64,000 nt of DNA, taken from assembly GCF_007922615.2 (NCBI RefSeq), contig NZ_CP042301.2:4696001-4760000 (forward strand), written 5' to 3'. The DNA is from Nitratireductor mangrovi (lineage in GTDB: Bacteria; Pseudomonadota; Alphaproteobacteria; Rhizobiales; Rhizobiaceae). Shown one piece after another: positions 1 through 64,000 of this stretch (positions are counted from its first letter, which is position 1; each line of letters begins with the position of its first letter). The position numbers and the translations under genes are program-made. The notes under the pieces were generated by a model. That model was given only the letters and a program-made list of their open reading frames with translations. It was not told where the DNA came from and made no database searches.

Positions 1-1
1 C

Positions 2-319
2 CGCAAGGCAATCTGGCCGCAATGGGTGCCGCCTCCCGAAATGCTCAAGCGCAAGCCGGATCTGCCGCGATTCGTGGCGGGCGGAGCGCCGAACAATCCG
101 CTCGGCCCACGCGCACTCTACCTCTATCGCGATGGGGCCGACCTCGGCTATCGCCTGCATGGCACGCTGGAGCCGTGGAGTATCGGGCAGGACGTTTCCT
201 CCGGCTGCATTCGCATGTTCAACGAGGACGTGATCGACCTCTACCAGCGCTGCCCGGTTGGCACTTTCGCGCAGGTTCTGCCCCACATTGCCGATCAGGC
301 GCCTCAGAAGAAGGGCTGA
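2..319 (+). CDS. L,D-transpeptidase (YkuD fold), C-terminal part
   Basis: The gene enters from the left edge, so only about 105 codons are visible. The end of a YkuD-type catalytic domain is clear: a His in RLHGTLEPWSIG followed by the SSGCIRM catalytic-cysteine motif and then NEDVIDLY. Enzymes of this family act in the periplasm, making 3-3 peptidoglycan cross-links or attaching envelope proteins to peptidoglycan. The stop lies 8 bases before an OmpA-like lipoprotein gene, so the two are probably cotranscribed and both act at the wall. The N-terminus and any signal peptide lie outside the window. Confidence 0.9.
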   Translation, partial: RKAIWPQWVPPPEMLKRKPDLPRFVAGGAPNNPLGPRALYLYRDGADLGYRLHGTLEPWSIGQDVSSGCIRMFNEDVIDLYQRCPVGTFAQVLPHIADQAPQKKG

Positions 320-327
320 CACGGTCC

Positions 328-849
328 ATGAAGATCGCATATCAACTTGCGCGCGCCGCCTGCATGGCGGGCGCGCTGTTTTTTCTGACCGCTTGCAGCA
401 CATCGAACACGCTCCAGACGGCCACGCCCGACGTTACCAACGCGCCGGCTTCCGGCTTCGCTGATATCGCGCCGGGGAGCGAGGAGGACTTCATCCTCAA
501 TGTTGGCCGGCGAACCTATTTCGCCGAGGGCTCGGCCACGCTGGACAGCACCGCCCGCTTCACGCTCGACAAGCAGATCGAATGGCTGAAGAAATATCCG
601 CATTGGCTGGTCAAGTTGCAGGGCTTCTCCGATGATCCCGGTTCCGATGCCGCGCAGGTCGACATTTCAGCTCGGCGAGCCGAAGCCGTGATGAACTACC
701 TGGCCGCGGGCGGGATTGATCGCAACCGCATGTGGGCCAAGGGGTATGGCAAGGAGCGTATCGTCCGCGACTGCCCGCAGAAGGCCTGCAAGGTCGCCAA
801 TCGGCGCGTCATCTCGAATCTGCGCGAGGAAAAGGACGGCGCGGCCTAA
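328..849 (+). CDS. OmpA-family peptidoglycan-binding lipoprotein
   Basis: This encodes 173 residues. A hydrophobic leader ends in the lipobox LTAC, putting the lipidated Cys at about residue 23. The rest is an OmpA C-terminal-like domain with FAEGSATLD, LQGFSDDPGS, ISARRAEAVMNYL and a final NRRV, the features that bind diaminopimelate in peptidoglycan. I chose the ATG at 328 because it opens directly into the signal peptide; an upstream in-frame extension would overlap the L,D-transpeptidase gene. The Pal-like architecture suggests an outer-membrane anchor. Its stop codon overlaps the stop of the convergent cyclase gene. Confidence 0.92.
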   Translation: MKIAYQLARAACMAGALFFLTACSTSNTLQTATPDVTNAPASGFADIAPGSEEDFILNVGRRTYFAEGSATLDSTARFTLDKQIEWLKKYPHWLVKLQGFSDDPGSDAAQVDISARRAEAVMNYLAAGGIDRNRMWAKGYGKERIVRDCPQKACKVANRRVISNLREEKDGAA

Positions 850-2615
850 CCCGCGTCGCCGACCTGCGCCTGGTCGGCCTCTGTTTGGCCGGCGGCGGGG
901 GCGCCTCCTCCGCTTCCGTGAAAGCCGAAAATCTCGATCGGTCGCGTTTTGCCTTTAACCTTGATGGGCGTGAGCTTGGCTGCGCGGCTCGCGAGTTTTT
1001 CGGGCAGCTCGTCCAGGACCTCGCGGGAGACAAGCGTTACCGCAGGGTCGGCATGCGAGCAAAGCCGCGCGGCCAGGTTGACGTGATCGCCAAGCACGGT
1101 GAAGTCCTTGCGCTGGCTGCTGCCCATCGCTCCGACCACGACCTCGCCGACATGGACGCCGATGCCGATCTGCAGGTCCGCGCCGGACTCACCCTCCATC
1201 TCGTCCATTGCCGTCATCATGGCGATCGCGCATTCGACCGCATGCTTCGCCATGCGCTGGCCGCCGAAAACGGCCATAATCTGGTCGCCAACATATTTGT
1301 CGATATCGCCATGATGCGCCACGACCAGGTCAGCCAGGCGCTGGAAGTAGCTGTTGAGGACGGCGACGACGACCTCGGGCTCCCGGTTTTCCGAAAAGGC
1401 GGTGTAGCCGCGAATATCGGCGAAAAGCATCGCCACCCGGCGCCGCTCTCCGCCAAGTGAAACAGTGCGCTCGTCGCTGCCCTGGATCGCCTTCATCGTT
1501 CCGAGCGAGACGAATTTCTGCAACTCAAAGCGTTCGTTCAACTGCACGATCATGTCGTTGAAGCGTCCTGCGAGATCGCCGATCTCGTCGCGCGAGCGCA
1601 CCCCTTCGACGCGAATGTCGAGATTGCCCTTGGCGATCTCCGTCGCAGCCGAGCCGATCCTCAGGATCGGCCGCGAGATGCCAAGCGCGAAAACGAGCGC
1701 TCCGGCAAGGGCAGCCGCCAATCCTATGGCGAGCCAGACGCCAAGATTGCGGATCATGTCCCATACCGGGGCGTATGCGTCGCGCTCGGCCTTCTCGACC
1801 ACAATCGCCCACGGGAATGCGCGCGGGATCGTGATGGCGCCGAGCGAAATGGAACCATCGGCAAGCGGGAAAGGCTCCACCGCGATCGTACCGGTGCGGT
1901 TGGCGAGCATGTCCAGCGCCTTCCGCTCGACGCTTTCATGACCATAGGCGCTGTCGGTCGTCGCGAAGACCACGGTTTTCTCGCTGTTCAAAACATGGAT
2001 GGTTCCAGTCCTCGCGAAGGGGTGGTGGGCGATGACGTTCTTCAGGCGCGCGAGATTGATGCGCGCATGCAGGACCGCAGTGCGGCCGCCGATCCCTTGC
2101 GGAACCGGCAGGCTGGCAACAGCCAGCCAGTCGCCGGTCTCACCGATATAGGCCAACCCGCTTGCCGCACGAGACGCTGTGGCATCAGCCCCCACCGCTT
2201 CTGATTCGACGCGCAGGATGTCCATCGGCGCTTCGAAATGCGCCTTGAGCTTGTTGAAATAGGCCTCCTGGGCAACGATGATCGGTCGTGGCAGCCCTTC
2301 TACGTCAACCTGCAATGCAACCACGTCCGGCAGGTCGGCGATACCCTGTTTCAGGATCACGATTTTTTCTTCGAAGCCAAGCTTGTCGCCGCCGAGCGAA
2401 TTGCGGATCAGGTCGAGTGGCGTGAACAGCGAATATTCGAAGAAATCGTTGAACTCGTCGGCCAACTGATTGGCGGTTGCCGCCAGTTGCTCGTTGGCGG
2501 CACTCTTGAGCTCGTCGCGCGCTACGCGGATGATCGACTGGCCGGCGACCAGCAGCGGCAGCGCCGCGATGACGGCGGCGAAAAGGAGCATCTTGCTGCG
2601 CAGGTTCAGCCGCAT
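846..2615 (-). CDS. Membrane adenylate/guanylate cyclase with periplasmic sensor and HAMP domain
   Basis: This encodes 589 residues. TM1 is at about 8-28, an extracytoplasmic Cache-like sensor at about 30-285, TM2 at 290-313, HAMP at about 314-367, and a class III cyclase domain from about 390 to the end. Catalytic residues are visible: metal ligands D400 (FADIRGYT) and D444 (KYVGDQ), K440, and the GDHVNLAARL block carrying N513 and R517. It should make cAMP or cGMP in response to a periplasmic signal. ATG 2615 is preceded by GGGGGA and leaves a 104-base gap to the PKD gene upstream; a GTG 60 codons earlier would overlap that gene. It is the last gene of the fecR-PKD operon. Confidence 0.93.
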   Translation of the reverse strand: MRLNLRSKMLLFAAVIAALPLLVAGQSIIRVARDELKSAANEQLAATANQLADEFNDFFEYSLFTPLDLIRNSLGGDKLGFEEKIVILKQGIADLPDVVALQVDVEGLPRPIIVAQEAYFNKLKAHFEAPMDILRVESEAVGADATASRAASGLAYIGETGDWLAVASLPVPQGIGGRTAVLHARINLARLKNVIAHHPFARTGTIHVLNSEKTVVFATTDSAYGHESVERKALDMLANRTGTIAVEPFPLADGSISLGAITIPRAFPWAIVVEKAERDAYAPVWDMIRNLGVWLAIGLAAALAGALVFALGISRPILRIGSAATEIAKGNLDIRVEGVRSRDEIGDLAGRFNDMIVQLNERFELQKFVSLGTMKAIQGSDERTVSLGGERRRVAMLFADIRGYTAFSENREPEVVVAVLNSYFQRLADLVVAHHGDIDKYVGDQIMAVFGGQRMAKHAVECAIAMMTAMDEMEGESGADLQIGIGVHVGEVVVGAMGSSQRKDFTVLGDHVNLAARLCSHADPAVTLVSREVLDELPEKLASRAAKLTPIKVKGKTRPIEIFGFHGSGGGAPAAGQTEADQAQVGDAG

Positions 2616-2719
2616 GCGGTCCCCCGGCCGAGGCAATTCCGGTGGTCCGGAAACGCCCGGAATTGCGACAGAACCAAATTCTGGATCGCCCAACCGATGC
2701 CATGAATCGCCCGAGCAAT

Positions 2720-5700
2720 CTAGTCCGCGAGCATCGACGAGGATTGCGACCGTGGCCCTGCCTCGATCGTGAGTTGATCGGTCGTTTCGCTGCACGCCAG
2801 GCCGTGATTGTCGTTCGTGGTCAGGGTGGCGATGTAGGTGCCAGGCTGATCAAACTCGACGCGGGCCTTTTCGCCGTCGAACTCAAAGCCGTTGGAGAGA
2901 CTCCAGTAGTGGCTGAGCGCATCGCCGTCCGCATCCGTGGAGCGACCCGCATCGAGCACGAGATTGTCATGCGCGCCGCCGATGAAGATATCGACATCCG
3001 GTCCGGCGTCGGCCACCGGCGCGGCATTGACGAAGACGTCGAACTCCTGGACCCCCGCCGCACACGCCGATCCCGAATTGTCCGTAGCCGTCAGGCGAAC
3101 GCGATAGGTACCCGGTTGCGAAAAACGGTGTGCGACCGAGGCGCCTTCCGCAGTGTCGCCGTCGCCGAAATCCCAGCGGTAGCTGTCGATTGCGCCATCG
3201 GCGTCGAAGGATTTGGTGGCGTCGAAGCCTAATTCGTGTCCGGGACAGGCCTTGCGCTCCGCTTCCGCGATCGCAACCGGCGGCCGGTTGACCACGATCC
3301 GCTTGGCAAGGGGTGTCATGACGGTTTGGCCCGCGCGCTCCAGCGTGCCTGAAACGCCGACGCTATAGGTGCCGGCACGGCGGTAGGCATGCCGTGTCGC
3401 CGCGCCGGCGGCCGTTTCACCGTCGCCGAACGACCATGCGATCGTCGCGGGATCGACGCTTTGCGGCAGGTTTGCCAAGCCGAAGTCCACCGCCTCGCCC
3501 GCACACGCGACGTCCGGCGAGGTGATCGCGGTTTTCGGGACGTCGGCGACGTCGACCCAGATCGCAGTCGTGCTGCTCTCGTTGGACAGGCCTGTGCCGT
3601 CCGAAACGGTAAGCGCGACGCGATAGCGGCCCGGCTGACGCCAAATATGAAGCACGTCCACGCCGCTCGCCGAGTTTCCGTCGCCGAAATCCCATTCATA
3701 GGCGGCGATGCCGCCGTCCGAGTCTTGAGACCCCGCGCCCGAAAGCACCAATGGCTGGTTGACCTCGACCGTCCGATCGCCGCCGGCATCGGCAATCGGG
3801 GCCGAATTGACGGTCAGGACGTGGGTGGTCGCGGCGCTTGCGCAACCACCCTGTTCCGCCGCGGTGTCGGCGCGCAACTGCACGTGATAGGTGCCCGGTC
3901 TTTCGAAAACGTGGCGAGCGACCGCGCCTTGTCCGGTCTCGCCATCGCCGAAATCCCAGAAGTAGCCACCGATGCGCGCGTCTTCGACATACGAGGTTGT
4001 GCCGTCGAAGACGACCTCCTCGCCGGCGGCCACCGCCCTCGGTGCCTGAATGACGGCGCGCGGTGCGCTCTGCACCGTCACTGTGATCTCGTCATCCGCG
4101 AGCGGCGAGCAGAAGCCCAGGTTGTCGCCCTCGATCTGCAAGGTGACGCGGTAAGTGCCAGCCTGTTCGAAGACGTGCTCTGGCCGGTCGCCGCCGCCGG
4201 TGCGGCCGTCGCCGAAGTCCCAGCTGAAACGGTTGACCACCCCGTCGATATCCGTCGACTTCGTGCCGTCGAACCGAACCGTGGTGTTGGCACATACCTT
4301 CATGTCCTCGCCCGCATCGGCGACCGGCGCCGGCAGGACGGTTGCCAGCAGCTCGTCGGTATGGCGATCGTTGGCAAGTCCCGATTCGTCCGCCACTTCA
4401 AGCTTCACCCGATAGGTGCCCGGCGTTTCGAACGTCTTCGTCGGGTTCACGATCTCGGCGGCATCACCGTCGCCAAAGTCCCATTTGTAGCGCAGGAGCC
4501 CGTTGTCGGGGTCGACGGAGGAACTGCCGTCGAACACGAGGACGTCCCCGACGCAGGCGCGCCGGTTGTCGCCGGCAGCGGCCGTCGGACGCCGGTTGAT
4601 CCGCACCGTCAGCGCATCACGCCCGGTGGAGTTGGCAAGCCCGCGCCCGTCATTGACCGTCAGCACTACCGGATAGATGCCGCCGGTCAGATAGGTGTGC
4701 TCGACCTGCGCTCCCTCCGCAATGTTGCCGTCCCCCAGATCCCAGAGGTAGGAAAGGCCGTCATTGTCGGCGTCGGCGGAAGCGCTTGCGTCGAGAACTA
4801 CCCGCAGCGCCTCGCTGAAGATGTCGCGTCCTGCCTCGGCCACCGGGGCATGGTTGACCTCGACGATGACCTCGTCGCTCGCCGTGCTGTTGGCCGCGCC
4901 GCTGTCGTCGGTCACGGTCAGCGAAATCGTGTAGATCCCCGGGTCGGCGAAGCTGTAGTCCACCTGCTCGCCGATGAGAATGTCGTCACTGGCCTGCACG
5001 TCCCATCGCCAGTCGGCGATGTCGCCATCTTTGTCCATGGAGCGTGAGGCTGAAAGCGTGAAGGACTGGCCGGGGGCAACCGAGATGTCCGGGCCGGCAT
5101 CGGCGACCGGAGGCGCGTTCACGGTGACGAGGATCTGCGAGAAGTCGGTGGCATTGTCGTGGCCGCTGTCGTCGCGCACTGTCAGTTCCACTGTATAAAG
5201 GCCCGGCGCGGCGAAGGCGTGCTCGACAATATCGCCTTCGGCTTGGGTCCCGTCACGGAAATCCCACGACCAGGTGGCGATCTTGCCGTCGGGATCGCTC
5301 GAACGGCGACCGTCGAACGTGATCGTTTCTCCCGGTGCGGCGACGATATCAAAGCCAGCATCGGCGACCGGGAGCGCGTTGACGCGTACGCTCATCTCGT
5401 CTTCGGCCGTGTTGCGGATGGTGCCTGACGCGTCTTCGACGACCAGTTTCACCCGATAGGTGCCCGGATTGCCATAGACGTGGGTGACCCGTTCTCCTGC
5501 GGCGGAACTGCCGTCGCCGAAGTCCCAAAGATAGCTGGCGATTCGCCCGTCAGGGTCGACCGATCTCGAAGCGTCGAACGTGACCGCGGAGGCGGTGACA
5601 TGCTGGTCCGGTCCAGCATCGGCGATCGGGGGTTCGTTGACGGTGATGGTGCGGATAGCGCTTGAGAGCCCGTCGGCGAGGCCGGAATCGTCGCGGATCG

Positions 5701-8700
5701 TCAACTGAGCACGGTAGGTTCCTGACTTCGCATAGGCATGCACGACCTCGCGTCCGCTCGCTCGTTCGCCATCGCCAAAGTCCCATTCATAGGAAAGGAT
5801 GTTGCCGTTGGGGTCCGAGGAACCGCCGCCTGAGAACCGGACCGGTTCGCCGATTGCCGCCGGGCGGTCGTCTTCGACCGCCGCCACCGGCACACTGTTG
5901 GGACGATCGCCGACTGTTACGATCAGGGTATCGATTGCCGAGGCATTGTTCTGCCCCGAACTGTCGGTCACTGTCAGAGTGACCTCGTAGCTGCCGGGCT
6001 CGAAATAGACGATCGAGCGCCGCTGACCGATTGCGCTTTTTCCGTTGCCGAAATCCCAATGGTAGGCGATGAGGTTGCCGTCGGTGTCCGACGAGGCCCC
6101 GCCGTCGAAATCGATCCTCTCGCCGACCTTCGCCGTGCGGTCGGGCCCTGCGACCGCAACCGGTGCGGTATTGCGCCGTTCTTCGACGAATACGACGAAC
6201 CGGTTCTCGCTGACGCCGTTCTCAAGGCCGGAATCATCAACCAGCGTCAGCTTGCCGAAGTAGGTGCCTGGCGTTGCATAGCTGTGTGCGATGACCGGAA
6301 CCTCGGCGCTGGTCCCGTCGCCGAAATCCCAGCGGTATCGAGTGACCTGCCCGTCCGGGTCGATCGCACCCGAGGCGTCAAAGACAGCGGCAATGCCGGT
6401 TTCCATCGTCAGTTCGGAGTGCAGGTCGATAACCGGCGCCTCGTTGTAAGGATGGGTCACGGTGACCGTGAAGCTGGCCTCGCTGACGGCGCCGCGCCGT
6501 CCTGAATCGTCGCGTACGAGAACACTCACGCGGTACTCGCCAGGCTTCTTGTACGAATGGCGGGCACGGAAGCCGGAGGCACGCGCGCCATCGCCGAAGC
6601 TCCACTCGACGGAGACGATGTTGCCGTCGCCATCGAACGTTCCGACCGCATCGAAGTCGAGCACCTCATTGACGAAAGCTGCGCGGTCGCCACCGACATG
6701 AACCACTGGCGATGCGTTGGCCGGATCGGAGACCACGACATCGAAGCTGGTGCTGGCCGAAGCGTTTTCCCTGCCGGAATCGTCCATGACGGTAAGCGTT
6801 GCCCGGTAGGTGCCCGCTGTGCGGTAGACATGATCGACCTGAATGCCGGCCGCGGTTGTACCGTCGCCGAAATCCCAACGGAAGGAGAGCAGCGACCCGT
6901 CCGGGTCGCGCGAACCCGACGCATCGAAGGCGGCTACCTCTCCGACGAGCACCTCGCGCTCGCCGCCACCTTCCGCGACAGGCGGCTCGTTGCCGGTCTC
7001 GACCACGGTCACGGTTCGGCGGATTTCCGTCGTGCCGTTGGAAAGCCCGGAATCGTCGGTGACCGCCAGGGTGACCTCGTAGGTACCAGCCTCCGCGAAG
7101 GAGTGACGCAACTGGGCCTTGTCACCGCTCGTGCCGTCGCCGAACGACCACGCATAAGCCGTGATCCGGCCATCCGGATCGAGCGCCGCGGAAGCATCGA
7201 AGTCGCCCGGCATGCCGGCGACAAGACGGCCCGGTGTTGTGACACCATCGGCGAGCGGTGGAGCGTTGACGAACACCCTGGCCATATCCTCGGCGACGCT
7301 GTTTTCGATGCCGCGACCGTCGTCCGCCTTCAGGCGAACCGTGTAGGTGCCAGGGTCGTCATAGCTATGCTCCGCCTTGGGCGTGTCTGCGCCCTTGCCG
7401 TTGCCGAAGTCCCAGGTGAAGCGATGATTGTCACCATCCACGCCGGTTTCAGGGCCGGCGTCGAAGACAATCTTCTCGCCGGTCGCGACCTTCAGGTCCG
7501 GCCCCGCATTTGCGACTGGAGGTGCGTTGACGTTGATTTGGGCGGTTTTGGTGTCGGTGTTGCAAGGGTGGCCGGCGGCGTCGGTGACGGTGAGTGTGAC
7601 GGTATAGGTGCCGTGCTTGCGGTAGGTGTGGCTCGGCATTCCGAAACCGGCCTCGCCGGCGGCCTGTTCGATCACGGTACCGTCGCCCATGTCGAAGCGG
7701 TAGTGCGAGATGCGGTTGCCTTCGGGCAGCGCCGGACTGGTCGAGCCGGTGGCGTCGAGCGTGAAGGCGGCGCCTTCGGCCACCAGCGCCGGCGCCTCGA
7801 GCGCGGCCACCGGCTTCGGCTTGACGAAGAAGGAGAATTCGCTCGCACGGCCATTGCCGACCAGTCCGGACGCGTCGAACACCTCCAGCCGGCCCTGCTT
7901 GACGCCGTCGCTGTCGAAGTCGGCGGTGACGGTCGCGCCCTCCAGCCAGTCGCCGTCAGCGCCCAGCCGCCAGCGGAAGGTGAGATCGCCGCCGTCCGGG
8001 TCGGTCGAGCCCGATGCATCGAAGCCGGTCTGCCGGCAGGCAAGCGGAGCGATCGACAGCGCGGTCTCGGGTCGCCGGTTGGGCGGGAAGGCGCGGATCG
8101 GCAGGGTGATCGCCACCGGCTGCCCGGCGGGATCGGCGCCATTGTCGGCAATGCCGGCAAACAGCGTCAGGTCGTTGGGGATCTCGCTGCCATTGGCCGC
8201 CGTCAGCGAGGCGATGCCGCCGGCCTCGCCCGGTTCGAGTGTGATCGTCTCACGCTTCCATTCGCTCTTGCCCGACGCCGCAATCGCCTGCGAGCGGAAG
8301 CGGCCGGCAAAGGCGAGCCTGCCGCCGGCGGCATCGAAGTTCTCCACCGCCAGGCTTGAGGCGCCCTCGGGCAGTTCCAGTCGAAGCTCGGCCATCTCGC
8401 GCCCGCGCGGCACCTGGAAGGTCGGCATGTAGGTGTAAAGCGACAGCCCGTCCGGGGCGCGGTTGGAGCCGTCCTCGCTGCTGACGGCGATGTCGAAGAC
8501 GTTGCCGTCATTACCGGCAAGACCCTCGACGGCAACGATGAAGCCGCGCCGGTTGCCTGCTTCCTCCGAGCCGCTTTCGGCATCGGCGGCAAACAGCGTC
8601 AGCCAGCGGTCGTCGGCTTCCTTGTCGGCGCCGAACTCCATTGCGCCCAGCGCCTCGCCGCTGACCGTCTCCTGCACGACCCCGTCATCGTCGCGCCAAA

Positions 8701-9094
8701 GCCGCGTCTGCGCGCCGTCGCCATAAAGGCTGAAGCGCACGCTCGTGCCGGCGCTGCCCTGCATCTCGTCATGCGCGCCGCCGGTGTCGGCGTCGAACAC
8801 CCGCACATAGACCCGACCCGCATCCGCCGGCACCGAAAACCGCAAAAGCTGCGAAAAGTCGTGGTCGCCCTCCTGACGAACCGCATCACTGCCAAACGTC
8901 ACAAGATAAGGATGGGCGGGATCGAGCAAACCGTTCTTTGCCAGCGCCACGATGCTCGGCAGGTGCCTGCGAATGGCATCGCCGTGCACGACCATGATGA
9001 TCGGCGCCAGCGCCGAAAGCATTCCCGCTACAAACAGCGCCGCATTGCGACGGAGCGGGGTGGCGAACAGGGCCCTCGCGAGAGGAGCGGTCAT
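2720..9094 (-). CDS. Giant PKD-repeat surface protein (2124 aa)
   Basis: A basic N-terminus and one hydrophobic stretch (about 20-36) look like an uncleaved signal anchor. Residues about 60-529 are nearly identical to the N-terminal block of the neighbouring 955-residue protein. The rest is an array of about 20 PKD-like beta-sandwich repeats, marked by recurrent WDFGDG, Y/HxY..PGTYxVxLxVxDxSG and NxPPVADAGPD. PKD arrays form extended rods or adhesive stalks in surface proteins. I see no C-terminal membrane segment, sorting signal or catalytic domain. The start ATG overlaps the upstream stop by 4 bases, so translation is probably coupled. The partner and ligand are unknown. Confidence 0.92.
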   Translation of the reverse strand: MTAPLARALFATPLRRNAALFVAGMLSALAPIIMVVHGDAIRRHLPSIVALAKNGLLDPAHPYLVTFGSDAVRQEGDHDFSQLLRFSVPADAGRVYVRVFDADTGGAHDEMQGSAGTSVRFSLYGDGAQTRLWRDDDGVVQETVSGEALGAMEFGADKEADDRWLTLFAADAESGSEEAGNRRGFIVAVEGLAGNDGNVFDIAVSSEDGSNRAPDGLSLYTYMPTFQVPRGREMAELRLELPEGASSLAVENFDAAGGRLAFAGRFRSQAIAASGKSEWKRETITLEPGEAGGIASLTAANGSEIPNDLTLFAGIADNGADPAGQPVAITLPIRAFPPNRRPETALSIAPLACRQTGFDASGSTDPDGGDLTFRWRLGADGDWLEGATVTADFDSDGVKQGRLEVFDASGLVGNGRASEFSFFVKPKPVAALEAPALVAEGAAFTLDATGSTSPALPEGNRISHYRFDMGDGTVIEQAAGEAGFGMPSHTYRKHGTYTVTLTVTDAAGHPCNTDTKTAQINVNAPPVANAGPDLKVATGEKIVFDAGPETGVDGDNHRFTWDFGNGKGADTPKAEHSYDDPGTYTVRLKADDGRGIENSVAEDMARVFVNAPPLADGVTTPGRLVAGMPGDFDASAALDPDGRITAYAWSFGDGTSGDKAQLRHSFAEAGTYEVTLAVTDDSGLSNGTTEIRRTVTVVETGNEPPVAEGGGEREVLVGEVAAFDASGSRDPDGSLLSFRWDFGDGTTAAGIQVDHVYRTAGTYRATLTVMDDSGRENASASTSFDVVVSDPANASPVVHVGGDRAAFVNEVLDFDAVGTFDGDGNIVSVEWSFGDGARASGFRARHSYKKPGEYRVSVLVRDDSGRRGAVSEASFTVTVTHPYNEAPVIDLHSELTMETGIAAVFDASGAIDPDGQVTRYRWDFGDGTSAEVPVIAHSYATPGTYFGKLTLVDDSGLENGVSENRFVVFVEERRNTAPVAVAGPDRTAKVGERIDFDGGASSDTDGNLIAYHWDFGNGKSAIGQRRSIVYFEPGSYEVTLTVTDSSGQNNASAIDTLIVTVGDRPNSVPVAAVEDDRPAAIGEPVRFSGGGSSDPNGNILSYEWDFGDGERASGREVVHAYAKSGTYRAQLTIRDDSGLADGLSSAIRTITVNEPPIADAGPDQHVTASAVTFDASRSVDPDGRIASYLWDFGDGSSAAGERVTHVYGNPGTYRVKLVVEDASGTIRNTAEDEMSVRVNALPVADAGFDIVAAPGETITFDGRRSSDPDGKIATWSWDFRDGTQAEGDIVEHAFAAPGLYTVELTVRDDSGHDNATDFSQILVTVNAPPVADAGPDISVAPGQSFTLSASRSMDKDGDIADWRWDVQASDDILIGEQVDYSFADPGIYTISLTVTDDSGAANSTASDEVIVEVNHAPVAEAGRDIFSEALRVVLDASASADADNDGLSYLWDLGDGNIAEGAQVEHTYLTGGIYPVVLTVNDGRGLANSTGRDALTVRINRRPTAAAGDNRRACVGDVLVFDGSSSVDPDNGLLRYKWDFGDGDAAEIVNPTKTFETPGTYRVKLEVADESGLANDRHTDELLATVLPAPVADAGEDMKVCANTTVRFDGTKSTDIDGVVNRFSWDFGDGRTGGGDRPEHVFEQAGTYRVTLQIEGDNLGFCSPLADDEITVTVQSAPRAVIQAPRAVAAGEEVVFDGTTSYVEDARIGGYFWDFGDGETGQGAVARHVFERPGTYHVQLRADTAAEQGGCASAATTHVLTVNSAPIADAGGDRTVEVNQPLVLSGAGSQDSDGGIAAYEWDFGDGNSASGVDVLHIWRQPGRYRVALTVSDGTGLSNESSTTAIWVDVADVPKTAITSPDVACAGEAVDFGLANLPQSVDPATIAWSFGDGETAAGAATRHAYRRAGTYSVGVSGTLERAGQTVMTPLAKRIVVNRPPVAIAEAERKACPGHELGFDATKSFDADGAIDSYRWDFGDGDTAEGASVAHRFSQPGTYRVRLTATDNSGSACAAGVQEFDVFVNAAPVADAGPDVDIFIGGAHDNLVLDAGRSTDADGDALSHYWSLSNGFEFDGEKARVEFDQPGTYIATLTTNDNHGLACSETTDQLTIEAGPRSQSSSMLAD

Positions 9095-11958
9095 TTTGCG
9101 CCATCCTCAACTTCGCCGTCCGAGACGATCACCGTGACGCTGTCGTCGGCTGACAGGGGCGTGTCGCCGTCATCGGTCACGGTGAGCCGCACGGTGAACG
9201 TGCCACTGTCGTGGAAGGCGTGTTGCGGCCGGGCTTCGGAGGAGCGGCCGCCATCGCCAAAATCCCAGGCATAGTCGAGGATGTTGCCGTCCGGATCGGC
9301 AGAAGCCGAGCCGTCGAAGCGCAGGATTTCGCCCCGCGTCGCCGTCATCGACTGGCCGGCATCCGCGACCGGCGGTTGGTTGGGGCGGGGCCTGACCGTG
9401 ATCTCGACGCTGTCTTGGGCCGACAGCGGCTCGACGGGACCGTCGTCGGCTACGGTCAACGATACCCGGTAGGTGCCGGGAAACTGGTAGACGTGGCGCG
9501 CCTTGATTCCTGAGGATCGGTTGCCGTCACCCAGATCCCAAGTGTAGCCGAGAATGCTGCCGCCGGGATCGCTGGAGCGCGCCGCGTCGAAGACCACCTC
9601 GTCGCCGGCGATGACCTCGGCTGGCGCTTCGATGGTGGCGGTGGGCCCCTGATTGGGTTTGTCGGCGACAATCACCGCGAAGTCGAAGGAAACCGTTTGC
9701 GGCTCCGGCAGGCCATTGTCGGCGAGCGTCAGACGTCCCTGGTAGGTGCCGGGAGCGGCGTAGAGATGCTCGACTACCGGGCCCATGCCCGTCGTGCCGT
9801 CGCCGAAATCCCAAGCGTAAAGTACGACCGAACCATCACGGTCACTGGCCGCGCTGGCGTCGAGCCGTAGCGGCCGGAACGTGTTGACGGAGAACTCGGC
9901 CGGAAAGGTCGCCACGGGCTGCCGGTTCTCGGCGGGAATGACGGTGATGATCGCCGAATCGACGGACTGTCCGTTGGCGCTGGCGCTGTCGTCGTCGACG
10001 GACAGGCTGACCGCGTAGATACCCGGCTCCCAGTAGGTGTGCTCGACCACCGGCAGGTCGGACCCGGTCCCGTCGCCGAAATCCCAGCTATAGTGCAGAA
10101 TCTCGCCGTCTTCGTCGATGGAGCCGGTGCCGTCGAACCGTAGTGGCGCACCGGCCTCTACAGTCCGATCGCCGCCGACGTTGGCAACCGGTCTCTGGTT
10201 CGGGGCGTCCTCGACGGTGACGAAGATCGTATCGATGCCCTTGCCGCTCTCGAAAGCCGAGTCGTCGAGGACTGTCAGGCGGACCGTGTAGGTGCCGGGA
10301 TAGTGGTAGGCATGGTCGATCACGGGCGCGGCCGAGTTGGTGCCATCGCCGAAATCCCACAGATAGGAGACGATCGTCCCGTCGGGATCATGCGACAGCC
10401 GGGCATCGAATGCGTGGATTTCTCCGGTCGTTATGCGCCGGTTCCGTCCAGCATTTGCGACTGGAGGTGCGTTGACGTTGATTTCGGCGGTTTTGGTGTC
10501 GGTGTTGCAAGGGTGGCCGGCGGCGTCGGTGACGGTGAGTGTGACGGTATAGGTGCCGTGCTTGCGGTAGGTGTGGCTCGGCATTCCGAAACCGGCCTCG
10601 CCGGCGGCCTGTTCGATGACGGTACCGTCGCCCATGTCGAAGCGGTAGTGCGCGATGCGGTTGCCGTTGGGCAGCGCCGGACTGGTCGAGCCGGTGGCGT
10701 CGAGCGTGAAGGCGGCGCCTTCGGCCACCAGCGCCGGCGCCTCGAGCGCGGCCACCGGCTTCGGCTTGACGAAGAAGGAGAATTCGCTCGCACGGCCATT
10801 GCCGACCAGTCCGGACGCGTCGAACACCTCCAGCCGGCCCTGCTTGACGCCGTCGCTGTCGAAGTCGGCGGTGACGGTCGCGCCCTCCAGCCAGTCGCCG
10901 TCAGCGCCCAGCCGCCAGCGGAAGGAGAGGTCGCCGCCGTCCGGGTCGGTCGAGCCCGATGCATCGAAGCCGGTCTGCCGGCAGGCAAGCGGGGTGATCG
11001 ACAGCGCGGTCTCGGGTCGCCGGTTGGGCGGGAAGGCGCGGATCGGCAGGGTGATCGCCACCGGCTGCCCGGCGGGATCGGCGCCATTGTCGGCAATGCC
11101 GGCAAACAGCGTCAGGTCGTTGGGGATCTCGCTGCCATTGGCCGCCGTCAGCGAGGCGATGCCGCCGGCCTCGCCCGGTTCGAGTGCGATCGTCTCGCGC
11201 TTCCATTCGCTCTTGCCCGACGCCGCAATCGCCTGCGAGCGGAAGCGGCCGGCAAAGGCGAGCCTGCCGCCGGCGGCATCGAAGTTCTCCACCGCCAGGC
11301 TCGACGCGCCCTCGGGCAGTTCCAGTCGAAGCTCGGCCATCTCGCGCCCGCGCGGCACCTGGAAGGTCGGCATGTAGGTGTAAAGCGACAGCCCGTCCGG
11401 GGCGCGGTTGGAGCCGTCCTCGCTGCTGACGGCGATGTCGAAGACGTTGCCGTCATTGCCGGCAAGGCCCTCGACCGCGACGATGAAGCCGCGGCGGCCG
11501 CCGGCTTCCTCCGAGCCGCTTTCGGCATCGGCGGCAAACAGCGTCAGCCAGCGGTCGTCGGCCTCCTTGTCGGCGCCGAACTCCATTGCGCCCAGCGCCT
11601 CGCCGATGACCGTCTCCTGCACCACGCCGTCATCGTCGCGCCAAAGCCGCGTCTGCGCGCCGTCGCCATAAAGGCTGAAGCGCACGTTCGTGCCGGCGCT
11701 GCCCTGCATCTCGTCATGCGCGCCGCCGGTGTCGGCGTCGAACACCCGCACATAGACCCGACCCGCATCCGCCGGCACCGAAAACCGCAACAGCTGCGAA
11801 AAGTCGTGGTCGCCCTCCTGACGAACCGCATCACTGCCAAACGTCACAAGATAAGGATGGGCGTTACCCATCTCTTGCGCACCGGCGGTCGTCGTGACGG
11901 CGCCGGCGAGCAGCAGCGCGGCCCTGTACATGTCGCGTTTTCGGAAACTGCCGGTCAC
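9091..11958 (-). CDS. PKD-repeat exported protein (955 aa), paralogue of the giant one
   Basis: A short basic start and hydrophobic segment ending near TTAGAQ look like a cleavable signal peptide. Residues about 32-502 form a block that matches the giant protein without gaps: an uncharacterised beta-rich N-terminal region plus two divergent PKD-like units. Five clear PKD repeats with WDFGDG or WDLGDG cores follow to the C-terminus. The start overlaps the stop of the FecR/LysM gene by 4 bases and its stop overlaps the next start by 4 bases. All three proteins are therefore probably made together and may assemble on the surface. No enzymatic motif is seen. Confidence 0.92.
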   Translation of the reverse strand: MTGSFRKRDMYRAALLLAGAVTTTAGAQEMGNAHPYLVTFGSDAVRQEGDHDFSQLLRFSVPADAGRVYVRVFDADTGGAHDEMQGSAGTNVRFSLYGDGAQTRLWRDDDGVVQETVIGEALGAMEFGADKEADDRWLTLFAADAESGSEEAGGRRGFIVAVEGLAGNDGNVFDIAVSSEDGSNRAPDGLSLYTYMPTFQVPRGREMAELRLELPEGASSLAVENFDAAGGRLAFAGRFRSQAIAASGKSEWKRETIALEPGEAGGIASLTAANGSEIPNDLTLFAGIADNGADPAGQPVAITLPIRAFPPNRRPETALSITPLACRQTGFDASGSTDPDGGDLSFRWRLGADGDWLEGATVTADFDSDGVKQGRLEVFDASGLVGNGRASEFSFFVKPKPVAALEAPALVAEGAAFTLDATGSTSPALPNGNRIAHYRFDMGDGTVIEQAAGEAGFGMPSHTYRKHGTYTVTLTVTDAAGHPCNTDTKTAEINVNAPPVANAGRNRRITTGEIHAFDARLSHDPDGTIVSYLWDFGDGTNSAAPVIDHAYHYPGTYTVRLTVLDDSAFESGKGIDTIFVTVEDAPNQRPVANVGGDRTVEAGAPLRFDGTGSIDEDGEILHYSWDFGDGTGSDLPVVEHTYWEPGIYAVSLSVDDDSASANGQSVDSAIITVIPAENRQPVATFPAEFSVNTFRPLRLDASAASDRDGSVVLYAWDFGDGTTGMGPVVEHLYAAPGTYQGRLTLADNGLPEPQTVSFDFAVIVADKPNQGPTATIEAPAEVIAGDEVVFDAARSSDPGGSILGYTWDLGDGNRSSGIKARHVYQFPGTYRVSLTVADDGPVEPLSAQDSVEITVRPRPNQPPVADAGQSMTATRGEILRFDGSASADPDGNILDYAWDFGDGGRSSEARPQHAFHDSGTFTVRLTVTDDGDTPLSADDSVTVIVSDGEVEDGAK

Positions 11959-14414
11959 AGCGAGAACTCCAGGCTGTTCGTGTTGCCGGCGACGTCTGCC
12001 AACTCGACCTCAAGCTTGACGTCGCCCTCGCTCCCACCGGAGGGGAGTTCAACGGAGCCGAGATAGGATTTGCGAGCCCTGTTATAGCGCAACACCCCCT
12101 CGCGCGCGCCGGAAGGCCCGCTGAGCCTGACCCTGGCGGTCTTTGCGAGGCCGGTGCCGTCGCGAGCCTCGATACGCATCGTGACCACCTGTCCCGTCCC
12201 GCGCTGTTCCACCGCGATCTCGTTGGCGGTCATTTCCGGGCTGAGCGAGTCACGGATCACCCGTCGTTTTTCGATGCTGACCAAGCCAACCGGATTGGTC
12301 GCCACGATCTCGATCTGGTTGGGGCCTTCGGCAAGTTCGATCGTAAAGCCGATTCCGGACACATCGGGCGTTCCGGGTTTGCCATTGACGCTGTAGCGTG
12401 TCCCGGCCTCTGCCGCGATCGCCAGGTTGAGCACAGGCTCGGCTGTCACCGCGGGCACAGGCCGGTCGAGGGCGATCACCGGCGGGCGATGGCGGATGCC
12501 GGCGTTGATGGCCTCCTCATATGCGTAGCCGGATGCCGTGGTGACGCTCAGCGCAAGTTCCTCGTCTGGCGAGAGCAGCGGGACGTTGAGCGCGAAGCGG
12601 CCTTCAGCGTCTGAATAGGTTTCCGAACGCAAGGTGCCGGCGATGTCGCGCACGGTGATGCGAGCCTGGCTGGCGGCTGTTCCCGACAGTGTGAGCTGGT
12701 CCGTCGCGGTCAGGAACCGGCCGCTCTCGTCGCGCGGCAGGCTTTCGTCATAGGCGATCTCGCGCCGCGCATCGGCCATGTAGGCGAAGGCGACGGTGCG
12801 GACCGTCTCGTTGCCGGCCACATCGCGCGCGGTCACGCTGATCTCGTTGACGCCCTCCTCGGCAGTGACGGTGAAGAAATAGCGCCCGTCTCGGTCGACA
12901 TCTGCGGCAGCATTGCCGACGAACACCGCCGCTCCAGCCTCCGTTTCGCCGGAAATCGTCACCTGAGCCTCGCGCAGAACGGCGCCGCCTTGCGGTGTCC
13001 TGATGCGCAGGAAGGGCGGCAGGTCGTCGGTGCGCACCTCGAACTTGCGCGCGATGCTCATGGGGCCACGCAGACCAACCGCGTCGAGCGCCGCCACGCG
13101 CCAGAAGTAGGTGCCCGGCGGCAGGTCGAGATCATCGAGGCTGGTGCCGGAAATGCCGGTACGGCTGTCAGCCATGCGGTCGAAGCGGGGATCGTGGGCA
13201 AGCTCGAGCCAATAGGCCGACGCGTCGATGGCGAGCCAGGATAGACGGACATTACCGGTGAACAGGACGTCGCCATCCTGGGGCTGATCGAGCGTTACGC
13301 GGTCGATGACGGCGATCTTCCGGTCAGGACGTTGGCCGGTGCCGACGACCGCGCCCTCGTTGCGGCCGAGCACAAGCGTCTCGTCACCGGCGATGATCGC
13401 GACCGGCTTCACATCATAGTTGGAGAACTTCGCGCCGCTTTCGTCCTGGCTGACCCAGAAACTGCCGGAATCGATCTTGGCCTCGACATTGGGCAGGTTG
13501 ACTTCGAGCCGGTTGCGGTTGCTCTCGGTGGCGAGCAGGGCATAGAAATCGCCCTCGACGAGGCTGATCTGCGCTTCCTCGCGGCGCTTGAGCGGATCGA
13601 CGCGCATCCGCTGGATCACGGCCTGCGAATTGGCATTGAGCCGTAGCCGGCTTGCATCGCGGAACACCACCTGCGCGGTCGAACTCGACAGCGTGCGCAG
13701 TTTTTCCTGCTCGTTGAGGATCGCATTGAGTTCGCGTTCGCTCCAGCTGTTCTCGCTGGTTTTCTGTCCCTCCACCCAGCCTTGGCGGTCGCTCAGCCGC
13801 GCCTCGGCCTCCACGTCGCGTCGCTGCTCGCTGGTGGTCCGCGCCGCCTCGGCGCGATTGATCGACTTCGACGAGAGCGCGATGCTTTCGTGGTAGATGC
13901 CGTCGCGGTTCTCCAGAACCGCCTGATCGCGGAACTCGATCGCATTCCGGATCAGGATCGGCGCGAAGAGTTGCGCACCGGCCTCGTTAGCCTTCTGGAT
14001 TTCGCCCAGCGAAGCCTCCAGCGCGGAAGCCGCCAGTTCAACCTGGGAACCGGGGAGGCGGAGCTCCTGGCCGAGAGCGATAGTGGCGATGTCGTCGATG
14101 CCGTTGAGCCGCAGGATGATCGGCCAGAGGTCCGGGTCGTCGAGATGTTGCGCTGCCAGGCTGCGCAAGCTCATTCCGGCTTCGAACCGGACGGTCACGA
14201 AACCTTCGTCCGCAGCCGGCGGGACGGGAATATCGACGATGGCTTGTGCCTGTAGCGGCGCGCACAACGCACCCGAAACGGCGACACACGCCACCAGGCG
14301 CGACAGAACGCTGGCGCACCGCAGACCCGTGCGACGATCTCTCTCAGGAGCGTCGCCGATTTTCAGGACCGGCGTAGTAATCAATCCCACCCACGCAACG
14401 CGCCGACACCACAA
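11955..14414 (-). CDS. Exported LysM-FecR-Ig-like protein
   Basis: About 800 residues. After a signal peptide ending APLQAQA comes a LysM-like module (about 70-125: GMSLRSLAAQHL, WPIILRLNG, GQELRLPG), expected to bind peptidoglycan. Then follow a charged, probably helical linker, a FecR domain (about 240-345: VVFRDASRLRLNANS, LVEGDFYALLA, SGSFWVS), an FnIII-like unit with GTYFWRVAALD, and several Ig-like repeats. FecR domains without a sigma-factor or TonB partner are common in surface-structure loci. The start is uncertain: TTG 14414 is the longest, with GTG 14390 and TTG 14384 as alternatives, and none has a strong ribosome site. It is the first gene of the operon. Confidence 0.88.
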   Translation of the reverse strand: MWCRRVAWVGLITTPVLKIGDAPERDRRTGLRCASVLSRLVACVAVSGALCAPLQAQAIVDIPVPPAADEGFVTVRFEAGMSLRSLAAQHLDDPDLWPIILRLNGIDDIATIALGQELRLPGSQVELAASALEASLGEIQKANEAGAQLFAPILIRNAIEFRDQAVLENRDGIYHESIALSSKSINRAEAARTTSEQRRDVEAEARLSDRQGWVEGQKTSENSWSERELNAILNEQEKLRTLSSSTAQVVFRDASRLRLNANSQAVIQRMRVDPLKRREEAQISLVEGDFYALLATESNRNRLEVNLPNVEAKIDSGSFWVSQDESGAKFSNYDVKPVAIIAGDETLVLGRNEGAVVGTGQRPDRKIAVIDRVTLDQPQDGDVLFTGNVRLSWLAIDASAYWLELAHDPRFDRMADSRTGISGTSLDDLDLPPGTYFWRVAALDAVGLRGPMSIARKFEVRTDDLPPFLRIRTPQGGAVLREAQVTISGETEAGAAVFVGNAAADVDRDGRYFFTVTAEEGVNEISVTARDVAGNETVRTVAFAYMADARREIAYDESLPRDESGRFLTATDQLTLSGTAASQARITVRDIAGTLRSETYSDAEGRFALNVPLLSPDEELALSVTTASGYAYEEAINAGIRHRPPVIALDRPVPAVTAEPVLNLAIAAEAGTRYSVNGKPGTPDVSGIGFTIELAEGPNQIEIVATNPVGLVSIEKRRVIRDSLSPEMTANEIAVEQRGTGQVVTMRIEARDGTGLAKTARVRLSGPSGAREGVLRYNRARKSYLGSVELPSGGSEGDVKLEVELADVAGNTNSLEFSL

Positions 14415-14437
14415 ACCAGTATTCAGTCAACCGAATG

Positions 14438-14466
14438 TTAACCATATTGGCAACCCTTCGCCAATA
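14438..14466. promoter_or_regulatory. 22-bp inverted repeat with CtrA-like half-site upstream of the fecR operon
   Basis: TATTGGC, 8 bases, then GCCAATA is a perfect inverted repeat at 14445-14466. It is joined to TTAACCAT at 14438-14445, which equals the known half-site of the alphaproteobacterial cell-cycle regulator CtrA. The element lies 24-52 bases before the longest possible start of the LysM-FecR gene, within the divergent gap to the oxidoreductase gene. A dimeric regulator could bind here, but no regulator gene is adjacent. The repeat is seen; its function is inferred. Confidence 0.5.
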
Positions 14467-14500
14467 GAATCAGCTATTTGACGATCTTCTCTTCCATTCT

Positions 14501-14525
14501 GTGCCAAGTTGGCACGGATTTGGCG
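14501..14525 (+). promoter_or_regulatory. Sigma-54-like promoter overlapping a 15-bp palindrome
   Basis: TGGCACG, 4 bases, TGGC at 14510-14524 keeps the GG and GC doublets of a -24/-12 promoter at the correct spacing; the second T of the TTGC box is G here. Its left part is half of the palindrome GTGCCAA-G-TTGGCAC (14501-14515). The element reads toward the flavin-dependent oxidoreductase gene starting at 14675. No enhancer-binding activator is visible nearby, so this is only a candidate. Confidence 0.35.
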
Positions 14526-14674
14526 CGTTTGACTGCAGGACGCTGGCCGATGCAATTTTCGGGTGTGGAAAGAGCCGGTGGCCGCGTCGAAGACGGAGAT
14601 GGACTGTTCACCGCAACGATCTGGAGCAGCGGTCGCCGCGCACGTATCTACGGGGTCGCGCAGGAGGCAGGCGA

Positions 14675-15736
14675 ATGGAGTTGGGGCTTTACACCTTTGG
14701 CGACGCCGGCCTCGATCCGGTCTCCGGCAGGCGTACCGATCCTGCCGAGCGCATTCGGAACCTGATTGAGGAGATCGAGCTTGCCGACCAGCTTGGCCTC
14801 GACGTCTTCGGACTTGGTGAACATCATCGGCCGGAGTACGTGGCCTCGGCTCCGGCGATCATATTGGCCGCGGCCGCGGCTCGAACCACGAACATCCGCC
14901 TCACCAGCGCGGTATCGGTCCTTTCCTCTGACGACCCGATCCGTGTTTTCCAGCAGTTCGCATCCCTCGACCTGATTTCTGGCGGCCGGGCCGAGATCAT
15001 GGCGGGGCGCGGTTCCTTCATCGAGTCGTTCCCCCTGTTCGGATACGACCTCAACGATTACGACACATTGTTCGCGGAGAAGCTCGCCTTGCTCCTGCAA
15101 CTGCGGGAGGACGAGAAGATCAACTGGCCCGGTAGCAAGCATACGCCACCAATCGACGGGCGCGGCGTTTATCCGCGCCCGCTCCAGGATCCGCTGCCGG
15201 TCTGGATCGCGGTCGGCGGCACGCCCAATTCGGTCGCACGGGCCGGCATGCTGGGGCTGCCATTGGCTCTCGCCATCATCGGCGGCGAGCCGCACCGTTT
15301 CGCGCCACTCTTCGAGCTCTACCGACGGGCGGCAACGCAGTCCGGTCATGACGCGAACCAACTGCCGACCAGCATCAACGTGCATGGCTTCGTCGCCGAA
15401 ACGAGCGAGGAGGCTGCCGACACCTTCTATCCACCGGTGACCGAGGTCATGAACCGCATCGGGCGCGAGCGCGGCTGGTCACCGGGCGGCCGGGCCGAGT
15501 TTGATGCCTCGCGCGGGCCGCGTGGCGCGCTCTTCGTCGGCAGCCCCGCCGAGGTGACCGACAAGATCCTCGCCAATCATGAGGTCTTCGGCTTCACCCG
15601 CTTTCTGATCCAGATGGCGATCGGCGTCATGCCGCATGCGAAGCTGATGAAGGCGATCGAACTGTTTGGGACACGAGTTGCCCCGGAGGTGCGCAAGGCG
15701 GCGGCGGCCAAGGTGCCGAAGGATGGCGCGGTGTAG
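14675..15736 (+). CDS. LLM-class flavin-dependent oxidoreductase
   Basis: This encodes 353 residues of the bacterial luciferase-like monooxygenase superfamily, which use reduced flavin. Visible marks are [10 protein letters not shown] at the start, [56 protein letters not shown] and [17 protein letters not shown] 7 bases before ATG 14675 fixes the start; in-frame codons further upstream have no such site. It stands alone, divergent from the fecR operon and convergent with the peptide transporter operon. The substrate cannot be read from sequence; the family includes alkanal, alkanesulfonate and uncharacterised oxidases. Confidence 0.92.
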
Positions 15737-15907
15737 AAGGGCAGGGGAAAGATCTTCGTCTGGCTTCCGTACCCTCTCGCGCTTCCTGGCAGGTTGGGCA
15801 AAGGCGGGGGCATTTGCGGACCTTTGGCTGCTATCCGAGCGCAGGCGCTTCAGACAACAAGTCGAGTCAGATCAATTCTGGCAGCGATTTGTCCCGGCTG
15901 CGATCGG

Positions 15908-16963
15908 TCAGTCGTTTGTTCCCGCGCCTTCCGCAAACAGATGGCAACGGGCGACCGCGTTGCCCACGGCATGCGGCGGCGGAATGTCGGTAGAGCAATG
16001 CGGCATGATGAAAGGGCAGCGCGGGTGGAAATGGCAGCCCGGCGGAGGGTTGACGGGGTTCGGGATTTCGCCGGCAATGGCCTGCCGGTCCTTGCCCTCC
16101 ATCTCGATGTCCGGCACCGCGTCGAGCAGCATCTTCGTGTAGGGGTGCTTGGGCTCGGCAAAAAGCTCGCGGGCCGGCGCCTCTTCGACCAGACGTCCGA
16201 GATAAAGCACCCCCACCCTCGTTGCCACGTGACGCACGACGGCGAGGTTGTGGCTGATGAAGAGGTAAGTCAGCCCGAAACGCTCCTGCAGGTCGCGCAG
16301 GAGGTTTAGCACCTGTGCTTGCACCGACACGTCGAGCGCCGAGGTTGGTTCGTCGCAGACAATGAAGGTGGGGTCGGAGGCGAGTGCGCGCGCGATCGCA
16401 ATACGCTGGCGTTGGCCGCCTGAGAATTCGTGCGGGAATTTCTGGCCGTCGCGCGCGTCGAGGCCGACCAGGGTCAAGAGTTCGCCAACGCGCGCCGTGC
16501 GATCCTTGGCGTCGGGCAGCAGGTTGAACGCTTTGATCGGCTCTTCGATGATCGCCTGGACACGCCAACGCGGATTAAGGCTGGCGAACGGATCCTGAAA
16601 GATCATCTGAATCTTGCGTCGCATCCGGCGTTGGGCGTCGGCGCTCTGTTCGCCCCAGACATCGGTGCCGCCGATCGTCACCGAACCCGCTGACGGGGGC
16701 AGCAGTCCAACCGCCATTTTGGCGATGGTGGACTTGCCCGACCCCGATTCACCGACCAGCGCATAGGTCTCGCCGCGCCTGATGGCGAAGTCGACGCCGT
16801 CGACCGCGGTCAGCGAGACGCGGCCGCCACCTTCGATCATCCTGTTCAGCCACGGCTTTGACAGGTCGAAGACGCGCCGAAGACCGGAAACTTCGACGAG
16901 GGTTTCGCCTGACGGGCTCTTTGTAGGTGTCTGGACAGCTGTTGTTGGAGCGTGGACGCTCAT
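15908..16963 (-). CDS. Oligopeptide/dipeptide ABC transporter ATPase (OppF/DppF type)
   Basis: This 351-residue cytoplasmic ATPase has Walker [10 protein letters not shown] at 71-79, Q-loop MIFQDPFASLNPR, signature SGGQRQR and Walker B IVCDEPTSALD. The C-terminal oligopeptide-transporter extension (HPYTKMLLDAVP) ends in a cysteine cluster, GCHFHPRCP..HC..RCH, typical of OppD/DppD-type subunits. The start overlaps the stop of the companion ATPase gene by 4 bases. It is the last of five genes running permease, permease, ATPase, ATPase behind the binding protein. Confidence 0.95.
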   Translation of the reverse strand: MSVHAPTTAVQTPTKSPSGETLVEVSGLRRVFDLSKPWLNRMIEGGGRVSLTAVDGVDFAIRRGETYALVGESGSGKSTIAKMAVGLLPPSAGSVTIGGTDVWGEQSADAQRRMRRKIQMIFQDPFASLNPRWRVQAIIEEPIKAFNLLPDAKDRTARVGELLTLVGLDARDGQKFPHEFSGGQRQRIAIARALASDPTFIVCDEPTSALDVSVQAQVLNLLRDLQERFGLTYLFISHNLAVVRHVATRVGVLYLGRLVEEAPARELFAEPKHPYTKMLLDAVPDIEMEGKDRQAIAGEIPNPVNPPPGCHFHPRCPFIMPHCSTDIPPPHAVGNAVARCHLFAEGAGTND

Positions 16964-18015
16964 CCGGCGGCCTCCCGAGCCTGGTCGGGCACCACTATGC
17001 CGGCGGCGCGGGCCGCGCCGACCTTTTCGGCCGGCGCACCGAGCACGGCATCGCCATCATGCAGGAAGCAGGCCGCATCGCTCGCGCCGCCCGAATAGAT
17101 GCCCGGCCGCTCGCCGTGGCAGCGCTCGAACGAATAGGGACAGCGCGGATTGAAGGCGCAACCAGGAGGGATCGCACCAAGCCGGGGCATCGAGCCCGGG
17201 ATTTGCGCGAGCTTTTCGTCCGGATCGCCGGCCAGTGACGGGATCGCCGACATCAGTCCGTGCGTGTACGGGTGCTGGGGTTTCTTCACCACCTCGCGCA
17301 CGGGACCGATCTCGGCCAGCCTCCCCGCGTAAAGCACGCAGACTCGGTCGGCCGTCTCCGCGATGACGCCCATGTCATGGGTAATCAGCATCACGGAAGC
17401 GCCACGCTCGGCGCAGAGCCGCTTGAGGAGCGCTATGATTTGCGCCTGCACGGACACGTCGAGCGCGGTGGTAGGTTCGTCGGCGATCACCAGTTCGGGG
17501 TCGGCGCAGAGCGCCAGAGCGATGACCACCCGCTGCCGCATCCCGCCGGAGAACTGGTGTGGGTAGGACGAAAGGCGCGCGCCGGCGGCCGGGATACCGA
17601 CCTCCTCGAGCAGACCCTGTGCCTTGGCGCGGGCTGCGCGCTGCGAAATGCGCTCATGGGTGAGGATCGTTTCGGTGAGCTGGTCGCCGATCCGGTAGAG
17701 CGGGTTGAGGCTGGTCAGCGGATCCTGGAAGATCATGCCGATGCGCTGGCCGCGAATACGCCGCATCTGGTCAGGCGGCAGATTGTCGATCCGCTCGCCA
17801 CCGAGGCGGATTTCACCGGCAGCGACCCTGCCGGGCGGCTCCAGCAGGCCGATAATGGCCGAGCCGGTGATCGACTTGCCGGCACCGGACTCGCCGACCA
17901 TGCCCAACACCTCGCCGGGCGCGATGTCGAATGACAGGTCGTCAATGGCCGTCAGCACGCCGCGGCGTGTCGGGATTTCGACCCTGAGATTGCGAACGGA
18001 AAGCGTTGGTTTCAT
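16960..18015 (-). CDS. Oligopeptide/dipeptide ABC transporter ATPase (OppD/DppD type)
   Basis: This encodes 351 residues with Walker A GESGAGKS, Q-loop MIFQDPLTSLNPLYRIGDQ, signature SGGMRQR, Walker B LVIADEPTTALD and switch His in LITHDMG. The C-terminal extension carries the cysteine cluster GCAFNPRCP..RC..C. It pairs with the downstream OppF-type subunit as a heterodimeric motor. Both ends overlap their neighbours by 4 bases, which points to translational coupling within the operon that begins at 21662. Confidence 0.95.
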   Translation of the reverse strand: MKPTLSVRNLRVEIPTRRGVLTAIDDLSFDIAPGEVLGMVGESGAGKSITGSAIIGLLEPPGRVAAGEIRLGGERIDNLPPDQMRRIRGQRIGMIFQDPLTSLNPLYRIGDQLTETILTHERISQRAARAKAQGLLEEVGIPAAGARLSSYPHQFSGGMRQRVVIALALCADPELVIADEPTTALDVSVQAQIIALLKRLCAERGASVMLITHDMGVIAETADRVCVLYAGRLAEIGPVREVVKKPQHPYTHGLMSAIPSLAGDPDEKLAQIPGSMPRLGAIPPGCAFNPRCPYSFERCHGERPGIYSGGASDAACFLHDGDAVLGAPAEKVGAARAAGIVVPDQAREAAG

Positions 18016-18986
18016 CTGAGCTTCGGGTTGAGCGCGTCACGCAGCCAGTCACCCAGCAGGTTCACGGCGAGGGCCAGGACGGCGAGGGTGAAGCCGGGGA
18101 ACATGGTGATCCACCACTCGCCGGAGAACAGGAAGTCGTTGCCGATTCGGATCAGGGTTCCGAGCGACGGCTCGGTGGGCGGCACACCGACGCCGAGGAA
18201 GGAGAGCGTCGCCTCGGTGATGATGGCTAGCGCCAGGTTGATGGTCGCAATCACCAGCACCGGGCCGAGCACGTTGGGCAGCACATGCTTGAACATGATG
18301 GTCCACGGCCTGAGCCCGATCAGCCGGGCGGCAAGAACGTATTCCTTGTTGGCCTCGACCAACACCGAGCCGCGCACGGTGCGCGCGTACTGCACCCAGA
18401 AGGAAAGTCCGATAGAGAGCACGAGGACGACAAGAACGACGTTGTCGTAGGACTGCGGACCTGCCATCGCCCGCGCAACGCCGTTGATCAGAAGCGCGAT
18501 CAGGATGGCCGGGAAGGTCAGTTGCACGTCGGCGATGCGCATGATGATCGAATCGACGGCTCCGCCGAGATAGCCGGCTAGCAGCCCGAGCGTGACCCCG
18601 ACTACCATGGCGAAGATGACGCTGGCGAAGCCGACCGCCAGCGAAACGCGCATGCCGTACAGAATGGTCGAAAGGATGTCGCGCCCCTGATCATCGGTGC
18701 CGAGCAGGAAGCGCCGGTCGCCGCCGTCCATCCATGCTGGAGGAAAGAAGGAATCCAGGATCGAGATGGTTGCCGGGTTGAACGGGTTGTGCGGCGCAAT
18801 CAGCGGCGCGAACAGGGCGGAAAGGATCAGCGCCAGCGTGACGACCGCGGAGACGACCGTGACGGGCGAACGCTTGAACGAGTACCACAGGTCGGAATCG
18901 AAAATGCGGGCGAGCCGGCCGGGCGGCGCCTTGGGCTCTTCGGGGACCGATTTCATGACGGCCTCTTCAGCAGGAACGTTTGCCAT
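18012..18986 (-). CDS. Peptide ABC transporter permease (OppC/DppC type)
   Basis: This encodes 324 residues from ATG 18986, four bases after the stop of the other permease. The N-terminal part has the OppC-type cytoplasmic leader and first membrane span (VTVVSAVVTLALILSALFAP), then FLLGTDDQGRDILS and five further hydrophobic spans. The binding-protein-dependent permease motif is EANKEYVLAARLIGLRPWTIMFKHVLPN. A longer in-frame start would overlap the upstream gene without a better ribosome site. It forms the membrane channel with the 326-residue permease. Confidence 0.94.
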   Translation of the reverse strand: MANVPAEEAVMKSVPEEPKAPPGRLARIFDSDLWYSFKRSPVTVVSAVVTLALILSALFAPLIAPHNPFNPATISILDSFFPPAWMDGGDRRFLLGTDDQGRDILSTILYGMRVSLAVGFASVIFAMVVGVTLGLLAGYLGGAVDSIIMRIADVQLTFPAILIALLINGVARAMAGPQSYDNVVLVVLVLSIGLSFWVQYARTVRGSVLVEANKEYVLAARLIGLRPWTIMFKHVLPNVLGPVLVIATINLALAIITEATLSFLGVGVPPTEPSLGTLIRIGNDFLFSGEWWITMFPGFTLAVLALAVNLLGDWLRDALNPKLR

Positions 18987-18990
18987 GAGG

Positions 18991-19971
18991 TCAGCTCGCG
19001 GCGCCGCCGAGCCGGATGCGCGGGTCGACCGCGACATAGGCCAGGTCGACGATGAAGTTGATCGCCACGAACAGGAACGCGATCAGAAGCAGGTAGGCTG
19101 CCATGATTGGAATATCGACGTTCTGCACCGCTTGCAGGAACAAGAGTCCCATGCCAGGCCACTGGAATACTGTCTCGGTGATGATGGCGAAGGCAATGAT
19201 CGAGCCGAGCTGCAAGCCCGTGATGGTGATCACCGGCACCAGGGTGTTCTTGAGCGCGTGGCCGAAATTGATGGCGCGCCGCGACAACCCGCGCGCTCGT
19301 GCGAACTTGATGTAGTCCGTCCTCAGGACCTCCAGCATCTCGCCGCGTACCAGACGCATGATCAGTGTCATCTGGAAGAGGCCAAGCGTGATGGAGGGCA
19401 GGATCAGCGACTGCAGCCCCGACTTGGTCAGGAGCCCGGTTGACCAGAATCCGCCGATGCGCACCGTCTCGCCCCGGCCGAAGGACGGCAGCCAGCCGAG
19501 GTTCACCGAGACGACAAAGATCAGCAGAATGCCGATCAGGAAGGTTGGCAGCGAGACGCCGATCAGGCTGATGGAGAGGAAGCTTCGGGCCAGAAAGGTG
19601 TTACGGTAGAGGCCGGTATAGACGCCCATTGGAACACCGACGACAAGTGCGAACAGCGCCGACACGAAGGAAAGCTCCAGCGTGGCCGGCAGGCGCGACG
19701 CGATCAGCGCTGCGACCGGCTGCTTGAACTGATACGAGATGCCGAAATCGAGCAGCACAGCCTTCTGGATGAAGCGGCTGAACTGGACCAGTACCGGATC
19801 GTTTAGCCCGAGCGCCTGGCGCAGCGCCTCGCGCTCTTGCGGAGAGGTATCGACGCCGACCAACTGGTTCACCGGATCGCCGACGAAACGGAACATGAGG
19901 AAGGAGATCAGCGCGACCACGAGCATGACGCCGAGCGCCTGCACAAGTCGCCTGATGGCGAATGCGATCAT
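18991..19971 (-). CDS. Peptide ABC transporter permease (OppB/DppB type)
   Basis: This encodes 326 residues. It begins with the family start MIAFAIRRLVQALGVMLVVALISFLMFRFVGDP, followed by about six membrane spans. The EAA-type cytoplasmic loop RTDYIKFARARGLSRRAINFGHALKNTLVP contacts the ATPases. It lies 74 bases after the binding-protein gene, and that gap holds a strong hairpin. The substrate is a peptide or similar solute by family; details cannot be told from the permease. Confidence 0.95.
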   Translation of the reverse strand: MIAFAIRRLVQALGVMLVVALISFLMFRFVGDPVNQLVGVDTSPQEREALRQALGLNDPVLVQFSRFIQKAVLLDFGISYQFKQPVAALIASRLPATLELSFVSALFALVVGVPMGVYTGLYRNTFLARSFLSISLIGVSLPTFLIGILLIFVVSVNLGWLPSFGRGETVRIGGFWSTGLLTKSGLQSLILPSITLGLFQMTLIMRLVRGEMLEVLRTDYIKFARARGLSRRAINFGHALKNTLVPVITITGLQLGSIIAFAIITETVFQWPGMGLLFLQAVQNVDIPIMAAYLLLIAFLFVAINFIVDLAYVAVDPRIRLGGAAS

Positions 19972-19997
19972 GAAAAAGTGCCCCCAAAGGCCGGGCG

Positions 19998-20028
19998 GAG
20001 CACCCGCACGTCAGGCGCGCGGGTGCTC
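19998..20028 (-). other. Intercistronic GC-rich hairpin after the peptide-binding-protein gene
   Basis: GAGCACCCGC and GCGGGTGCTC form a perfect 10-bp stem with an 11-base loop between the binding-protein stop (20046) and the permease start (19971). There is no T-tract. It is therefore more likely an mRNA 3'-end stabiliser or partial attenuator than a full terminator, and it would let the binding protein be made in excess over the membrane parts. Confidence 0.6.
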
Positions 20029-20045
20029 GAGCATTTGCTGCTGCG

Positions 20046-21662
20046 TCAGTTGACGTTGGCCCAGTAGAACAGGACCTGGTTGTCAGGGCGCTGGACGATA
20101 TCGATGTTCTTGCGCTTGCCCCAGACCAGCGACTGCTGGTGCATCGGGATGTGCGAGACCTCGTTCGTCATGATTGTATAGGCTTCCTTGATCAGCTGAT
20201 CGCGGGTCGCGGGATCGTTCTCGACCACGATCTTGGCCGCAAGCGCGTCCACTTCCTCGCTGCAATAGCCGCCGAGGTTGAACGGTCCGCCCTTGCCGGT
20301 TTCGTCGCGGCACCCGGCGAGATTAGTGATCACGTTCCACGAGTCGAACGAGCCAGGCGTCCAGCCGAGCAGGTAGAAGTCGGTGTCGTAGCCGCCCGGC
20401 GCCAGCACCTTGGCGAAATACTGCGCCTTCGGCTGGGCGTTCAGGTTCACCGTCACGCCGATGCGCGCTAGCATCGAAACCACCGCCTGGCAGATCGCTT
20501 CGTCGTTGACGTAGCGGTCGTTCGGGCAGTCCATCGCGACCGTGAAGCCGTCCGGATAACCGGCATCGGCCAGGAGTTGCTTGGCGGCGTCCGGATCAAA
20601 GGGCAGCCGCTGGAAGTCGCCGGAATGGGCGAACAACTCGTTGGCGATGAGCAGCGGCACCGGCGTGGCAAGGTCACGCATGACGCGGGCCTTGATGGCC
20701 TCGATGTCGATCGCCTGGTAAAAGGCCTTGCGCACGTTCACGTCGCGGAACGGGTTCTTGCCCTTGACGTCGGACGTCGGAAGTTCGTCGCGGAACTGGT
20801 TGAATCCGAGATGGATCACGCGCAGTTCCGGTCCGGTCAGCGCCTCGGTATTCGGGTCCGCGTTGACGCGCGGGATGTCCTGCACGGGTACCGGGTCAAC
20901 CAGATCGACGTCGCCGGCCAGAAGCGCTGCAACGCGCGTTCCATCGGCCGCGATCGGCGTGAACACGACCTCGGTCAGATTGTGTTCCGGCGTGCCCCAC
21001 CAGCTTTCGTTCGGCTTGAAGATGGTCTTCACGCCAGGCTCGTGGCTGTCGATGGCGAACGGGCCGGTGCCATTGGCCTTGAACGCGGCCGGTCCGGGGT
21101 TGGTGTCACGGGCCGAGACCGGGGTCACAGCGCCTTCGGCTTCCGCCCACTCCTTGTCGAGGATGTACCAGGTATCCCACTCGTAGTGCAGGATCGGGTT
21201 CGGCGAGGTGAGCTTCACCTCCACGGTGTAGTCGTCGATCTTGGTCCAGGTCGAATCGGCCGGAATGCGCGTCTTCAGGTCCGACGTCTCGGCGCGAATG
21301 CGTTCGGCCGAGAAGATGACGTCGTCAGCGTTGAAGTCGTTGCCATTGGCAAACTTCACGCCCTCGCGCAGCTTGAAGCGCCAGGTCAGCGGATCGACGG
21401 TTTCCCAGCTCTCGGCGAGGCCAGGAATGATCTTCAGATCCTTGTCCCGTTTGGTCAGGCCTTCATAGACATTGCCGAGCATGCCCAGCGTGAACGTCTC
21501 GTTGAGCGAATAGGGGTCGAGCGCGTTGAGCGTGCCCTGAAAGGCGAAGCGCAGCGTCTCGGCCTGTGCTGTCGAACCCATCAGCAAGGCGGTTGCCGCA
21601 GCTCCGAGCACGGCCGAGCGGCCGCGCGCACGAAGGTGGCGTGTGAAAGTTACGGTGCTCAT
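20046..21662 (-). CDS. Peptide ABC transporter periplasmic binding protein (SBP family 5)
   Basis: This encodes 538 residues. A signal peptide ends LLMGSTAQA, followed by the family-5 fold: ETLRFAFQGTLNALDPYSLNE, NVYEGLTKRD, LAESWETVDPLTWRFKLREGVKFANG, DDVIFSAERI and a closing IPMHQQSLVWG. ATG 21662 has GGGAGA about 7 bases upstream and starts right at the signal peptide. It is the first gene of the transporter operon. Family members bind di- and oligopeptides but also opines, nickel or glutathione, so the ligand is open. Confidence 0.95.
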   Translation of the reverse strand: MSTVTFTRHLRARGRSAVLGAAATALLMGSTAQAETLRFAFQGTLNALDPYSLNETFTLGMLGNVYEGLTKRDKDLKIIPGLAESWETVDPLTWRFKLREGVKFANGNDFNADDVIFSAERIRAETSDLKTRIPADSTWTKIDDYTVEVKLTSPNPILHYEWDTWYILDKEWAEAEGAVTPVSARDTNPGPAAFKANGTGPFAIDSHEPGVKTIFKPNESWWGTPEHNLTEVVFTPIAADGTRVAALLAGDVDLVDPVPVQDIPRVNADPNTEALTGPELRVIHLGFNQFRDELPTSDVKGKNPFRDVNVRKAFYQAIDIEAIKARVMRDLATPVPLLIANELFAHSGDFQRLPFDPDAAKQLLADAGYPDGFTVAMDCPNDRYVNDEAICQAVVSMLARIGVTVNLNAQPKAQYFAKVLAPGGYDTDFYLLGWTPGSFDSWNVITNLAGCRDETGKGGPFNLGGYCSEEVDALAAKIVVENDPATRDQLIKEAYTIMTNEVSHIPMHQQSLVWGKRKNIDIVQRPDNQVLFYWANVN

Positions 21663-21729
21663 TGTGTATCGTCTCCCATTGTCGAGCATCGATCGTATTG
21701 TCGTTTTCGAATGAATGCTCTTGGCGCGC

Positions 21730-21758
21730 ACTATTCAGAAAACGTGCACAACCTGCAA
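21730..21758 (-). promoter_or_regulatory. Possible sigma-70-type promoter for the peptide transporter operon
   Basis: On the minus strand, TTGCAG is followed after 17 bases by AATAGT, about 70 bases before the binding-protein start. The boxes are only partial matches. No terminator-like hairpin was found between this site and the lpd stop at 21918, so some readthrough from the bkd operon is possible. Confidence 0.3.
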
Positions 21759-21917
21759 GCCATGTTGTGATATCAGACCGTCATCGCTCCGCCGGTGAGT
21801 GCGGCTTGGCCTTCAATATCGAACATCTCATGCGCGTTTTGACCATCATGTGCAGATTCTTCGCGCAAGAAGCATCGAATTTGCGTCGTGTGAACGGAGG
21901 CAGGCAAGGCCTGGATC

Positions 21918-23315
21918 TCAGATGTGGAGGGCATGGCCCAGCGTCCTCAACGCGCTTTCCTGCACCGCCTCGGAAAGGGTCGGATGGGCGTGAATGGTCT
22001 GCGCGATGTCCTCCAGCCGGGCGCCCATCTCGATCGCGTGCGCGAAATAGGACGACAGTTCGGAAATCTGCGCGCCTACGGCTTGAATGCCGATGACGAG
22101 ATGGTTGTCGGCTCGTGCCACGATCCGTACGAAGCCGTCCTCGCGCCCGAGCGTCATCGTCCGCCCGTTGGCCTGAAACGGGAAGATCGCGCTGCGCGCG
22201 TCGATCCCCGCCTCGGCAGCTTCCTCCGGCGAGAGGCCTGCTGACACGATTTCGGGGTCAGTGAAGCACACTGACGGGATGCATTGACGATCCCAGGCGC
22301 GCCTCTTGCCGGCGACGATCTCGGCCACCATCTCCCCTTGCGCCATAGCGCGATGGGCCAGCATCGGTTCGCCGGTGACGTCGCCGATGGCGTAGACGCC
22401 GCGCATCGAGGTGCGGCAATGCTCGTCGATCGCGATATGGCGTCCGTCCATTGAGAGATCGAGTTCCTCGAGCCCCCAGCTTTCGGTCGCGGGTTTGCGG
22501 CCGACGGTGACGAGAACCTTGTCGGCACTGACGGTGTCGGATTTCCCGTCGCCGTTCGAATAGGAAAGCGTCTTCGCGCTTTCCGAATAGCGTTCGGCCT
22601 TCACGCCGGTGAGCACCGTGACGCCGAGCTTTTCCAGCCGCTTGCGGACCGGCTTGGTCAACTCCTCGTCGTAGAGCGGCAGGATGCAGTCCATCGCTTC
22701 CAGCACGGTGACCTCGGCCCCGAGCTTGGCGAATGCGGTGCCCATCTCAAGACCGATATAGCCGGCACCGACGACTGCGAGCCGTTTCGGCACGGTCGTG
22801 AGTCCGAGCGCTTCGGTCGACGAGATCACGTTGCCGCCAAAGCCGATGCCGGGAAGTTCGACCGAAGTCGATCCCGTGGCGATGACGATGTTGTCGGCTT
22901 CGATCGTCTGCATGCCGGTCTGCGTCTCGACGCGTACTGTCTTGCCGTCACGAAAGCTGGCCCAGCCGTCGACATGCTTGACGCCTGCCTTCTTTAGAAG
23001 GCCGCTGACGCCATTGGTGAGCCGGCGCACAATCCCGTCCTTCCACTCAACGGTCCTCGCAAGCTCGATCGCCGGCTTTTCAGCGCGGATGCCGAGCGCC
23101 GAGCGGCCGGCGGCGTAGTCAGCCAGCCTGGCATGTTCGTCCGCGGCGTGGATCAGCGCCTTCGACGGGATGCAGCCGACATTGAGGCAGGTGCCGCCCG
23201 GCTTCTTGGCCTCTACGATGACGGTGTCGATGCCGAGCTGTCCGGCGCGGATGGCGCAGACATAGCCACCCGGTCCAGCGCCGATCACGAGCAGTTGGCA
23301 CTTGATGTCTCTCAT
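21918..23315 (-). CDS. lpdA: Dihydrolipoyl dehydrogenase (E3) of the branched-chain 2-oxoacid dehydrogenase complex
   Basis: This encodes 465 residues. FAD-binding VIGAGPGGYVCAIRAGQLG opens the protein, followed by the redox-active disulfide in GGTCLNVGCIPSKALIH, the NAD-binding VVGAGYIGLEMGTAFAKLG, the second FAD motif VYAIGDVTGEPMLAHRA, and the C-terminal interface HAHPTLSE with the catalytic His. It reoxidises dihydrolipoamide of the E2 subunit, reducing NAD. ATG 23315 lies four bases after the E2 stop; a longer upstream in-frame start would run back into the E2 gene. As the last gene of the bkd operon it is probably dedicated to that complex. Confidence 0.96.
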   Translation of the reverse strand: MRDIKCQLLVIGAGPGGYVCAIRAGQLGIDTVIVEAKKPGGTCLNVGCIPSKALIHAADEHARLADYAAGRSALGIRAEKPAIELARTVEWKDGIVRRLTNGVSGLLKKAGVKHVDGWASFRDGKTVRVETQTGMQTIEADNIVIATGSTSVELPGIGFGGNVISSTEALGLTTVPKRLAVVGAGYIGLEMGTAFAKLGAEVTVLEAMDCILPLYDEELTKPVRKRLEKLGVTVLTGVKAERYSESAKTLSYSNGDGKSDTVSADKVLVTVGRKPATESWGLEELDLSMDGRHIAIDEHCRTSMRGVYAIGDVTGEPMLAHRAMAQGEMVAEIVAGKRRAWDRQCIPSVCFTDPEIVSAGLSPEEAAEAGIDARSAIFPFQANGRTMTLGREDGFVRIVARADNHLVIGIQAVGAQISELSSYFAHAIEMGARLEDIAQTIHAHPTLSEAVQESALRTLGHALHI

Positions 23316-23319
23316 CCCG

Positions 23320-24645
23320 TCATTCCTCGATGAAGATCGACGCCGGTGTTTCCAGGAGCGCCTTGATTCGCTGCACGAAGACCGCCGCATCCCAGCCGTC
23401 GATGATGCGGTGATCGAAGCTCGACGACAGGTTCATCATCCTGGTCGGCACGAACTGGGCGCCGTCCCAGACCGGCCGCACCTGCATCTTGTTGACGCCG
23501 ATGATGGCCACCTCCGGATGGTTGATCACCGGCGTGGTCGCGATCCCGCCGAGTGCGCCGAGCGATGTGATGGTTATGGTCGAGCCGGACAGTTCCTCAC
23601 GTGTCGCCGTGCCGTCCCGCGCCGCTTCCGCGAGACGCTGGATTTCGGCCGCGCACGACCACAGGTCGAGCGTTTCGGCATGCCTCAGCACCGGGACCAC
23701 AAGGCCATTGCGCGTTTGCGTGGCGATGCCGACGTGAACGCCACCATGCTGGTGCACAACGCCGGCGTCGTCATCGTACAGCGAATTGAGGTTGGGCTGC
23801 TCGCGGATGGCGCGCACCATAGCGAGCACGAGGAATGGCATCAGGGTCAGCCGCGCCTGGTCGTCGCGCTTCTTCTTGTTGAGCGTGGCGCGCAAATCTT
23901 CCAGCGCGCCCATTTCGACCTCGTCGACATAGGTGATGTGAGGGATGCGCGATTTCGCCAGTTGCATCTTCTCGGCGATCTTGCGCCGCAAGCCGACGAC
24001 CTTGAACTCGGTCACGCGGTTGTCAGGTGCGCGGCCGACGCCCTCGCGTGGGCGGTGACCGGCTTCGAGATGCAGGTCGAGATCTTCGTGGGTGATGCGC
24101 CCGGCCGGCCCGGTTCCACGCACATACCGCAGGTCGACTCCGGCTTCGCGGGCGCGCAGCCTGACCGCCGGCGAAGCGAGCGGTTTTTCGCCTTCCTTGC
24201 GCGATTGCGCCGGCAGGCTACGCTGGTCCTTGGGCGGCGGCGAGGTCTTTTCCTTCTGGTCCCGCGAAACCGGCTTTTCATCCGTTTCCGGCTTCGGCGT
24301 CGCCTTTTCAGGTTCGCGCGGCGCCGATTCCGCGCCCTTTTCCTCGGGCTCTTCGGACTTCGCCGGCTTTGCCTGTGGGGCCGCGTCACCCGCATTGCCT
24401 TCCCCGGCAACCTCGATGCGCAGCAGCGGCGCGCCGACGGCGATTTGCTCGCCGACCTCGCCGCCAAGCCACGAGACCGTGCCTTCGACGGGCGATGGGA
24501 TTTCGACGGTCGCCTTGTCGGTCATGACCGCGGCCAGCACCGTATCCTCGTTGACCGGGTCGCCGACCTTGACGTGCCACTCGACGAGTTCTGCCTCGGC
24601 AATGCCCTCGCCGACATCCGGCATCTTGATGACGTGCTGGCCCAT
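23320..24645 (-). CDS. bkdB: Lipoamide acyltransferase (E2) of the branched-chain 2-oxoacid dehydrogenase complex
   Basis: This encodes 441 residues: a lipoyl domain at about 1-80 with the lipoylated Lys in MTDKATVEIPSP, a charged Pro/Glu/Lys-rich linker to about 160, a peripheral-subunit-binding domain (PAVRLRAREAGVDL...GPAGRITHEDL), and a catalytic acyltransferase core ending with DHRIIDGWDAA, where His and Asp are catalytic. The E1 pair next door identifies the complex as branched-chain rather than pyruvate type. It sits one base after the E1 beta stop. Confidence 0.94.
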   Translation of the reverse strand: MGQHVIKMPDVGEGIAEAELVEWHVKVGDPVNEDTVLAAVMTDKATVEIPSPVEGTVSWLGGEVGEQIAVGAPLLRIEVAGEGNAGDAAPQAKPAKSEEPEEKGAESAPREPEKATPKPETDEKPVSRDQKEKTSPPPKDQRSLPAQSRKEGEKPLASPAVRLRAREAGVDLRYVRGTGPAGRITHEDLDLHLEAGHRPREGVGRAPDNRVTEFKVVGLRRKIAEKMQLAKSRIPHITYVDEVEMGALEDLRATLNKKKRDDQARLTLMPFLVLAMVRAIREQPNLNSLYDDDAGVVHQHGGVHVGIATQTRNGLVVPVLRHAETLDLWSCAAEIQRLAEAARDGTATREELSGSTITITSLGALGGIATTPVINHPEVAIIGVNKMQVRPVWDGAQFVPTRMMNLSSSFDHRIIDGWDAAVFVQRIKALLETPASIFIEE

Positions 24646-24646
24646 C

Positions 24647-25660
24647 TCAGCCCTCCATCACTTCGGCGAGTGCGGCGCCGATGCGCGCCGGGCCGGGGAA
24701 GTAGGTCCATTCCTGCGCGTGGGGGTAGGGCGTGTCCCAGCCCGTGACCCGTCGCACCGGGGCCTCCAGATGGTAGAAGCAGTGTTCCTGGACCAGCGCG
24801 CTGAGTTCGGCGCCGAAGCCCGATGTCAGCGTCGCCTCGTGTACCACGACGCAGCGGCCCGTTTTCCTGACCGATTTCGTGATCGCGTCGAGGTCGACCG
24901 GCAGCAGGGTGCGCAGGTCGATCACCTCGGCATCGATGCCGCTTTCCTCTGCCGCGGCCTCCGCCACGTAGACCATCGTGCCGTAGGCAAGAACCGTCAC
25001 CGCCGAGCCTTCGCGCCGCACCACCGCCTTGCCGAGCGGTTCGGTGAAATGGCCTGCCTGGACGTCACCCAGCGGATGTTTCGACCAGGGGATGATCGGC
25101 TTGTCGTGATGCCCGTCGAAGGGCCCGTTGTAGAGCCGCTTGGGTTCGAGGAAGATCACGGGGTTGTCGTCCTCGATCGAGGCAATCAACAGGCCCTTCG
25201 CGTCGATCGGATTGGACGGCACAACTACCTTCAGTCCGGATACATGCGTGAAAAGCGCTTCCGGGCTCTGGCTGTGGGTCTGGCCGCCGAAGATGCCGCC
25301 GCCGGTCGGCATGCGGATGGTGAGCGGGCAGGTGAAGTCACCCGCCGAGCGGTGCCGGATCCGCGCCGCTTCCGAAACGATCTGGTCGTATGCAGGGTAG
25401 ACATAGTCGGCGAACTGGATCTCGACGCACGGACGCAGCCCGTAGGCGGCCATGCCGATCGCCGTGCCGACGATGCCGCATTCGCTGATCGGGCTGTCGA
25501 AACAGCGTTCGCGTCCGAAGCGCTCCTGCAGGCCCTGCGTGCAACGGAAGACTCCGCCGAAATAGCCGACATCCTCACCGAACACGACCACATCGTCGTC
25601 GCGTTCCATCGCGACCATGTGGGCGTCGCGGATCGCCTCGATCATCGTCATGCGCGGCAT
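24647..25660 (-). CDS. bkdA2: 2-oxoisovalerate dehydrogenase E1 beta subunit
   Basis: This encodes 337 residues starting MPRMTMIEAIRDAHMVAM. Transketolase-like motifs include VVFGEDVGYFGGVFRCTQGLQERFG, ISECGIVGTAIGMAAYGLRP and PTGGGIFGGQTHSQSPE. The C-terminal transketolase domain carries IDLRTLLPVDLDAI and VVVHEATLTSGFGAE. With E1 alpha it decarboxylates the oxoacids from Val, Leu and Ile using thiamine diphosphate. It lies one base after E1 alpha and one before E2, a tightly packed operon. Confidence 0.95.
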   Translation of the reverse strand: MPRMTMIEAIRDAHMVAMERDDDVVVFGEDVGYFGGVFRCTQGLQERFGRERCFDSPISECGIVGTAIGMAAYGLRPCVEIQFADYVYPAYDQIVSEAARIRHRSAGDFTCPLTIRMPTGGGIFGGQTHSQSPEALFTHVSGLKVVVPSNPIDAKGLLIASIEDDNPVIFLEPKRLYNGPFDGHHDKPIIPWSKHPLGDVQAGHFTEPLGKAVVRREGSAVTVLAYGTMVYVAEAAAEESGIDAEVIDLRTLLPVDLDAITKSVRKTGRCVVVHEATLTSGFGAELSALVQEHCFYHLEAPVRRVTGWDTPYPHAQEWTYFPGPARIGAALAEVMEG

Positions 25661-25661
25661 C

Positions 25662-26945
<1,284 letters not shown>

Positions 26946-27076
26946 TTACCGCCGCTGGCGCCATCCTCCCTCGCGAGCGATCATCCACCTTCGGCGCCCT
27001 TTCGCAAGGGGAAGATCGCCGCTCCGGTCCTGCGGCGCAAAGTTCGCAACAAGGGTTCGGCGGGAGGGCGGAACGC

Positions 27077-27094
27077 GAAATTTTCCGAAATTTC
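27077..27094. promoter_or_regulatory. 18-bp palindrome upstream of the bkd operon
   Basis: GAAATTT, 4 bases (TCCG), then AAATTTC is a perfect inverted repeat, AT-rich within GC-rich surroundings. It lies about 185 bases before the bkdA1 start and about 50 bases beyond the stop of the phosphoesterase gene, so it can only be a bkd control site or a transcript-end element. Its length and symmetry suit an Lrp/AsnC or similar dimer. The function is inferred. Confidence 0.4.
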
Positions 27095-27143
27095 AGCGCG
27101 GTGCGAAGGCTGTTCTCTTGCGCGGCTAACGGATGGCGTTCCC

Positions 27144-27968
27144 CTAGACGAAGCTGCGAACGGTCTCCTCGTCGATGACGGCGAGTTCCCGGCGGTCCGA
27201 TGGCAGCGGCACGTAGGCGACCGTCAGCGCACCGTCCCGCAGCGTGCAGAGCGCGAAGGAGGCGCCGGCGACGAAGCGCAGGCCATCGTTGTGCAAAATG
27301 TCGTTGGCGTTGTAGAGCCCGGTTGTAGTGACGACCGGCACGCCGTTCCAGATCGAGACCCGGTCATAGTGAACGTGGCCGGTCAGGATGCCGGCCACCT
27401 TGTGACCGTGGATCGCATCGGCGAGGCTTTCGCTGTCTTGCGGGCCGATGGTTTCCCAGCCATGGCCGATCCCTTGCCCGATCCAGGGGGCGTGATGCAT
27501 GACGATCACCTTCGTCCGTCTGGGATGCCGCGCGAGAGCTTCGCCGAGGAAGGCAAACTGCGGCTGGCAAAGCGCGCCGGCGACCTTTCCGGCAACGCTG
27601 GTGTCGAGCGCGATGACATGGGCGTCGCCGAAGACATGATCGTGACAGTACGGCGCTTCGAGATCCCGTTCGCGATCGAGCATGCCCGCATAAAAGCGCT
27701 GCCGGGTGTCGTGGTTGCCGAGCGCATGGACGACCGGAAGTCCGCTTTCGCCCAAGACCTCGCGCGCGAGCCGGTAACTGTCGATATCGCCCCGGTCGGC
27801 GATATCCCCGCTCAGCGCGATGAAGTCAGGGAGCGGCCTGATCGCACCGATCATCGAAACGGCCTTGCGCAGCCTGTCGGCATTGCCCGCGCACGGGTGG
27901 TCCGCAGACCCTCCCGGGGGGACCAGATGCAGGTCCGTGAGATGCACGAAGGTCGTGGCGTCGCTCAT
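27144..27968 (-). CDS. Metallophosphoesterase, cyclic-nucleotide phosphodiesterase-like (CpdA type)
   Basis: This encodes 274 residues with all the metal-site blocks of class III cyclic nucleotide phosphodiesterases: HLTDLHL, ALSGDIADRGD, ALGNHDTRQRF, VIVMHHAPW and LTGHVHYD. It could hydrolyse cAMP, though related enzymes act on other phosphodiesters. ATG 27968 starts exactly at the fold; an upstream in-frame extension is basic and unsupported. It is transcribed away from the XRE-cupin regulator across a 264-base gap. It might offset the cyclase at 846-2615, but they are 24 kb apart and this is speculative. Confidence 0.9.
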   Translation of the reverse strand: MSDATTFVHLTDLHLVPPGGSADHPCAGNADRLRKAVSMIGAIRPLPDFIALSGDIADRGDIDSYRLAREVLGESGLPVVHALGNHDTRQRFYAGMLDRERDLEAPYCHDHVFGDAHVIALDTSVAGKVAGALCQPQFAFLGEALARHPRRTKVIVMHHAPWIGQGIGHGWETIGPQDSESLADAIHGHKVAGILTGHVHYDRVSIWNGVPVVTTTGLYNANDILHNDGLRFVAGASFALCTLRDGALTVAYVPLPSDRRELAVIDEETVRSFV

Positions 27969-28148
27969 GGATTTGGGGTCTCTTCGAAGTCTTCGTGTGC
28001 TGCCGTCGGAGAAGCCGGAACGATGGCGCAAGCGCCGTCGCCAGCGCAAGCACAATCCTCTCTGGAAAGCATGCTTTCAGTCTCGGCGTTGGTGGCCTGC
28101 CAGGCCCTGTCCGACCCGGTTCGCGCAATTCTTTGGGCGATTTCAGAG

Positions 28149-28165
28149 TTTTAGTCTGGCTAAAA
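28149..28165. promoter_or_regulatory. Palindromic operator candidate 1 upstream of the XRE-cupin gene
   Basis: TTTTAG-TCTGG-CTAAAA is a perfect 17-bp inverted repeat with a 5-base centre. It shares the frame TTTTA-N7-TAAAA with a second site 52 bases downstream. Both lie between the divergent phosphoesterase and regulator genes. A TTGACT at 28172-28177 lies between the two sites, so a bound repressor could cover the promoter. Confidence 0.6.
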
Positions 28166-28200
28166 TTTTCCTTGACTCGTTCGATCTCTGGAGTCATCGT

Positions 28201-28217
28201 TTTTACAAATACTAAAA
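28201..28217. promoter_or_regulatory. Palindromic operator candidate 2 upstream of the XRE-cupin gene
   Basis: TTTTAC-AAATA-CTAAAA repeats the TTTTA-N7-TAAAA pattern of the site at 28149-28165. An offset reading gives perfect arms ATCGTTTT (28196-28203) and AAAACGAT (28214-28221). It ends 15 bases before the TTG start of the regulator, where it could block transcription or translation. Autoregulation by the XRE-cupin protein is the simplest reading. Confidence 0.55.
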
Positions 28218-28232
28218 CGATCGGGGAAGGCT

Positions 28233-28907
28233 TTGGACGAGCAGGTCGAACTCGGGGAACTGGAGGCGGCGGGTCACCATCCGCTTGGCGAGCGGCTCAG
28301 GAGCCGCCGGCGCAGCCTCGGCCTGACGCTGAAGGAAGTCGCCGATGCGGCGGGACTTTCCGTCGGCTTCATTTCCCAGATCGAACGCGGCATCACCACG
28401 CCGTCGCTGTCATCCCTCGTGTCGGTGGCCCGGGTGCTGGAAGTCCACGTTTCCGAATTTCTCTCGCAGCCGCGGCTGACGGTGCCGACGACCAGGCATG
28501 ACCAGCGGCCGCACTACGCGGTCGGCAGCAACTCGCTTGTCTACGAACGCCTGTCGGCGTCCTTCCCCGGCAACGTTTTGCGCAGCGTGATCATCCACGA
28601 GCCTCCCGGCTATCGTTCAGAGCCGATCGCGCATGAGGGCGAGGAGATTTTTTACGTCCTGGAGGGCGGGATCACAGTGGAAGTGGAAGGCGAGGTTCAC
28701 ATTCTGGAAGCAGGGGATTCGATCCACTTCCCTTCGACCGATGTCCACTCCTCCTGGAACCATACCGGCGCGCCGTCGACCATCCTGCATACCTGCACGA
28801 TGGATGTCTTCGGTGATGAACCGGGCTCGGCGGCGCACAGCGTCGTCCCCGCGGTCCGCAAGAAGGGCGGCCGCAAGACTTCGGCAGAAAACAAGGTCAA
28901 ACAATAG
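28233..28907 (+). CDS. XRE-family regulator with C-terminal cupin sensor
   Basis: This encodes 224 residues. The helix-turn-helix domain covers about 18-72 (LGERLRSRRRSLGLTLKEVADAAGLSVGFISQIERG). A cupin domain at about 120-190 contains PIAHEGEEIFYVLEGGITVEVEG and GDSIHFPSTDVHSSWN, so a small ligand may bind there. Proteins of this build often control amine or amino-acid catabolic genes next to them. The start is TTG at 28233 with GGGGAAGG just upstream; no ATG is available in frame near it. It heads the transporter-hydantoinase gene run, 10 bases before the binding protein. Confidence 0.93.
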   Translation: MDEQVELGELEAAGHHPLGERLRSRRRSLGLTLKEVADAAGLSVGFISQIERGITTPSLSSLVSVARVLEVHVSEFLSQPRLTVPTTRHDQRPHYAVGSNSLVYERLSASFPGNVLRSVIIHEPPGYRSEPIAHEGEEIFYVLEGGITVEVEGEVHILEAGDSIHFPSTDVHSSWNHTGAPSTILHTCTMDVFGDEPGSAAHSVVPAVRKKGGRKTSAENKVKQ

Positions 28908-28917
28908 GGGAACCACG

Positions 28918-30519
28918 ATGACCAGTATCACCAGGACTCTCGCGGCAGCGCTTCTCGCCGCATCGACCCTAGGCTCCGCCGCGCTCGCCCCGGCATTCGC
29001 CGAAACCGTCCTCCGTCTCGACGAGGTCGCCGTCGGCGAACTCGATCCCGGCAAGGCCTCGGACTATGCCGACTCCATCCTGATGTTCAACATATACGAC
29101 ACCCTCGTCATCCCGGTTCAGGGCGGTCCGGGCTACGCGCCGCATCTGGCCGAGAGTTGGGAAGCCGACGGCAGCGATTTCGTTTTCAAGCTGCGCTCTG
29201 ACGTGAAGTTCCATAGCGGCAACCCGCTGACAGCCGAAGACGTCGTCTTTTCCTTCGATCGCATGAAGGCGCTTGGTCAGGGCCTGTCCTACCTGTTCAA
29301 GAACGTTGACGCTGCGGAAGCCGTCGACGGGCAGACGGTGCGCTTCAAGCTGTCGCAGCCCTATTCGCCGTTCATCGCCTCGCTGGTTCGCCTGCCGATC
29401 GTCGACAAGAAGCTGGTGATGGAGAACCTCGGTGAAGGCGAGGGCGAGATGAAGGATTGGGGTCAGGCCTTCCTGTCAGGCAATGCAGCCAGCACCGGCG
29501 CCTACAAGGTGGTCTCCCACAATCCGCAGGAAGAGACGGTGATGGCGAAGAACCCCGACTACTTCCTCGGTGTCCCGGACGCCGCCCCCGACACGGTGCG
29601 CCTGCGCTACGGGCTGGAAGCAGCCACCGTGCGCACGCTGATCGCCCAGGGCGAGCACGACATCTCCTCGCAGTGGCTGCCGCCGGAGGTGCTGAAGTCG
29701 CTTGCCGCCGATGGCGCGCAGATCCTGAAGGAAAGCGGCGGCGGCGCCTTCTACATCAAGATGAACACCACCAAGCCGCCGCTTGATGACGTCAACTGCC
29801 GCATGGCTTTGTCGAAGGCCTACGACTATGCCGCCGGCGTCAAGATGGTCGCTGTCACTGACGATGTCGCCCAGGGCTCGGCCTCGACCGGCGCGATCCC
29901 GGTCGGCATGTTCGGCTCCAACCCGGCCTCCGAAACGCTGTCGCGCGACCTCGAGGCGGCGAAGCAGTATCTGGCCGACTGCAAATACGCGCCGGAGGAC
30001 TTCAACCTCGAGATTTCCTGGATCGGCGAGGTTCCGCTCGAGGAGCGCTACGCTCTCTTGATGCAGGCCAATTTCGCCGAACTCGGGATCAAGTCCGAGA
30101 TCAAGAAGCTGCCCTGGGCGCTGTTCACCGAGCAGGTCACCAAGCCGGAGAACACGCCCAACATCTCGCAGGTCTTCGTCAACGCAGTGACCGGCGACCC
30201 CGACACGCTGCTTTACGCCATGTACCATTCCACGGCCGCCGGAACTTGGCAGTCGCCGGAATATCTCGATGATGAGGCGGTGGACGCAGCCCTTGACAAG
30301 GGTCGTACAGAAACCAGCGACGAGGGACGCGAGGCAGCCTATTCGGCCCTGAACGATCGCCTGATGGAGATCGCGCCGTCGATCTACGCCTATGACCGCC
30401 AGTCGCTGTTCGCCGCGTCGAACCGCTTCAAGGCGCCGGCGCTGTCCGATCCCGACAAGGCGTTCGGGCTTGACGGTTTCGGCTTCACCTTCCGGCTCAT
30501 GGAAATGACCGGCGAGTAA
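28918..30519 (+). CDS. Peptide-type ABC transporter periplasmic binding protein (SBP family 5)
   Basis: This encodes 533 residues. A signal peptide ends ALAPAFA, then ETVLRLDEVAVGELDPGKASDYADS, LAESWEADGSDFVFKLRSDVKFHSG, AEDVVFSFDRM and a late family-5 core. GGGGAA 5 bases before ATG 28918 supports the start. It differs clearly from the binding protein at 20046-21662, so the ligand is probably different. The downstream hydantoinase and peptidase genes suggest a cyclic amide, hydantoin-like compound or short peptide, but that is inference. Confidence 0.94.
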   Translation: MTSITRTLAAALLAASTLGSAALAPAFAETVLRLDEVAVGELDPGKASDYADSILMFNIYDTLVIPVQGGPGYAPHLAESWEADGSDFVFKLRSDVKFHSGNPLTAEDVVFSFDRMKALGQGLSYLFKNVDAAEAVDGQTVRFKLSQPYSPFIASLVRLPIVDKKLVMENLGEGEGEMKDWGQAFLSGNAASTGAYKVVSHNPQEETVMAKNPDYFLGVPDAAPDTVRLRYGLEAATVRTLIAQGEHDISSQWLPPEVLKSLAADGAQILKESGGGAFYIKMNTTKPPLDDVNCRMALSKAYDYAAGVKMVAVTDDVAQGSASTGAIPVGMFGSNPASETLSRDLEAAKQYLADCKYAPEDFNLEISWIGEVPLEERYALLMQANFAELGIKSEIKKLPWALFTEQVTKPENTPNISQVFVNAVTGDPDTLLYAMYHSTAAGTWQSPEYLDDEAVDAALDKGRTETSDEGREAAYSALNDRLMEIAPSIYAYDRQSLFAASNRFKAPALSDPDKAFGLDGFGFTFRLMEMTGE

Positions 30520-30559
30520 CGCTCGCCGGGCATCGGCCGGCGGCACCAGCCGCCGGCCG
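30509..30559 (+). other. Two tandem intercistronic hairpins after the binding-protein gene
   Basis: CCGGCGAG (30509-30516) pairs with CTCGCCGG (30522-30529), spanning the stop codon. CGGCCGGCGGC (30534-30544) pairs with GCCGCCGGCCG (30549-30559) around the loop ACCA, an 11-bp perfect stem. No T-tract follows. The position between binding protein and first permease suits an RNA-stabilising or attenuating element. Confidence 0.65.
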
Positions 30560-30584
30560 CAAATCGAAACCAAGGTCGCGCATC

Positions 30585-31610
30585 ATGCCGCCTGTCATCC
30601 GCCTCCTCGCGAAGCGGCTGGGAACCTCATTGATCGTACTGGTTGGGGTTTCTATGCTGATCTTCACCATCGCCCGGGTCATCCCCGGCGATCCGGCGCG
30701 CATCGCGCTAGGCCCGAGCGCGTCGCCCGAGCAGGTGCAGGCGCTGCGTGACCGGCTGCATCTCGACGAGTCGCTGCCGGTGCAATACGGCTATTTCCTT
30801 CGTGATCTGTCGCGTGGCGACCTGGGCGTCTCGCTTTACACCAACCGCCCGGTGACGACCGACATTGCCCAGTTCCTGCCCGCAACGCTCGAACTCATCG
30901 TCGTCGCCGGCCTCATGATGATCCTGATAGGCCTGCCGCTCGGCGTGATCGCCGCACGTTACCGCGGCTCATGGGCGGATCATGCGGTGCGCGTCTTCAC
31001 GCTGCTCGGCGTGTCGGCTCCCAGCTTTGTCTGGGCCGTCATCCTGATGCTGATCTTTGCCTTCTACCTGCCGCTGTTCCCGATCGCGGGACGCATCGCC
31101 GACAGCTATGCGATCCCCTCGGTCACCGGCTTCCTGATGGTCGACACGCTGCTCGCCGGCAATCTTCGCGCCTTCGCAAATGCGGCCTGGCACATCGTGC
31201 TGCCCGCCTTCGCGCTGGCACTTTCGGGCATAGGCCAGGCGGCGCGGCTGACGCGTTCCAACATGGTCGAGACCTACGACCGGCCGTTCATCGAGATGGC
31301 GCAATCCTATGGCTTCCCGGAACGTCGGATCGCCAACCGCTACGCCTTCCGGCCCTCGCTGATTCCGTCGCTGACCATTATCGGCCTCGATTTCGCGGCC
31401 ATGCTCGGCAACGCCTTCCTGGTAGAGGCCGTCTTCGCCTGGCCGGGCCTGTCGCGCTACGGTGTCGCCGTCATCCTGCGCAAGGATCTCAACGCTATTG
31501 TCGGCACGGTATTGATCATCTCGGCGATGTTCCTGATCGTGAATATCGTCGTCGACCTCCTGATCGCCTTCATCAATCCGCGCATCCGCTACTCGCAGAG
31601 GGCGTCATGA
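30585..31610 (+). CDS. Peptide-type ABC transporter permease (OppB/DppB type)
   Basis: This encodes 341 residues. The family start RLLAKRLGTSLIVLVGVSMLIFTIARVIPGDPARIALG is followed by about six hydrophobic spans. The ATPase-contacting loop is ETYDRPFIEMAQSYGFPERRIANRYAFRPSLIP, and the C-terminus ends VNIVVDLLIAFINPRIRY. It shares a 4-base overlap with the second permease, so the two are probably translated together. It forms half of the inner-membrane channel. Confidence 0.95.
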   Translation: MPPVIRLLAKRLGTSLIVLVGVSMLIFTIARVIPGDPARIALGPSASPEQVQALRDRLHLDESLPVQYGYFLRDLSRGDLGVSLYTNRPVTTDIAQFLPATLELIVVAGLMMILIGLPLGVIAARYRGSWADHAVRVFTLLGVSAPSFVWAVILMLIFAFYLPLFPIAGRIADSYAIPSVTGFLMVDTLLAGNLRAFANAAWHIVLPAFALALSGIGQAARLTRSNMVETYDRPFIEMAQSYGFPERRIANRYAFRPSLIPSLTIIGLDFAAMLGNAFLVEAVFAWPGLSRYGVAVILRKDLNAIVGTVLIISAMFLIVNIVVDLLIAFINPRIRYSQRAS

Positions 31611-32440
31611 GACGATCGCTCTTCATCCTCCTGCGCAACCCCCTGTCGCTCACGGGCGTCATCCTCATCACGCTTGTCGTCGTCAGTGCGGTCTTTGCCG
31701 ATTTCATCGCGCCCTTCCCTGAGCACGCCGGTGCGGTCGTCGACTTCGCAAATTTCAACAAGGCGCCCGAATGGCCTTATTTGTTCGGCACCGATCTGGT
31801 CGGCCGCGATCTCTTCTCGCGCATCCTCTACGCCTATCGCATCTCGCTCGTGCTCGGCATCGTGGTGCTTGCCATCGCCGTGCCAATCGGCGTCACCATC
31901 GGGCTGGTGGCCGGCTATCTCGGCGGCTGGACCGAATACGTGCTGATGCGCATCACAGACGTCTTCCTGTCTATTCCGCCGCTGGTCCTCGCCATGTCCA
32001 TGATGGGCCTCCTGGAGCCGACGCTCACCAATGGCATGCTCGCCGTCACCGCCATGTGGTGGCCCTGGTACACCCGCCTCGTCTACAATCTGACGCGGGC
32101 CGAGAAGGAGGAGGGTTACGTGCTCGCCGCCGAGGTAATCGGCGCCTCGAAGCCGCACATCATCTTCCGCGAGATATTGCCCAATTGCGTGCCCTCGATC
32201 GTCACCAAGATGACGCTCGACCTCGGCTTCGTCATCCTGATCGCCTCGTCGCTCTCCTTCCTCGGCCTTGGTGTGCAGCCGCCCACGCCCGATCTCGGCT
32301 CGATGGTCGCCGACGGCGCGAAATACCTGCCCGATTCCTGGTGGCTGACCGTCTTCCCGGGTCTCGCGATCCTGGTCGCCGTCTTCGGCTTCAACCTGCT
32401 CGGCGACGCGCTGCGCGACATATTGGGGGTCGACCAATGA
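31607..32440 (+). CDS. Peptide-type ABC transporter permease (OppC/DppC type)
   Basis: This encodes 277 residues from ATG 31607, which overlaps the upstream stop (ATGA). It contains YLFGTDLVGRDLFSRILYAYRISL, typical of OppC-like proteins, about six spans, and the loop EEGYVLAAEVIGASKPHIIFREILPN. The N-terminal region is short compared with the permease at 18012-18986. The same ATGA junction links it to the following ATPase gene. Confidence 0.95.
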   Translation: MRRSLFILLRNPLSLTGVILITLVVVSAVFADFIAPFPEHAGAVVDFANFNKAPEWPYLFGTDLVGRDLFSRILYAYRISLVLGIVVLAIAVPIGVTIGLVAGYLGGWTEYVLMRITDVFLSIPPLVLAMSMMGLLEPTLTNGMLAVTAMWWPWYTRLVYNLTRAEKEEGYVLAAEVIGASKPHIIFREILPNCVPSIVTKMTLDLGFVILIASSLSFLGLGVQPPTPDLGSMVADGAKYLPDSWWLTVFPGLAILVAVFGFNLLGDALRDILGVDQ

Positions 32441-33330
32441 CCGCCACGACCCTGCGTATCGCCGACCTGCGTCTCGGCTTCAGGACCTGGGCCGGCATGG
32501 CCGAGGTGCTGCACGGTATTTCGCTGCACATCGACAAGGGCGAGCGTGTCGCGCTTGTCGGCGAATCCGGTTCCGGCAAGTCGGTCACCGCGCGTATCAT
32601 CCTCGGCCTGTTGCAGCAGTTGAGGAGCGCACGCATCTCCGGCACCCTTGAGTTCGAGGGCACCGACCTCGACCGCCTGCCCGATGCCGAGCGGCACCGG
32701 CTGCGCGGCACGAAGATGTCGATGATCTTCCAGGACCCGACATCGTCGCTCAACCCGGTCTACCGGATCGGAACCCAGTTCCACGAGGTGCTGAAGCGTG
32801 CCGAGCCGGGGATCACCGAGGCAGAATCGCGCGCGAAGGCAGTTGCCCGGCTGGCCGATGTCGCGATCCCAGACCCGGAGCGGGCACTCGAATCCTACTC
32901 CTTCCAGCTCTCTGGCGGCATGAACCAGCGTGTCATGATCGCCATGGCACTCGCTAACGAGCCCTCGCTGCTGATCGCCGACGAGCCCGGCACCGCGCTC
33001 GACGTCACCGTGCAGGCGCAGACGCTGAAGCTGATGCGAGACCTCGTCGAGGAACATCACACCTCGGTGCTGTTCATCTCGCACAATCTCGGTGTGGTGC
33101 GCGAATTCGCCGACCGCGTCTACGTCATTTACAAGGGCCGGATCGTCGAGCAAGCAACGGCCGAGGGCCTTTTTGCCGACCCGCGCCATCCTTATACCCG
33201 CGCCCTGCTTTCGGCGGTGCCGCGCATCACGGGCGGCGGCATTCCGGAGATCGAGGACGTGTCGGAGGACTATTTCCAGCCGCTCGTCGTCCACGAAGGC
33301 TGCGGCGAGCCGGGGGAGGCACGGCCGTGA
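32437..33330 (+). CDS. Peptide-type ABC transporter ATPase (OppD-like, short)
   Basis: This encodes 297 residues with Walker [11 protein letters not shown]-loop [17 protein letters not shown], signature SGGMNQR, Walker [13 protein letters not shown] and switch His in FISHNLG. The Walker B region has Gly where the family usually has Thr. The protein stops shortly after [12 protein letters not shown] and lacks the four-cysteine C-terminal cluster seen in the ATPase at 16960-18015. ATG 32437 overlaps the upstream stop by 4 bases and its stop overlaps the next GTG start. Confidence 0.94.
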
Positions 33331-34139
33331 CCCACCTGCTCTCCCTGCGCAACGTCTCCAAGGTCTTTTCGCTCGGCACCCGCGAGGTCCGCGCCGTCGA
33401 CGACGTCTCGCTCGACGTCGAGGAAGGCGAATGTCTGGCGATCGTCGGCGAAAGCGGTTCCGGCAAGTCGACCATCGCCAATATGATCCTCGGCATCTAT
33501 CCGCCGTCGATGGGTTCGATCTCGTGGCGGGGCGACATCCTGCCCGAGCGCCGCGAACTGCGGCACCGGCGCGCGATCCAGCTTGTGCAGCAGAACCCGC
33601 TCTCCTCGCTCAACCCGCGCCGCTCGGTCGGCGCCTCGCTCAGGCTGGCGCTCGACGTGCACGGGATCGGCGACCGCCCCCATCGCCGTGACCGCGTCGG
33701 ACGCTTGCTTGAGGAGGTCGGCCTGCCTGCCGATTTCATCTCGCGCTCGCCCGCCGCCCTGTCAGGTGGCCAGCGCCAGCGCGTGGCGATCGCCCGGGCG
33801 CTCGCCTGCGAGTCCGATCTGGTCGTACTCGACGAGCCGACCTCGGCGCTCGACGTCCTCGTGCAGGCCCGTGTCCTGAAGCTGCTCGCCGAACTGCGCC
33901 AGAAGCGCAACCTCACCTACGTCTTCATCACCCACGATTTGTCGGTGGTGCGCAACATCGCCGACCGCGTCGCCGTCTTCGAAAAGGGCCGGCTGCTCGA
34001 ACTGAGCCCGACCGAGATCATCTTTGCCGATCCGCAGCACCCCTACACCCGCCGCCTCATTGGCGCGGTGCCGGTCGTCACCGGCGAGGAAGTGGCGTTG
34101 CGCGACCGCCTCATGGAGAACGAGAATGCAGGTGCCTGA
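33327..34139 (+). CDS. Peptide-type ABC transporter ATPase (OppF-like, short)
   Basis: This encodes 270 residues from GTG 33327, overlapping the previous stop (GTGA). It has Walker [10 protein letters not shown], the Q-loop variant LVQQNPLSSLNPRRSVG, signature SGGQRQR, Walker B LVVLDEPTSALD and ITHDLSVVRNIAD. It ends soon after HPYTRRLIGAVP, without the cysteine extension. It completes the five-part transporter. Its last 14 bases overlap the start of the GAF-domain gene, so that gene belongs to the same transcript. Confidence 0.94.
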   Translation: MTHLLSLRNVSKVFSLGTREVRAVDDVSLDVEEGECLAIVGESGSGKSTIANMILGIYPPSMGSISWRGDILPERRELRHRRAIQLVQQNPLSSLNPRRSVGASLRLALDVHGIGDRPHRRDRVGRLLEEVGLPADFISRSPAALSGGQRQRVAIARALACESDLVVLDEPTSALDVLVQARVLKLLAELRQKRNLTYVFITHDLSVVRNIADRVAVFEKGRLLELSPTEIIFADPQHPYTRRLIGAVPVVTGEEVALRDRLMENENAGA

Positions 34140-34626
34140 CTATTCGCAATTCCTCGACGCGGCCGCGTGCGCCGACCAGCCGAAGGCATCGTTCGACGCG
34201 CTCTGCGCCCTGACGAACGACGTGGTCGGGGTGAAGCTTTTCACCATCATGACGCATGACGCCAAAAACGGTGTGGCCGGCCGCATCTATTCCAACATGC
34301 CGGAGGCCTACCCGGTCTCGGGCACCAAGCCCGCCAACGAGACCGACTGGTCGCGACAGGTGATCGGCGAAAAGAAGACCTTCGTCGCCAACGACATCGA
34401 CGGCATCCGCGCCGTCTTCGACGATCACGAACTGATCCGCTCGCTTGGCTGCGAAAGCGTCATCAACGTGCCGATCATCATCGATGGCAAGGTCGCGGGC
34501 ACGATCAACTGTCTGCATGAGGCGGGCTTCTATACCGAGCAGCGGGTCGAGGCCGCGGAGGCGCTGAAGCTTCCGGGTATGATCTGCCTGCTGCTCAACG
34601 AACGCGTTCAAACCACGGGAGCCTGA
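34126..34626 (+). CDS. Stand-alone GAF-domain protein
   Basis: This encodes 166 residues, almost all one GAF domain: SFDALCALTNDVVGVKLFTIMTHD, WSRQVIGEKKTFVANDIDGIRAVFDDHELIRSLGCESVINVPIIIDGKVAGTINCLHEAGFY. No enzymatic or DNA-binding partner domain is fused. GAF domains bind small molecules such as cyclic nucleotides, amino acids or haem. It overlaps the transporter ATPase gene and ends one base before hyuA, so it is fixed inside a catabolic operon; it may sense or hold the substrate. The start ATG 34126 is set by a purine-rich site inside the preceding gene. Confidence 0.88.
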   Translation: MQVPDYSQFLDAAACADQPKASFDALCALTNDVVGVKLFTIMTHDAKNGVAGRIYSNMPEAYPVSGTKPANETDWSRQVIGEKKTFVANDIDGIRAVFDDHELIRSLGCESVINVPIIIDGKVAGTINCLHEAGFYTEQRVEAAEALKLPGMICLLLNERVQTTGA

Positions 34627-34627
34627 C

Positions 34628-36703
34628 ATGGCCGACACCACCATCCGCGTTACCACCGATGTCGGCGGCACCTTCACCGACCTGGTCTGCTTCGAGACCG
34701 ACCACAAAACCGGCGAATCCTGCATCGTCACGGCGAAGTCGGACACCACCCCGCCGAATTTCGAGGAAGGCGTTCTGAACGTCATCGCCAAGGCCGGCAT
34801 CGACCCCGCTGCGATCGATTTCCTCGCCCACGGCACCACGGTGGTCATCAACGCGCTGACCGAGCGCAAGGGCGTCAAGGTGGGGCTGATCACGACCGAA
34901 GGCTTCCGCGACACGCTCGAGATCGCGCGCGGCAACCGGCCCGACTTCTTCAACCTGCATTACGAGAAGCCGAAGCCCTTCGTGCCCCGCTACCTGCGTC
35001 GCGAACTGCCCGGCCGGGTCAACTACAAGGGCGAGGAAATGAAGCCGCTCGACCTTTCGGGTCTTGCCGCGATCCTTGACGATTTCCGCAAGGATGGTGT
35101 GGAGGCAGTCGCGATCAGCTTCCTGCATTCCTACGCCAATCCATCGCACGAGCAGGCCGCACTTGCCGAGGTCGGCAAGCTCTGGCCAGAGGTGGCCGTG
35201 GTCTCATCGCATCAGATCACCCGCGAATGGCGTGAATACGAGCGCACCAACACGGCAGTGCTCTCGGCCTATGTGCAGCCAACGGCCGAGCGCTACCTGT
35301 CGCGCCTGGCCGGCGGGCTGAAGGACAAGGGGTTGAAGGGCAGTCCCTACATCATGCAGTCCAATTGCGGGGTGGATTCGCTCGAAAGTGTCTCCCGCAT
35401 CCCGATCACCATGGTCGAGTCCGGGCCGGCGTCCGGCTTCTGGGGCGCGGCCGAACTCGGCAAGCTGATCGGCGAACCCAACGTGCTGGCGCTCGACATC
35501 GGCGGTACCACGGCCAAGTGCTCGCTGATCGAGGACGGCCAAGTCAAGATCATGACCGACTACTGGATCGAGCGCGACCGCACCTCTGCCGGCTATCCGA
35601 TCATGGTGCCTGTGGTCGATCTGGTCGAGATCGGCAATGGCGGCGGCTCGATCGCCTGGGTCGACGATTTCGGCAAGCTGCATGTCGGCCCGCAGTCCGC
35701 CGGCGCCATGCCAGGCCCGGCCGCTTATGGCCGCGGCGGCGACAATGCCACCACGACCGACGCCAATCTCTGGCTCGGCCGCATCAACCGCGACTATTTC
35801 TGCGGCGGCGAGGTGGTGGCCGACATGGCAGCGGCGGAGAAGGCGATCCGCGCTGTCGGCGACAAGCTCGGGGTCGACGCCGACGAGGCAGCGCGCGGCA
35901 TCATCCGCATCGCCAACGCCAACATGGTCAACGCGCTCAAGCTGGTGTCGCTCAACCGTGGCCATGACCCGCGTGAATTCACCCTCGTCGCCTTTGGTGG
36001 CGGCGGCGCCATGCATGCCGTCGCTCTCGGGCAGGAACTCGGCGTCAGCAAGGTCGTCGTCCCGGCGGGTGCCCCGGTCTTTTCCGCCTGGGGCATGATG
36101 ATGTCGGACCTGCGGCGCGACTATTTCGTCACCCGGCTCGCCGAACTGAAGCCCGGCTCCGCCGCCGTGATCGAGAACCTCTTCACCGAGACAGAGGATC
36201 GCGCCCGTCGCCAGTTCGCCGAGGAGGGCGTGGCGGCCGATAAGGTGAAGTTCCTGCGCTACGGCAAGTTCCGCTATCAGAATCAGGAGCACACGACCGA
36301 GGTGCTGCTCGACCAGGGCGCCGTCACCGACGACCGTCTCTCCGGCATCGAGGCGGCGTTCCACGAGACCTACGAGCGCGAATACACCTACCGTCTCGAC
36401 GCGCCCGTGGAACTCGTCGGCATCCACCTCGTCGCCTCCGCCGAGGTCGGCAAGCTGACCATGAAGGAGCGTCCGGAGACGGATGACGAGGCCGATACCG
36501 CGCTGAAGGGCAGCCGCAAGGTCGATTTTGCGCTCGAAGGTGTCCACGAAGCCGCGATCTATGACGGTACCAGGCTAGAACCCGGCATGAAGTTTTCCGG
36601 CCCGGCGATTGTCGAGGATCCCGGCACCACCGTCGTCATCCATCCTGGCAATGCCGTGGAGATCGACGGCTACGGCAACATCCACATCACGCTTTCGAAG
36701 TGA
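34628..36703 (+). CDS. hyuA: Hydantoinase/oxoprolinase A subunit (HyuA)
   Basis: This encodes 691 residues of the actin/hexokinase-like ATP-binding subunit of N-methylhydantoinase, 5-oxoprolinase and acetone carboxylase relatives. Marks include VTTDVGGTFTDLVCF at the start, HGTTVVINALTERKG, VESGPASGFWGAAELG, LALDIGGTTAKCSL and VAFGGGGAMHAVALGQELG. The family uses ATP to activate an amide or carboxyl carbon for ring opening or carboxylation. It works with the B subunit encoded directly downstream. The substrate is not decided by sequence; hydantoins, oxoproline and cyclic dipeptides are candidates. Confidence 0.93.
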   Translation: MADTTIRVTTDVGGTFTDLVCFETDHKTGESCIVTAKSDTTPPNFEEGVLNVIAKAGIDPAAIDFLAHGTTVVINALTERKGVKVGLITTEGFRDTLEIARGNRPDFFNLHYEKPKPFVPRYLRRELPGRVNYKGEEMKPLDLSGLAAILDDFRKDGVEAVAISFLHSYANPSHEQAALAEVGKLWPEVAVVSSHQITREWREYERTNTAVLSAYVQPTAERYLSRLAGGLKDKGLKGSPYIMQSNCGVDSLESVSRIPITMVESGPASGFWGAAELGKLIGEPNVLALDIGGTTAKCSLIEDGQVKIMTDYWIERDRTSAGYPIMVPVVDLVEIGNGGGSIAWVDDFGKLHVGPQSAGAMPGPAAYGRGGDNATTTDANLWLGRINRDYFCGGEVVADMAAAEKAIRAVGDKLGVDADEAARGIIRIANANMVNALKLVSLNRGHDPREFTLVAFGGGGAMHAVALGQELGVSKVVVPAGAPVFSAWGMMMSDLRRDYFVTRLAELKPGSAAVIENLFTETEDRARRQFAEEGVAADKVKFLRYGKFRYQNQEHTTEVLLDQGAVTDDRLSGIEAAFHETYEREYTYRLDAPVELVGIHLVASAEVGKLTMKERPETDDEADTALKGSRKVDFALEGVHEAAIYDGTRLEPGMKFSGPAIVEDPGTTVVIHPGNAVEIDGYGNIHITLSK

Positions 36704-36714
36704 GGAGGAACGAG

Positions 36715-38379
36715 ATGGCCAACGCGTCCAACGACCCGATCACGCTCGAAATCATCCAGAGTTCGCTGCAGGCGACGGCCGACGAGATGTTCGCGGTAAT
36801 GAAGAAGACCGCGATGAGCTCGATCATCTACGAGGTGCTCGACATGGGCACCGGCATCACCGACGCCAAGGGTGCGCTTGCCTCCTCTGGAGCCGGCATT
36901 CCGGCCTTCATCGGCGTGCTCGACAAGGCGGTGAAGGTGATCGTGGAGAAGTTCTCCAGGGAAGGCGACATCGAGCCGGGCGACGTCTTCGCCACCAACG
37001 ATCCCTACTACGGCGGGGTCACCCATCTGAACGACATCGTCGTCGCCATGCCGGTCTTCGCAGGCGGCCGCATCATCGCCTGGACCGCCAACATCGCCCA
37101 CAACTCGGACGTGGGCGGCATGGCGCCGGGCTCGTTGACGGGCGAGGCGACCGAGATTTTTCAGGAAGGCTTGCGCCTGCCGGCGATCAAGGTGATCTCG
37201 AAGGGCGAGACGATCCGCCCGGTGATGGACATCATCAAGGTCAACTCACGCATGCCCGACGTGCTCGAAGGGGACGTGTGGGCGGCGATCGCCTCTGTGC
37301 GCATCGGAACCAGGCGCCTGCAGGAGATCGCCGAGAAATACGGCGTCGAGACCTTCGAGAACGCCATGGCCTCGTTCATGGATTTCGGCGAACAGGTATC
37401 GCTCAAGGAGCTCGCCAACCTGCCCAAGGGCACCTTCGAGCTCTCCGAGGAGCAGGATGACGGGCGTTTCTTCAACGTGAAGATCACGATCGCCGACGAT
37501 GCGTTCACGGTCGACCTGCGCGACAATCCCGACCAGTCGAACAATCCGGTCAACACCAGCCGCGACGGCGTCATGGTCGCCGCGCAGATGATCTTCAAGT
37601 CGCTGACCGATCCCTATTCGCCGGCCAATGAAGGTTCGTTCCGGCCGATCCGGCTGCTCACCCGCGAGGGCTCCGTCTTCCATGCGAAGGAACCGGCGCC
37701 GATCGGCTTTTATTACGAGATCGAGCTCCGGGTATACGACATCATGTGGCGCTGCCTGGCGCCGCACATGCCCGAGCGCCTGGCGTCCGGCCACTTCGCC
37801 TCCGTGTGCGGCACCTTCATCGGCGGCATCCACCCCGACACCGGCCGGCAGTACACCATCATAGAGCCGCAGCTCGGCGGCTGGGGCGCAAGCCGCGGCC
37901 GCGATGGCAACTCCGCCATCTTCTGCGGCTTCCACGGCGAGACCTACAATTGCCCGGCCGAGGTCAACGAGGCCCGCAACGGCCTCTACGTCGACCGCAT
38001 GGAGCTCAACATCGAACCCGGCGGCGAGGGCAAATATCGCGGCGGCCGCGGCATCGTCATGGATTACCGGGTGCGCGCCGACAACGGTTTTCTGACCGCC
38101 GGCTACACCCGCTCGCGTTTCCCGCCCTGGTCGCTCGATGGCGGCATGGAAGGTTCGCCCAACTATGTCGAAGTGATCCGCAAGGACGGCTCGACGGAAA
38201 AATTCTCTTTCGTCTCCGGCCTTACCACACACACCGACGATGTCATCCGGGTCGTCACCGGCAATGGCGGCGGTATCGGCGATCCGAAGCAGCGCGACCC
38301 GGAAGCGGTCGCCGCCGACGTGAAGAACGGCCTGATCACGCCTGAACGCGCGCGTGAAATCTACGGCTACTCAGGCTGA
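36715..38379 (+). CDS. hyuB: Hydantoinase/oxoprolinase B subunit (HyuB), copy 1
   Basis: This encodes 554 residues. Family marks are PITLEIIQSSLQATADEMF, KKTAMSSIIYEVLDMGTGI, FATNDPYYGGVTHLNDIV, TANIAHNSDVGGMAPGS and QLGGWGASRGRDGNSA. AGGAGG sits 6 bases before ATG 36715, just after the hyuA stop. It should form the enzyme complex with HyuA. A second B-type gene at 41442-43016 closely resembles it, especially in the first 170 residues. Confidence 0.93.
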   Translation: MANASNDPITLEIIQSSLQATADEMFAVMKKTAMSSIIYEVLDMGTGITDAKGALASSGAGIPAFIGVLDKAVKVIVEKFSREGDIEPGDVFATNDPYYGGVTHLNDIVVAMPVFAGGRIIAWTANIAHNSDVGGMAPGSLTGEATEIFQEGLRLPAIKVISKGETIRPVMDIIKVNSRMPDVLEGDVWAAIASVRIGTRRLQEIAEKYGVETFENAMASFMDFGEQVSLKELANLPKGTFELSEEQDDGRFFNVKITIADDAFTVDLRDNPDQSNNPVNTSRDGVMVAAQMIFKSLTDPYSPANEGSFRPIRLLTREGSVFHAKEPAPIGFYYEIELRVYDIMWRCLAPHMPERLASGHFASVCGTFIGGIHPDTGRQYTIIEPQLGGWGASRGRDGNSAIFCGFHGETYNCPAEVNEARNGLYVDRMELNIEPGGEGKYRGGRGIVMDYRVRADNGFLTAGYTRSRFPPWSLDGGMEGSPNYVEVIRKDGSTEKFSFVSGLTTHTDDVIRVVTGNGGGIGDPKQRDPEAVAADVKNGLITPERAREIYGYSG

Positions 38380-38399
38380 GCCATTTCGAGGAGGATGAG

Positions 38400-39236
38400 A
38401 TGACGGAAAAACCCCTGAAGATCATGTATTTCAGCCCGATCGCGGGCGACGAGGCGCATGACGCAATCTTTGCCGACATGGCGCGCGACAACAAGCTGCC
38501 CGGCACCGAGGTGCATGTGACCTCGCTGCCGGCAAGCGAAGGCGGCTTCACCCATATCGAGTTCCGCTCCTACGAAGCGATGGTGACGCGCGGCATCGTC
38601 CGCGCCGCCCGCGCCGCTGCGCGGGAGGGCTTCGACGCTTTCGCCATCGGCTGCTTCTACGACACTGCGTTGCACGACGCCCGCGAGGTTTCCGGCGACA
38701 TGATCGTGACCGCTCCTTGCGTTGCTTCCTGCGAGATCGCGGCCAGCCTGTCGAACCGCTTCGGCGTCATCGTCGGCCGCCGCAAATGGGTCCACCAGAT
38801 GCAGTCGACCGTGCACGAGCACGGCCACCGTGACCGCCTTGCCGGTTTCTATCATGTCGAACTTGGCGTGAACGAGTTCCAGGCCGATCACGCCGAGACC
38901 GGCCGCCGCCTGATCGAGGCCGGCCGCAAGGCGGTCGAGGAAGATTTCGCCGAGGCGCTGATCCTTGGCTGCACCATGGAGGTCGGTTTCTACCAGGAGG
39001 TCGAGCGCCGCCTCGGCGTGCCGGTCATAGATCCTTCGATCGCCGCTTTGAAGCGCGCCGAATATGCCGCGATCCTCAAGCGCCAATGCGGCTGGAAGCC
39101 GTCGCGCAAATGGTCCTGCGAGGCGCCTTCCGAGGAAGAGATGGCGCGTTTCGGCGGCTTCGACGACGGCGAGGCCTTCGGCACCCGCGTCATCGTTCCG
39201 GCCGACGAAGCCGGACCTGCCCGCCGCGCCGCGTAA
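38400..39236 (+). CDS. Asp/Glu/hydantoin racemase family protein
   Basis: This encodes 278 residues. Two Cys that act as the acid/base pair in this superfamily are present in AIGCFYDTALHDAREV and LILGCTMEVGF. The order IMYFSPIAGDE, HIEFRSYEA, APCVASCEIAASL fits hydantoin racemase-like proteins. It may racemise the ring carbon of the operon substrate so both enantiomers can be processed. The C-terminal tail of about 40 residues after the core is longer than usual. It lies 20 bases after hyuB within the same gene run. Confidence 0.88.
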   Translation: MTEKPLKIMYFSPIAGDEAHDAIFADMARDNKLPGTEVHVTSLPASEGGFTHIEFRSYEAMVTRGIVRAARAAAREGFDAFAIGCFYDTALHDAREVSGDMIVTAPCVASCEIAASLSNRFGVIVGRRKWVHQMQSTVHEHGHRDRLAGFYHVELGVNEFQADHAETGRRLIEAGRKAVEEDFAEALILGCTMEVGFYQEVERRLGVPVIDPSIAALKRAEYAAILKRQCGWKPSRKWSCEAPSEEEMARFGGFDDGEAFGTRVIVPADEAGPARRAA

Positions 39237-39262
39237 GCGACAACGAACAGACGGAACCGAGA

Positions 39263-40363
39263 ATGTCCACACAGACCGCCGACCGACTGACCCGCCTGCG
39301 GGCAGCCATGAAGGAGGAGGGCGCCGACCTCGTCGCGATCGCCCCCGGCTCGCATATGGACTGGCTGGTGGGCTTCCATCCCCATCCCGACGAGCGGCCT
39401 TGCCTGCTCCTGGTCGGCCGGGAGCGCGAAGCCTTTCTGATGCCGGTGCTCAATGCCGAGGGAACGCGCGAGGAGACAGACATCGCCTTCCACAACTGGG
39501 CCGACGCCGACGGCCCCGACGCGGCTCTTGCGGCCGCGCTGGAAGACGTCGGTGGGCGCGAGGCCAGGAACGTCGTCCTCGACGAGACCATGCGCGCCGA
39601 TTTCGCCCTGCTCCTGCTGGGTGCCCTGCCGGATGCGGCTCACGCCTTCACCGACAGGACGCTCGGACGGCTGCGCATGAGGAAGGACGCCGGCGAGATC
39701 GAGAAGCTGAAGATGAACGCAGCGATCGCCGACCGCGCCATGCAGAAGGCCTTCGCGACCATCCGGCCCGGCATGACCGAGAAGGAGCTTGCGCAGGAGA
39801 TCAAGGACCATTTCGGTTCCGAGGGCGCCGTGCCCGCGTTCTGGATCGTCGGCGGCGGCCCCAACGGCGCCTTCCCGCACCACCAGACCGGCGAGCGCAA
39901 ACTCGGCGAGGGTGACGCCATCGTCATCGACATTGGCGCCCGCAAGGCGGGCTTTCCGAGCGACATCACCCGCATGGCCGCTGTCGGCCGGCCGCCGGAA
40001 GGCTACGGACAAATCCACACGATCGTGGAGAACGCCGTTCAGGCGGCGATGAAGGCGGCCCGCCCCGGTGTCCGGGCCAAGGAGGTCGATGCGGCCGCGC
40101 GCAAGGTGATCGCCGACGCCGGCTATGGCGACTATTTCGTCCACCGCACCGGCCACGGCATGGGCATCGACGGACATGAGCCGCCCTACATCACCGCCAC
40201 CTCAGACACGGTGCTGGAAGAGGGCATGGTGTTTTCGATCGAGCCCGGCATCTACCTTCCCGGCCGCTTCGGCATCCGGCTCGAAGAGATCGTGGTCCTG
40301 CGCGAAGACGGCCCAGAAGTCTTGTCATCGCTGCCGCGCGACCTGCACGTCGCGGCGGGGTGA
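39263..40363 (+). CDS. M24-family metallopeptidase (Xaa-Pro dipeptidase/creatinase fold)
   Basis: This encodes 366 residues with a creatinase-type N-terminal domain and a pita-bread catalytic domain from about residue 145. The five metal ligands appear to be kept: Asp in VIDIG, Asp in SDITRMA, His in HRTGHGMGIDGHE, Glu in SIEPGIYLP and Glu in IRLEEIV. That supports a metal-dependent peptidase rather than creatinase, which lacks metal. It may cleave a linear dipeptide made by the hydantoinase-like enzyme. ATG 39263 is used with a weak purine stretch upstream. Confidence 0.91.
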   Translation: MSTQTADRLTRLRAAMKEEGADLVAIAPGSHMDWLVGFHPHPDERPCLLLVGREREAFLMPVLNAEGTREETDIAFHNWADADGPDAALAAALEDVGGREARNVVLDETMRADFALLLLGALPDAAHAFTDRTLGRLRMRKDAGEIEKLKMNAAIADRAMQKAFATIRPGMTEKELAQEIKDHFGSEGAVPAFWIVGGGPNGAFPHHQTGERKLGEGDAIVIDIGARKAGFPSDITRMAAVGRPPEGYGQIHTIVENAVQAAMKAARPGVRAKEVDAAARKVIADAGYGDYFVHRTGHGMGIDGHEPPYITATSDTVLEEGMVFSIEPGIYLPGRFGIRLEEIVVLREDGPEVLSSLPRDLHVAAG

Positions 40364-40412
40364 CCGGCAAGGCAAACCCGACCGCATCGAACGACCCAAC
40401 GAAGGAAACCCC

Positions 40413-41411
40413 ATGCCGCGTGCCTGGCGAATCCACGACTATTCAGGCTACCAGGGCCTCAGGCTGGAGGACGAGCCGCTCGAGGAGCCGGGCGCCGGCG
40501 AGATCAGGCTCAAGGTCGAGGCCTTCGCCCTGAACTGGGGCGATCAGGACCTGATGAAGGACAATTATTCCTTCAGCTTCCGACACTTTCCCGCCCGCGT
40601 CGGCATCGAGGCGGCCGGTGTCATCGACGCCGTTGGTCCCGGTGTCGAAGCGTTTGACGTCGGCGAGCGGGTTTCGACGCTGCCCTATTTCTATTACGAC
40701 CGCGGCGCCAGCACAGAGTCGCTGGTGATCGACACCCGCTACGTCGCCAAGGCGCCGCCGAACCTCTCCCCGGTCGAATGCGCGTCGATCTGGATGCAGT
40801 ACCTCACCGCTTGGTTCCCGCTTGCCGAGGTGACGCCGGTCGGGCCGGGCAGCCACGTGCTGGTCACCGCGGCGACTGGCACAGCGGGCGCGGCCGCGCT
40901 GGAAATCGGCCGGGCACGCGGCGCGACCATGATCGGCACGACGCGCTTCGAGAGGAATGTCGACTATCTGAAGCGGATGGGCGCCGACCATGTGATCGTT
41001 TCGGGCCGCGACGACGTGGCCGGAATGATCGAGGATGTGACCGGCGGCAAGGGGATCGACGTGGCCTTCGATCCGGTCGGCGCCGGACTGATCTCGCGAT
41101 ACAGTCCCGCGCTGGCGCGCAATGCCCGCATCTATTTCTACGGCACGCTCGACAAGCAGTGGCCGGCGCTGCCCTTCGTCGACATGTTCCAGACGAACGC
41201 GGTGTTCCAGCCCTATTCGGTATTCAACTACGTCGAGGACGAGGCGGCCTGCGCCCGGGGTCGTGAAGCTGTCTACGGAATGCTCCGCGACGGGGTGATC
41301 CGTCCGCAGATCGATCGCGTCTACCCTATGGAAAAATATGTGGAGGCTTTCGATTATCTCAGCCAGCCGCGCAGCACGCACGGCAAGGTGATGATCGAAA
41401 CCGGCCTCTAG
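40413..41411 (+). CDS. MDR-family (zinc-type alcohol dehydrogenase-like) oxidoreductase
   Basis: This encodes 332 residues of the quinone-oxidoreductase-like branch of medium-chain dehydrogenases. It begins MPRAWRIHDYSGYQGLRLEDEPLEEPGAGEI, has FALNWGDQDLM, GIEAAGVIDAVGPGVEAFDVGERV, and the nucleotide-binding stretch VLVTAATGTAGAAALEIGRARGA. The usual zinc-ligand cysteines are absent, so it is probably zinc-free and NADPH-dependent. GAAGGAAA precedes ATG 40413. Its role in the operon may be oxidation or reduction of a product of the ring-opening steps. Confidence 0.91.
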   Translation: MPRAWRIHDYSGYQGLRLEDEPLEEPGAGEIRLKVEAFALNWGDQDLMKDNYSFSFRHFPARVGIEAAGVIDAVGPGVEAFDVGERVSTLPYFYYDRGASTESLVIDTRYVAKAPPNLSPVECASIWMQYLTAWFPLAEVTPVGPGSHVLVTAATGTAGAAALEIGRARGATMIGTTRFERNVDYLKRMGADHVIVSGRDDVAGMIEDVTGGKGIDVAFDPVGAGLISRYSPALARNARIYFYGTLDKQWPALPFVDMFQTNAVFQPYSVFNYVEDEAACARGREAVYGMLRDGVIRPQIDRVYPMEKYVEAFDYLSQPRSTHGKVMIETGL

Positions 41412-41441
41412 CCGGCGTCTCCGTAACCAAGGTCCCAAGCC

Positions 41442-43016
41442 ATGAAACCCGCCAAAGCCGTCGATCCCATCACCGTCTCGGTCATCCAGGCGAGCCTGAT
41501 CGCGGCCGCCGATGAGATGTTCGCGGTGCTGAAGAAGACGGCGATGAGCCCGATCATCTACGAGGTGCTCGACGTCGGTACCGGCATCACCGATCCGCGC
41601 GGCGAACTGGTCTCCTCCGGCGCCGGTATCCCGACCTTCGTAGGCGTGCTCGACAAGGCAGTGAAACGCATCGTCGAACTCAACGGTCTGGAGAACATCC
41701 GCGACGGCGACTGCTTCGTCACCAACGATCCCTATTACGGCGGCGTCACGCATCTGAACGACGTCGTCATCGCACTGCCGGTCTTCGCCGACGGCGAACT
41801 TGTGGCCTGGTCCGCCTCGATCGCGCACTGGAACGACCTTGGCGGCATGACGCCTGGCTCGATGTCGGTCGACGTCACCGAGATTTTCCAGGAAGGTTTG
41901 CGCCTGCCGGCGGTCCGGCTGTTCGAGGACGGGCGCCCCCTGCGCTCGGTCTTTGACATCATCGCCGCCAATTCGCGCCTGCCCGATTTCGTCAACGGTG
42001 ATCTCTGGGCGCAGGTGGCGGCGAGCCGCAAGGCCGAGACCCGCATTCGCCAACTGGTCGAGAGCTACGGTCTCGCCGCCTATCGCGCAGCACTCGTGGA
42101 CCTTTTTGAGGAAGGTGAACGGCGCGGGCTTGCCGGTCTCGCCTCGCTGCCCGAGGGCACCTACGAGATCGAGGAGGAGCAGGATGACGGCGCCTTGTGG
42201 CGGGCCGCGATCACGGTCGCCGGGGATCGTTTCACGGTCGACCTTCGCGGCAACCCGAAGCAGCGCGCCGCGCCTTACAACACCAGCCGCGACGGTGCCG
42301 TCATCTCGGCCCAGATGATCTTCAAGGCGCTCACCGATCCGACGCTTTTCGCCAATGCCGGCTCATTCCGGGCACTGGAGGTGATCACCGAGCGGGGCAC
42401 GATCTTCCATGCCGAAGGCAACGCCCCGCACGGCTATTATTTCGAGACCCGAATCCGCCTCTACGACATGCTCTGGCGCTGCATGGCGAAGGCTTTGCCC
42501 GAGCGACTGCCGGCCGGGCATTTCGGCTCCATCTGCGGCACCGTGATCGCCGGCGATCACCCCGACACGGCGCGCCGCTTCACCATGGTGGAGCCGCAGA
42601 TGGGCGGCTGGGGGGCAACGGCGACCCGCGACGGGCTCGACGCGATGTATTCGGCCAGCCATGGCGAGACCTTCAACTGCCCGGTCGAGATTTGCGAGGC
42701 GCGCTACGGCCTCGACGTCGGCTTCAAGCGCCTGCGCGAAAGCACCGAGGGCAGGGGCCTGCACTCGGGTGGCAAGGGCATGGAGACGAGCTATAGGTTG
42801 CGCGCGCCCGCGATCATGTCGGCCGGCTACAGCCGCGCGCGCCAGCCGGTCTGGGGCGCCAACGGCGGTGACGCCGGCGGTGTCAACGGCCTTTCCGTCA
42901 TCCACACGGACGGCAGCCGCGACGACTACACCTTCGCCAGCGGTGTGAGGCTGGAGCCGGGCGACGAAATTCTCGTCGGGACAGCAAATGGCGGCGGCTG
43001 GGGCAGCGTGTCGTAG
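41442..43016 (+). CDS. Hydantoinase/oxoprolinase B subunit, copy 2
   Basis: This encodes 524 residues, a clear paralogue of the B subunit at 36715-38379: PITVSVIQASLIAAADEMF, KKTAMSPIIYEVLDVGTGI, FVTNDPYYGGVTHLNDVV and QMGGWGATATRDGLDAM. It is shorter and diverges in the C-terminal third. No second A subunit is present, so it may share HyuA with copy 1 and change substrate range, or partner an A subunit elsewhere. It is the last gene of the run; a large hairpin lies 94 bases beyond its stop. Confidence 0.92.
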   Translation: MKPAKAVDPITVSVIQASLIAAADEMFAVLKKTAMSPIIYEVLDVGTGITDPRGELVSSGAGIPTFVGVLDKAVKRIVELNGLENIRDGDCFVTNDPYYGGVTHLNDVVIALPVFADGELVAWSASIAHWNDLGGMTPGSMSVDVTEIFQEGLRLPAVRLFEDGRPLRSVFDIIAANSRLPDFVNGDLWAQVAASRKAETRIRQLVESYGLAAYRAALVDLFEEGERRGLAGLASLPEGTYEIEEEQDDGALWRAAITVAGDRFTVDLRGNPKQRAAPYNTSRDGAVISAQMIFKALTDPTLFANAGSFRALEVITERGTIFHAEGNAPHGYYFETRIRLYDMLWRCMAKALPERLPAGHFGSICGTVIAGDHPDTARRFTMVEPQMGGWGATATRDGLDAMYSASHGETFNCPVEICEARYGLDVGFKRLRESTEGRGLHSGGKGMETSYRLRAPAIMSAGYSRARQPVWGANGGDAGGVNGLSVIHTDGSRDDYTFASGVRLEPGDEILVGTANGGGWGSVS

Positions 43017-43109
43017 CTTCGCCGCGACGTTTCTGCTGTTGGCGGCTCGGCCCTGATCCGACCGCACACCATCCTCAGAGCTGCGTATCCATGGCGGCGA
43101 TCTGTCGGA

Positions 43110-43143
43110 GTCGGAGCTGGCCACATGCTGTGGCCGCTCCGAC
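43110..43143. other. Long, nearly perfect hairpin between the hydantoinase run and the ABC exporter
   Basis: GTCGGAGC (43110-43117) pairs with GCTCCGAC (43136-43143) and GGCCACA (43119-43125) with TGTGGCC (43129-43135). The 15-bp stem has one bulged T and a three-base loop. No T-tract follows on either strand. It could end or process the hydantoinase transcript, or be a protein-binding site 113 bases before the exporter gene. Confidence 0.55.
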
Positions 43144-43255
43144 CTGCCCATTCGGCTGGTTTATGCCGGCGTCTGTCAACGCCATGTCAGCATCGCTTTC
43201 CGCAGGCCCTTTCCGGGCCTGACTTTTGCCGGCACTTCCGCTATCCGGGGCTCCC

Positions 43256-44182
43256 ATGTCGCCGATCATCTCCGTATCGAACCTTACCAAGAGCTACGCG
43301 TCCGGTTTCCAGGCGCTCAAGGGCGTCGACCTGGATGTGCGCCGCGGCGAGATTTTCGCTCTGCTCGGGCCCAACGGCGCCGGCAAGACCACACTGATCT
43401 CGATCATCTGCGGCATCGTCAATCGCACGTCCGGCGACATCACGGTCGATGGCCACGATATCCTGAAAGATTATCGCAAGGCGCGTTCGCTCATAGGACT
43501 GGTTCCGCAGGAACTCACCACCGACGCCTTCGAAAGCGTCTGGGCGACGGTGTCCTTCACGCGCGGTCTGTTCGGCAAGGCGCCTGACCCGGCCTATCTG
43601 GAAAAGGTACTTCGCACGCTGTCGCTGTGGGACAAGCGTGACGAAAAGATCATGGCGCTGTCGGGCGGCATGAAGCGTCGCCTGCTGATCGCGAAGGCGC
43701 TGTCGCACGAGCCGAAGATCTTGTTCCTCGACGAGCCGACTGCCGGCGTCGACGTCGAACTCCGGCGCGACATGTGGCAGATGGTGCGCGGGCTGAAGGA
43801 TTCCGGCGTCACCATCATCCTCACGACGCATTATATCGAGGAGGCCGAGGAGATGGCCGACCGCGTCGGCGTGATCAGCGAGGGCCACATCATCCTGGTC
43901 GAGGACAAGGCCGAACTTATGCGCAAGCTCGGCCGCAAGGAGATGCGGCTCCAACTCCGAAATCCTCTCTCCGAAATTCCCCGTAGTCTCGACAACTACG
44001 ACCTCGCCATCTCCGACGACGGCAACACGCTGATCTACAGCTACGACACGCAAGCCGAGCGGACCGGTATCACGCGTTTGCTGAAGGATCTCGACGCTGC
44101 CGAAATCCGCTTCGGCGATCTCGATACCAGGCAAAGCTCGCTGGAAGAGATTTTCGTCAGCCTGGTGAGGAACGGCAAATGA
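43256..44182 (+). CDS. ABC-2 type exporter ATPase
   Basis: This encodes 308 residues with Walker [11 protein letters not shown]-loop [16 protein letters not shown], signature SGGMKRR, Walker [13 protein letters not shown], and [18 protein letters not shown]. The C-terminal 80 residues form the regulatory tail typical of YadG/DrrA-like ATPases. ATG 43256 follows GGGG; an in-frame TTG 10 codons earlier is less likely. With the permease overlapping its stop it makes a two-gene exporter. The substrate is unknown; such pairs export lipids, polysaccharides or small toxic molecules. Confidence 0.94.
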
Positions 44183-44940
44183 ACCTCCACGGCATCTGGG
44201 CGATCTATCGTCAGGAAATGGCGCGTACGTTCCGAACGTTGCTCCAGAGCATCGTTTCGCCGGTCATTTCGACCTCTCTCTATTTCGTTGTCTTCGGCGC
44301 CGCGATCGGCTCGCGCATCGAGGAAATCGGTGGGGTGAGCTACGGCGCCTTCATCGTGCCCGGACTGATCATGCTTTCGCTCCTGACCCAGAGCATCTCC
44401 AACGCATCCTTCGGCATCTATTTCCCGAAGTTCACCGGCACGATCTACGAAATCCTCTCGGCGCCCATTTCCCATTTCGAGATCGTTGTCGCCTATGTCG
44501 GGGCCGCCGCCACTAAGTCGATCATCCTGGGCGCCATCATCCTTGCCACGGCGGGCCTTTTCGTACCGTTGCGCATCGAGCATCCGCTGGTGATGATCCT
44601 GTTCCTGGTGTTGACCGCCTGCACCTTCAGCCTGTTCGGCTTCATCATCGGCATCTGGGCTGACGGCTTCGAGAAGCTGCAACTGGTTCCGCTGCTGATC
44701 GTCACGCCGCTGACGTTCCTCGGCGGTTCGTTCTATTCGATCGACATGCTGCCGCCGCTCTGGCGCACGGTGACCCTGTTCAACCCGGTCGTCTATCTGG
44801 TCAGCGGGTTTCGCTGGAGCTTCTACGGCGAGGCGGATGTCGGCGTCGGCATCAGCTTTGGCATGACGCTGGTCTTTCTGCTCATTTGCCTCGGCATCGT
44901 CTCCTGGATATTCCGCACCGGCTATCGCCTGAAGGCATGA
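44179..44940 (+). CDS. ABC-2 type exporter permease
   Basis: This encodes 253 residues with six hydrophobic spans in the ABC-2 pattern: an amphipathic start ([24 protein letters not shown]), [30 protein letters not shown], and the late motif [42 protein letters not shown]. It resembles YadH-like permeases. The start overlaps the ATPase stop by 4 bases. A short imperfectly terminator-like hairpin follows at 45008-45026. Confidence 0.94.
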
Positions 44941-45007
44941 CTCCCTGAACTGTTCTCGACGCCGCTAACTTTCCCGAAAGGTTCCGACCCTCAAGCTCGG
45001 GCCATCG

Positions 45008-45030
45008 GTCGCGAGCGATTCGCGACGTTT
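45008..45030 (+). terminator. Weak terminator-like hairpin after the exporter pair
   Basis: GTCGCGA (45008-45014) pairs with TCGCGAC (45020-45026) around GCGAT, followed by GTTT. The stem is perfect but short and the T-run is only three bases, so termination would be inefficient. Confidence 0.35.
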
Positions 45031-45120
45031 CGAATGCCGGAACAGTGCAGCAAAGTGGACTGCTGCACTGCCTCGACGCCTGAGTGGTGTCGGCCCGGCC
45101 AGTACGAGGGGAGACTTGGC

Positions 45121-45426
45121 GTGAAGGCGTTTTGGTACGGGGATGGAGAGGCCGCAGATGCGGCGCGTGTGGTGGCGTTTCCGCTCTGGCGGCGAGCAGG
45201 CGAAGTGGATGCGGCGGCGCGTGCACTTGCCGGCATCAGCAATGTCGATGCCCGCGACGAGTTCCGGCACGGGCTCGCGGCGCGCTTCTTCGGCGAGCTT
45301 GAAAAGCTCGGCCTCTGCGAGAGCGAGCAGGATGAGGAGGTTGGCGCCTTTTTCTACGAGGTCGAACTGGCGCTGCAGACTTTGTTCGAGGAGGCCCTTG
45401 CCGAGGTGACCACCGGCATCGGCTGA
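45121..45426 (+). CDS. Small DUF6074-like protein
   Basis: This encodes 101 residues from GTG 45121, which has GAGGGGAG 7 bases upstream. The sequence has the pattern ARVVAFPLWRRAGEVDAAARAL, FRHGLAARFFGELEKLGL and EQDEEVGAFFYEVELALQ. This resembles small rhizobial proteins grouped as DUF6074; the assignment is from memory of the pattern only. It has no membrane segment or known catalytic motif. It stands alone between the exporter and flagellin genes. The function is unknown. Confidence 0.65.
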   Translation: MKAFWYGDGEAADAARVVAFPLWRRAGEVDAAARALAGISNVDARDEFRHGLAARFFGELEKLGLCESEQDEEVGAFFYEVELALQTLFEEALAEVTTGIG

Positions 45427-46181
45427 CGGCCGTACTGGCCGCTTCGTCAAGGCCGCTGCGCCGCGGGCTGAAGGAGTTCCCGGTTATCACCCGCGCGGCG
45501 CCGGCATATCGCGCACTGACGGGAATTTCGCCAGCACGACAGCTGCCGATCATGCTCGCGGTTGGCGCGAACGGGTCGCGTCGTGTGGCAGCCCGCAAGT
45601 CCGATCCTGCCAACAAACTCCTTGGCCGCAACGACCCCCGTCGGCGGACTCTCAAATACAAGATAGATCGACGTTTCATCGCGGGTTAGGCATGCGCCCA
45701 AGCGCGATGAGCGGACGTCGACGCGTGCGATTCGCCCCCACTCACTCCGCAAGACGGGCATCCGCCTTCGGCAAGCTTCGCCGCTGCGAATCAAGAGATA
45801 CAGCGCCTCTAGCAGCTCGTTTGCCGGCAGCGGAAAACGACCGGGAAAGTTAACCTCGTTAAGGCGATCGCCGGTCGAAACCAGGTCCGTCCATTAACCA
45901 TAGTTGCCGCCGAGGCGCGGAGTTCCCGCGGATTTTCTGCGGGTTTCTGGCGGATTTCCACGAAAACACGGGCGTTTCCGCAGCTTTCTCGCTGCGTCTG
46001 GCTGCGCCATGTCGAGAGCGGCCCGAGGGTCGTTAACCCGATTTACCGTTTATTAAGCATGATCGTTCACAAACGTTAAGACGCGGCGGATCGGATTTCC
46101 GACAGGAAGGGGATGACCCGCGGCAACAGGGGTAACACTTCCGCCCGTGAAGCTCCGGGCAAAAATGAAAAGGGGCCTAGC
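45427..46181. other. Long intergenic region upstream of flagellin
   Basis: This 755-base gap has no convincing gene; a 115-residue minus-strand reading frame lacks recognisable sequence. It turns AT-richer toward flagellin. It holds several TTAACC or GTTAA words, including a full TTAACCAT at 45894-45901 that equals the CtrA half-site, and an 11-bp-phased repeat at 45917-45960. It probably contains the flagellin promoter and leader. Confidence 0.5.
45917..45960. repeat. Four tandem 11-bp repeats upstream of flagellin
   Basis: Four consecutive units of 11 bases begin GCGG: GCGGAGTTCCC, GCGGATTTTCT, GCGGGTTTCTG and GCGGATTTCCA. Weaker in-phase units (GCGTTTCCGCA at 45972, GCTTTCTCGCT at 45983) may continue the series. 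A period of 11 bp puts every unit on the same face of the helix, which suits cooperative protein binding. It lies 220-265 bases before the flagellin start. Confidence 0.5.
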
Positions 46182-47147
46182 GTGTCCAGTATTCTGACCA
46201 ACGCCTCCGCGATGACCGCGCTGAAGAGCCTGCAGGCGACCAACAAGGCGCTTGCCACCACCCAGGCTCGCATTTCCACGGGCTATCGCGTCGCCGAAGC
46301 CAGCGACAACGCCGCCTACTGGTCGATCGCCACCACAATGCGCTCGGACAACAAGGCCCTGCTCACGGTCCAGGACGCACTCGGTCTTGGCGCCGCCAAG
46401 ATCGACATCGCCTATACGGGCATCAACAACACCATCGACGTCGTCGACGAGATCAAGGCCAAGCTGGTCGCCGCCCGCGAGCCCGGCGTCGACCGCGCCA
46501 AGATCCAGGCCGAGATCACGGCACTGCAGGGACAGCTGACCAGCAACGCGGCCGCCTCGTCCTTCTCCGGCGAGAACTGGCTATCGGTCGATTCGAGCGC
46601 CGCCAGCTACAACGCCTCGAAGTCGATCGTCGCATCCTTCACCCGCGCCTCCGACGGCACGGTCTCGGTGTCGACGATCACCATCAATACCGACAGTGTG
46701 AAGCTGTTCGACTCCGCGGTAGACGCGGCCGCAGCCGGTACCGGCATTCTCGACGGTCGCTACGACACGGCGACCGGCGCGCTGCTCGCCGACCAGTCGG
46801 CCGGCGGCTTCACTGTCGCCAACCTCGACATTTCGGCCCTGACCAACAACGCAGCCGACCTGACCACGCTGGACAACTACATTCGCGGTGTGGACGACGC
46901 GATCAGCCGCATGACCAAGGCGGCTTCCGATCTGGGCGCCGCCAAGAAACGCGTCGACCTTCAGGTGTCCTTCGTCAACAGCCTGATGGACGCTATCGAG
47001 CGTGGCGTCGGCTCGCTGGTCGATGCCGACATGAACAAGGAATCGACCCGCCTGCAGGCGCTCCAGGTACAGCAGCAGCTCGGCATCCAGGGTCTTTCGA
47101 TCGCCAATGCCAGCGTCCAGGGTATCCTCTCGCTCTTCCAGGGTTAA
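46182..47147 (+). CDS. Flagellin
   Basis: This encodes 321 residues, short as in rhizobia, with the conserved D0/D1 ends and a small variable centre. The N-terminus is SSILTNASAMTALKSLQATNKALATTQARISTGYRVAEASDNAAYWSIATTM and the C-terminus ESTRLQALQVQQQLGIQGLSIANASVQGILSLF. It polymerises into the flagellar filament after export by the flagellar type III system. GTG 46182 with AAAAGGGG 7 bases upstream is the natural start; an earlier ATG adds an unrelated leader. The gene is monocistronic, with a strong terminator. It is next to the chemotaxis operon. Confidence 0.96.
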   Translation: MSSILTNASAMTALKSLQATNKALATTQARISTGYRVAEASDNAAYWSIATTMRSDNKALLTVQDALGLGAAKIDIAYTGINNTIDVVDEIKAKLVAAREPGVDRAKIQAEITALQGQLTSNAAASSFSGENWLSVDSSAASYNASKSIVASFTRASDGTVSVSTITINTDSVKLFDSAVDAAAAGTGILDGRYDTATGALLADQSAGGFTVANLDISALTNNAADLTTLDNYIRGVDDAISRMTKAASDLGAAKKRVDLQVSFVNSLMDAIERGVGSLVDADMNKESTRLQALQVQQQLGIQGLSIANASVQGILSLFQG

Positions 47148-47202
47148 GGCACCTGAAAGGCATCGCCCGAACGATCTTTCCCCGACTTGACCTCTGGTCC
47201 AG

Positions 47203-47229
47203 GCCGGCGCGCAAGCGCCGGCTTTTTTT
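47203..47229 (+). terminator. Rho-independent terminator of flagellin
   Basis: GCCGGCGC and GCGCCGGC form a perfect 8-bp stem around the stable tetraloop GCAA, followed by seven T. It lies 55 bases after the flagellin stop and is the clearest terminator in the window. Confidence 0.93.
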
Positions 47230-47280
47230 GTCCGCTGGACGGTCGCGAAAGCGGCCGGCGAGGCTTGGATGGTTGATCGG

Positions 47281-47324
47281 AGGTTAACAAGTTGGATGGC
47301 AATCGAATTAACCTTTGTACAAAG
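47281..47324. promoter_or_regulatory. Inverted repeat and 12-bp palindrome upstream of the chemotaxis operon
   Basis: AGGTTAA (47281-47287) and TTAACCT (47308-47314) are inverted arms 20 bases apart. They run into CTTTGTACAAAG (47313-47324), a perfect palindrome. The rest of the 328-base gap after the terminator shows no gene. The site is about 230 bases before the first gene of the receptor-che series, so it is a candidate operator for that operon. Confidence 0.4.
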
Positions 47325-47557
47325 TTTGTTGGCTATCACAGCAGATGCGGCGGCATTGGGGGGCTGCATCCACCAACAGGCATGAGGCCGGGTCGCCGGG
47401 CCGGCTCGTTCGGCATGTGCATTTTTCGCCACGCCCGGCGTTTTTCCGGGAAGAGCCTGCCTTGCATGTTGCCACTCCGGTTCCGAGCCAAATCCTCTCT
47501 TAGTTCTCGTTGCTTCCGCCGTGGCGCGGAAATTTCAGCTTCTTGTGGAGACGCCCG

Positions 47558-48730
47558 ATGATCCTCCTCGACAGACGCGCCGCGATGAAACTCGCACTGG
47601 GCGCGGCCGCCGGCTTCGCCATTCGCCCGATGCCGGCGCTGGCTGAAACAGGCGTTGACGACAAGCGCATACTTTTCGGTCAGGCCGCAGCACTCGAAGG
47701 ACCGGCCTCGGCGCTGGGCACCGGCATGCGCACCGGCATCCTGGCCGCGTTCGAAGAGGCCAACCGGGCCGGCGGCGTCTCGGGCCGCAAGCTCGACCTT
47801 GTGTCGGTTGACGATGGCTATGAACCCGGCAAGGCCATCGCCGCGACAAACCGGCTCATCGAGGATGAAAAGGTCTTCGCACTGATAGGCGCGGTCGGCA
47901 CCCCGACCTCCAACGCCACGCACCCGATTGCCGAAGCGGCCGGGGTACCCTTCATCGGTCCATTCACCGGCGCCGAATCGCTGCGCAATCCGCATAAGCC
48001 AAACATCGTCAACGTCCGCGCCTCCTACTTCCAGGAAACGGAAATGATGGTCGAGCGCATGACGCGCGACCTCGGCGCCAAGCGCATCGCCATCCTTTAC
48101 CAGGACGACGCGTTTGGCCGCGCCGGCCTGGCGGGCACCCGCAAGGCCATGGACAAGCGCGAGATGGCGCTGGTCGCGGAAGGAACCTTCCAGCGTAATA
48201 CCACAGCGGTGAAAATGGCGCTGATCGAGATCCGACGCCAGGAGCCGGACGCGGTGATCCTGATTGGGCCCTACAGACCCTGCGCCGAGTTCATCAGGGT
48301 GGCGCGCAGCATCGATTTCAATCCGCGCTTCATCAACATTTCCTTCGTGGGCAGCAACGCGCTAGCCAAGGAACTCGGCGCCGATGGTGAAGGCGTCTAC
48401 ATCACCCAGGTGGTTCCGTTTCCGGGCGATGCGTCATTGCCGCTGGTCGGCCGCTATCACGCGGCGCTCAAGGCGCATGAACCGGGCGAGCAGCCGGGTT
48501 TCGTGTCGCTCGAAGGCTACATCGTCGGCCTGCTGACCGTGATGGCGCTCGAAAAGGTCTCCGGCGAACCGACCCGCCAGGCCTTCCTCGACGCCGTCAA
48601 GAGTGGCTCTTTCGATCTGGGCGGGCTGACCCTTTCCTACGGCGCCAGCGACAACCAGGGCTCCGACGATGTCTTCCTGACCGTCATCAACAAATCCGGC
48701 GGCTTCGACGCCGTCACAGCGATCGGGTGA
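47558..48730 (+). CDS. Periplasmic ligand-binding protein (LivJ/AmiC-like), probable chemotaxis co-receptor
   Basis: This encodes 390 residues of the leucine/amide-binding family: [72 protein letters not shown] and [17 protein letters not shown]. The N-terminus [16 protein letters not shown] has twin arginines with a K at the Tat-motif position, so export may use the Tat route. No ABC permease or ATPase genes are nearby. Instead the stop overlaps the first possible start of a chemoreceptor gene (GTGA), suggesting it delivers its ligand to that receptor. ATG 47558 follows GGAG. Confidence 0.9.
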
Positions 48731-48801
48731 AGGCCATGCGCAACGACGATCATCTGACACCCGAGACTGCAGTTTCTGGCGGGATTTCCGGAGAGCGGGA
48801 C

Positions 48802-51264
48802 GTGAACGAACGAAACGATCATTTCGACGACCCCGATCTCCACGATGACGAGTCCCAAGAGGCGGAGGCGCCCCGCGAGGTGAAACCGTCGCGCTTCGGC
48901 ATCAAGGCGCGCCTCATCGGCGCCTTCATCGTCGTGACCGGACTGACGCTGGCGGCATGTTTCGTCAGCTACCGCTCCTTCGTGGCGATCGATCGCAGTT
49001 TTGCACAGGTCACCCAGGAAAGCCTGCCGCAGATGGAACTCGCCTTGTCGATCTCGCGCCAGGGCGGCGAGGTGGCCGGTCTGGCGTCGGCGATCGCCAT
49101 TGCCGACGACGCGGGTTCGCTCGGCTCACTCAGTGAGCGAATCAGTGCGCGCGAGCAGGAACTTGGTGCGGAGATCGCCACCCTGGTCGACAAGGGCGTC
49201 GACGAGGGCATCGTTTCCGGCCTTGAGGGGCGCTTGTCCGACCTGTCCCAGATGGGGCGTGAACTGGTCGCCATGAAGAACCGCCAGTTCGAATTGCGCG
49301 GCGAACGCGTCGCCATCACCGAGGCGACGCTCGCAGCCCATGGCGCACTGACCGAGATCATGGTGCCGGTGATCGACGATGCCGGCTTCAACCTGCACAT
49401 GGGTCTCGAAGGCCTGATCAAGACGATCGATCCCTTCATGCTGATGGCGACGGTCAAGCGCCTGGCCGACGTCCAGCTGACCCAGCTCTACAACGCCTGG
49501 GCATTGCGCACGGAGGCGAACCACGCCCTCGGCATCTTCGCCGAGGCCTCGCTTGCCGAAAGCGCCAGCGTACTCGTGAATTTGTCGGACCGGTTCACTG
49601 CGACGACTGCCAAGGTCGACAAGGCAGTGGCTTCGCTGCCGCCCGAAGCGGTGACCGAGCGGCTGCAGGAGGGCGTTGCCGCACTGATGCAGCCCGGCCG
49701 CGCCGAGCGCTCGATCTTCGTCATCAGGCGCGAGGAGATCGAGGCTGCCTCAGCCGTCAACGGGCTGGTGGCAAGGTATCAGGAAAGCCAGGCCGGCCTG
49801 ACGGCTGGCATGCAGGAACTCGTTACGACGACGCAGACGCGGTCGCACCAGTTCATCGACAGCGCGGAAAGCAGCCTCGCCGATGCCAAGACGTATCTGA
49901 TGGTGCTTGCCGCCTTCAGCCTTCTGGTGTCGATGGCGATCGCCTGGTTCTATGTTTCCAACAGCGTCCTGCGCCGCCTGTCGCGTATTCACCAGGTGAT
50001 CTCGGCGCTCGCCGCCGGTGACCTCGATCTGCAGCTTTCCGAGCGTGACCGCAGCCGGCGCGACGAACTCGGCGAGATTGCCCGCGCCGTGGAGATCTTC
50101 CGTGACAATGCTGTGGCCAAGGTCACGGCAGAGGCGCAGGCCGAAGAGCATCGCACGCAGACCGAGGTGGAACGGCGCCGCAACGCCGACATGTCCGCTT
50201 CGGCGGCCGAGAAGCAGGCCTTCGTGGTGCGCTCGCTCGGCGAAGGCCTCGAGAAGCTCGCTTCCGGCGACCTGACCTACCGCCTCGAAGAAGCGTTCGC
50301 CGAGGAGTACCGCAAGCTCCAGGACGACTTCAACCGGGCGATCGCCGCCCTGCACGACGTCATGGGCGGTATCGTCGTCAGTTCGAACAACATGCGCACG
50401 GGCAGCGGCGAGATATCGACGGCCGCGGACGTGTTCGCGCGCCGCATCGAACAGCAGGCCGCCAGCCTCGAGGAAACGGCGGCCGCGCTTAACGAGATCA
50501 CCTCCAACGTCAAGCGTACCGCTGACGGGGCTGGTCGTGCTCGCAACGTCGTCAACGCCGCCAAGGACGATGCCGAACGGTCCGGTGAGGTGGTAACGCG
50601 CGCCGTCGCGGCCATGAACGAGATCGAGAAATCGTCGGAACAGATCGGCCAGATCATCGGCATCATCGACGAGATCGCCTTCCAGACCAACCTGCTGGCC
50701 CTCAATGCCGGTGTCGAGGCCGCGCGCGCTGGCGAAGCGGGTCGGGGCTTTGCCGTCGTCGCCCAGGAGGTGCGGGCGCTGGCCCAGCGCTCCGCCGAGG
50801 CGGCCAAGGAGATCAAGGGGCTGATCTCGGCCTCCGGCGAGCAGGTGGGCTGCGGCGTGGCCCTGGTCGGCGAGACCGGCGAGGCGCTTCGCGCGATCGT
50901 CGGCAAGGTTGCCGAGATCAGCGACACCGTCGTCGAAATCGCCGCCAGCGCGGAAGAGCAGGCAACGGGGCTTCAGCAGATCAATACTGCTGTCAACCAC
51001 ATGGACGAATCGACCCAGCAGAACGCCGCCATGGTCGAGCAGTCGACGGCGGCGAGCCATGGGCTGGCCAAGGAAGCGAGCCAGCTCGCCACGCTGATCG
51101 GGCGTTTCCGCATTGCGGGCGCGGTGGCTGCGGCATCCGAACCGGCCTCCGCGCCCGCCGGAGTGCCCGCGAAGGGCCAGGTCGCGATGCGCACGACCGG
51201 TCGCGCCGCCGTGGCGGCCGCGGCCGAGGCGGTCGACGTCGATGACGGCTGGGAGGAGTTCTGA
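48802..51264 (+). CDS. Methyl-accepting chemotaxis protein
   Basis: This encodes 820 residues. TM1 is at about 38-58, a long periplasmic helical domain runs to about 365, TM2 is at about 366-390, then HAMP segments and the signalling hairpin with [41 protein letters not shown]. The C-terminus is GWEEF, matching the xWxxF pentapeptide that tethers CheR or CheB. GTG 48802 has CCGGAGAG 6 bases upstream. GTG 48727, which overlaps the binding-protein stop, and ATG 48736 are alternative starts adding about 25 residues. It heads the che gene cluster. Confidence 0.93.
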
Positions 51265-51564
51265 TGGCCGTGGTGGTCGCGCCATCGCGAAGCCCGGGAT
51301 GTCCAGCCGTCTCCGGCAGGCGCATGCGCGCGGCAGCGTTAACAAGTGTTAAACCAATGCATGCGAATCCTTGCTGGGCAGGGATTGGCGAGGACGGCGC
51401 CAAAGGCATGACGCCGCTCCCGCACTCCGGTTTTCCCGGGATGAAGATCATGGACAGGCGGCTTTCCGGCGTCGCGCGGCCTGCGCGCAATGCTCCGGCA
51501 ACGACTGTCGCCGTCCGTGGGCGGGGCGAGACCCGAACTGTGGGGCATTGAGGGGAATGGGCAA
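51265..51564. other. Intergenic region between the chemoreceptor and STAS genes
   Basis: These 300 bases contain no convincing gene on either strand. GTTAACAAGTGTTAA near 51338 shares the word GTTAACAAGT with the region at 47284 upstream of the binding-protein gene. An internal promoter for the che genes could lie here. No terminator-type hairpin was found. Confidence 0.4.
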
Positions 51565-51852
51565 ATGAAGGCGGGAACCTCGGAAGCCGTGAAGCTGGAG
51601 CCGGTGCTCGACATCACCGCCGCTGGACCGCTCGTCGCGGAGTTCCTGAAGGTGCGGGGCAAGGATGTCGTCGTCGACGCCTCCGCGGTCGAGAAGATCG
51701 GAGCCCAGTGCATTCAGGTGTTGCTGTCGGCGTCGGGAACCTGGGCGCATGACGGCATGGAATTTGAGCTGGCGAAGCCTTCGCAGGCCTTTGCCGAAAG
51801 CCTCGAAACCGTGGGGCTTGAAGTCGCCAATATGAGCGTGAGGAACGTTTGA
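51565..51852 (+). CDS. STAS-domain protein of the che operon
   Basis: This encodes 95 residues, a single STAS domain: VKLEPVLDITAAGPLVAEFLKVRGKDVVVDASAVEKIGAQCIQVLLSA. In anti-anti-sigma proteins a Ser after the Asp at this place is phosphorylated; here the stretch reads DASAVEKIG. Rhizobial che operons carry a similar small gene (often called orf2) between the receptor and cheY1. Its role there is not settled. AGGGGA precedes ATG 51565. The gap to cheY1 is one base. Confidence 0.9.
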   Translation: MKAGTSEAVKLEPVLDITAAGPLVAEFLKVRGKDVVVDASAVEKIGAQCIQVLLSASGTWAHDGMEFELAKPSQAFAESLETVGLEVANMSVRNV

Positions 51853-51853
51853 G

Positions 51854-52219
51854 ATGACCAAGACAGTATTGACCGTCGATGACTCGCGGACCATCCGGGA
51901 AATGTTGCGCGCCACCCTGACCGAAGCCGGCATGAACGTGCTGCAGGCCGAGGACGGCGTTCACGGGCTGGAGGTGCTGCGGGGCGCGCGCCCGGATGTC
52001 ATCGTCACCGACATCAACATGCCGCGCATGGACGGTTTCGGCTTCATCGAGGCGGTGCGCGGCGACGAACAGCATCGCGCCATCCCGATTCTCGTGCTGA
52101 CGACCGAAAGCGTCGACGACAAGAAGGACCGCGCCCGACGCCTTGGCGCCACCGGCTGGATCGTCAAGCCTTTCGACCCGGCCAAGCTGGTCAATGCGAT
52201 CAACCGCGTAGCGGCCTGA
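51854..52219 (+). CDS. cheY1: Chemotaxis response regulator CheY1
   Basis: This encodes 121 residues, a lone receiver domain. The acidic pair is in LTVDDSR, the phosphorylated Asp is D53 in VTDINMPRMDG, the switch Thr is in VLTTES and the Lys in VKPFDP. In rhizobia with two CheY proteins, one drives the motor and the other acts as a phosphate sink; CheY1 by operon position is usually the sink. It directly precedes cheA. Confidence 0.94.
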   Translation: MTKTVLTVDDSRTIREMLRATLTEAGMNVLQAEDGVHGLEVLRGARPDVIVTDINMPRMDGFGFIEAVRGDEQHRAIPILVLTTESVDDKKDRARRLGATGWIVKPFDPAKLVNAINRVAA

Positions 52220-52238
52220 AAACCCGGAGAACGTGCCA

Positions 52239-54434
52239 GTGGATACGATGGCGGCAATCAAGCAGACGTTCTTCCAGGAGTGTGAAGAACAGCTTGCCGA
52301 ACTCGAGACCGGGCTCCTCGCGATCGAAAGCGAGCAGAGCGACGAGGACACGATCAACGCTGTCTTCCGGGCGGTGCATTCGATCAAGGGCGGAGCCGGG
52401 GCCTTCGGCCTCGACGAACTGGTTCGTTTCGCGCACACATTCGAGACCGTGCTCGACCTCATGCGCGGCGCTCAGATCGACGCCTCGCCGCCCCTGATCA
52501 AGCTCATGCTGCGCTCGTCGGACATCCTCGCCGACCTTGTGCGCTATTCGCGCGACGGCGGCGACATGGACCAGGGCCGCGTTGCCCAGCTCCACGATGA
52601 ATTGACTCGCATCGTCGATCCTGACGGCGCCCCCGAGCCGGCGGCCGAAGCGGCGCCCGTGGTGACTGATGACGGTGAGGATTCCCCCGCCGAGGGCGAC
52701 GATTTCTATCCGATTACCGTGTCATTTGACGATCTTGTCGGTGACGACGGTGAGGCCGCCGGCGCCAACGTCTTCAAGGTGTGGTTCAGGCCGAAGCCGG
52801 AACTCTACGCCAAGGCCAACGACGCCTCGAAGCTGCTGCGCGAACTGTGCGCGCTGGGGGAGGCCGACGTCGCCTGCGACATCTCCGAGGTCCCGCTGCT
52901 GGGCGAACTCGACCCCGAGGGCGCCTATCTCGCCTGGAACGTTCGCCTTTCGACCGAGTCGGATGAGGCCGCCGTTCGCGAGGTTTTCGAGTTTGTCGAG
53001 TTCGACTGCGATATCAGGATCGAAGCCGAGCCGGCCGTGGACGCCGATTTCGAGTTCACGCCGGAGCCGGTAGCCGAGGTCGATGCCCCCGCCGCCATCG
53101 CCGCCAACGATCAGCCGGCCATACCGGAGGCGGTCATGGAACGGCTGGCAGAAGTCGTGGCCGAACCGGCGGCGAAGCCGGCTGCGGCGGCGAATGCGCC
53201 CGCCACGCCGGCGCAGCAGGTGCAGACCACCATCCGCGTCGATCTCGACCGCGTCGACCGGCTGATCGATCTCGTCGGCGAGCTCGTCATCAACCAGTCG
53301 ATGCTTGCCCAGCGAGTGACGGAAGCCGGCATCGCTCGGCTGTCGGAGGTGGCCGTCGGGCTCGACGACCTCGAGCAGCTGACCCGAGAGATCCAGGATT
53401 CGGTGATGGCGATCCGCGCCCAGCCGGTACGCCCGATCTTCCAGCGCATGTCGCGCGTCGTGCGCGAGGTCGCCGACATGACCGGCAAGTCGGTGCGGCT
53501 GATCTCGGAAGGCGAGAACTGCGAGGTCGACAAGACCGTCATCGAGCGGCTGACCGACCCGCTGACGCACATGATCCGCAACGCCATCGACCACGGCCTG
53601 GAAAAGCCCGAGGACCGGGTCAAGGCCGGCAAGCCCGAACAGGGTGTCGTCCGGATGACCGCGGCGCACCGTTCCGGCCGTGTGATCATCGAGGTTTCCG
53701 ACGACGGCTGCGGCATCAACCGCGAGCGCGTCAAGGAAATCGCCGTCAAGAAGGGCATCATCGACGCCGGCGCCCAGCTTGCCGACAACGAGATCGACGA
53801 CCTGATCTTCGCGCCGGGCTTCTCGACCGCCAGCTCGGTCTCCGACGTTTCGGGCCGCGGCGTCGGCATGGACGTGGTCAAGCGCTCCATCCAGGCGCTC
53901 GGCGGGCGCATCGCGATCAGCTCCAAGCCGGGCAAGGGTACCGTGTTTACGCTCAGCCTGCCGCTGACTCTCGCCGTCCTCGACGGCATGGTGGTGACGG
54001 TGGCCGGGCAGACACTGGTGGTGCCGCTGACGGCGATCGTGGAAACGCTGCAGCCCAAGAAGTCCGACGTTCACGGCCTTGGCGAGACCGCCCGTGTCAT
54101 CTCGACCCGGGGCTCGTTCATTCCGCTGATCGATGTCGGCCGCGAACTGGGCTATCGCGGCACCGAGGCCGATCCGGTCGGCAGCGTCGCGATCATGGTC
54201 GAATCGGAGAACCGGGCCCAGAGCGCGCTTCTCGTCGACGGCATCATCGGCCAGCAGCAGGTCGTCATAAAGAGCCTTGAAACCAATTACGGGCATGTCT
54301 TCGGCGTGGCCGCGGCGACGATCCTCGGCGATGGCCGCGTCGCGGTCATTCTCGACGTCGACGCCATCGTCGCCGGCAGCCGTTCGGAACCGTCGCGTGC
54401 CGAACCAGCAAACCGAAAGAGGAACGCAGCATGA
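52239..54434 (+). CDS. cheA: Chemotaxis histidine kinase CheA
   Basis: This encodes 731 residues. The HPt domain has phospho-acceptor H47 in [15 protein letters not shown] Pro/Ala-rich region and P2-like segment lead to the dimerisation helices ([23 protein letters not shown]), the ATPase domain with [26 protein letters not shown] and [11 protein letters not shown], then a CheW-like end. It phosphorylates CheY1, CheY2 and CheB. GTG 52239 gives the family start [19 protein letters not shown] with GGAGA 9 bases upstream; GTG 52233 is too close to that site. Confidence 0.96.
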
Positions 54435-54907
54435 TGCAGGCCAAGGAAAACGACGCTTTGAAAAACAGCGAGCTGATCGCCTTCAGGCTCGGCGAGCAGG
54501 AATTCTGCCTCGATATCATGTCGGTGCGCGACATCAGGGGCTGGACGCCGACGACCCCGCTGCCGCACTCGCCGGCCTATGTGAAGGGCGTGATCAACCT
54601 GCGCGGCTCGGTGCTGCCGGTGATCGACCTGTCCGCCCGTCTCGGCTTCCCGACCACGGAGCCGACCGCGCGCCACGTGATCATCGTCACCCAGGTCGGC
54701 AACCAGTCGGTCGGCCTGCTGGTCGACGCGGTCTCGGACATTCTGACGATCACCTCCGAATCGATCCAGCCGACGCCGGACGTCGCCTCCGAGCTGGCGC
54801 GCTGCTTCATGAAGGGCGTGCTGGCGATCGAGGGCCGCATGATCAGCCTGATCGGCCTCGACAGCGTCATCCAGTCGACGCACGAGGGAACGGGAACGCT
54901 GAATTGA
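54431..54907 (+). CDS. cheW: Chemotaxis coupling protein CheW
   Basis: This encodes 158 residues: [60 protein letters not shown] and [17 protein letters not shown]. It links receptors to CheA at the cell pole or membrane. ATG 54431 overlaps the cheA stop by 4 bases and has GAGGAA 7 bases before it. The cheR start overlaps its own stop. Confidence 0.95.
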
Positions 54908-55785
54908 GCCAAGCCGCCGCGCCTCAGACGTCCGGTATCGTTCCTGGTGAGTATCTGCTCACCGAGGAGGATTTTCGCCGCATTGCGTCGATCCTCCACG
55001 ATCATGCCGGAATCCAGTTGTCGGAGGCCAAGGCGGCACTCGTCTACGCCCGGCTGGCCAAACGGCTGCGGGCGCTTGGCCTGGAGAGTTTTCGCGACTA
55101 TTGCACCCTGGTGGCGGGTTCGAGCGGGCTCGACGAGCGCCAGCGCATGGTCGCGGCGCTCACCACAAACGTCACCAAGTTCTTTCGCGAAGCGCATCAT
55201 TTCGAGCACCTGAAACAAAAGGTGCTGCCGGGCCTGCTTGACAGGGCGCGGCGCGGCGAGGAAGTCCGGATCTGGTCGGCCGGCTGCTCGAACGGCCAGG
55301 AGCCCTACACGATCGCGCTGGTGCTGTTGTCGGTGATGCCCGACGTCGCGCGCCACGACATCCGCATCCTTGCGACCGACATCGACCCCAACATGATCGC
55401 GGAAGGGCGCGCCGGCGAATACCCCGAAAGCGCGCTGACCGACGTGCCGGCCGAGATGCGGCGGCGCTGGCTGCAGCGCGTCTCCTCGACGGGCGAGACA
55501 CGTTTCCAGGTCGCCGACGAGGTGCAGAGCCTGGTCGCGTTCCGCGAACTCAACCTGTTCGCCAAATGGCCGATGAAGAAGCGTTTCGACGTCATCTTCT
55601 GCCGCAACGTGGTGATCTATTTCGACAAGACCAAGCAGGCCGAGCTGTGGACGCGCTTTTCCGCCGCGCTCAAGCCCGGCGGGCATCTTTATATCGGCCA
55701 TTCCGAACGCGTTTCGGGGCCGTCCGCAGACCATTTCGTCGCTGACGGCGTCACGACCTGGCGCCAGACAAGGGGGGGAGTGTGA
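54904..55785 (+). CDS. cheR: Chemoreceptor methyltransferase CheR
   Basis: This encodes 293 residues. An N-terminal helical domain ([25 protein letters not shown]) precedes the SAM-binding Rossmann part: [42 protein letters not shown] and [18 protein letters not shown]. It methylates receptor glutamates. TTG 54904 overlaps the cheW stop (TTGA); no ATG fits the family N-terminus, while longer in-frame starts lie inside cheW and cheA. The xWxxF end of the receptor at 48802-51264 may tether it. Confidence 0.94.
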
Positions 55786-56855
55786 TGAAACCGGTAAGGG
55801 TTCTGATCATCGACGACAGCGCCACCATGCGCAAGATCATCCGCTTTGCGCTCGAGGCCAACCCCGGCATCGAGATCGTTGGCGAGGCGCCGGACCCGAC
55901 CGAGGCGTTCCGCATGGTCGACACGCTCGATCCGGACGTGATCACCCTCGACATCGAGATGCCCAAGATGAACGGCATCGACTTCCTGCGCCGGGTGATG
56001 AAGCACCGCCCGCGACCGGTCATCATGGTGTCGACACTCACGGTGAGCGGCGCGGCAGTGACCATCGAGGCGCTCGCGCAGGGTGCCTTCGACTGTGTCG
56101 CCAAACCTTCGCTCAAGGACAACGCCTCCTTCGACGATCTCGTCGAGAAGGTACTGGCCGCTGGCTCCGGGCGCCATCGCGCCCGTCCGCCTGCGCGGCC
56201 ATCGTCGAGCGAACCGCGCGAGCCGCGCAAGACGCTCGGGCTTGGCTCAATCAGCGAACGGGTTGTCGCCATAGGCGCTTCGACCGGCGGTGTTGAAGCG
56301 CTGATCACGGTACTGACAGAGTTCCCCGCCGACTGTCCGCCGACCGTCATCACCCAGCACATGCCGGCCAATTTCACGCGATCCTTCGCCGACCGGCTCG
56401 ATCGCATGTGCCAGCCACGCGTGCAGGAGGTGGAGGACCGGCGGCCGCTGTCGCGGGGTAACGTCTACATCGCGCCGGGCGGCCAGTTCCACCTGGAAGT
56501 CGTGCAGCGCGGCGACACTTTGGAAAGCCGGCTTCGCGCCGGCGACACTGTTTCGGGTCATCGTCCGTCAGTCGACGTTCTGATGGGTTCGGTGGCGCAG
56601 GCCGCCGGAGGCGATGCGGTGGGGGTCATCCTGACCGGCATGGGCAAGGACGGCGCGGACGGGCTCCTGAAGATGAGCAGGGCCGGCGCACGGACGATCG
56701 GGCAGGATGAGGCGACCTCGCTCATTTACGGGATGCCGCGCGTGGCATTCGAGGTGGGCGCGGTGCAAAAGCAGGTAGCGTTAAACAGCATTGCGCGGGA
56801 GATCTTTGCCGGCGCCAAAGCAAGAAAAGAAGGGTCCGTGCTATGTCACTCCTAG
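55785..56855 (+). CDS. cheB: Chemoreceptor methylesterase/deamidase CheB
   Basis: This encodes 356 residues: a receiver domain with D56 in [11 protein letters not shown], an Ala/Pro/Arg-rich linker, then the methylesterase with catalytic Ser in [12 protein letters not shown], His in ITQHMPANF and Asp in [10 protein letters not shown]. It removes methyl groups from receptors when phosphorylated by CheA. ATG 55785 overlaps the cheR stop by one base after a GGGGGGAG site; GTG 55782 is a possible start one codon earlier. Its end overlaps cheY2 by 13 bases. Confidence 0.95.
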
Positions 56856-57232
56856 CCCAGCTGAGGATACTGGCGGTCGACGATACGACAACCAGTCGCA
56901 TGCTTTTGCGCGATGCACTGGAAACGATCGGGTTCAGGAACATTGCGGTTGCCGCCGATGGCGAGCAGGCGATGCAAATGATGATGAAGACGCCCAGCCA
57001 TCTCATCATCTCCGACATGAACATGCCCAAGATGGACGGGCTGCAACTCCTCAAGGCGATCCGCACCTACAAGCCGACCGCACGCGTGCCGTTCATGATC
57101 CTGACCGGCAACGCCGACAAGAACGTCCTCGTCGAAGGGCGCAAGCTCGGCCTCAACAACTACCTCAACAAGCCGTTCACTCCCGCCGATCTGAAGAAGG
57201 CGCTCGAAGCGATCGTCGGGAGGCTTCATTGA
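56843..57232 (+). CDS. cheY2: Chemotaxis response regulator CheY2
   Basis: This encodes 129 residues, a single receiver: acidic pair in [11 protein letters not shown]58 in [11 protein letters not shown], Thr in MILTGN and Lys in LNKPFTP. By position this is the CheY2-type protein that acts on the flagellar motor in Sinorhizobium. Its start is inside cheB. Its stop overlaps the TTG start of cheD. Confidence 0.93.
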
Positions 57233-57768
57233 TAGGGGCACGTCCCGAACGCGTTCACGTCATCCAGGGAGAGTGTTTCGTTACGGACAAGCAGGACGCG
57301 GTTCTGACCACCGTGCTCGGCTCCTGCGTGGCGGCCTGCATGCGCGACCCGGTCCTGAAGATCGGCGGCATGAACCATTTCCTGCTTCCCGGCGGCGGCG
57401 AAGGTTCGGGCAACAACGAGGCCGAGCGGTTCGGCGTCTATCTGATGGAGTTGCTCGTCAACGGCCTGCTGAAGCGCGGCGCCCGGCGTGAGAACCTGGA
57501 GACGAAGCTGTTCGGTGGCGCGCGCACCGTGCAGGGTTTTGCCGACATCGGTGGCAAGAACATCGAATTCGCCCGGCATTTCCTGGAAAACGAGCAGATC
57601 TCCTATGTCGGCGGCAGCGTCGGCGGGGACCAGGGCCGGCGCCTCGAATACCACCCGGCAACGGGCAAGGCGCGCCAGTTCCTGTTGCCGCGCACCGTCG
57701 CTCCGGTCCCGCGTCCCGAACCGCGCGTTCCGCAGGTACCGGCGAGCGGCGAACTCGAACTGTTCTGA
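57229..57768 (+). CDS. cheD: Chemoreceptor glutamine deamidase CheD
   Basis: This encodes 179 residues. The catalytic set is visible with family spacing: T27, C33 in TTVLGSCVAACMRDP and H50 in GGMNHFLLPGG. CheD deamidates receptor glutamines and can release phosphatase partners. TTG 57229 overlaps the cheY2 stop (TTGA) and has GGGAGG 5 bases upstream, which makes this unusual start credible. The C-terminus is extended by a Pro/Arg-rich tail ending ELELF. Confidence 0.93.
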   Translation: MIGARPERVHVIQGECFVTDKQDAVLTTVLGSCVAACMRDPVLKIGGMNHFLLPGGGEGSGNNEAERFGVYLMELLVNGLLKRGARRENLETKLFGGARTVQGFADIGGKNIEFARHFLENEQISYVGGSVGGDQGRRLEYHPATGKARQFLLPRTVAPVPRPEPRVPQVPASGELELF

Positions 57769-57779
57769 GGGGAAGTGGC

Positions 57780-58169
57780 GTGAGCGTAAACGGAGCCGTC
57801 GCGGTGGAGATCGACCAGACCGAACCGGTCGGCGACGTGTTGGCGCGGATAGAGGCCGAACTGGAAGCGATCGCGCATGCGGTCGACGCCAACCAGGCGC
57901 ATATCGCGGCGGCGATCGGCGCGGCCGCGGTGGCAGATCCGGCCTATGCGAGCGCGGTCCAGGAGGCCGACCTGCTGTCGCAGAAAGTTGCCGGCATCGC
58001 CTCGTTCCTGCGCGCGATCTTGCTCGAACTGTCGCCGGAGTGGCGCGTCGACGCCACCGCAGCCGTTCGCGCGCTGAAGCTCGCCGAGCTGGCGCACAGG
58101 CTTGGCACCCAGGGGCGCGGCGAGCACGCCCACGACGATATCGACTACGGCCACTGCGACCTTTTCTGA
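57780..58169 (+). CDS. cheT: CheT, probable chemotaxis phosphatase-like protein
   Basis: This encodes 129 residues, mostly helical, from GTG 57780 with AGGGGAAG just upstream. It is the last gene of the che operon, where Sinorhizobium carries cheT. Residues 64-68 read DLLSQ, a DxxxQ motif like the catalytic Asp/Gln pair of CheZ (DLTGQ in E. coli), on a predicted helix. That supports a role in CheY dephosphorylation or adaptation. The C-terminus is rich in His and Asp (EHAHDDIDYGHCDLF). The identification rests on position and motif. Confidence 0.82.
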   Translation: MSVNGAVAVEIDQTEPVGDVLARIEAELEAIAHAVDANQAHIAAAIGAAAVADPAYASAVQEADLLSQKVAGIASFLRAILLELSPEWRVDATAAVRALKLAELAHRLGTQGRGEHAHDDIDYGHCDLF

Positions 58170-58271
58170 ACGCGAGCATCATCGGGGGCGGCGTAAGTCC
58201 GCCATGCGCCGAGGCTTGGCAAGGCGAGACGCAAGCTTTCCTTTCCCGGTGCCTGGCCTATTAATGCGGAC

Positions 58272-59180
58272 ATGGCCTTCACCTTCCGCCAGCTGCAATA
58301 CTTCGTCGCCGTAGCCGAACAGGGCGCCGTGTCACGCGCCGCGCAGATACTGTCGATCTCGCAATCCTCGGTCACGGAAGCAATCAAGGAACTCGAAGGC
58401 GACCTTGGCGTGGAACTCTTCGAACGGCATCCGCGGGGCCTTTCGATCACGCACAAGGGACATCAGTTCCTGCGCCATGCCACCAAGATCCTCGGCGACG
58501 TCTCCGATGCCCGACTGACCTTCTCCCGCGATCCGGAAGCGCTCACCGGCCGACTGCAACTGGGCGTGACATCGCTGGTTGCCGGCTATGTGCTGTCGGA
58601 TCTCCTGGCCCGATACAGACGCGCCTATCCGGGCATCGACGTTTCCGCGATCGAGGACAATGGCGAATATCTCGAACACCTGCTGATCGGCGGCGAACTC
58701 GACGTCGCGGTGATGGTGACCTCCAACCTTCGCGACCGCATGGCGCTGCAGGCCGAAATCCTCGAGGTTTCGCCCTATCGGCTGTGGTTGCCTCTGGGCC
58801 ATCGCCTGGCCGGCGCCGACATCATCGCGCTCGAGGACATTGCCGGGGAACCGCTGATCATGCTCACGATCGACGAGATTGAGGAGAGTACGGGCAAGCT
58901 GCTGGCCGCGCTGGGCACCCGTCCCCATGTCGCCTTCCGCACCCGGTCGGTCGAAGCCGTGCGCAGCCTCGTGGCAACCGGAGCAGGCGTGGCCCTTTTG
59001 CCGGACCTGATCTACCGCCCGTGGTCGCTAGAAGGTGACCGCATCGAGTCGCGCGACATCTCCGGTTCGCTGCCGGTCGTGCAGGTAGGCATGGTCTGGC
59101 GGCGCGGCTCCGGCCTCGCCCAGACGGCGCGCGACTTCATCGGTATCGCACAGGGCCAGCGCACAAACCGGCACCGCTGA
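58272..59180 (+). CDS. LysR-family transcriptional regulator
   Basis: This encodes 302 residues. The winged helix is at the start (FTFRQLQYFVAVAEQGAVSRAAQILSISQSSVTEAIKELEGDLGVELFERHPRGLSITHKG), followed by a two-lobed effector domain beginning GRLQLGVTSLVAGYV. It lies upstream of and codirectional with the polyamine-type transporter operon, and a LysR box sits in the gap between them. It probably activates that operon in response to an amine or its breakdown product. The ligand is inferred from context only. Confidence 0.93.
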   Translation: MAFTFRQLQYFVAVAEQGAVSRAAQILSISQSSVTEAIKELEGDLGVELFERHPRGLSITHKGHQFLRHATKILGDVSDARLTFSRDPEALTGRLQLGVTSLVAGYVLSDLLARYRRAYPGIDVSAIEDNGEYLEHLLIGGELDVAVMVTSNLRDRMALQAEILEVSPYRLWLPLGHRLAGADIIALEDIAGEPLIMLTIDEIEESTGKLLAALGTRPHVAFRTRSVEAVRSLVATGAGVALLPDLIYRPWSLEGDRIESRDISGSLPVVQVGMVWRRGSGLAQTARDFIGIAQGQRTNRHR

Positions 59181-59207
59181 CGATATATATCGGAAAAATC
59201 GATATCG
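59181..59207. promoter_or_regulatory. LysR-type operator upstream of the polyamine operon
   Basis: ATATCG, 7 bases, CGATAT is an inverted repeat at 59187-59205 holding TCG-N7-CGA, the T-N11-A pattern of LysR boxes. It lies inside the larger CGATATATATCG and CGATATCG palindromes. It begins at the base after the LysR stop codon and is about 105 bases before the binding-protein start, a normal activator distance. Confidence 0.6.
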
Positions 59208-59311
59208 CCTTTCTGATAAATGAAATTGCGAATGGTCAGGTTTCGGCACACCTTGGCGGCGAGGGATCAGGCCGCCGCTGGAGAGCGGCCCCCGTCAATG
59301 GGAGAACCGTC

Positions 59312-60466
59312 ATGACGAGACTGCTCAGTTCCTGCACCGCTATCGCGCTCGCCCTTGCGGCGACAAGCCCGGCCGTTGCCCAGTTGAAGGAAATCGGCGA
59401 GGGCGAAGGCCAAGTCAACATCGTCGCCTGGCCGGGCTATATCGAACGCGGAGAGACCGATCCGAAATTCGACTGGGTGACCGGGTTCGAGGAAAAGACC
59501 GGCTGCAAGGTCAATGTCAAGACAGCGAACACGTCCGACGAGATGGTGGCCCTGATGAACGAGGGCGGCTTCGATCTCGTCACCGCCTCCGGCGATGCCT
59601 CGCTGCGGCTCGTTGCCGGCAAGCGCGTCCAGCCCGTCAACGTCGATCTCGTGCCGAGCTGGAAGGATGTCGACGACCGCCTGAAGAGTGCACCCTGGCA
59701 TACGGTCGACGGCGTGCATTACGGCGTGCCCTACATGTGGGGCCCCAATGTGCTGATGTACAATACCAACGTGTTCAAGGAGGCACCGACCTCCTGGAAC
59801 GTCGTCTTCGAGGAAATGGAGCTTGGCGACGGCCAGTCCAACAAGGGGCGTGTCCAGGCCTATGACGGGCCGATCCACGTCGCCGACGCCGCCCTCTACC
59901 TGATGCATCACCAGCCAGACCTCGGCATCAAGAATCCGTACGAACTGAACGACGACCAGTACAAGGCCGCACTCGACCTGCTGCGCCAGCAGCGTCAGCT
60001 TGTCGGCCGCTATTGGCACGACGCCTTCATCCAGATCGACGACTTCAAGAACGAGGGCGTGGTCGCGTCCGGTTCGTGGCCGTTCCAGGTCAATCTGCTC
60101 AAGGCCGACGGCCAGCCGGTGGCATCGGTGATCCCCCAAGAGGGCGCAACGGGCTGGGCCGACACCACGATGATGCATGTCGACGCCGCCAATCCCAACT
60201 GCGCCTACATGTGGATGGAGCACACCCTGTCGTCCAACCTTCAGAGCGATCTGTCGGTCTGGTTCGGGGCCAACCCCTCCGTTCCGGCCGCCTGTACCGA
60301 CGGGCGTGGCATGCAGAACGCCGAAGGCTGCACCACAAACGGCATGGACGATTTCGAGAAGATTCGCTTCTGGACCACGCCGGTCTCCAATTGCGAAAGC
60401 CAAGGGCAGTGCGTTCCCTACTATCGCTGGGTCTCGGACTATATCGGCGTGATCGGCGGCCGCTAG
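59312..60466 (+). CDS. Polyamine-type ABC transporter periplasmic binding protein
   Basis: This encodes 384 residues. A signal peptide ends ATSPAVAQ, followed by the PotD/spermidine-putrescine-binding fold: GQVNIVAWPGYIERGE, FEEKTGCKVNVKTANTSDEMVALM, GFDLVTASGDASLRLV and GVPYMWGPNVLMYNTNVF. GGAGAA precedes ATG 59312. The aldehyde dehydrogenase at the end of the operon supports a putrescine-like ligand, though related proteins bind other amines. A hairpin follows the gene. Confidence 0.93.
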   Translation: MTRLLSSCTAIALALAATSPAVAQLKEIGEGEGQVNIVAWPGYIERGETDPKFDWVTGFEEKTGCKVNVKTANTSDEMVALMNEGGFDLVTASGDASLRLVAGKRVQPVNVDLVPSWKDVDDRLKSAPWHTVDGVHYGVPYMWGPNVLMYNTNVFKEAPTSWNVVFEEMELGDGQSNKGRVQAYDGPIHVADAALYLMHHQPDLGIKNPYELNDDQYKAALDLLRQQRQLVGRYWHDAFIQIDDFKNEGVVASGSWPFQVNLLKADGQPVASVIPQEGATGWADTTMMHVDAANPNCAYMWMEHTLSSNLQSDLSVWFGANPSVPAACTDGRGMQNAEGCTTNGMDDFEKIRFWTTPVSNCESQGQCVPYYRWVSDYIGVIGGR

Positions 60467-60487
60467 GGTCATCGAACGCACCTGCCG

Positions 60488-60512
60488 CCTCTCCCCGCTT
60501 GCCGGGGAGAGG
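60488..60512 (+). other. Intercistronic hairpin after the polyamine-binding-protein gene
   Basis: CCTCTCCCC (60488-60496) pairs with GGGGAGAGG (60504-60512), with an extra G-C pair closing a five-base loop. There is no T-tract. Similar CTCTCCCCGC elements are widespread in rhizobial genomes. It sits between binding protein and ATPase genes, like the hairpins at 19998 and 30534. Confidence 0.65.
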
Positions 60513-60610
60513 AACGGGCCTTAGTGGCGTGCCATCCCGCACGCTTTGCGGGGACCAAACCTGTTGACGGCGGCCGAGACCAGGTCCGCCTGCCGCCAGA
60601 TCGCGAACCG

Positions 60611-61605
<995 letters not shown>

Positions 61606-61609
<4 letters not shown>

Positions 61610-62574
61610 GCGTCGCGGCGTCCATGGAGCGGTCGGGCCCGGCGGCGATCCTGCCGGGGCGTGGCGGCCTCTTCGGCGCCATCTCCGACACCTTCTGGCG
61701 CCGGCCGGCACTGCTGCTGTTCCTCATGCTGACGCCGCCGGTGCTGTGGCTGGGCATCGTCTATCTCGGTTCGCTGTTCGCGCTGCTGCTGCAGAGCTTC
61801 TTCTCAATCGACGAGTTTTCCGGCCTGATCCGCTACGAGTTCACGCTGAAGACCTATCGTGAACTCTTCCAGGCCACCAATCTCGACATCATCCTGCGCA
61901 CGGTCGTCATGGCCGCGGCCGTTACCATTGCCGCCGCCGTGGTCGCGTTTCCGATCGCCTACTATGCGGCTCGCTACGCGCGCGGCAAATGGAAGGCGCT
62001 CTTCTACCTCGGCGTGATGCTGCCCCTGTGGTCGAGCTATCTGGTCAAGGTCTATGCGTGGAAGCTGATCCTGGCCAAGGAGGGCATTCTCACCTGGCTC
62101 TTCGACCGCATCCACATGACGTGGCTGATCGAGGCATGGCTGTCGCTGCCGATCGTCGGCGGCAACTCGCTGTCCTTCTCCTTCACCGGCACCTTCCTCG
62201 TGTTCCTTTACGTCTGGCTGCCGTTCATGATCCTGCCGACGCAGGCGGCGCTGGAGCGCGTGCCGGGCAATCTCATAGAGGCGTCGTCCGACCTCGGCGC
62301 CTCGGCGGGGCAGACGTTCCGCCACGTGCTGTTGCCGCTCGCCCTGCCAGGAATGGTGGCGGGGTCGATCTTTACCTTCTCGCTGACGCTTGGCGACTAC
62401 ATCATCCCGCAGATCATCGGCACCTCGCGGCTGTTCATCGGCCAGGCGGTCTATGCGCACCAGGGCACGGCCGGCAACATCCCGCTGGCCGCCGCCTTCA
62501 CCGTGGTGCCGATCGTCGTGATGGCCTTCTACCTGTGGGGTGCGAGGCGCATGGGGGCCTTCGATGCGCTCTGA
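61606..62574 (+). CDS. Polyamine-type ABC transporter permease (PotB-like)
   Basis: This encodes 322 residues with six hydrophobic spans: [54 protein letters not shown] and the loop [33 protein letters not shown]. It is the first of the two membrane subunits. Its last 11 bases overlap the second permease gene, showing tight coupling. Confidence 0.94.
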
Positions 62575-63379
62575 CCGCAACGCCTCCGCCCCCCTCGGCC
62601 TGAAGATTGCCGCCGCGGCGGGTCTGCTGTTCCTGCACCTGCCGATCCTGCTGATTTTCGTCTACGCCTTCACCACCGAGGACAAGAGTTATCAGTGGCC
62701 GCCGCCCGGCTTCACCACGCGCTGGTTTGCCGTCACCTGGAACCGCCCCGACGTCTGGCAGGCCCTGTCGTTGTCGGTGAAGGTGGCCGCGATCTCGACG
62801 GTGATCGCGCTGGTGCTCGGCACGCTGTGCGCGGCCGCCGTCAGCCGCTCGCGCTTCTTCGGCCGCGAGACGATCTCGCTCCTCGTCATCCTGCCGATCG
62901 CCTTGCCGGGCATCATTACAGGCATAGCGCTCAGGTCGGCCTTCAACCTCGCCGACATCCCGTTCTCCACCTGGACCATCGTCCTGGGGCACGCCACCTT
63001 CTGCGTCGTCGTGGTCTACAACAACGCCGTCGCGCGTTTCCGCAGGACGTCCGGATCGCTGATCGAGGCCTCCTACGATCTCGGCGCCGACGGGTTCCAG
63101 ACCTTTCGCTATGTCATCCTGCCCAACCTCGGCACGGCGCTACTCGCCGGCGGCATGCTGGCCTTCGCGCTTTCCTTCGACGAGGTCATCGTCACCACCT
63201 TCACCGCCGGCCAGCAGCAGACCCTGCCGATCTGGATGCTCGAGGAACTGGTGCGACCGCGCCAGCGCCCGGTGACCAATGTCGTCGCCATGGTCGTCGT
63301 GCTTGTCACTTTCCTGCCCATACTCGCCGCCTTCTACCTGACCCGCGACGGGGACCAGGTGGCCGGGGGCGGCAAATGA
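62564..63379 (+). CDS. Polyamine-type ABC transporter permease (PotC-like)
   Basis: This encodes 271 residues: [33 protein letters not shown] at the start, about six spans, and the loop [49 protein letters not shown] typical of PotC. ATG 62564 lies inside the PotB-like gene; an in-frame start 8 codons earlier is possible. The aldehyde dehydrogenase gene follows after 17 bases. Confidence 0.93.
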
Positions 63380-63396
63380 TCCCCCAGGAGGAACCC

Positions 63397-64000
63397 ATGG
63401 ACACCCAGATGCTGATCGGATCGGCCTTCGAGAAAGGCACGGAGGCGGAGGAAAAAATCCTCAACCCCAGAACCGGGGAAACGGTCCTCGACCTGCCGGA
63501 GGCGAGCCAGGCCCAGATCGACGCGGCCGTCGCCGCAGCGGCGAAGGCGTTTGTCTCCTGGTCGAAAACCACGCCCGGCGAAAGGTCGGGCTATCTCCTG
63601 AAGATTGCCGAGCGCATCGAAGCCGAGGCGAAGGAGTTCGCGGCGCTGGAGGCGCTCAACTGCGGCAAGCCGATCAACGCTGTGCTGAACGACGAGATTC
63701 CGGCCATCGTCGACTGCTACCGCTTCTTCGCCGGCGCCGTGCGCACGCTTCCCGGCGCCGTGGCGGGCGAATACATGGCCGGCTTCACGTCGATGATCAG
63801 GCGCGACCCGATCGGCGTCGTCGGCTCGATCGCACCCTGGAACTATCCGCTGATGATGATGGCCTGGAAGCTGGCGCCCGCGATCGGCGGCGGCAACACT
63901 GTCGTCTTCAAGCCGTCGGAGCAGACGCCGCTCACGGCTCTGAAGCTGGCGAGGATCTTCGCCGACATCCTGCCGGAGGGCGTGGTCAACGTCGTGCTCG
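63397..64000 (+). CDS. Aldehyde dehydrogenase, probably aminobutyraldehyde type (N-terminal part)
   Basis: 201 codons are visible before the right edge. The NAD-dependent aldehyde dehydrogenase fold is clear: ILNPRTGETVLDLPEASQAQIDAAVAAAAKAF, LNCGKPINAVL, RRDPIGVVGSIAPWNYPLMMMAWKLAPAIGGGNTVVFKPSEQTPLTALK, including the catalytic-site Asn in PWNYP and Lys in KPSE. The catalytic Cys lies beyond the window. AGGAGGAA before ATG 63397 fixes the start. The neighbouring transporter suggests gamma-aminobutyraldehyde from putrescine; betaine aldehyde is an alternative. Confidence 0.9.
   Translation, partial: MDTQMLIGSAFEKGTEAEEKILNPRTGETVLDLPEASQAQIDAAVAAAAKAFVSWSKTTPGERSGYLLKIAERIEAEAKEFAALEALNCGKPINAVLNDEIPAIVDCYRFFAGAVRTLPGAVAGEYMAGFTSMIRRDPIGVVGSIAPWNYPLMMMAWKLAPAIGGGNTVVFKPSEQTPLTALKLARIFADILPEGVVNVVL

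Follow-up and report, generated by a model that had tools for sequence, protein, structure and literature searches.

A FecR–PKD–dCache cyclase gene module in Nitratireductor mangrovi and its possible role in envelope sensing

We asked why a locus of Nitratireductor mangrovi places a membrane-bound class III nucleotide cyclase directly behind genes for a FecR-domain protein and two proteins built largely of PKD repeats, and whether these products could together form one signalling system. To our knowledge the inputs of alphaproteobacterial class III cyclases are mostly unknown, and with 20 matches to the class III catalytic domain in this genome (one of which, at G000:C1:3022389-3022799, contains an in-frame TAG and is a possible pseudogene) the locus puts forward candidates for what acts upstream of one such enzyme among many.

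Gene layout and predicted domain architecture

Within the window (the whole 64,000-nucleotide stretch that was analysed), the four genes span positions 846-14414 on the minus strand, encoding in order the FecR protein, a shorter and a longer PKD protein (referred to hereafter as PKD-S and PKD-L) and the cyclase. The features discussed below are as follows.

11955..14414, minus strand: FecR protein (LysM-like/FecR/Ig-like, exported), first gene of the module, 819 residues; the start codon (TTG at 14414) is uncertain
9091..11958, minus strand: PKD-S, with an export-type leader, head domain and 7 PKD repeats, 955 aa
2720..9094, minus strand: PKD-L, with a hydrophobic N-terminal leader, head domain and 20 PKD repeats, 2124 aa
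846..2615, minus strand: dCache-HAMP-class III nucleotide cyclase, 589 aa counted from the likely ATG
10939..11886, minus strand: PKD-S head domain, two predicted beta-sandwiches, residues 25-340
7973..8941, minus strand: PKD-L head domain, 96% identical to the PKD-S head
10451..11863, minus strand: homogenised tract, PKD-S copy (head and PKD repeats 1-2), 1413 nt, 98.1% identical to PKD-L
7506..8918, minus strand: homogenised tract, PKD-L copy, from the nucleotide comparison with PKD-S
9130..10983, minus strand: PKD-S array of 7 repeats
2765..8038, minus strand: PKD-L array of 20 repeats
328..849, plus strand: OmpA-family lipoprotein (Pfam OmpA, E 1.2e-17), a neighbour judged to lie outside the module
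1..319, plus strand: 3' part of an L,D-transpeptidase (Pfam YkuD, E 3.8e-14), a neighbour judged to lie outside the module

The four genes, their strands and sizes, and the 4-base overlaps joining the first three (at 11955-11958 for FecR/PKD-S and 9091-9094 for PKD-S/PKD-L) had been called in an initial annotation and were confirmed from open reading frames and Pfam matches; a gap of 104 bases separates PKD-L from the cyclase start. The FecR, PKD-S and PKD-L proteins all carry export-type leaders. Pfam PKD_4 matches 20 stretches in PKD-L and 7 in PKD-S, and these are the only 27 such matches in the whole 4.86 Mb genome. The two wall-related genes previously noted as converging on the module are likewise present on the plus strand, with matches to OmpA and YkuD; the L,D-transpeptidase gene runs past the window edge, its complete product being 219 aa.

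The "LysM-FecR" label originally given to the first protein is sound in its FecR part (PF04773, E 2.6e-12; the domain is present in 12/12 family members) and weak in its LysM part, Pfam LysM giving no match in the window protein and one weak match (E 0.005) among the 12 family members. A family profile over the LysM-like segment, compared with PDB chains, retrieved 8kea_J, a phage baseplate protein (E 9e-7), and 9gtp_P, named a LysM protein (E 0.04). Orthologues of this protein are 45-61% identical to that of the window (39% in Skermanella).

The cyclase catalytic domain (Guanylate_cyc, PF00211, E 3.3e-28) carries the conserved class III catalytic motifs, and its residues suggest adenylyl rather than guanylyl activity. 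A tandem Cache ectodomain lies between two transmembrane helices and is followed by a HAMP domain (also found by Pfam), the architecture of a dCache-HAMP receptor; the ectodomain is predicted to have a dCache-like fold, in agreement with the membrane class III cyclase with periplasmic sensor first proposed from the sequence. The sensor model matches many domains that are small-ligand receptors. Direct binding of small molecules is common among dCache domains, so this cyclase may take no reading from the FecR/PKD proteins at all.

Distribution of the module and its flanking genes

In 199 genomes drawn from the order, three separate searches, with FecR (E<=1e-8), with the sensor of the cyclase (E<=1e-20) and with the head of the PKD proteins (E<=0.001), each hit the identical 6 genomes (window counted) from 6 genera, only part of the first-look candidates having been scored in some genomes of this draw and of the class draw below. 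At these thresholds no component was present without the others; genes occurring singly and unlinked, which the initial annotation regarded as decisive contrary evidence, were not encountered for these three components among the 199. A draw of 289 genomes from the class, searched with head (E<=0.001) and sensor (E<=1e-12), placed both in the same two (window counted), the second of which, G231, also has FecR. Three of the six order genomes (G026, G114 and G144) are incomplete drafts with the cyclase on a separate contig, so linkage is established only for the remaining genomes; in G026 the head is matched only in part (query residues 9-76), at the end of a contig. Named carriers comprise Aquibium, Mesorhizobium L-8-3, Flavimaribacter, Pararhizobium and several Rhizobiaceae.

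A full-length sensor match was found in 17/17 handles examined (window among them; one genome is counted twice, as G172 and G204), and the order and strand FecR-PKD(-PKD)-cyclase are kept in all 11 loci spanned by a single contig (window, L021, L023, L024, L025, L026, L027, L030, L043, L049 and L066). A three-gene form, in which FecR and cyclase flank one 1620-residue PKD protein, sits on a plasmid in Skermanella mucosa, and the same form (FecR, a single PKD gene, cyclase) is shared by G231. The set is kept across two clades and this three-gene version, its components having diverged to 35-73% identity with those of the window. Pairwise identities between module parts correlate (r 0.90-0.99, 9 genomes), a congruence for which joint inheritance alone suffices and which does not prove contact. 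The co-occurrence of head, sensor and FecR in the same genomes, together with the fixed gene order, argues for one module: on sequence evidence, the FecR, PKD-S, PKD-L and cyclase genes appear to behave as an all-or-none unit in the genomes drawn. Lone sensors may exist outside these genomes, among the 486 sensor homologues returned at E<=1e-20 by a wider search.

The single unit originally proposed was broader, and it survives for FecR, both PKD proteins and the cyclase, none of which was found alone in the 199 genomes, but not for the OmpA lipoprotein and the L,D-transpeptidase. No homologues of these two occur at E<=1e-4 in the relatives' flanks (covering ~1.5 to 14 kb downstream of the cyclase and 1.3 to 10 kb upstream of FecR), nor in L049 and L066; we therefore rejected them as module parts, and they appear to be chance neighbours. 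Flanking genes are unconserved except among close relatives. No conserved accessory genes emerged, the downstream families shared by 4-5 loci (by eye, ABC-transporter and short-chain dehydrogenase ORFs) sitting at varying places; most other flank groups trace to three closely related genomes, each represented twice (L024/L027/L030 and L034/L035/L037). Taken together, the patchy distribution and unconserved flanks point to a patchily distributed, possibly transferable unit.

PKD repeat arrays and homogenised heads

Repeats were counted with a profile built from the window's own repeats (E<=0.01). Among complete genes of the main clade PKD-S has 7 repeats in 9/9 and PKD-L 20 in 9/9, one PKD-L giving 19 at the stricter E<=0.001 (left out of the complete-gene counts were L022_L and L048_L, at contig ends, L045_L, with a doubtful end, the cut L020 S and L028 S, and the fragment L029). 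A set of 42 proteins with the head domain (window's own included; lengths ~525-1671 only, hence without PKD-L types) divides into 18 with 7 repeats, 15 with 15 and 9 with other numbers; several of these nine are evident fragments, and P0032 (13 repeats) and P0039 (10 repeats) may be true exceptions. The Skermanella and G231 proteins have 15. In a distant clade PKD-S has 6 repeats in 3/3, and PKD-L has 19 (L043), 16 (L045, where an early stop near the contig end makes the gene end doubtful) and 25 or more (L048, whose reading frame runs off the contig). This distant-clade variation rules out a constant repeat number as a general rule; the number appears constant in the main clade and in most 15-type proteins, not across all.

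Individual repeats can also be followed between genomes. Across 7 other main-clade genomes, repeats match their own gene and position in 125/126 cases for L3-L20 and 33/35 for S3-S7, these positional matches being 42-78% identical as against a mean of ~40% inside the window's array. Own-position matches number 153/210 in the 15-repeat set, and position matching largely fails with the distant-clade locus L043, which limits the claim of positional orthology to the main clade. There the PKD arrays appear to be of long standing and stable, with each repeat under its own constraint. To judge from the fixed number and the positional orthology in this clade, a repeat array can be under length selection, and the constancy suggests that reach matters, in the manner of a ruler, rather than variable display.

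The N-terminal ends of the arrays behave differently, presenting a feature absent from the initial annotation: PKD-S and PKD-L of the window are 98.1% identical over 1413 nt, a stretch of ~470 residues that follows the leaders and takes in the mature head with repeats 1-2, and beyond this tract only short or weaker alignments remain. Mesorhizobium sp. L-8-3 has a comparable tract (1434 nt at 95.9%), of like length and position, which disfavours an assembly artefact; 10 other S/L pairs show 44-58% protein identity across the region. A tree of the head domains does not separate S from L and requires 8 label changes: the S and L heads of the window, L-8-3, L025 and L045 pair with strong support, and L022/L023, L024/L027/L030 and L043/L048 group S with S and L with L. 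Best matches of repeats 1-2 stay in their own gene in only 6/14 cases for S1-2 and 8/14 for L1-2. Independent duplication in each lineage of the main clade is ruled out by the matching of S3-S7 and L3-L20 by gene and position across the 7 genomes. Given a single old S/L split in the later repeats, recurrent conversion of the heads is the simplest reading, by which head and repeats 1-2 would have been homogenised as by gene conversion in two lineages (window and L-8-3). Homogenisation confined to this part of the genes can be read as an experiment of nature, and it suggests that the two heads may serve one binding partner. The predicted PKD-S head (mean pLDDT 87) consists of two beta-sandwiches, its matches including generic ones to CBM- and lectin-like domains, and has no Pfam family at E<=0.1; the structure alignment left out L025 S (undetermined residues) and the Skermanella row.

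Related FecR-cyclase systems and candidate functions

FecI-FecR-FecA is an iron signalling system that shares the FecR domain PF04773 with the module; unlike the module it employs an ECF sigma factor and a TonB-dependent receptor, neither of which was found in the module or its immediate neighbours (OmpA, YkuD, luciferase-like; farther genes are partly annotated). A FecR-FecA contact is mentioned in the available portion of PMC5498481. A closer likeness comes from Campylobacterota, where, according to the accessible part of PMC9239204, CHASE2 cyclases cluster with genes for a FecR outer-membrane protein, a TPR protein and a phosphodiesterase and one pathway is proposed. There, as here, an adenylate cyclase (class III or other) adjoins a FecR envelope protein and a repeat protein. 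That cluster, as far as the same excerpt goes, uses CHASE2 and TPR in place of dCache and PKD arrays, and includes a phosphodiesterase, none having been identified among the conserved genes of the window module (flanking genes annotated in part). Compared feature by feature, the module has the catalytic domain and adjacent FecR and lacks the CHASE2 sensor and TPR, the four module proteins giving no Pfam TPR match.

A second FecR locus in the same genome resembles that cluster, with a FecR-TPR protein (1227 aa) adjoining a CHASE2-cyclase (611 aa) at G000:C1 ~2786695-2792171 (L065 6696-12172); it holds the genome's single CHASE2 match, at 2790450. Like the module it combines FecR, repeats and a class III cyclase in adjacent, co-directional genes; unlike it, FecR and TPR are fused in one protein, the sensor is CHASE2 and PKD is absent. 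The two cyclases align only in the catalytic domain. In 61 order genomes FecR lies within 5 kb of CHASE2 in 41/93 FecR matches, and CHASE2 within 5 kb of FecR in 38/78 CHASE2 matches (raw counts, without a shuffled control). The published and same-genome FecR-CHASE2 cyclase pairs make the window module a variant of a known theme (FecR envelope protein, repeat protein and membrane cyclase), here in PKD/dCache form. No paper describing the FecR, PKD and dCache cyclase set was found by title or abstract start in the literature searched; the earlier statement that no characterised system has this exact set holds to that extent, but the FecR-cyclase pairing itself is published (PMC9239204, in the part available). 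The rod-bearing version seems undescribed so far, and what is new here is the constant repeat numbers (main clade and three-gene form), the positional orthology and the head homogenisation.

We consider the chances about even that FecR, PKD proteins and cyclase constitute a dedicated envelope-sensing cAMP module. The FecR protein would sit on or near peptidoglycan and form a scaffold with the PKD rods, whose two-sandwich heads could both attach to one partner or glycan; how far this assembly is occupied, under tension or intact, or a ligand brought in by it, might then alter the dCache sensor, and the change would pass via HAMP to cAMP synthesis. Contact, location and signal are what we infer here. 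The initial annotation had envisaged a wall-anchored surface fibre with PKD arrays at the surface, which is unsupported, there being no dedicated secretion gene among the four module genes and no membrane or wall anchor apparent by eye in the C-termini examined. One PKD unit measures ~4 nm, and arrays of 7 and 20 would make rods of roughly 28 and 80 nm; the longer is too long to stand upright in the periplasm, which favours surface exposure or a lying orientation and proves neither. A more specific version, which we hold to be rather unlikely, the more so as repeat number varies in the distant clade, is that two exported rods of genetically set length (7/20, or one of 15 PKD units), whose heads repeated gene conversion keeps similar, gauge wall-to-layer or wall-to-surface spacing or tension and relay it through the dCache cyclase to cAMP. 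If true, this would be a cyclase that senses mechanical force or gauges the envelope, of a kind so far undescribed.

Other readings divide the same proteins differently. FecR and PKD could be an output: they would make up an envelope scaffold or a fibre that binds glycans, and the co-transcribed dCache cyclase would detect a separate small ligand and adjust the same behaviour via cAMP; we regard this as a possible but distinctly less than even prospect. The generic CBM-/lectin-like matches of the two predicted sandwiches and the many small-ligand receptors matched by the sensor model speak for it, as does Sinorhizobium meliloti smc02177, a FecR gene that the available part of PMC5498481 gives as a cAMP/Clr target dispensable for plant-signal perception. 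Its product resembles the FecR protein of the module in having a FecR domain, a predicted location outside the cytoplasm and, in a rhizobium, a link to cAMP signalling, and differs in being a cAMP target with no adjacent dCache cyclase or PKD protein mentioned in that part of the source. No Clr-type (cAMP receptor) box was found in ~600 bases upstream of FecR at any of 14 loci examined, so no feedback is visible, which counts against this reading and against the envelope-sensing one alike. Against the output reading, sensor and exported proteins are, moreover, tied together all-or-none, more tightly than a link through shared behaviour requires.

It is improbable, in our judgement, that this is an ordinary adhesin or surface-fibre locus, its PKD arrays exported to the surface and its cyclase mechanistically unrelated. 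PKD arrays are common in surface proteins, the head is lectin-like (by fold only) and distant-clade PKD-L length varies (19 and at least 25 repeats); yet the module brings no secretion gene, a cyclase orthologue accompanies it in all module genomes examined, and the constant, positionally orthologous repeats of the main clade set it apart from adhesins, in which repeat turnover is often observed. Joint horizontal transfer as a selfish operon, without shared mechanism, would account for the patchy distribution (6/199), the plasmid location in Skermanella and the unconserved flanks, and is very improbable given that two clades and the three-gene version keep the set despite their divergence and that no lone component occurs in the genomes drawn.

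Two further gene sets were observed elsewhere in the window. Positions 21918-26894 carry genes for the E1 alpha, E1 beta, E2 and E3 components of a 2-oxoacid dehydrogenase, by Pfam one of branched-chain type, and positions 48727-54434 hold chemosensory genes, including an 845-aa methyl-accepting protein and a CheA-type kinase with Hpt and CheW domains.
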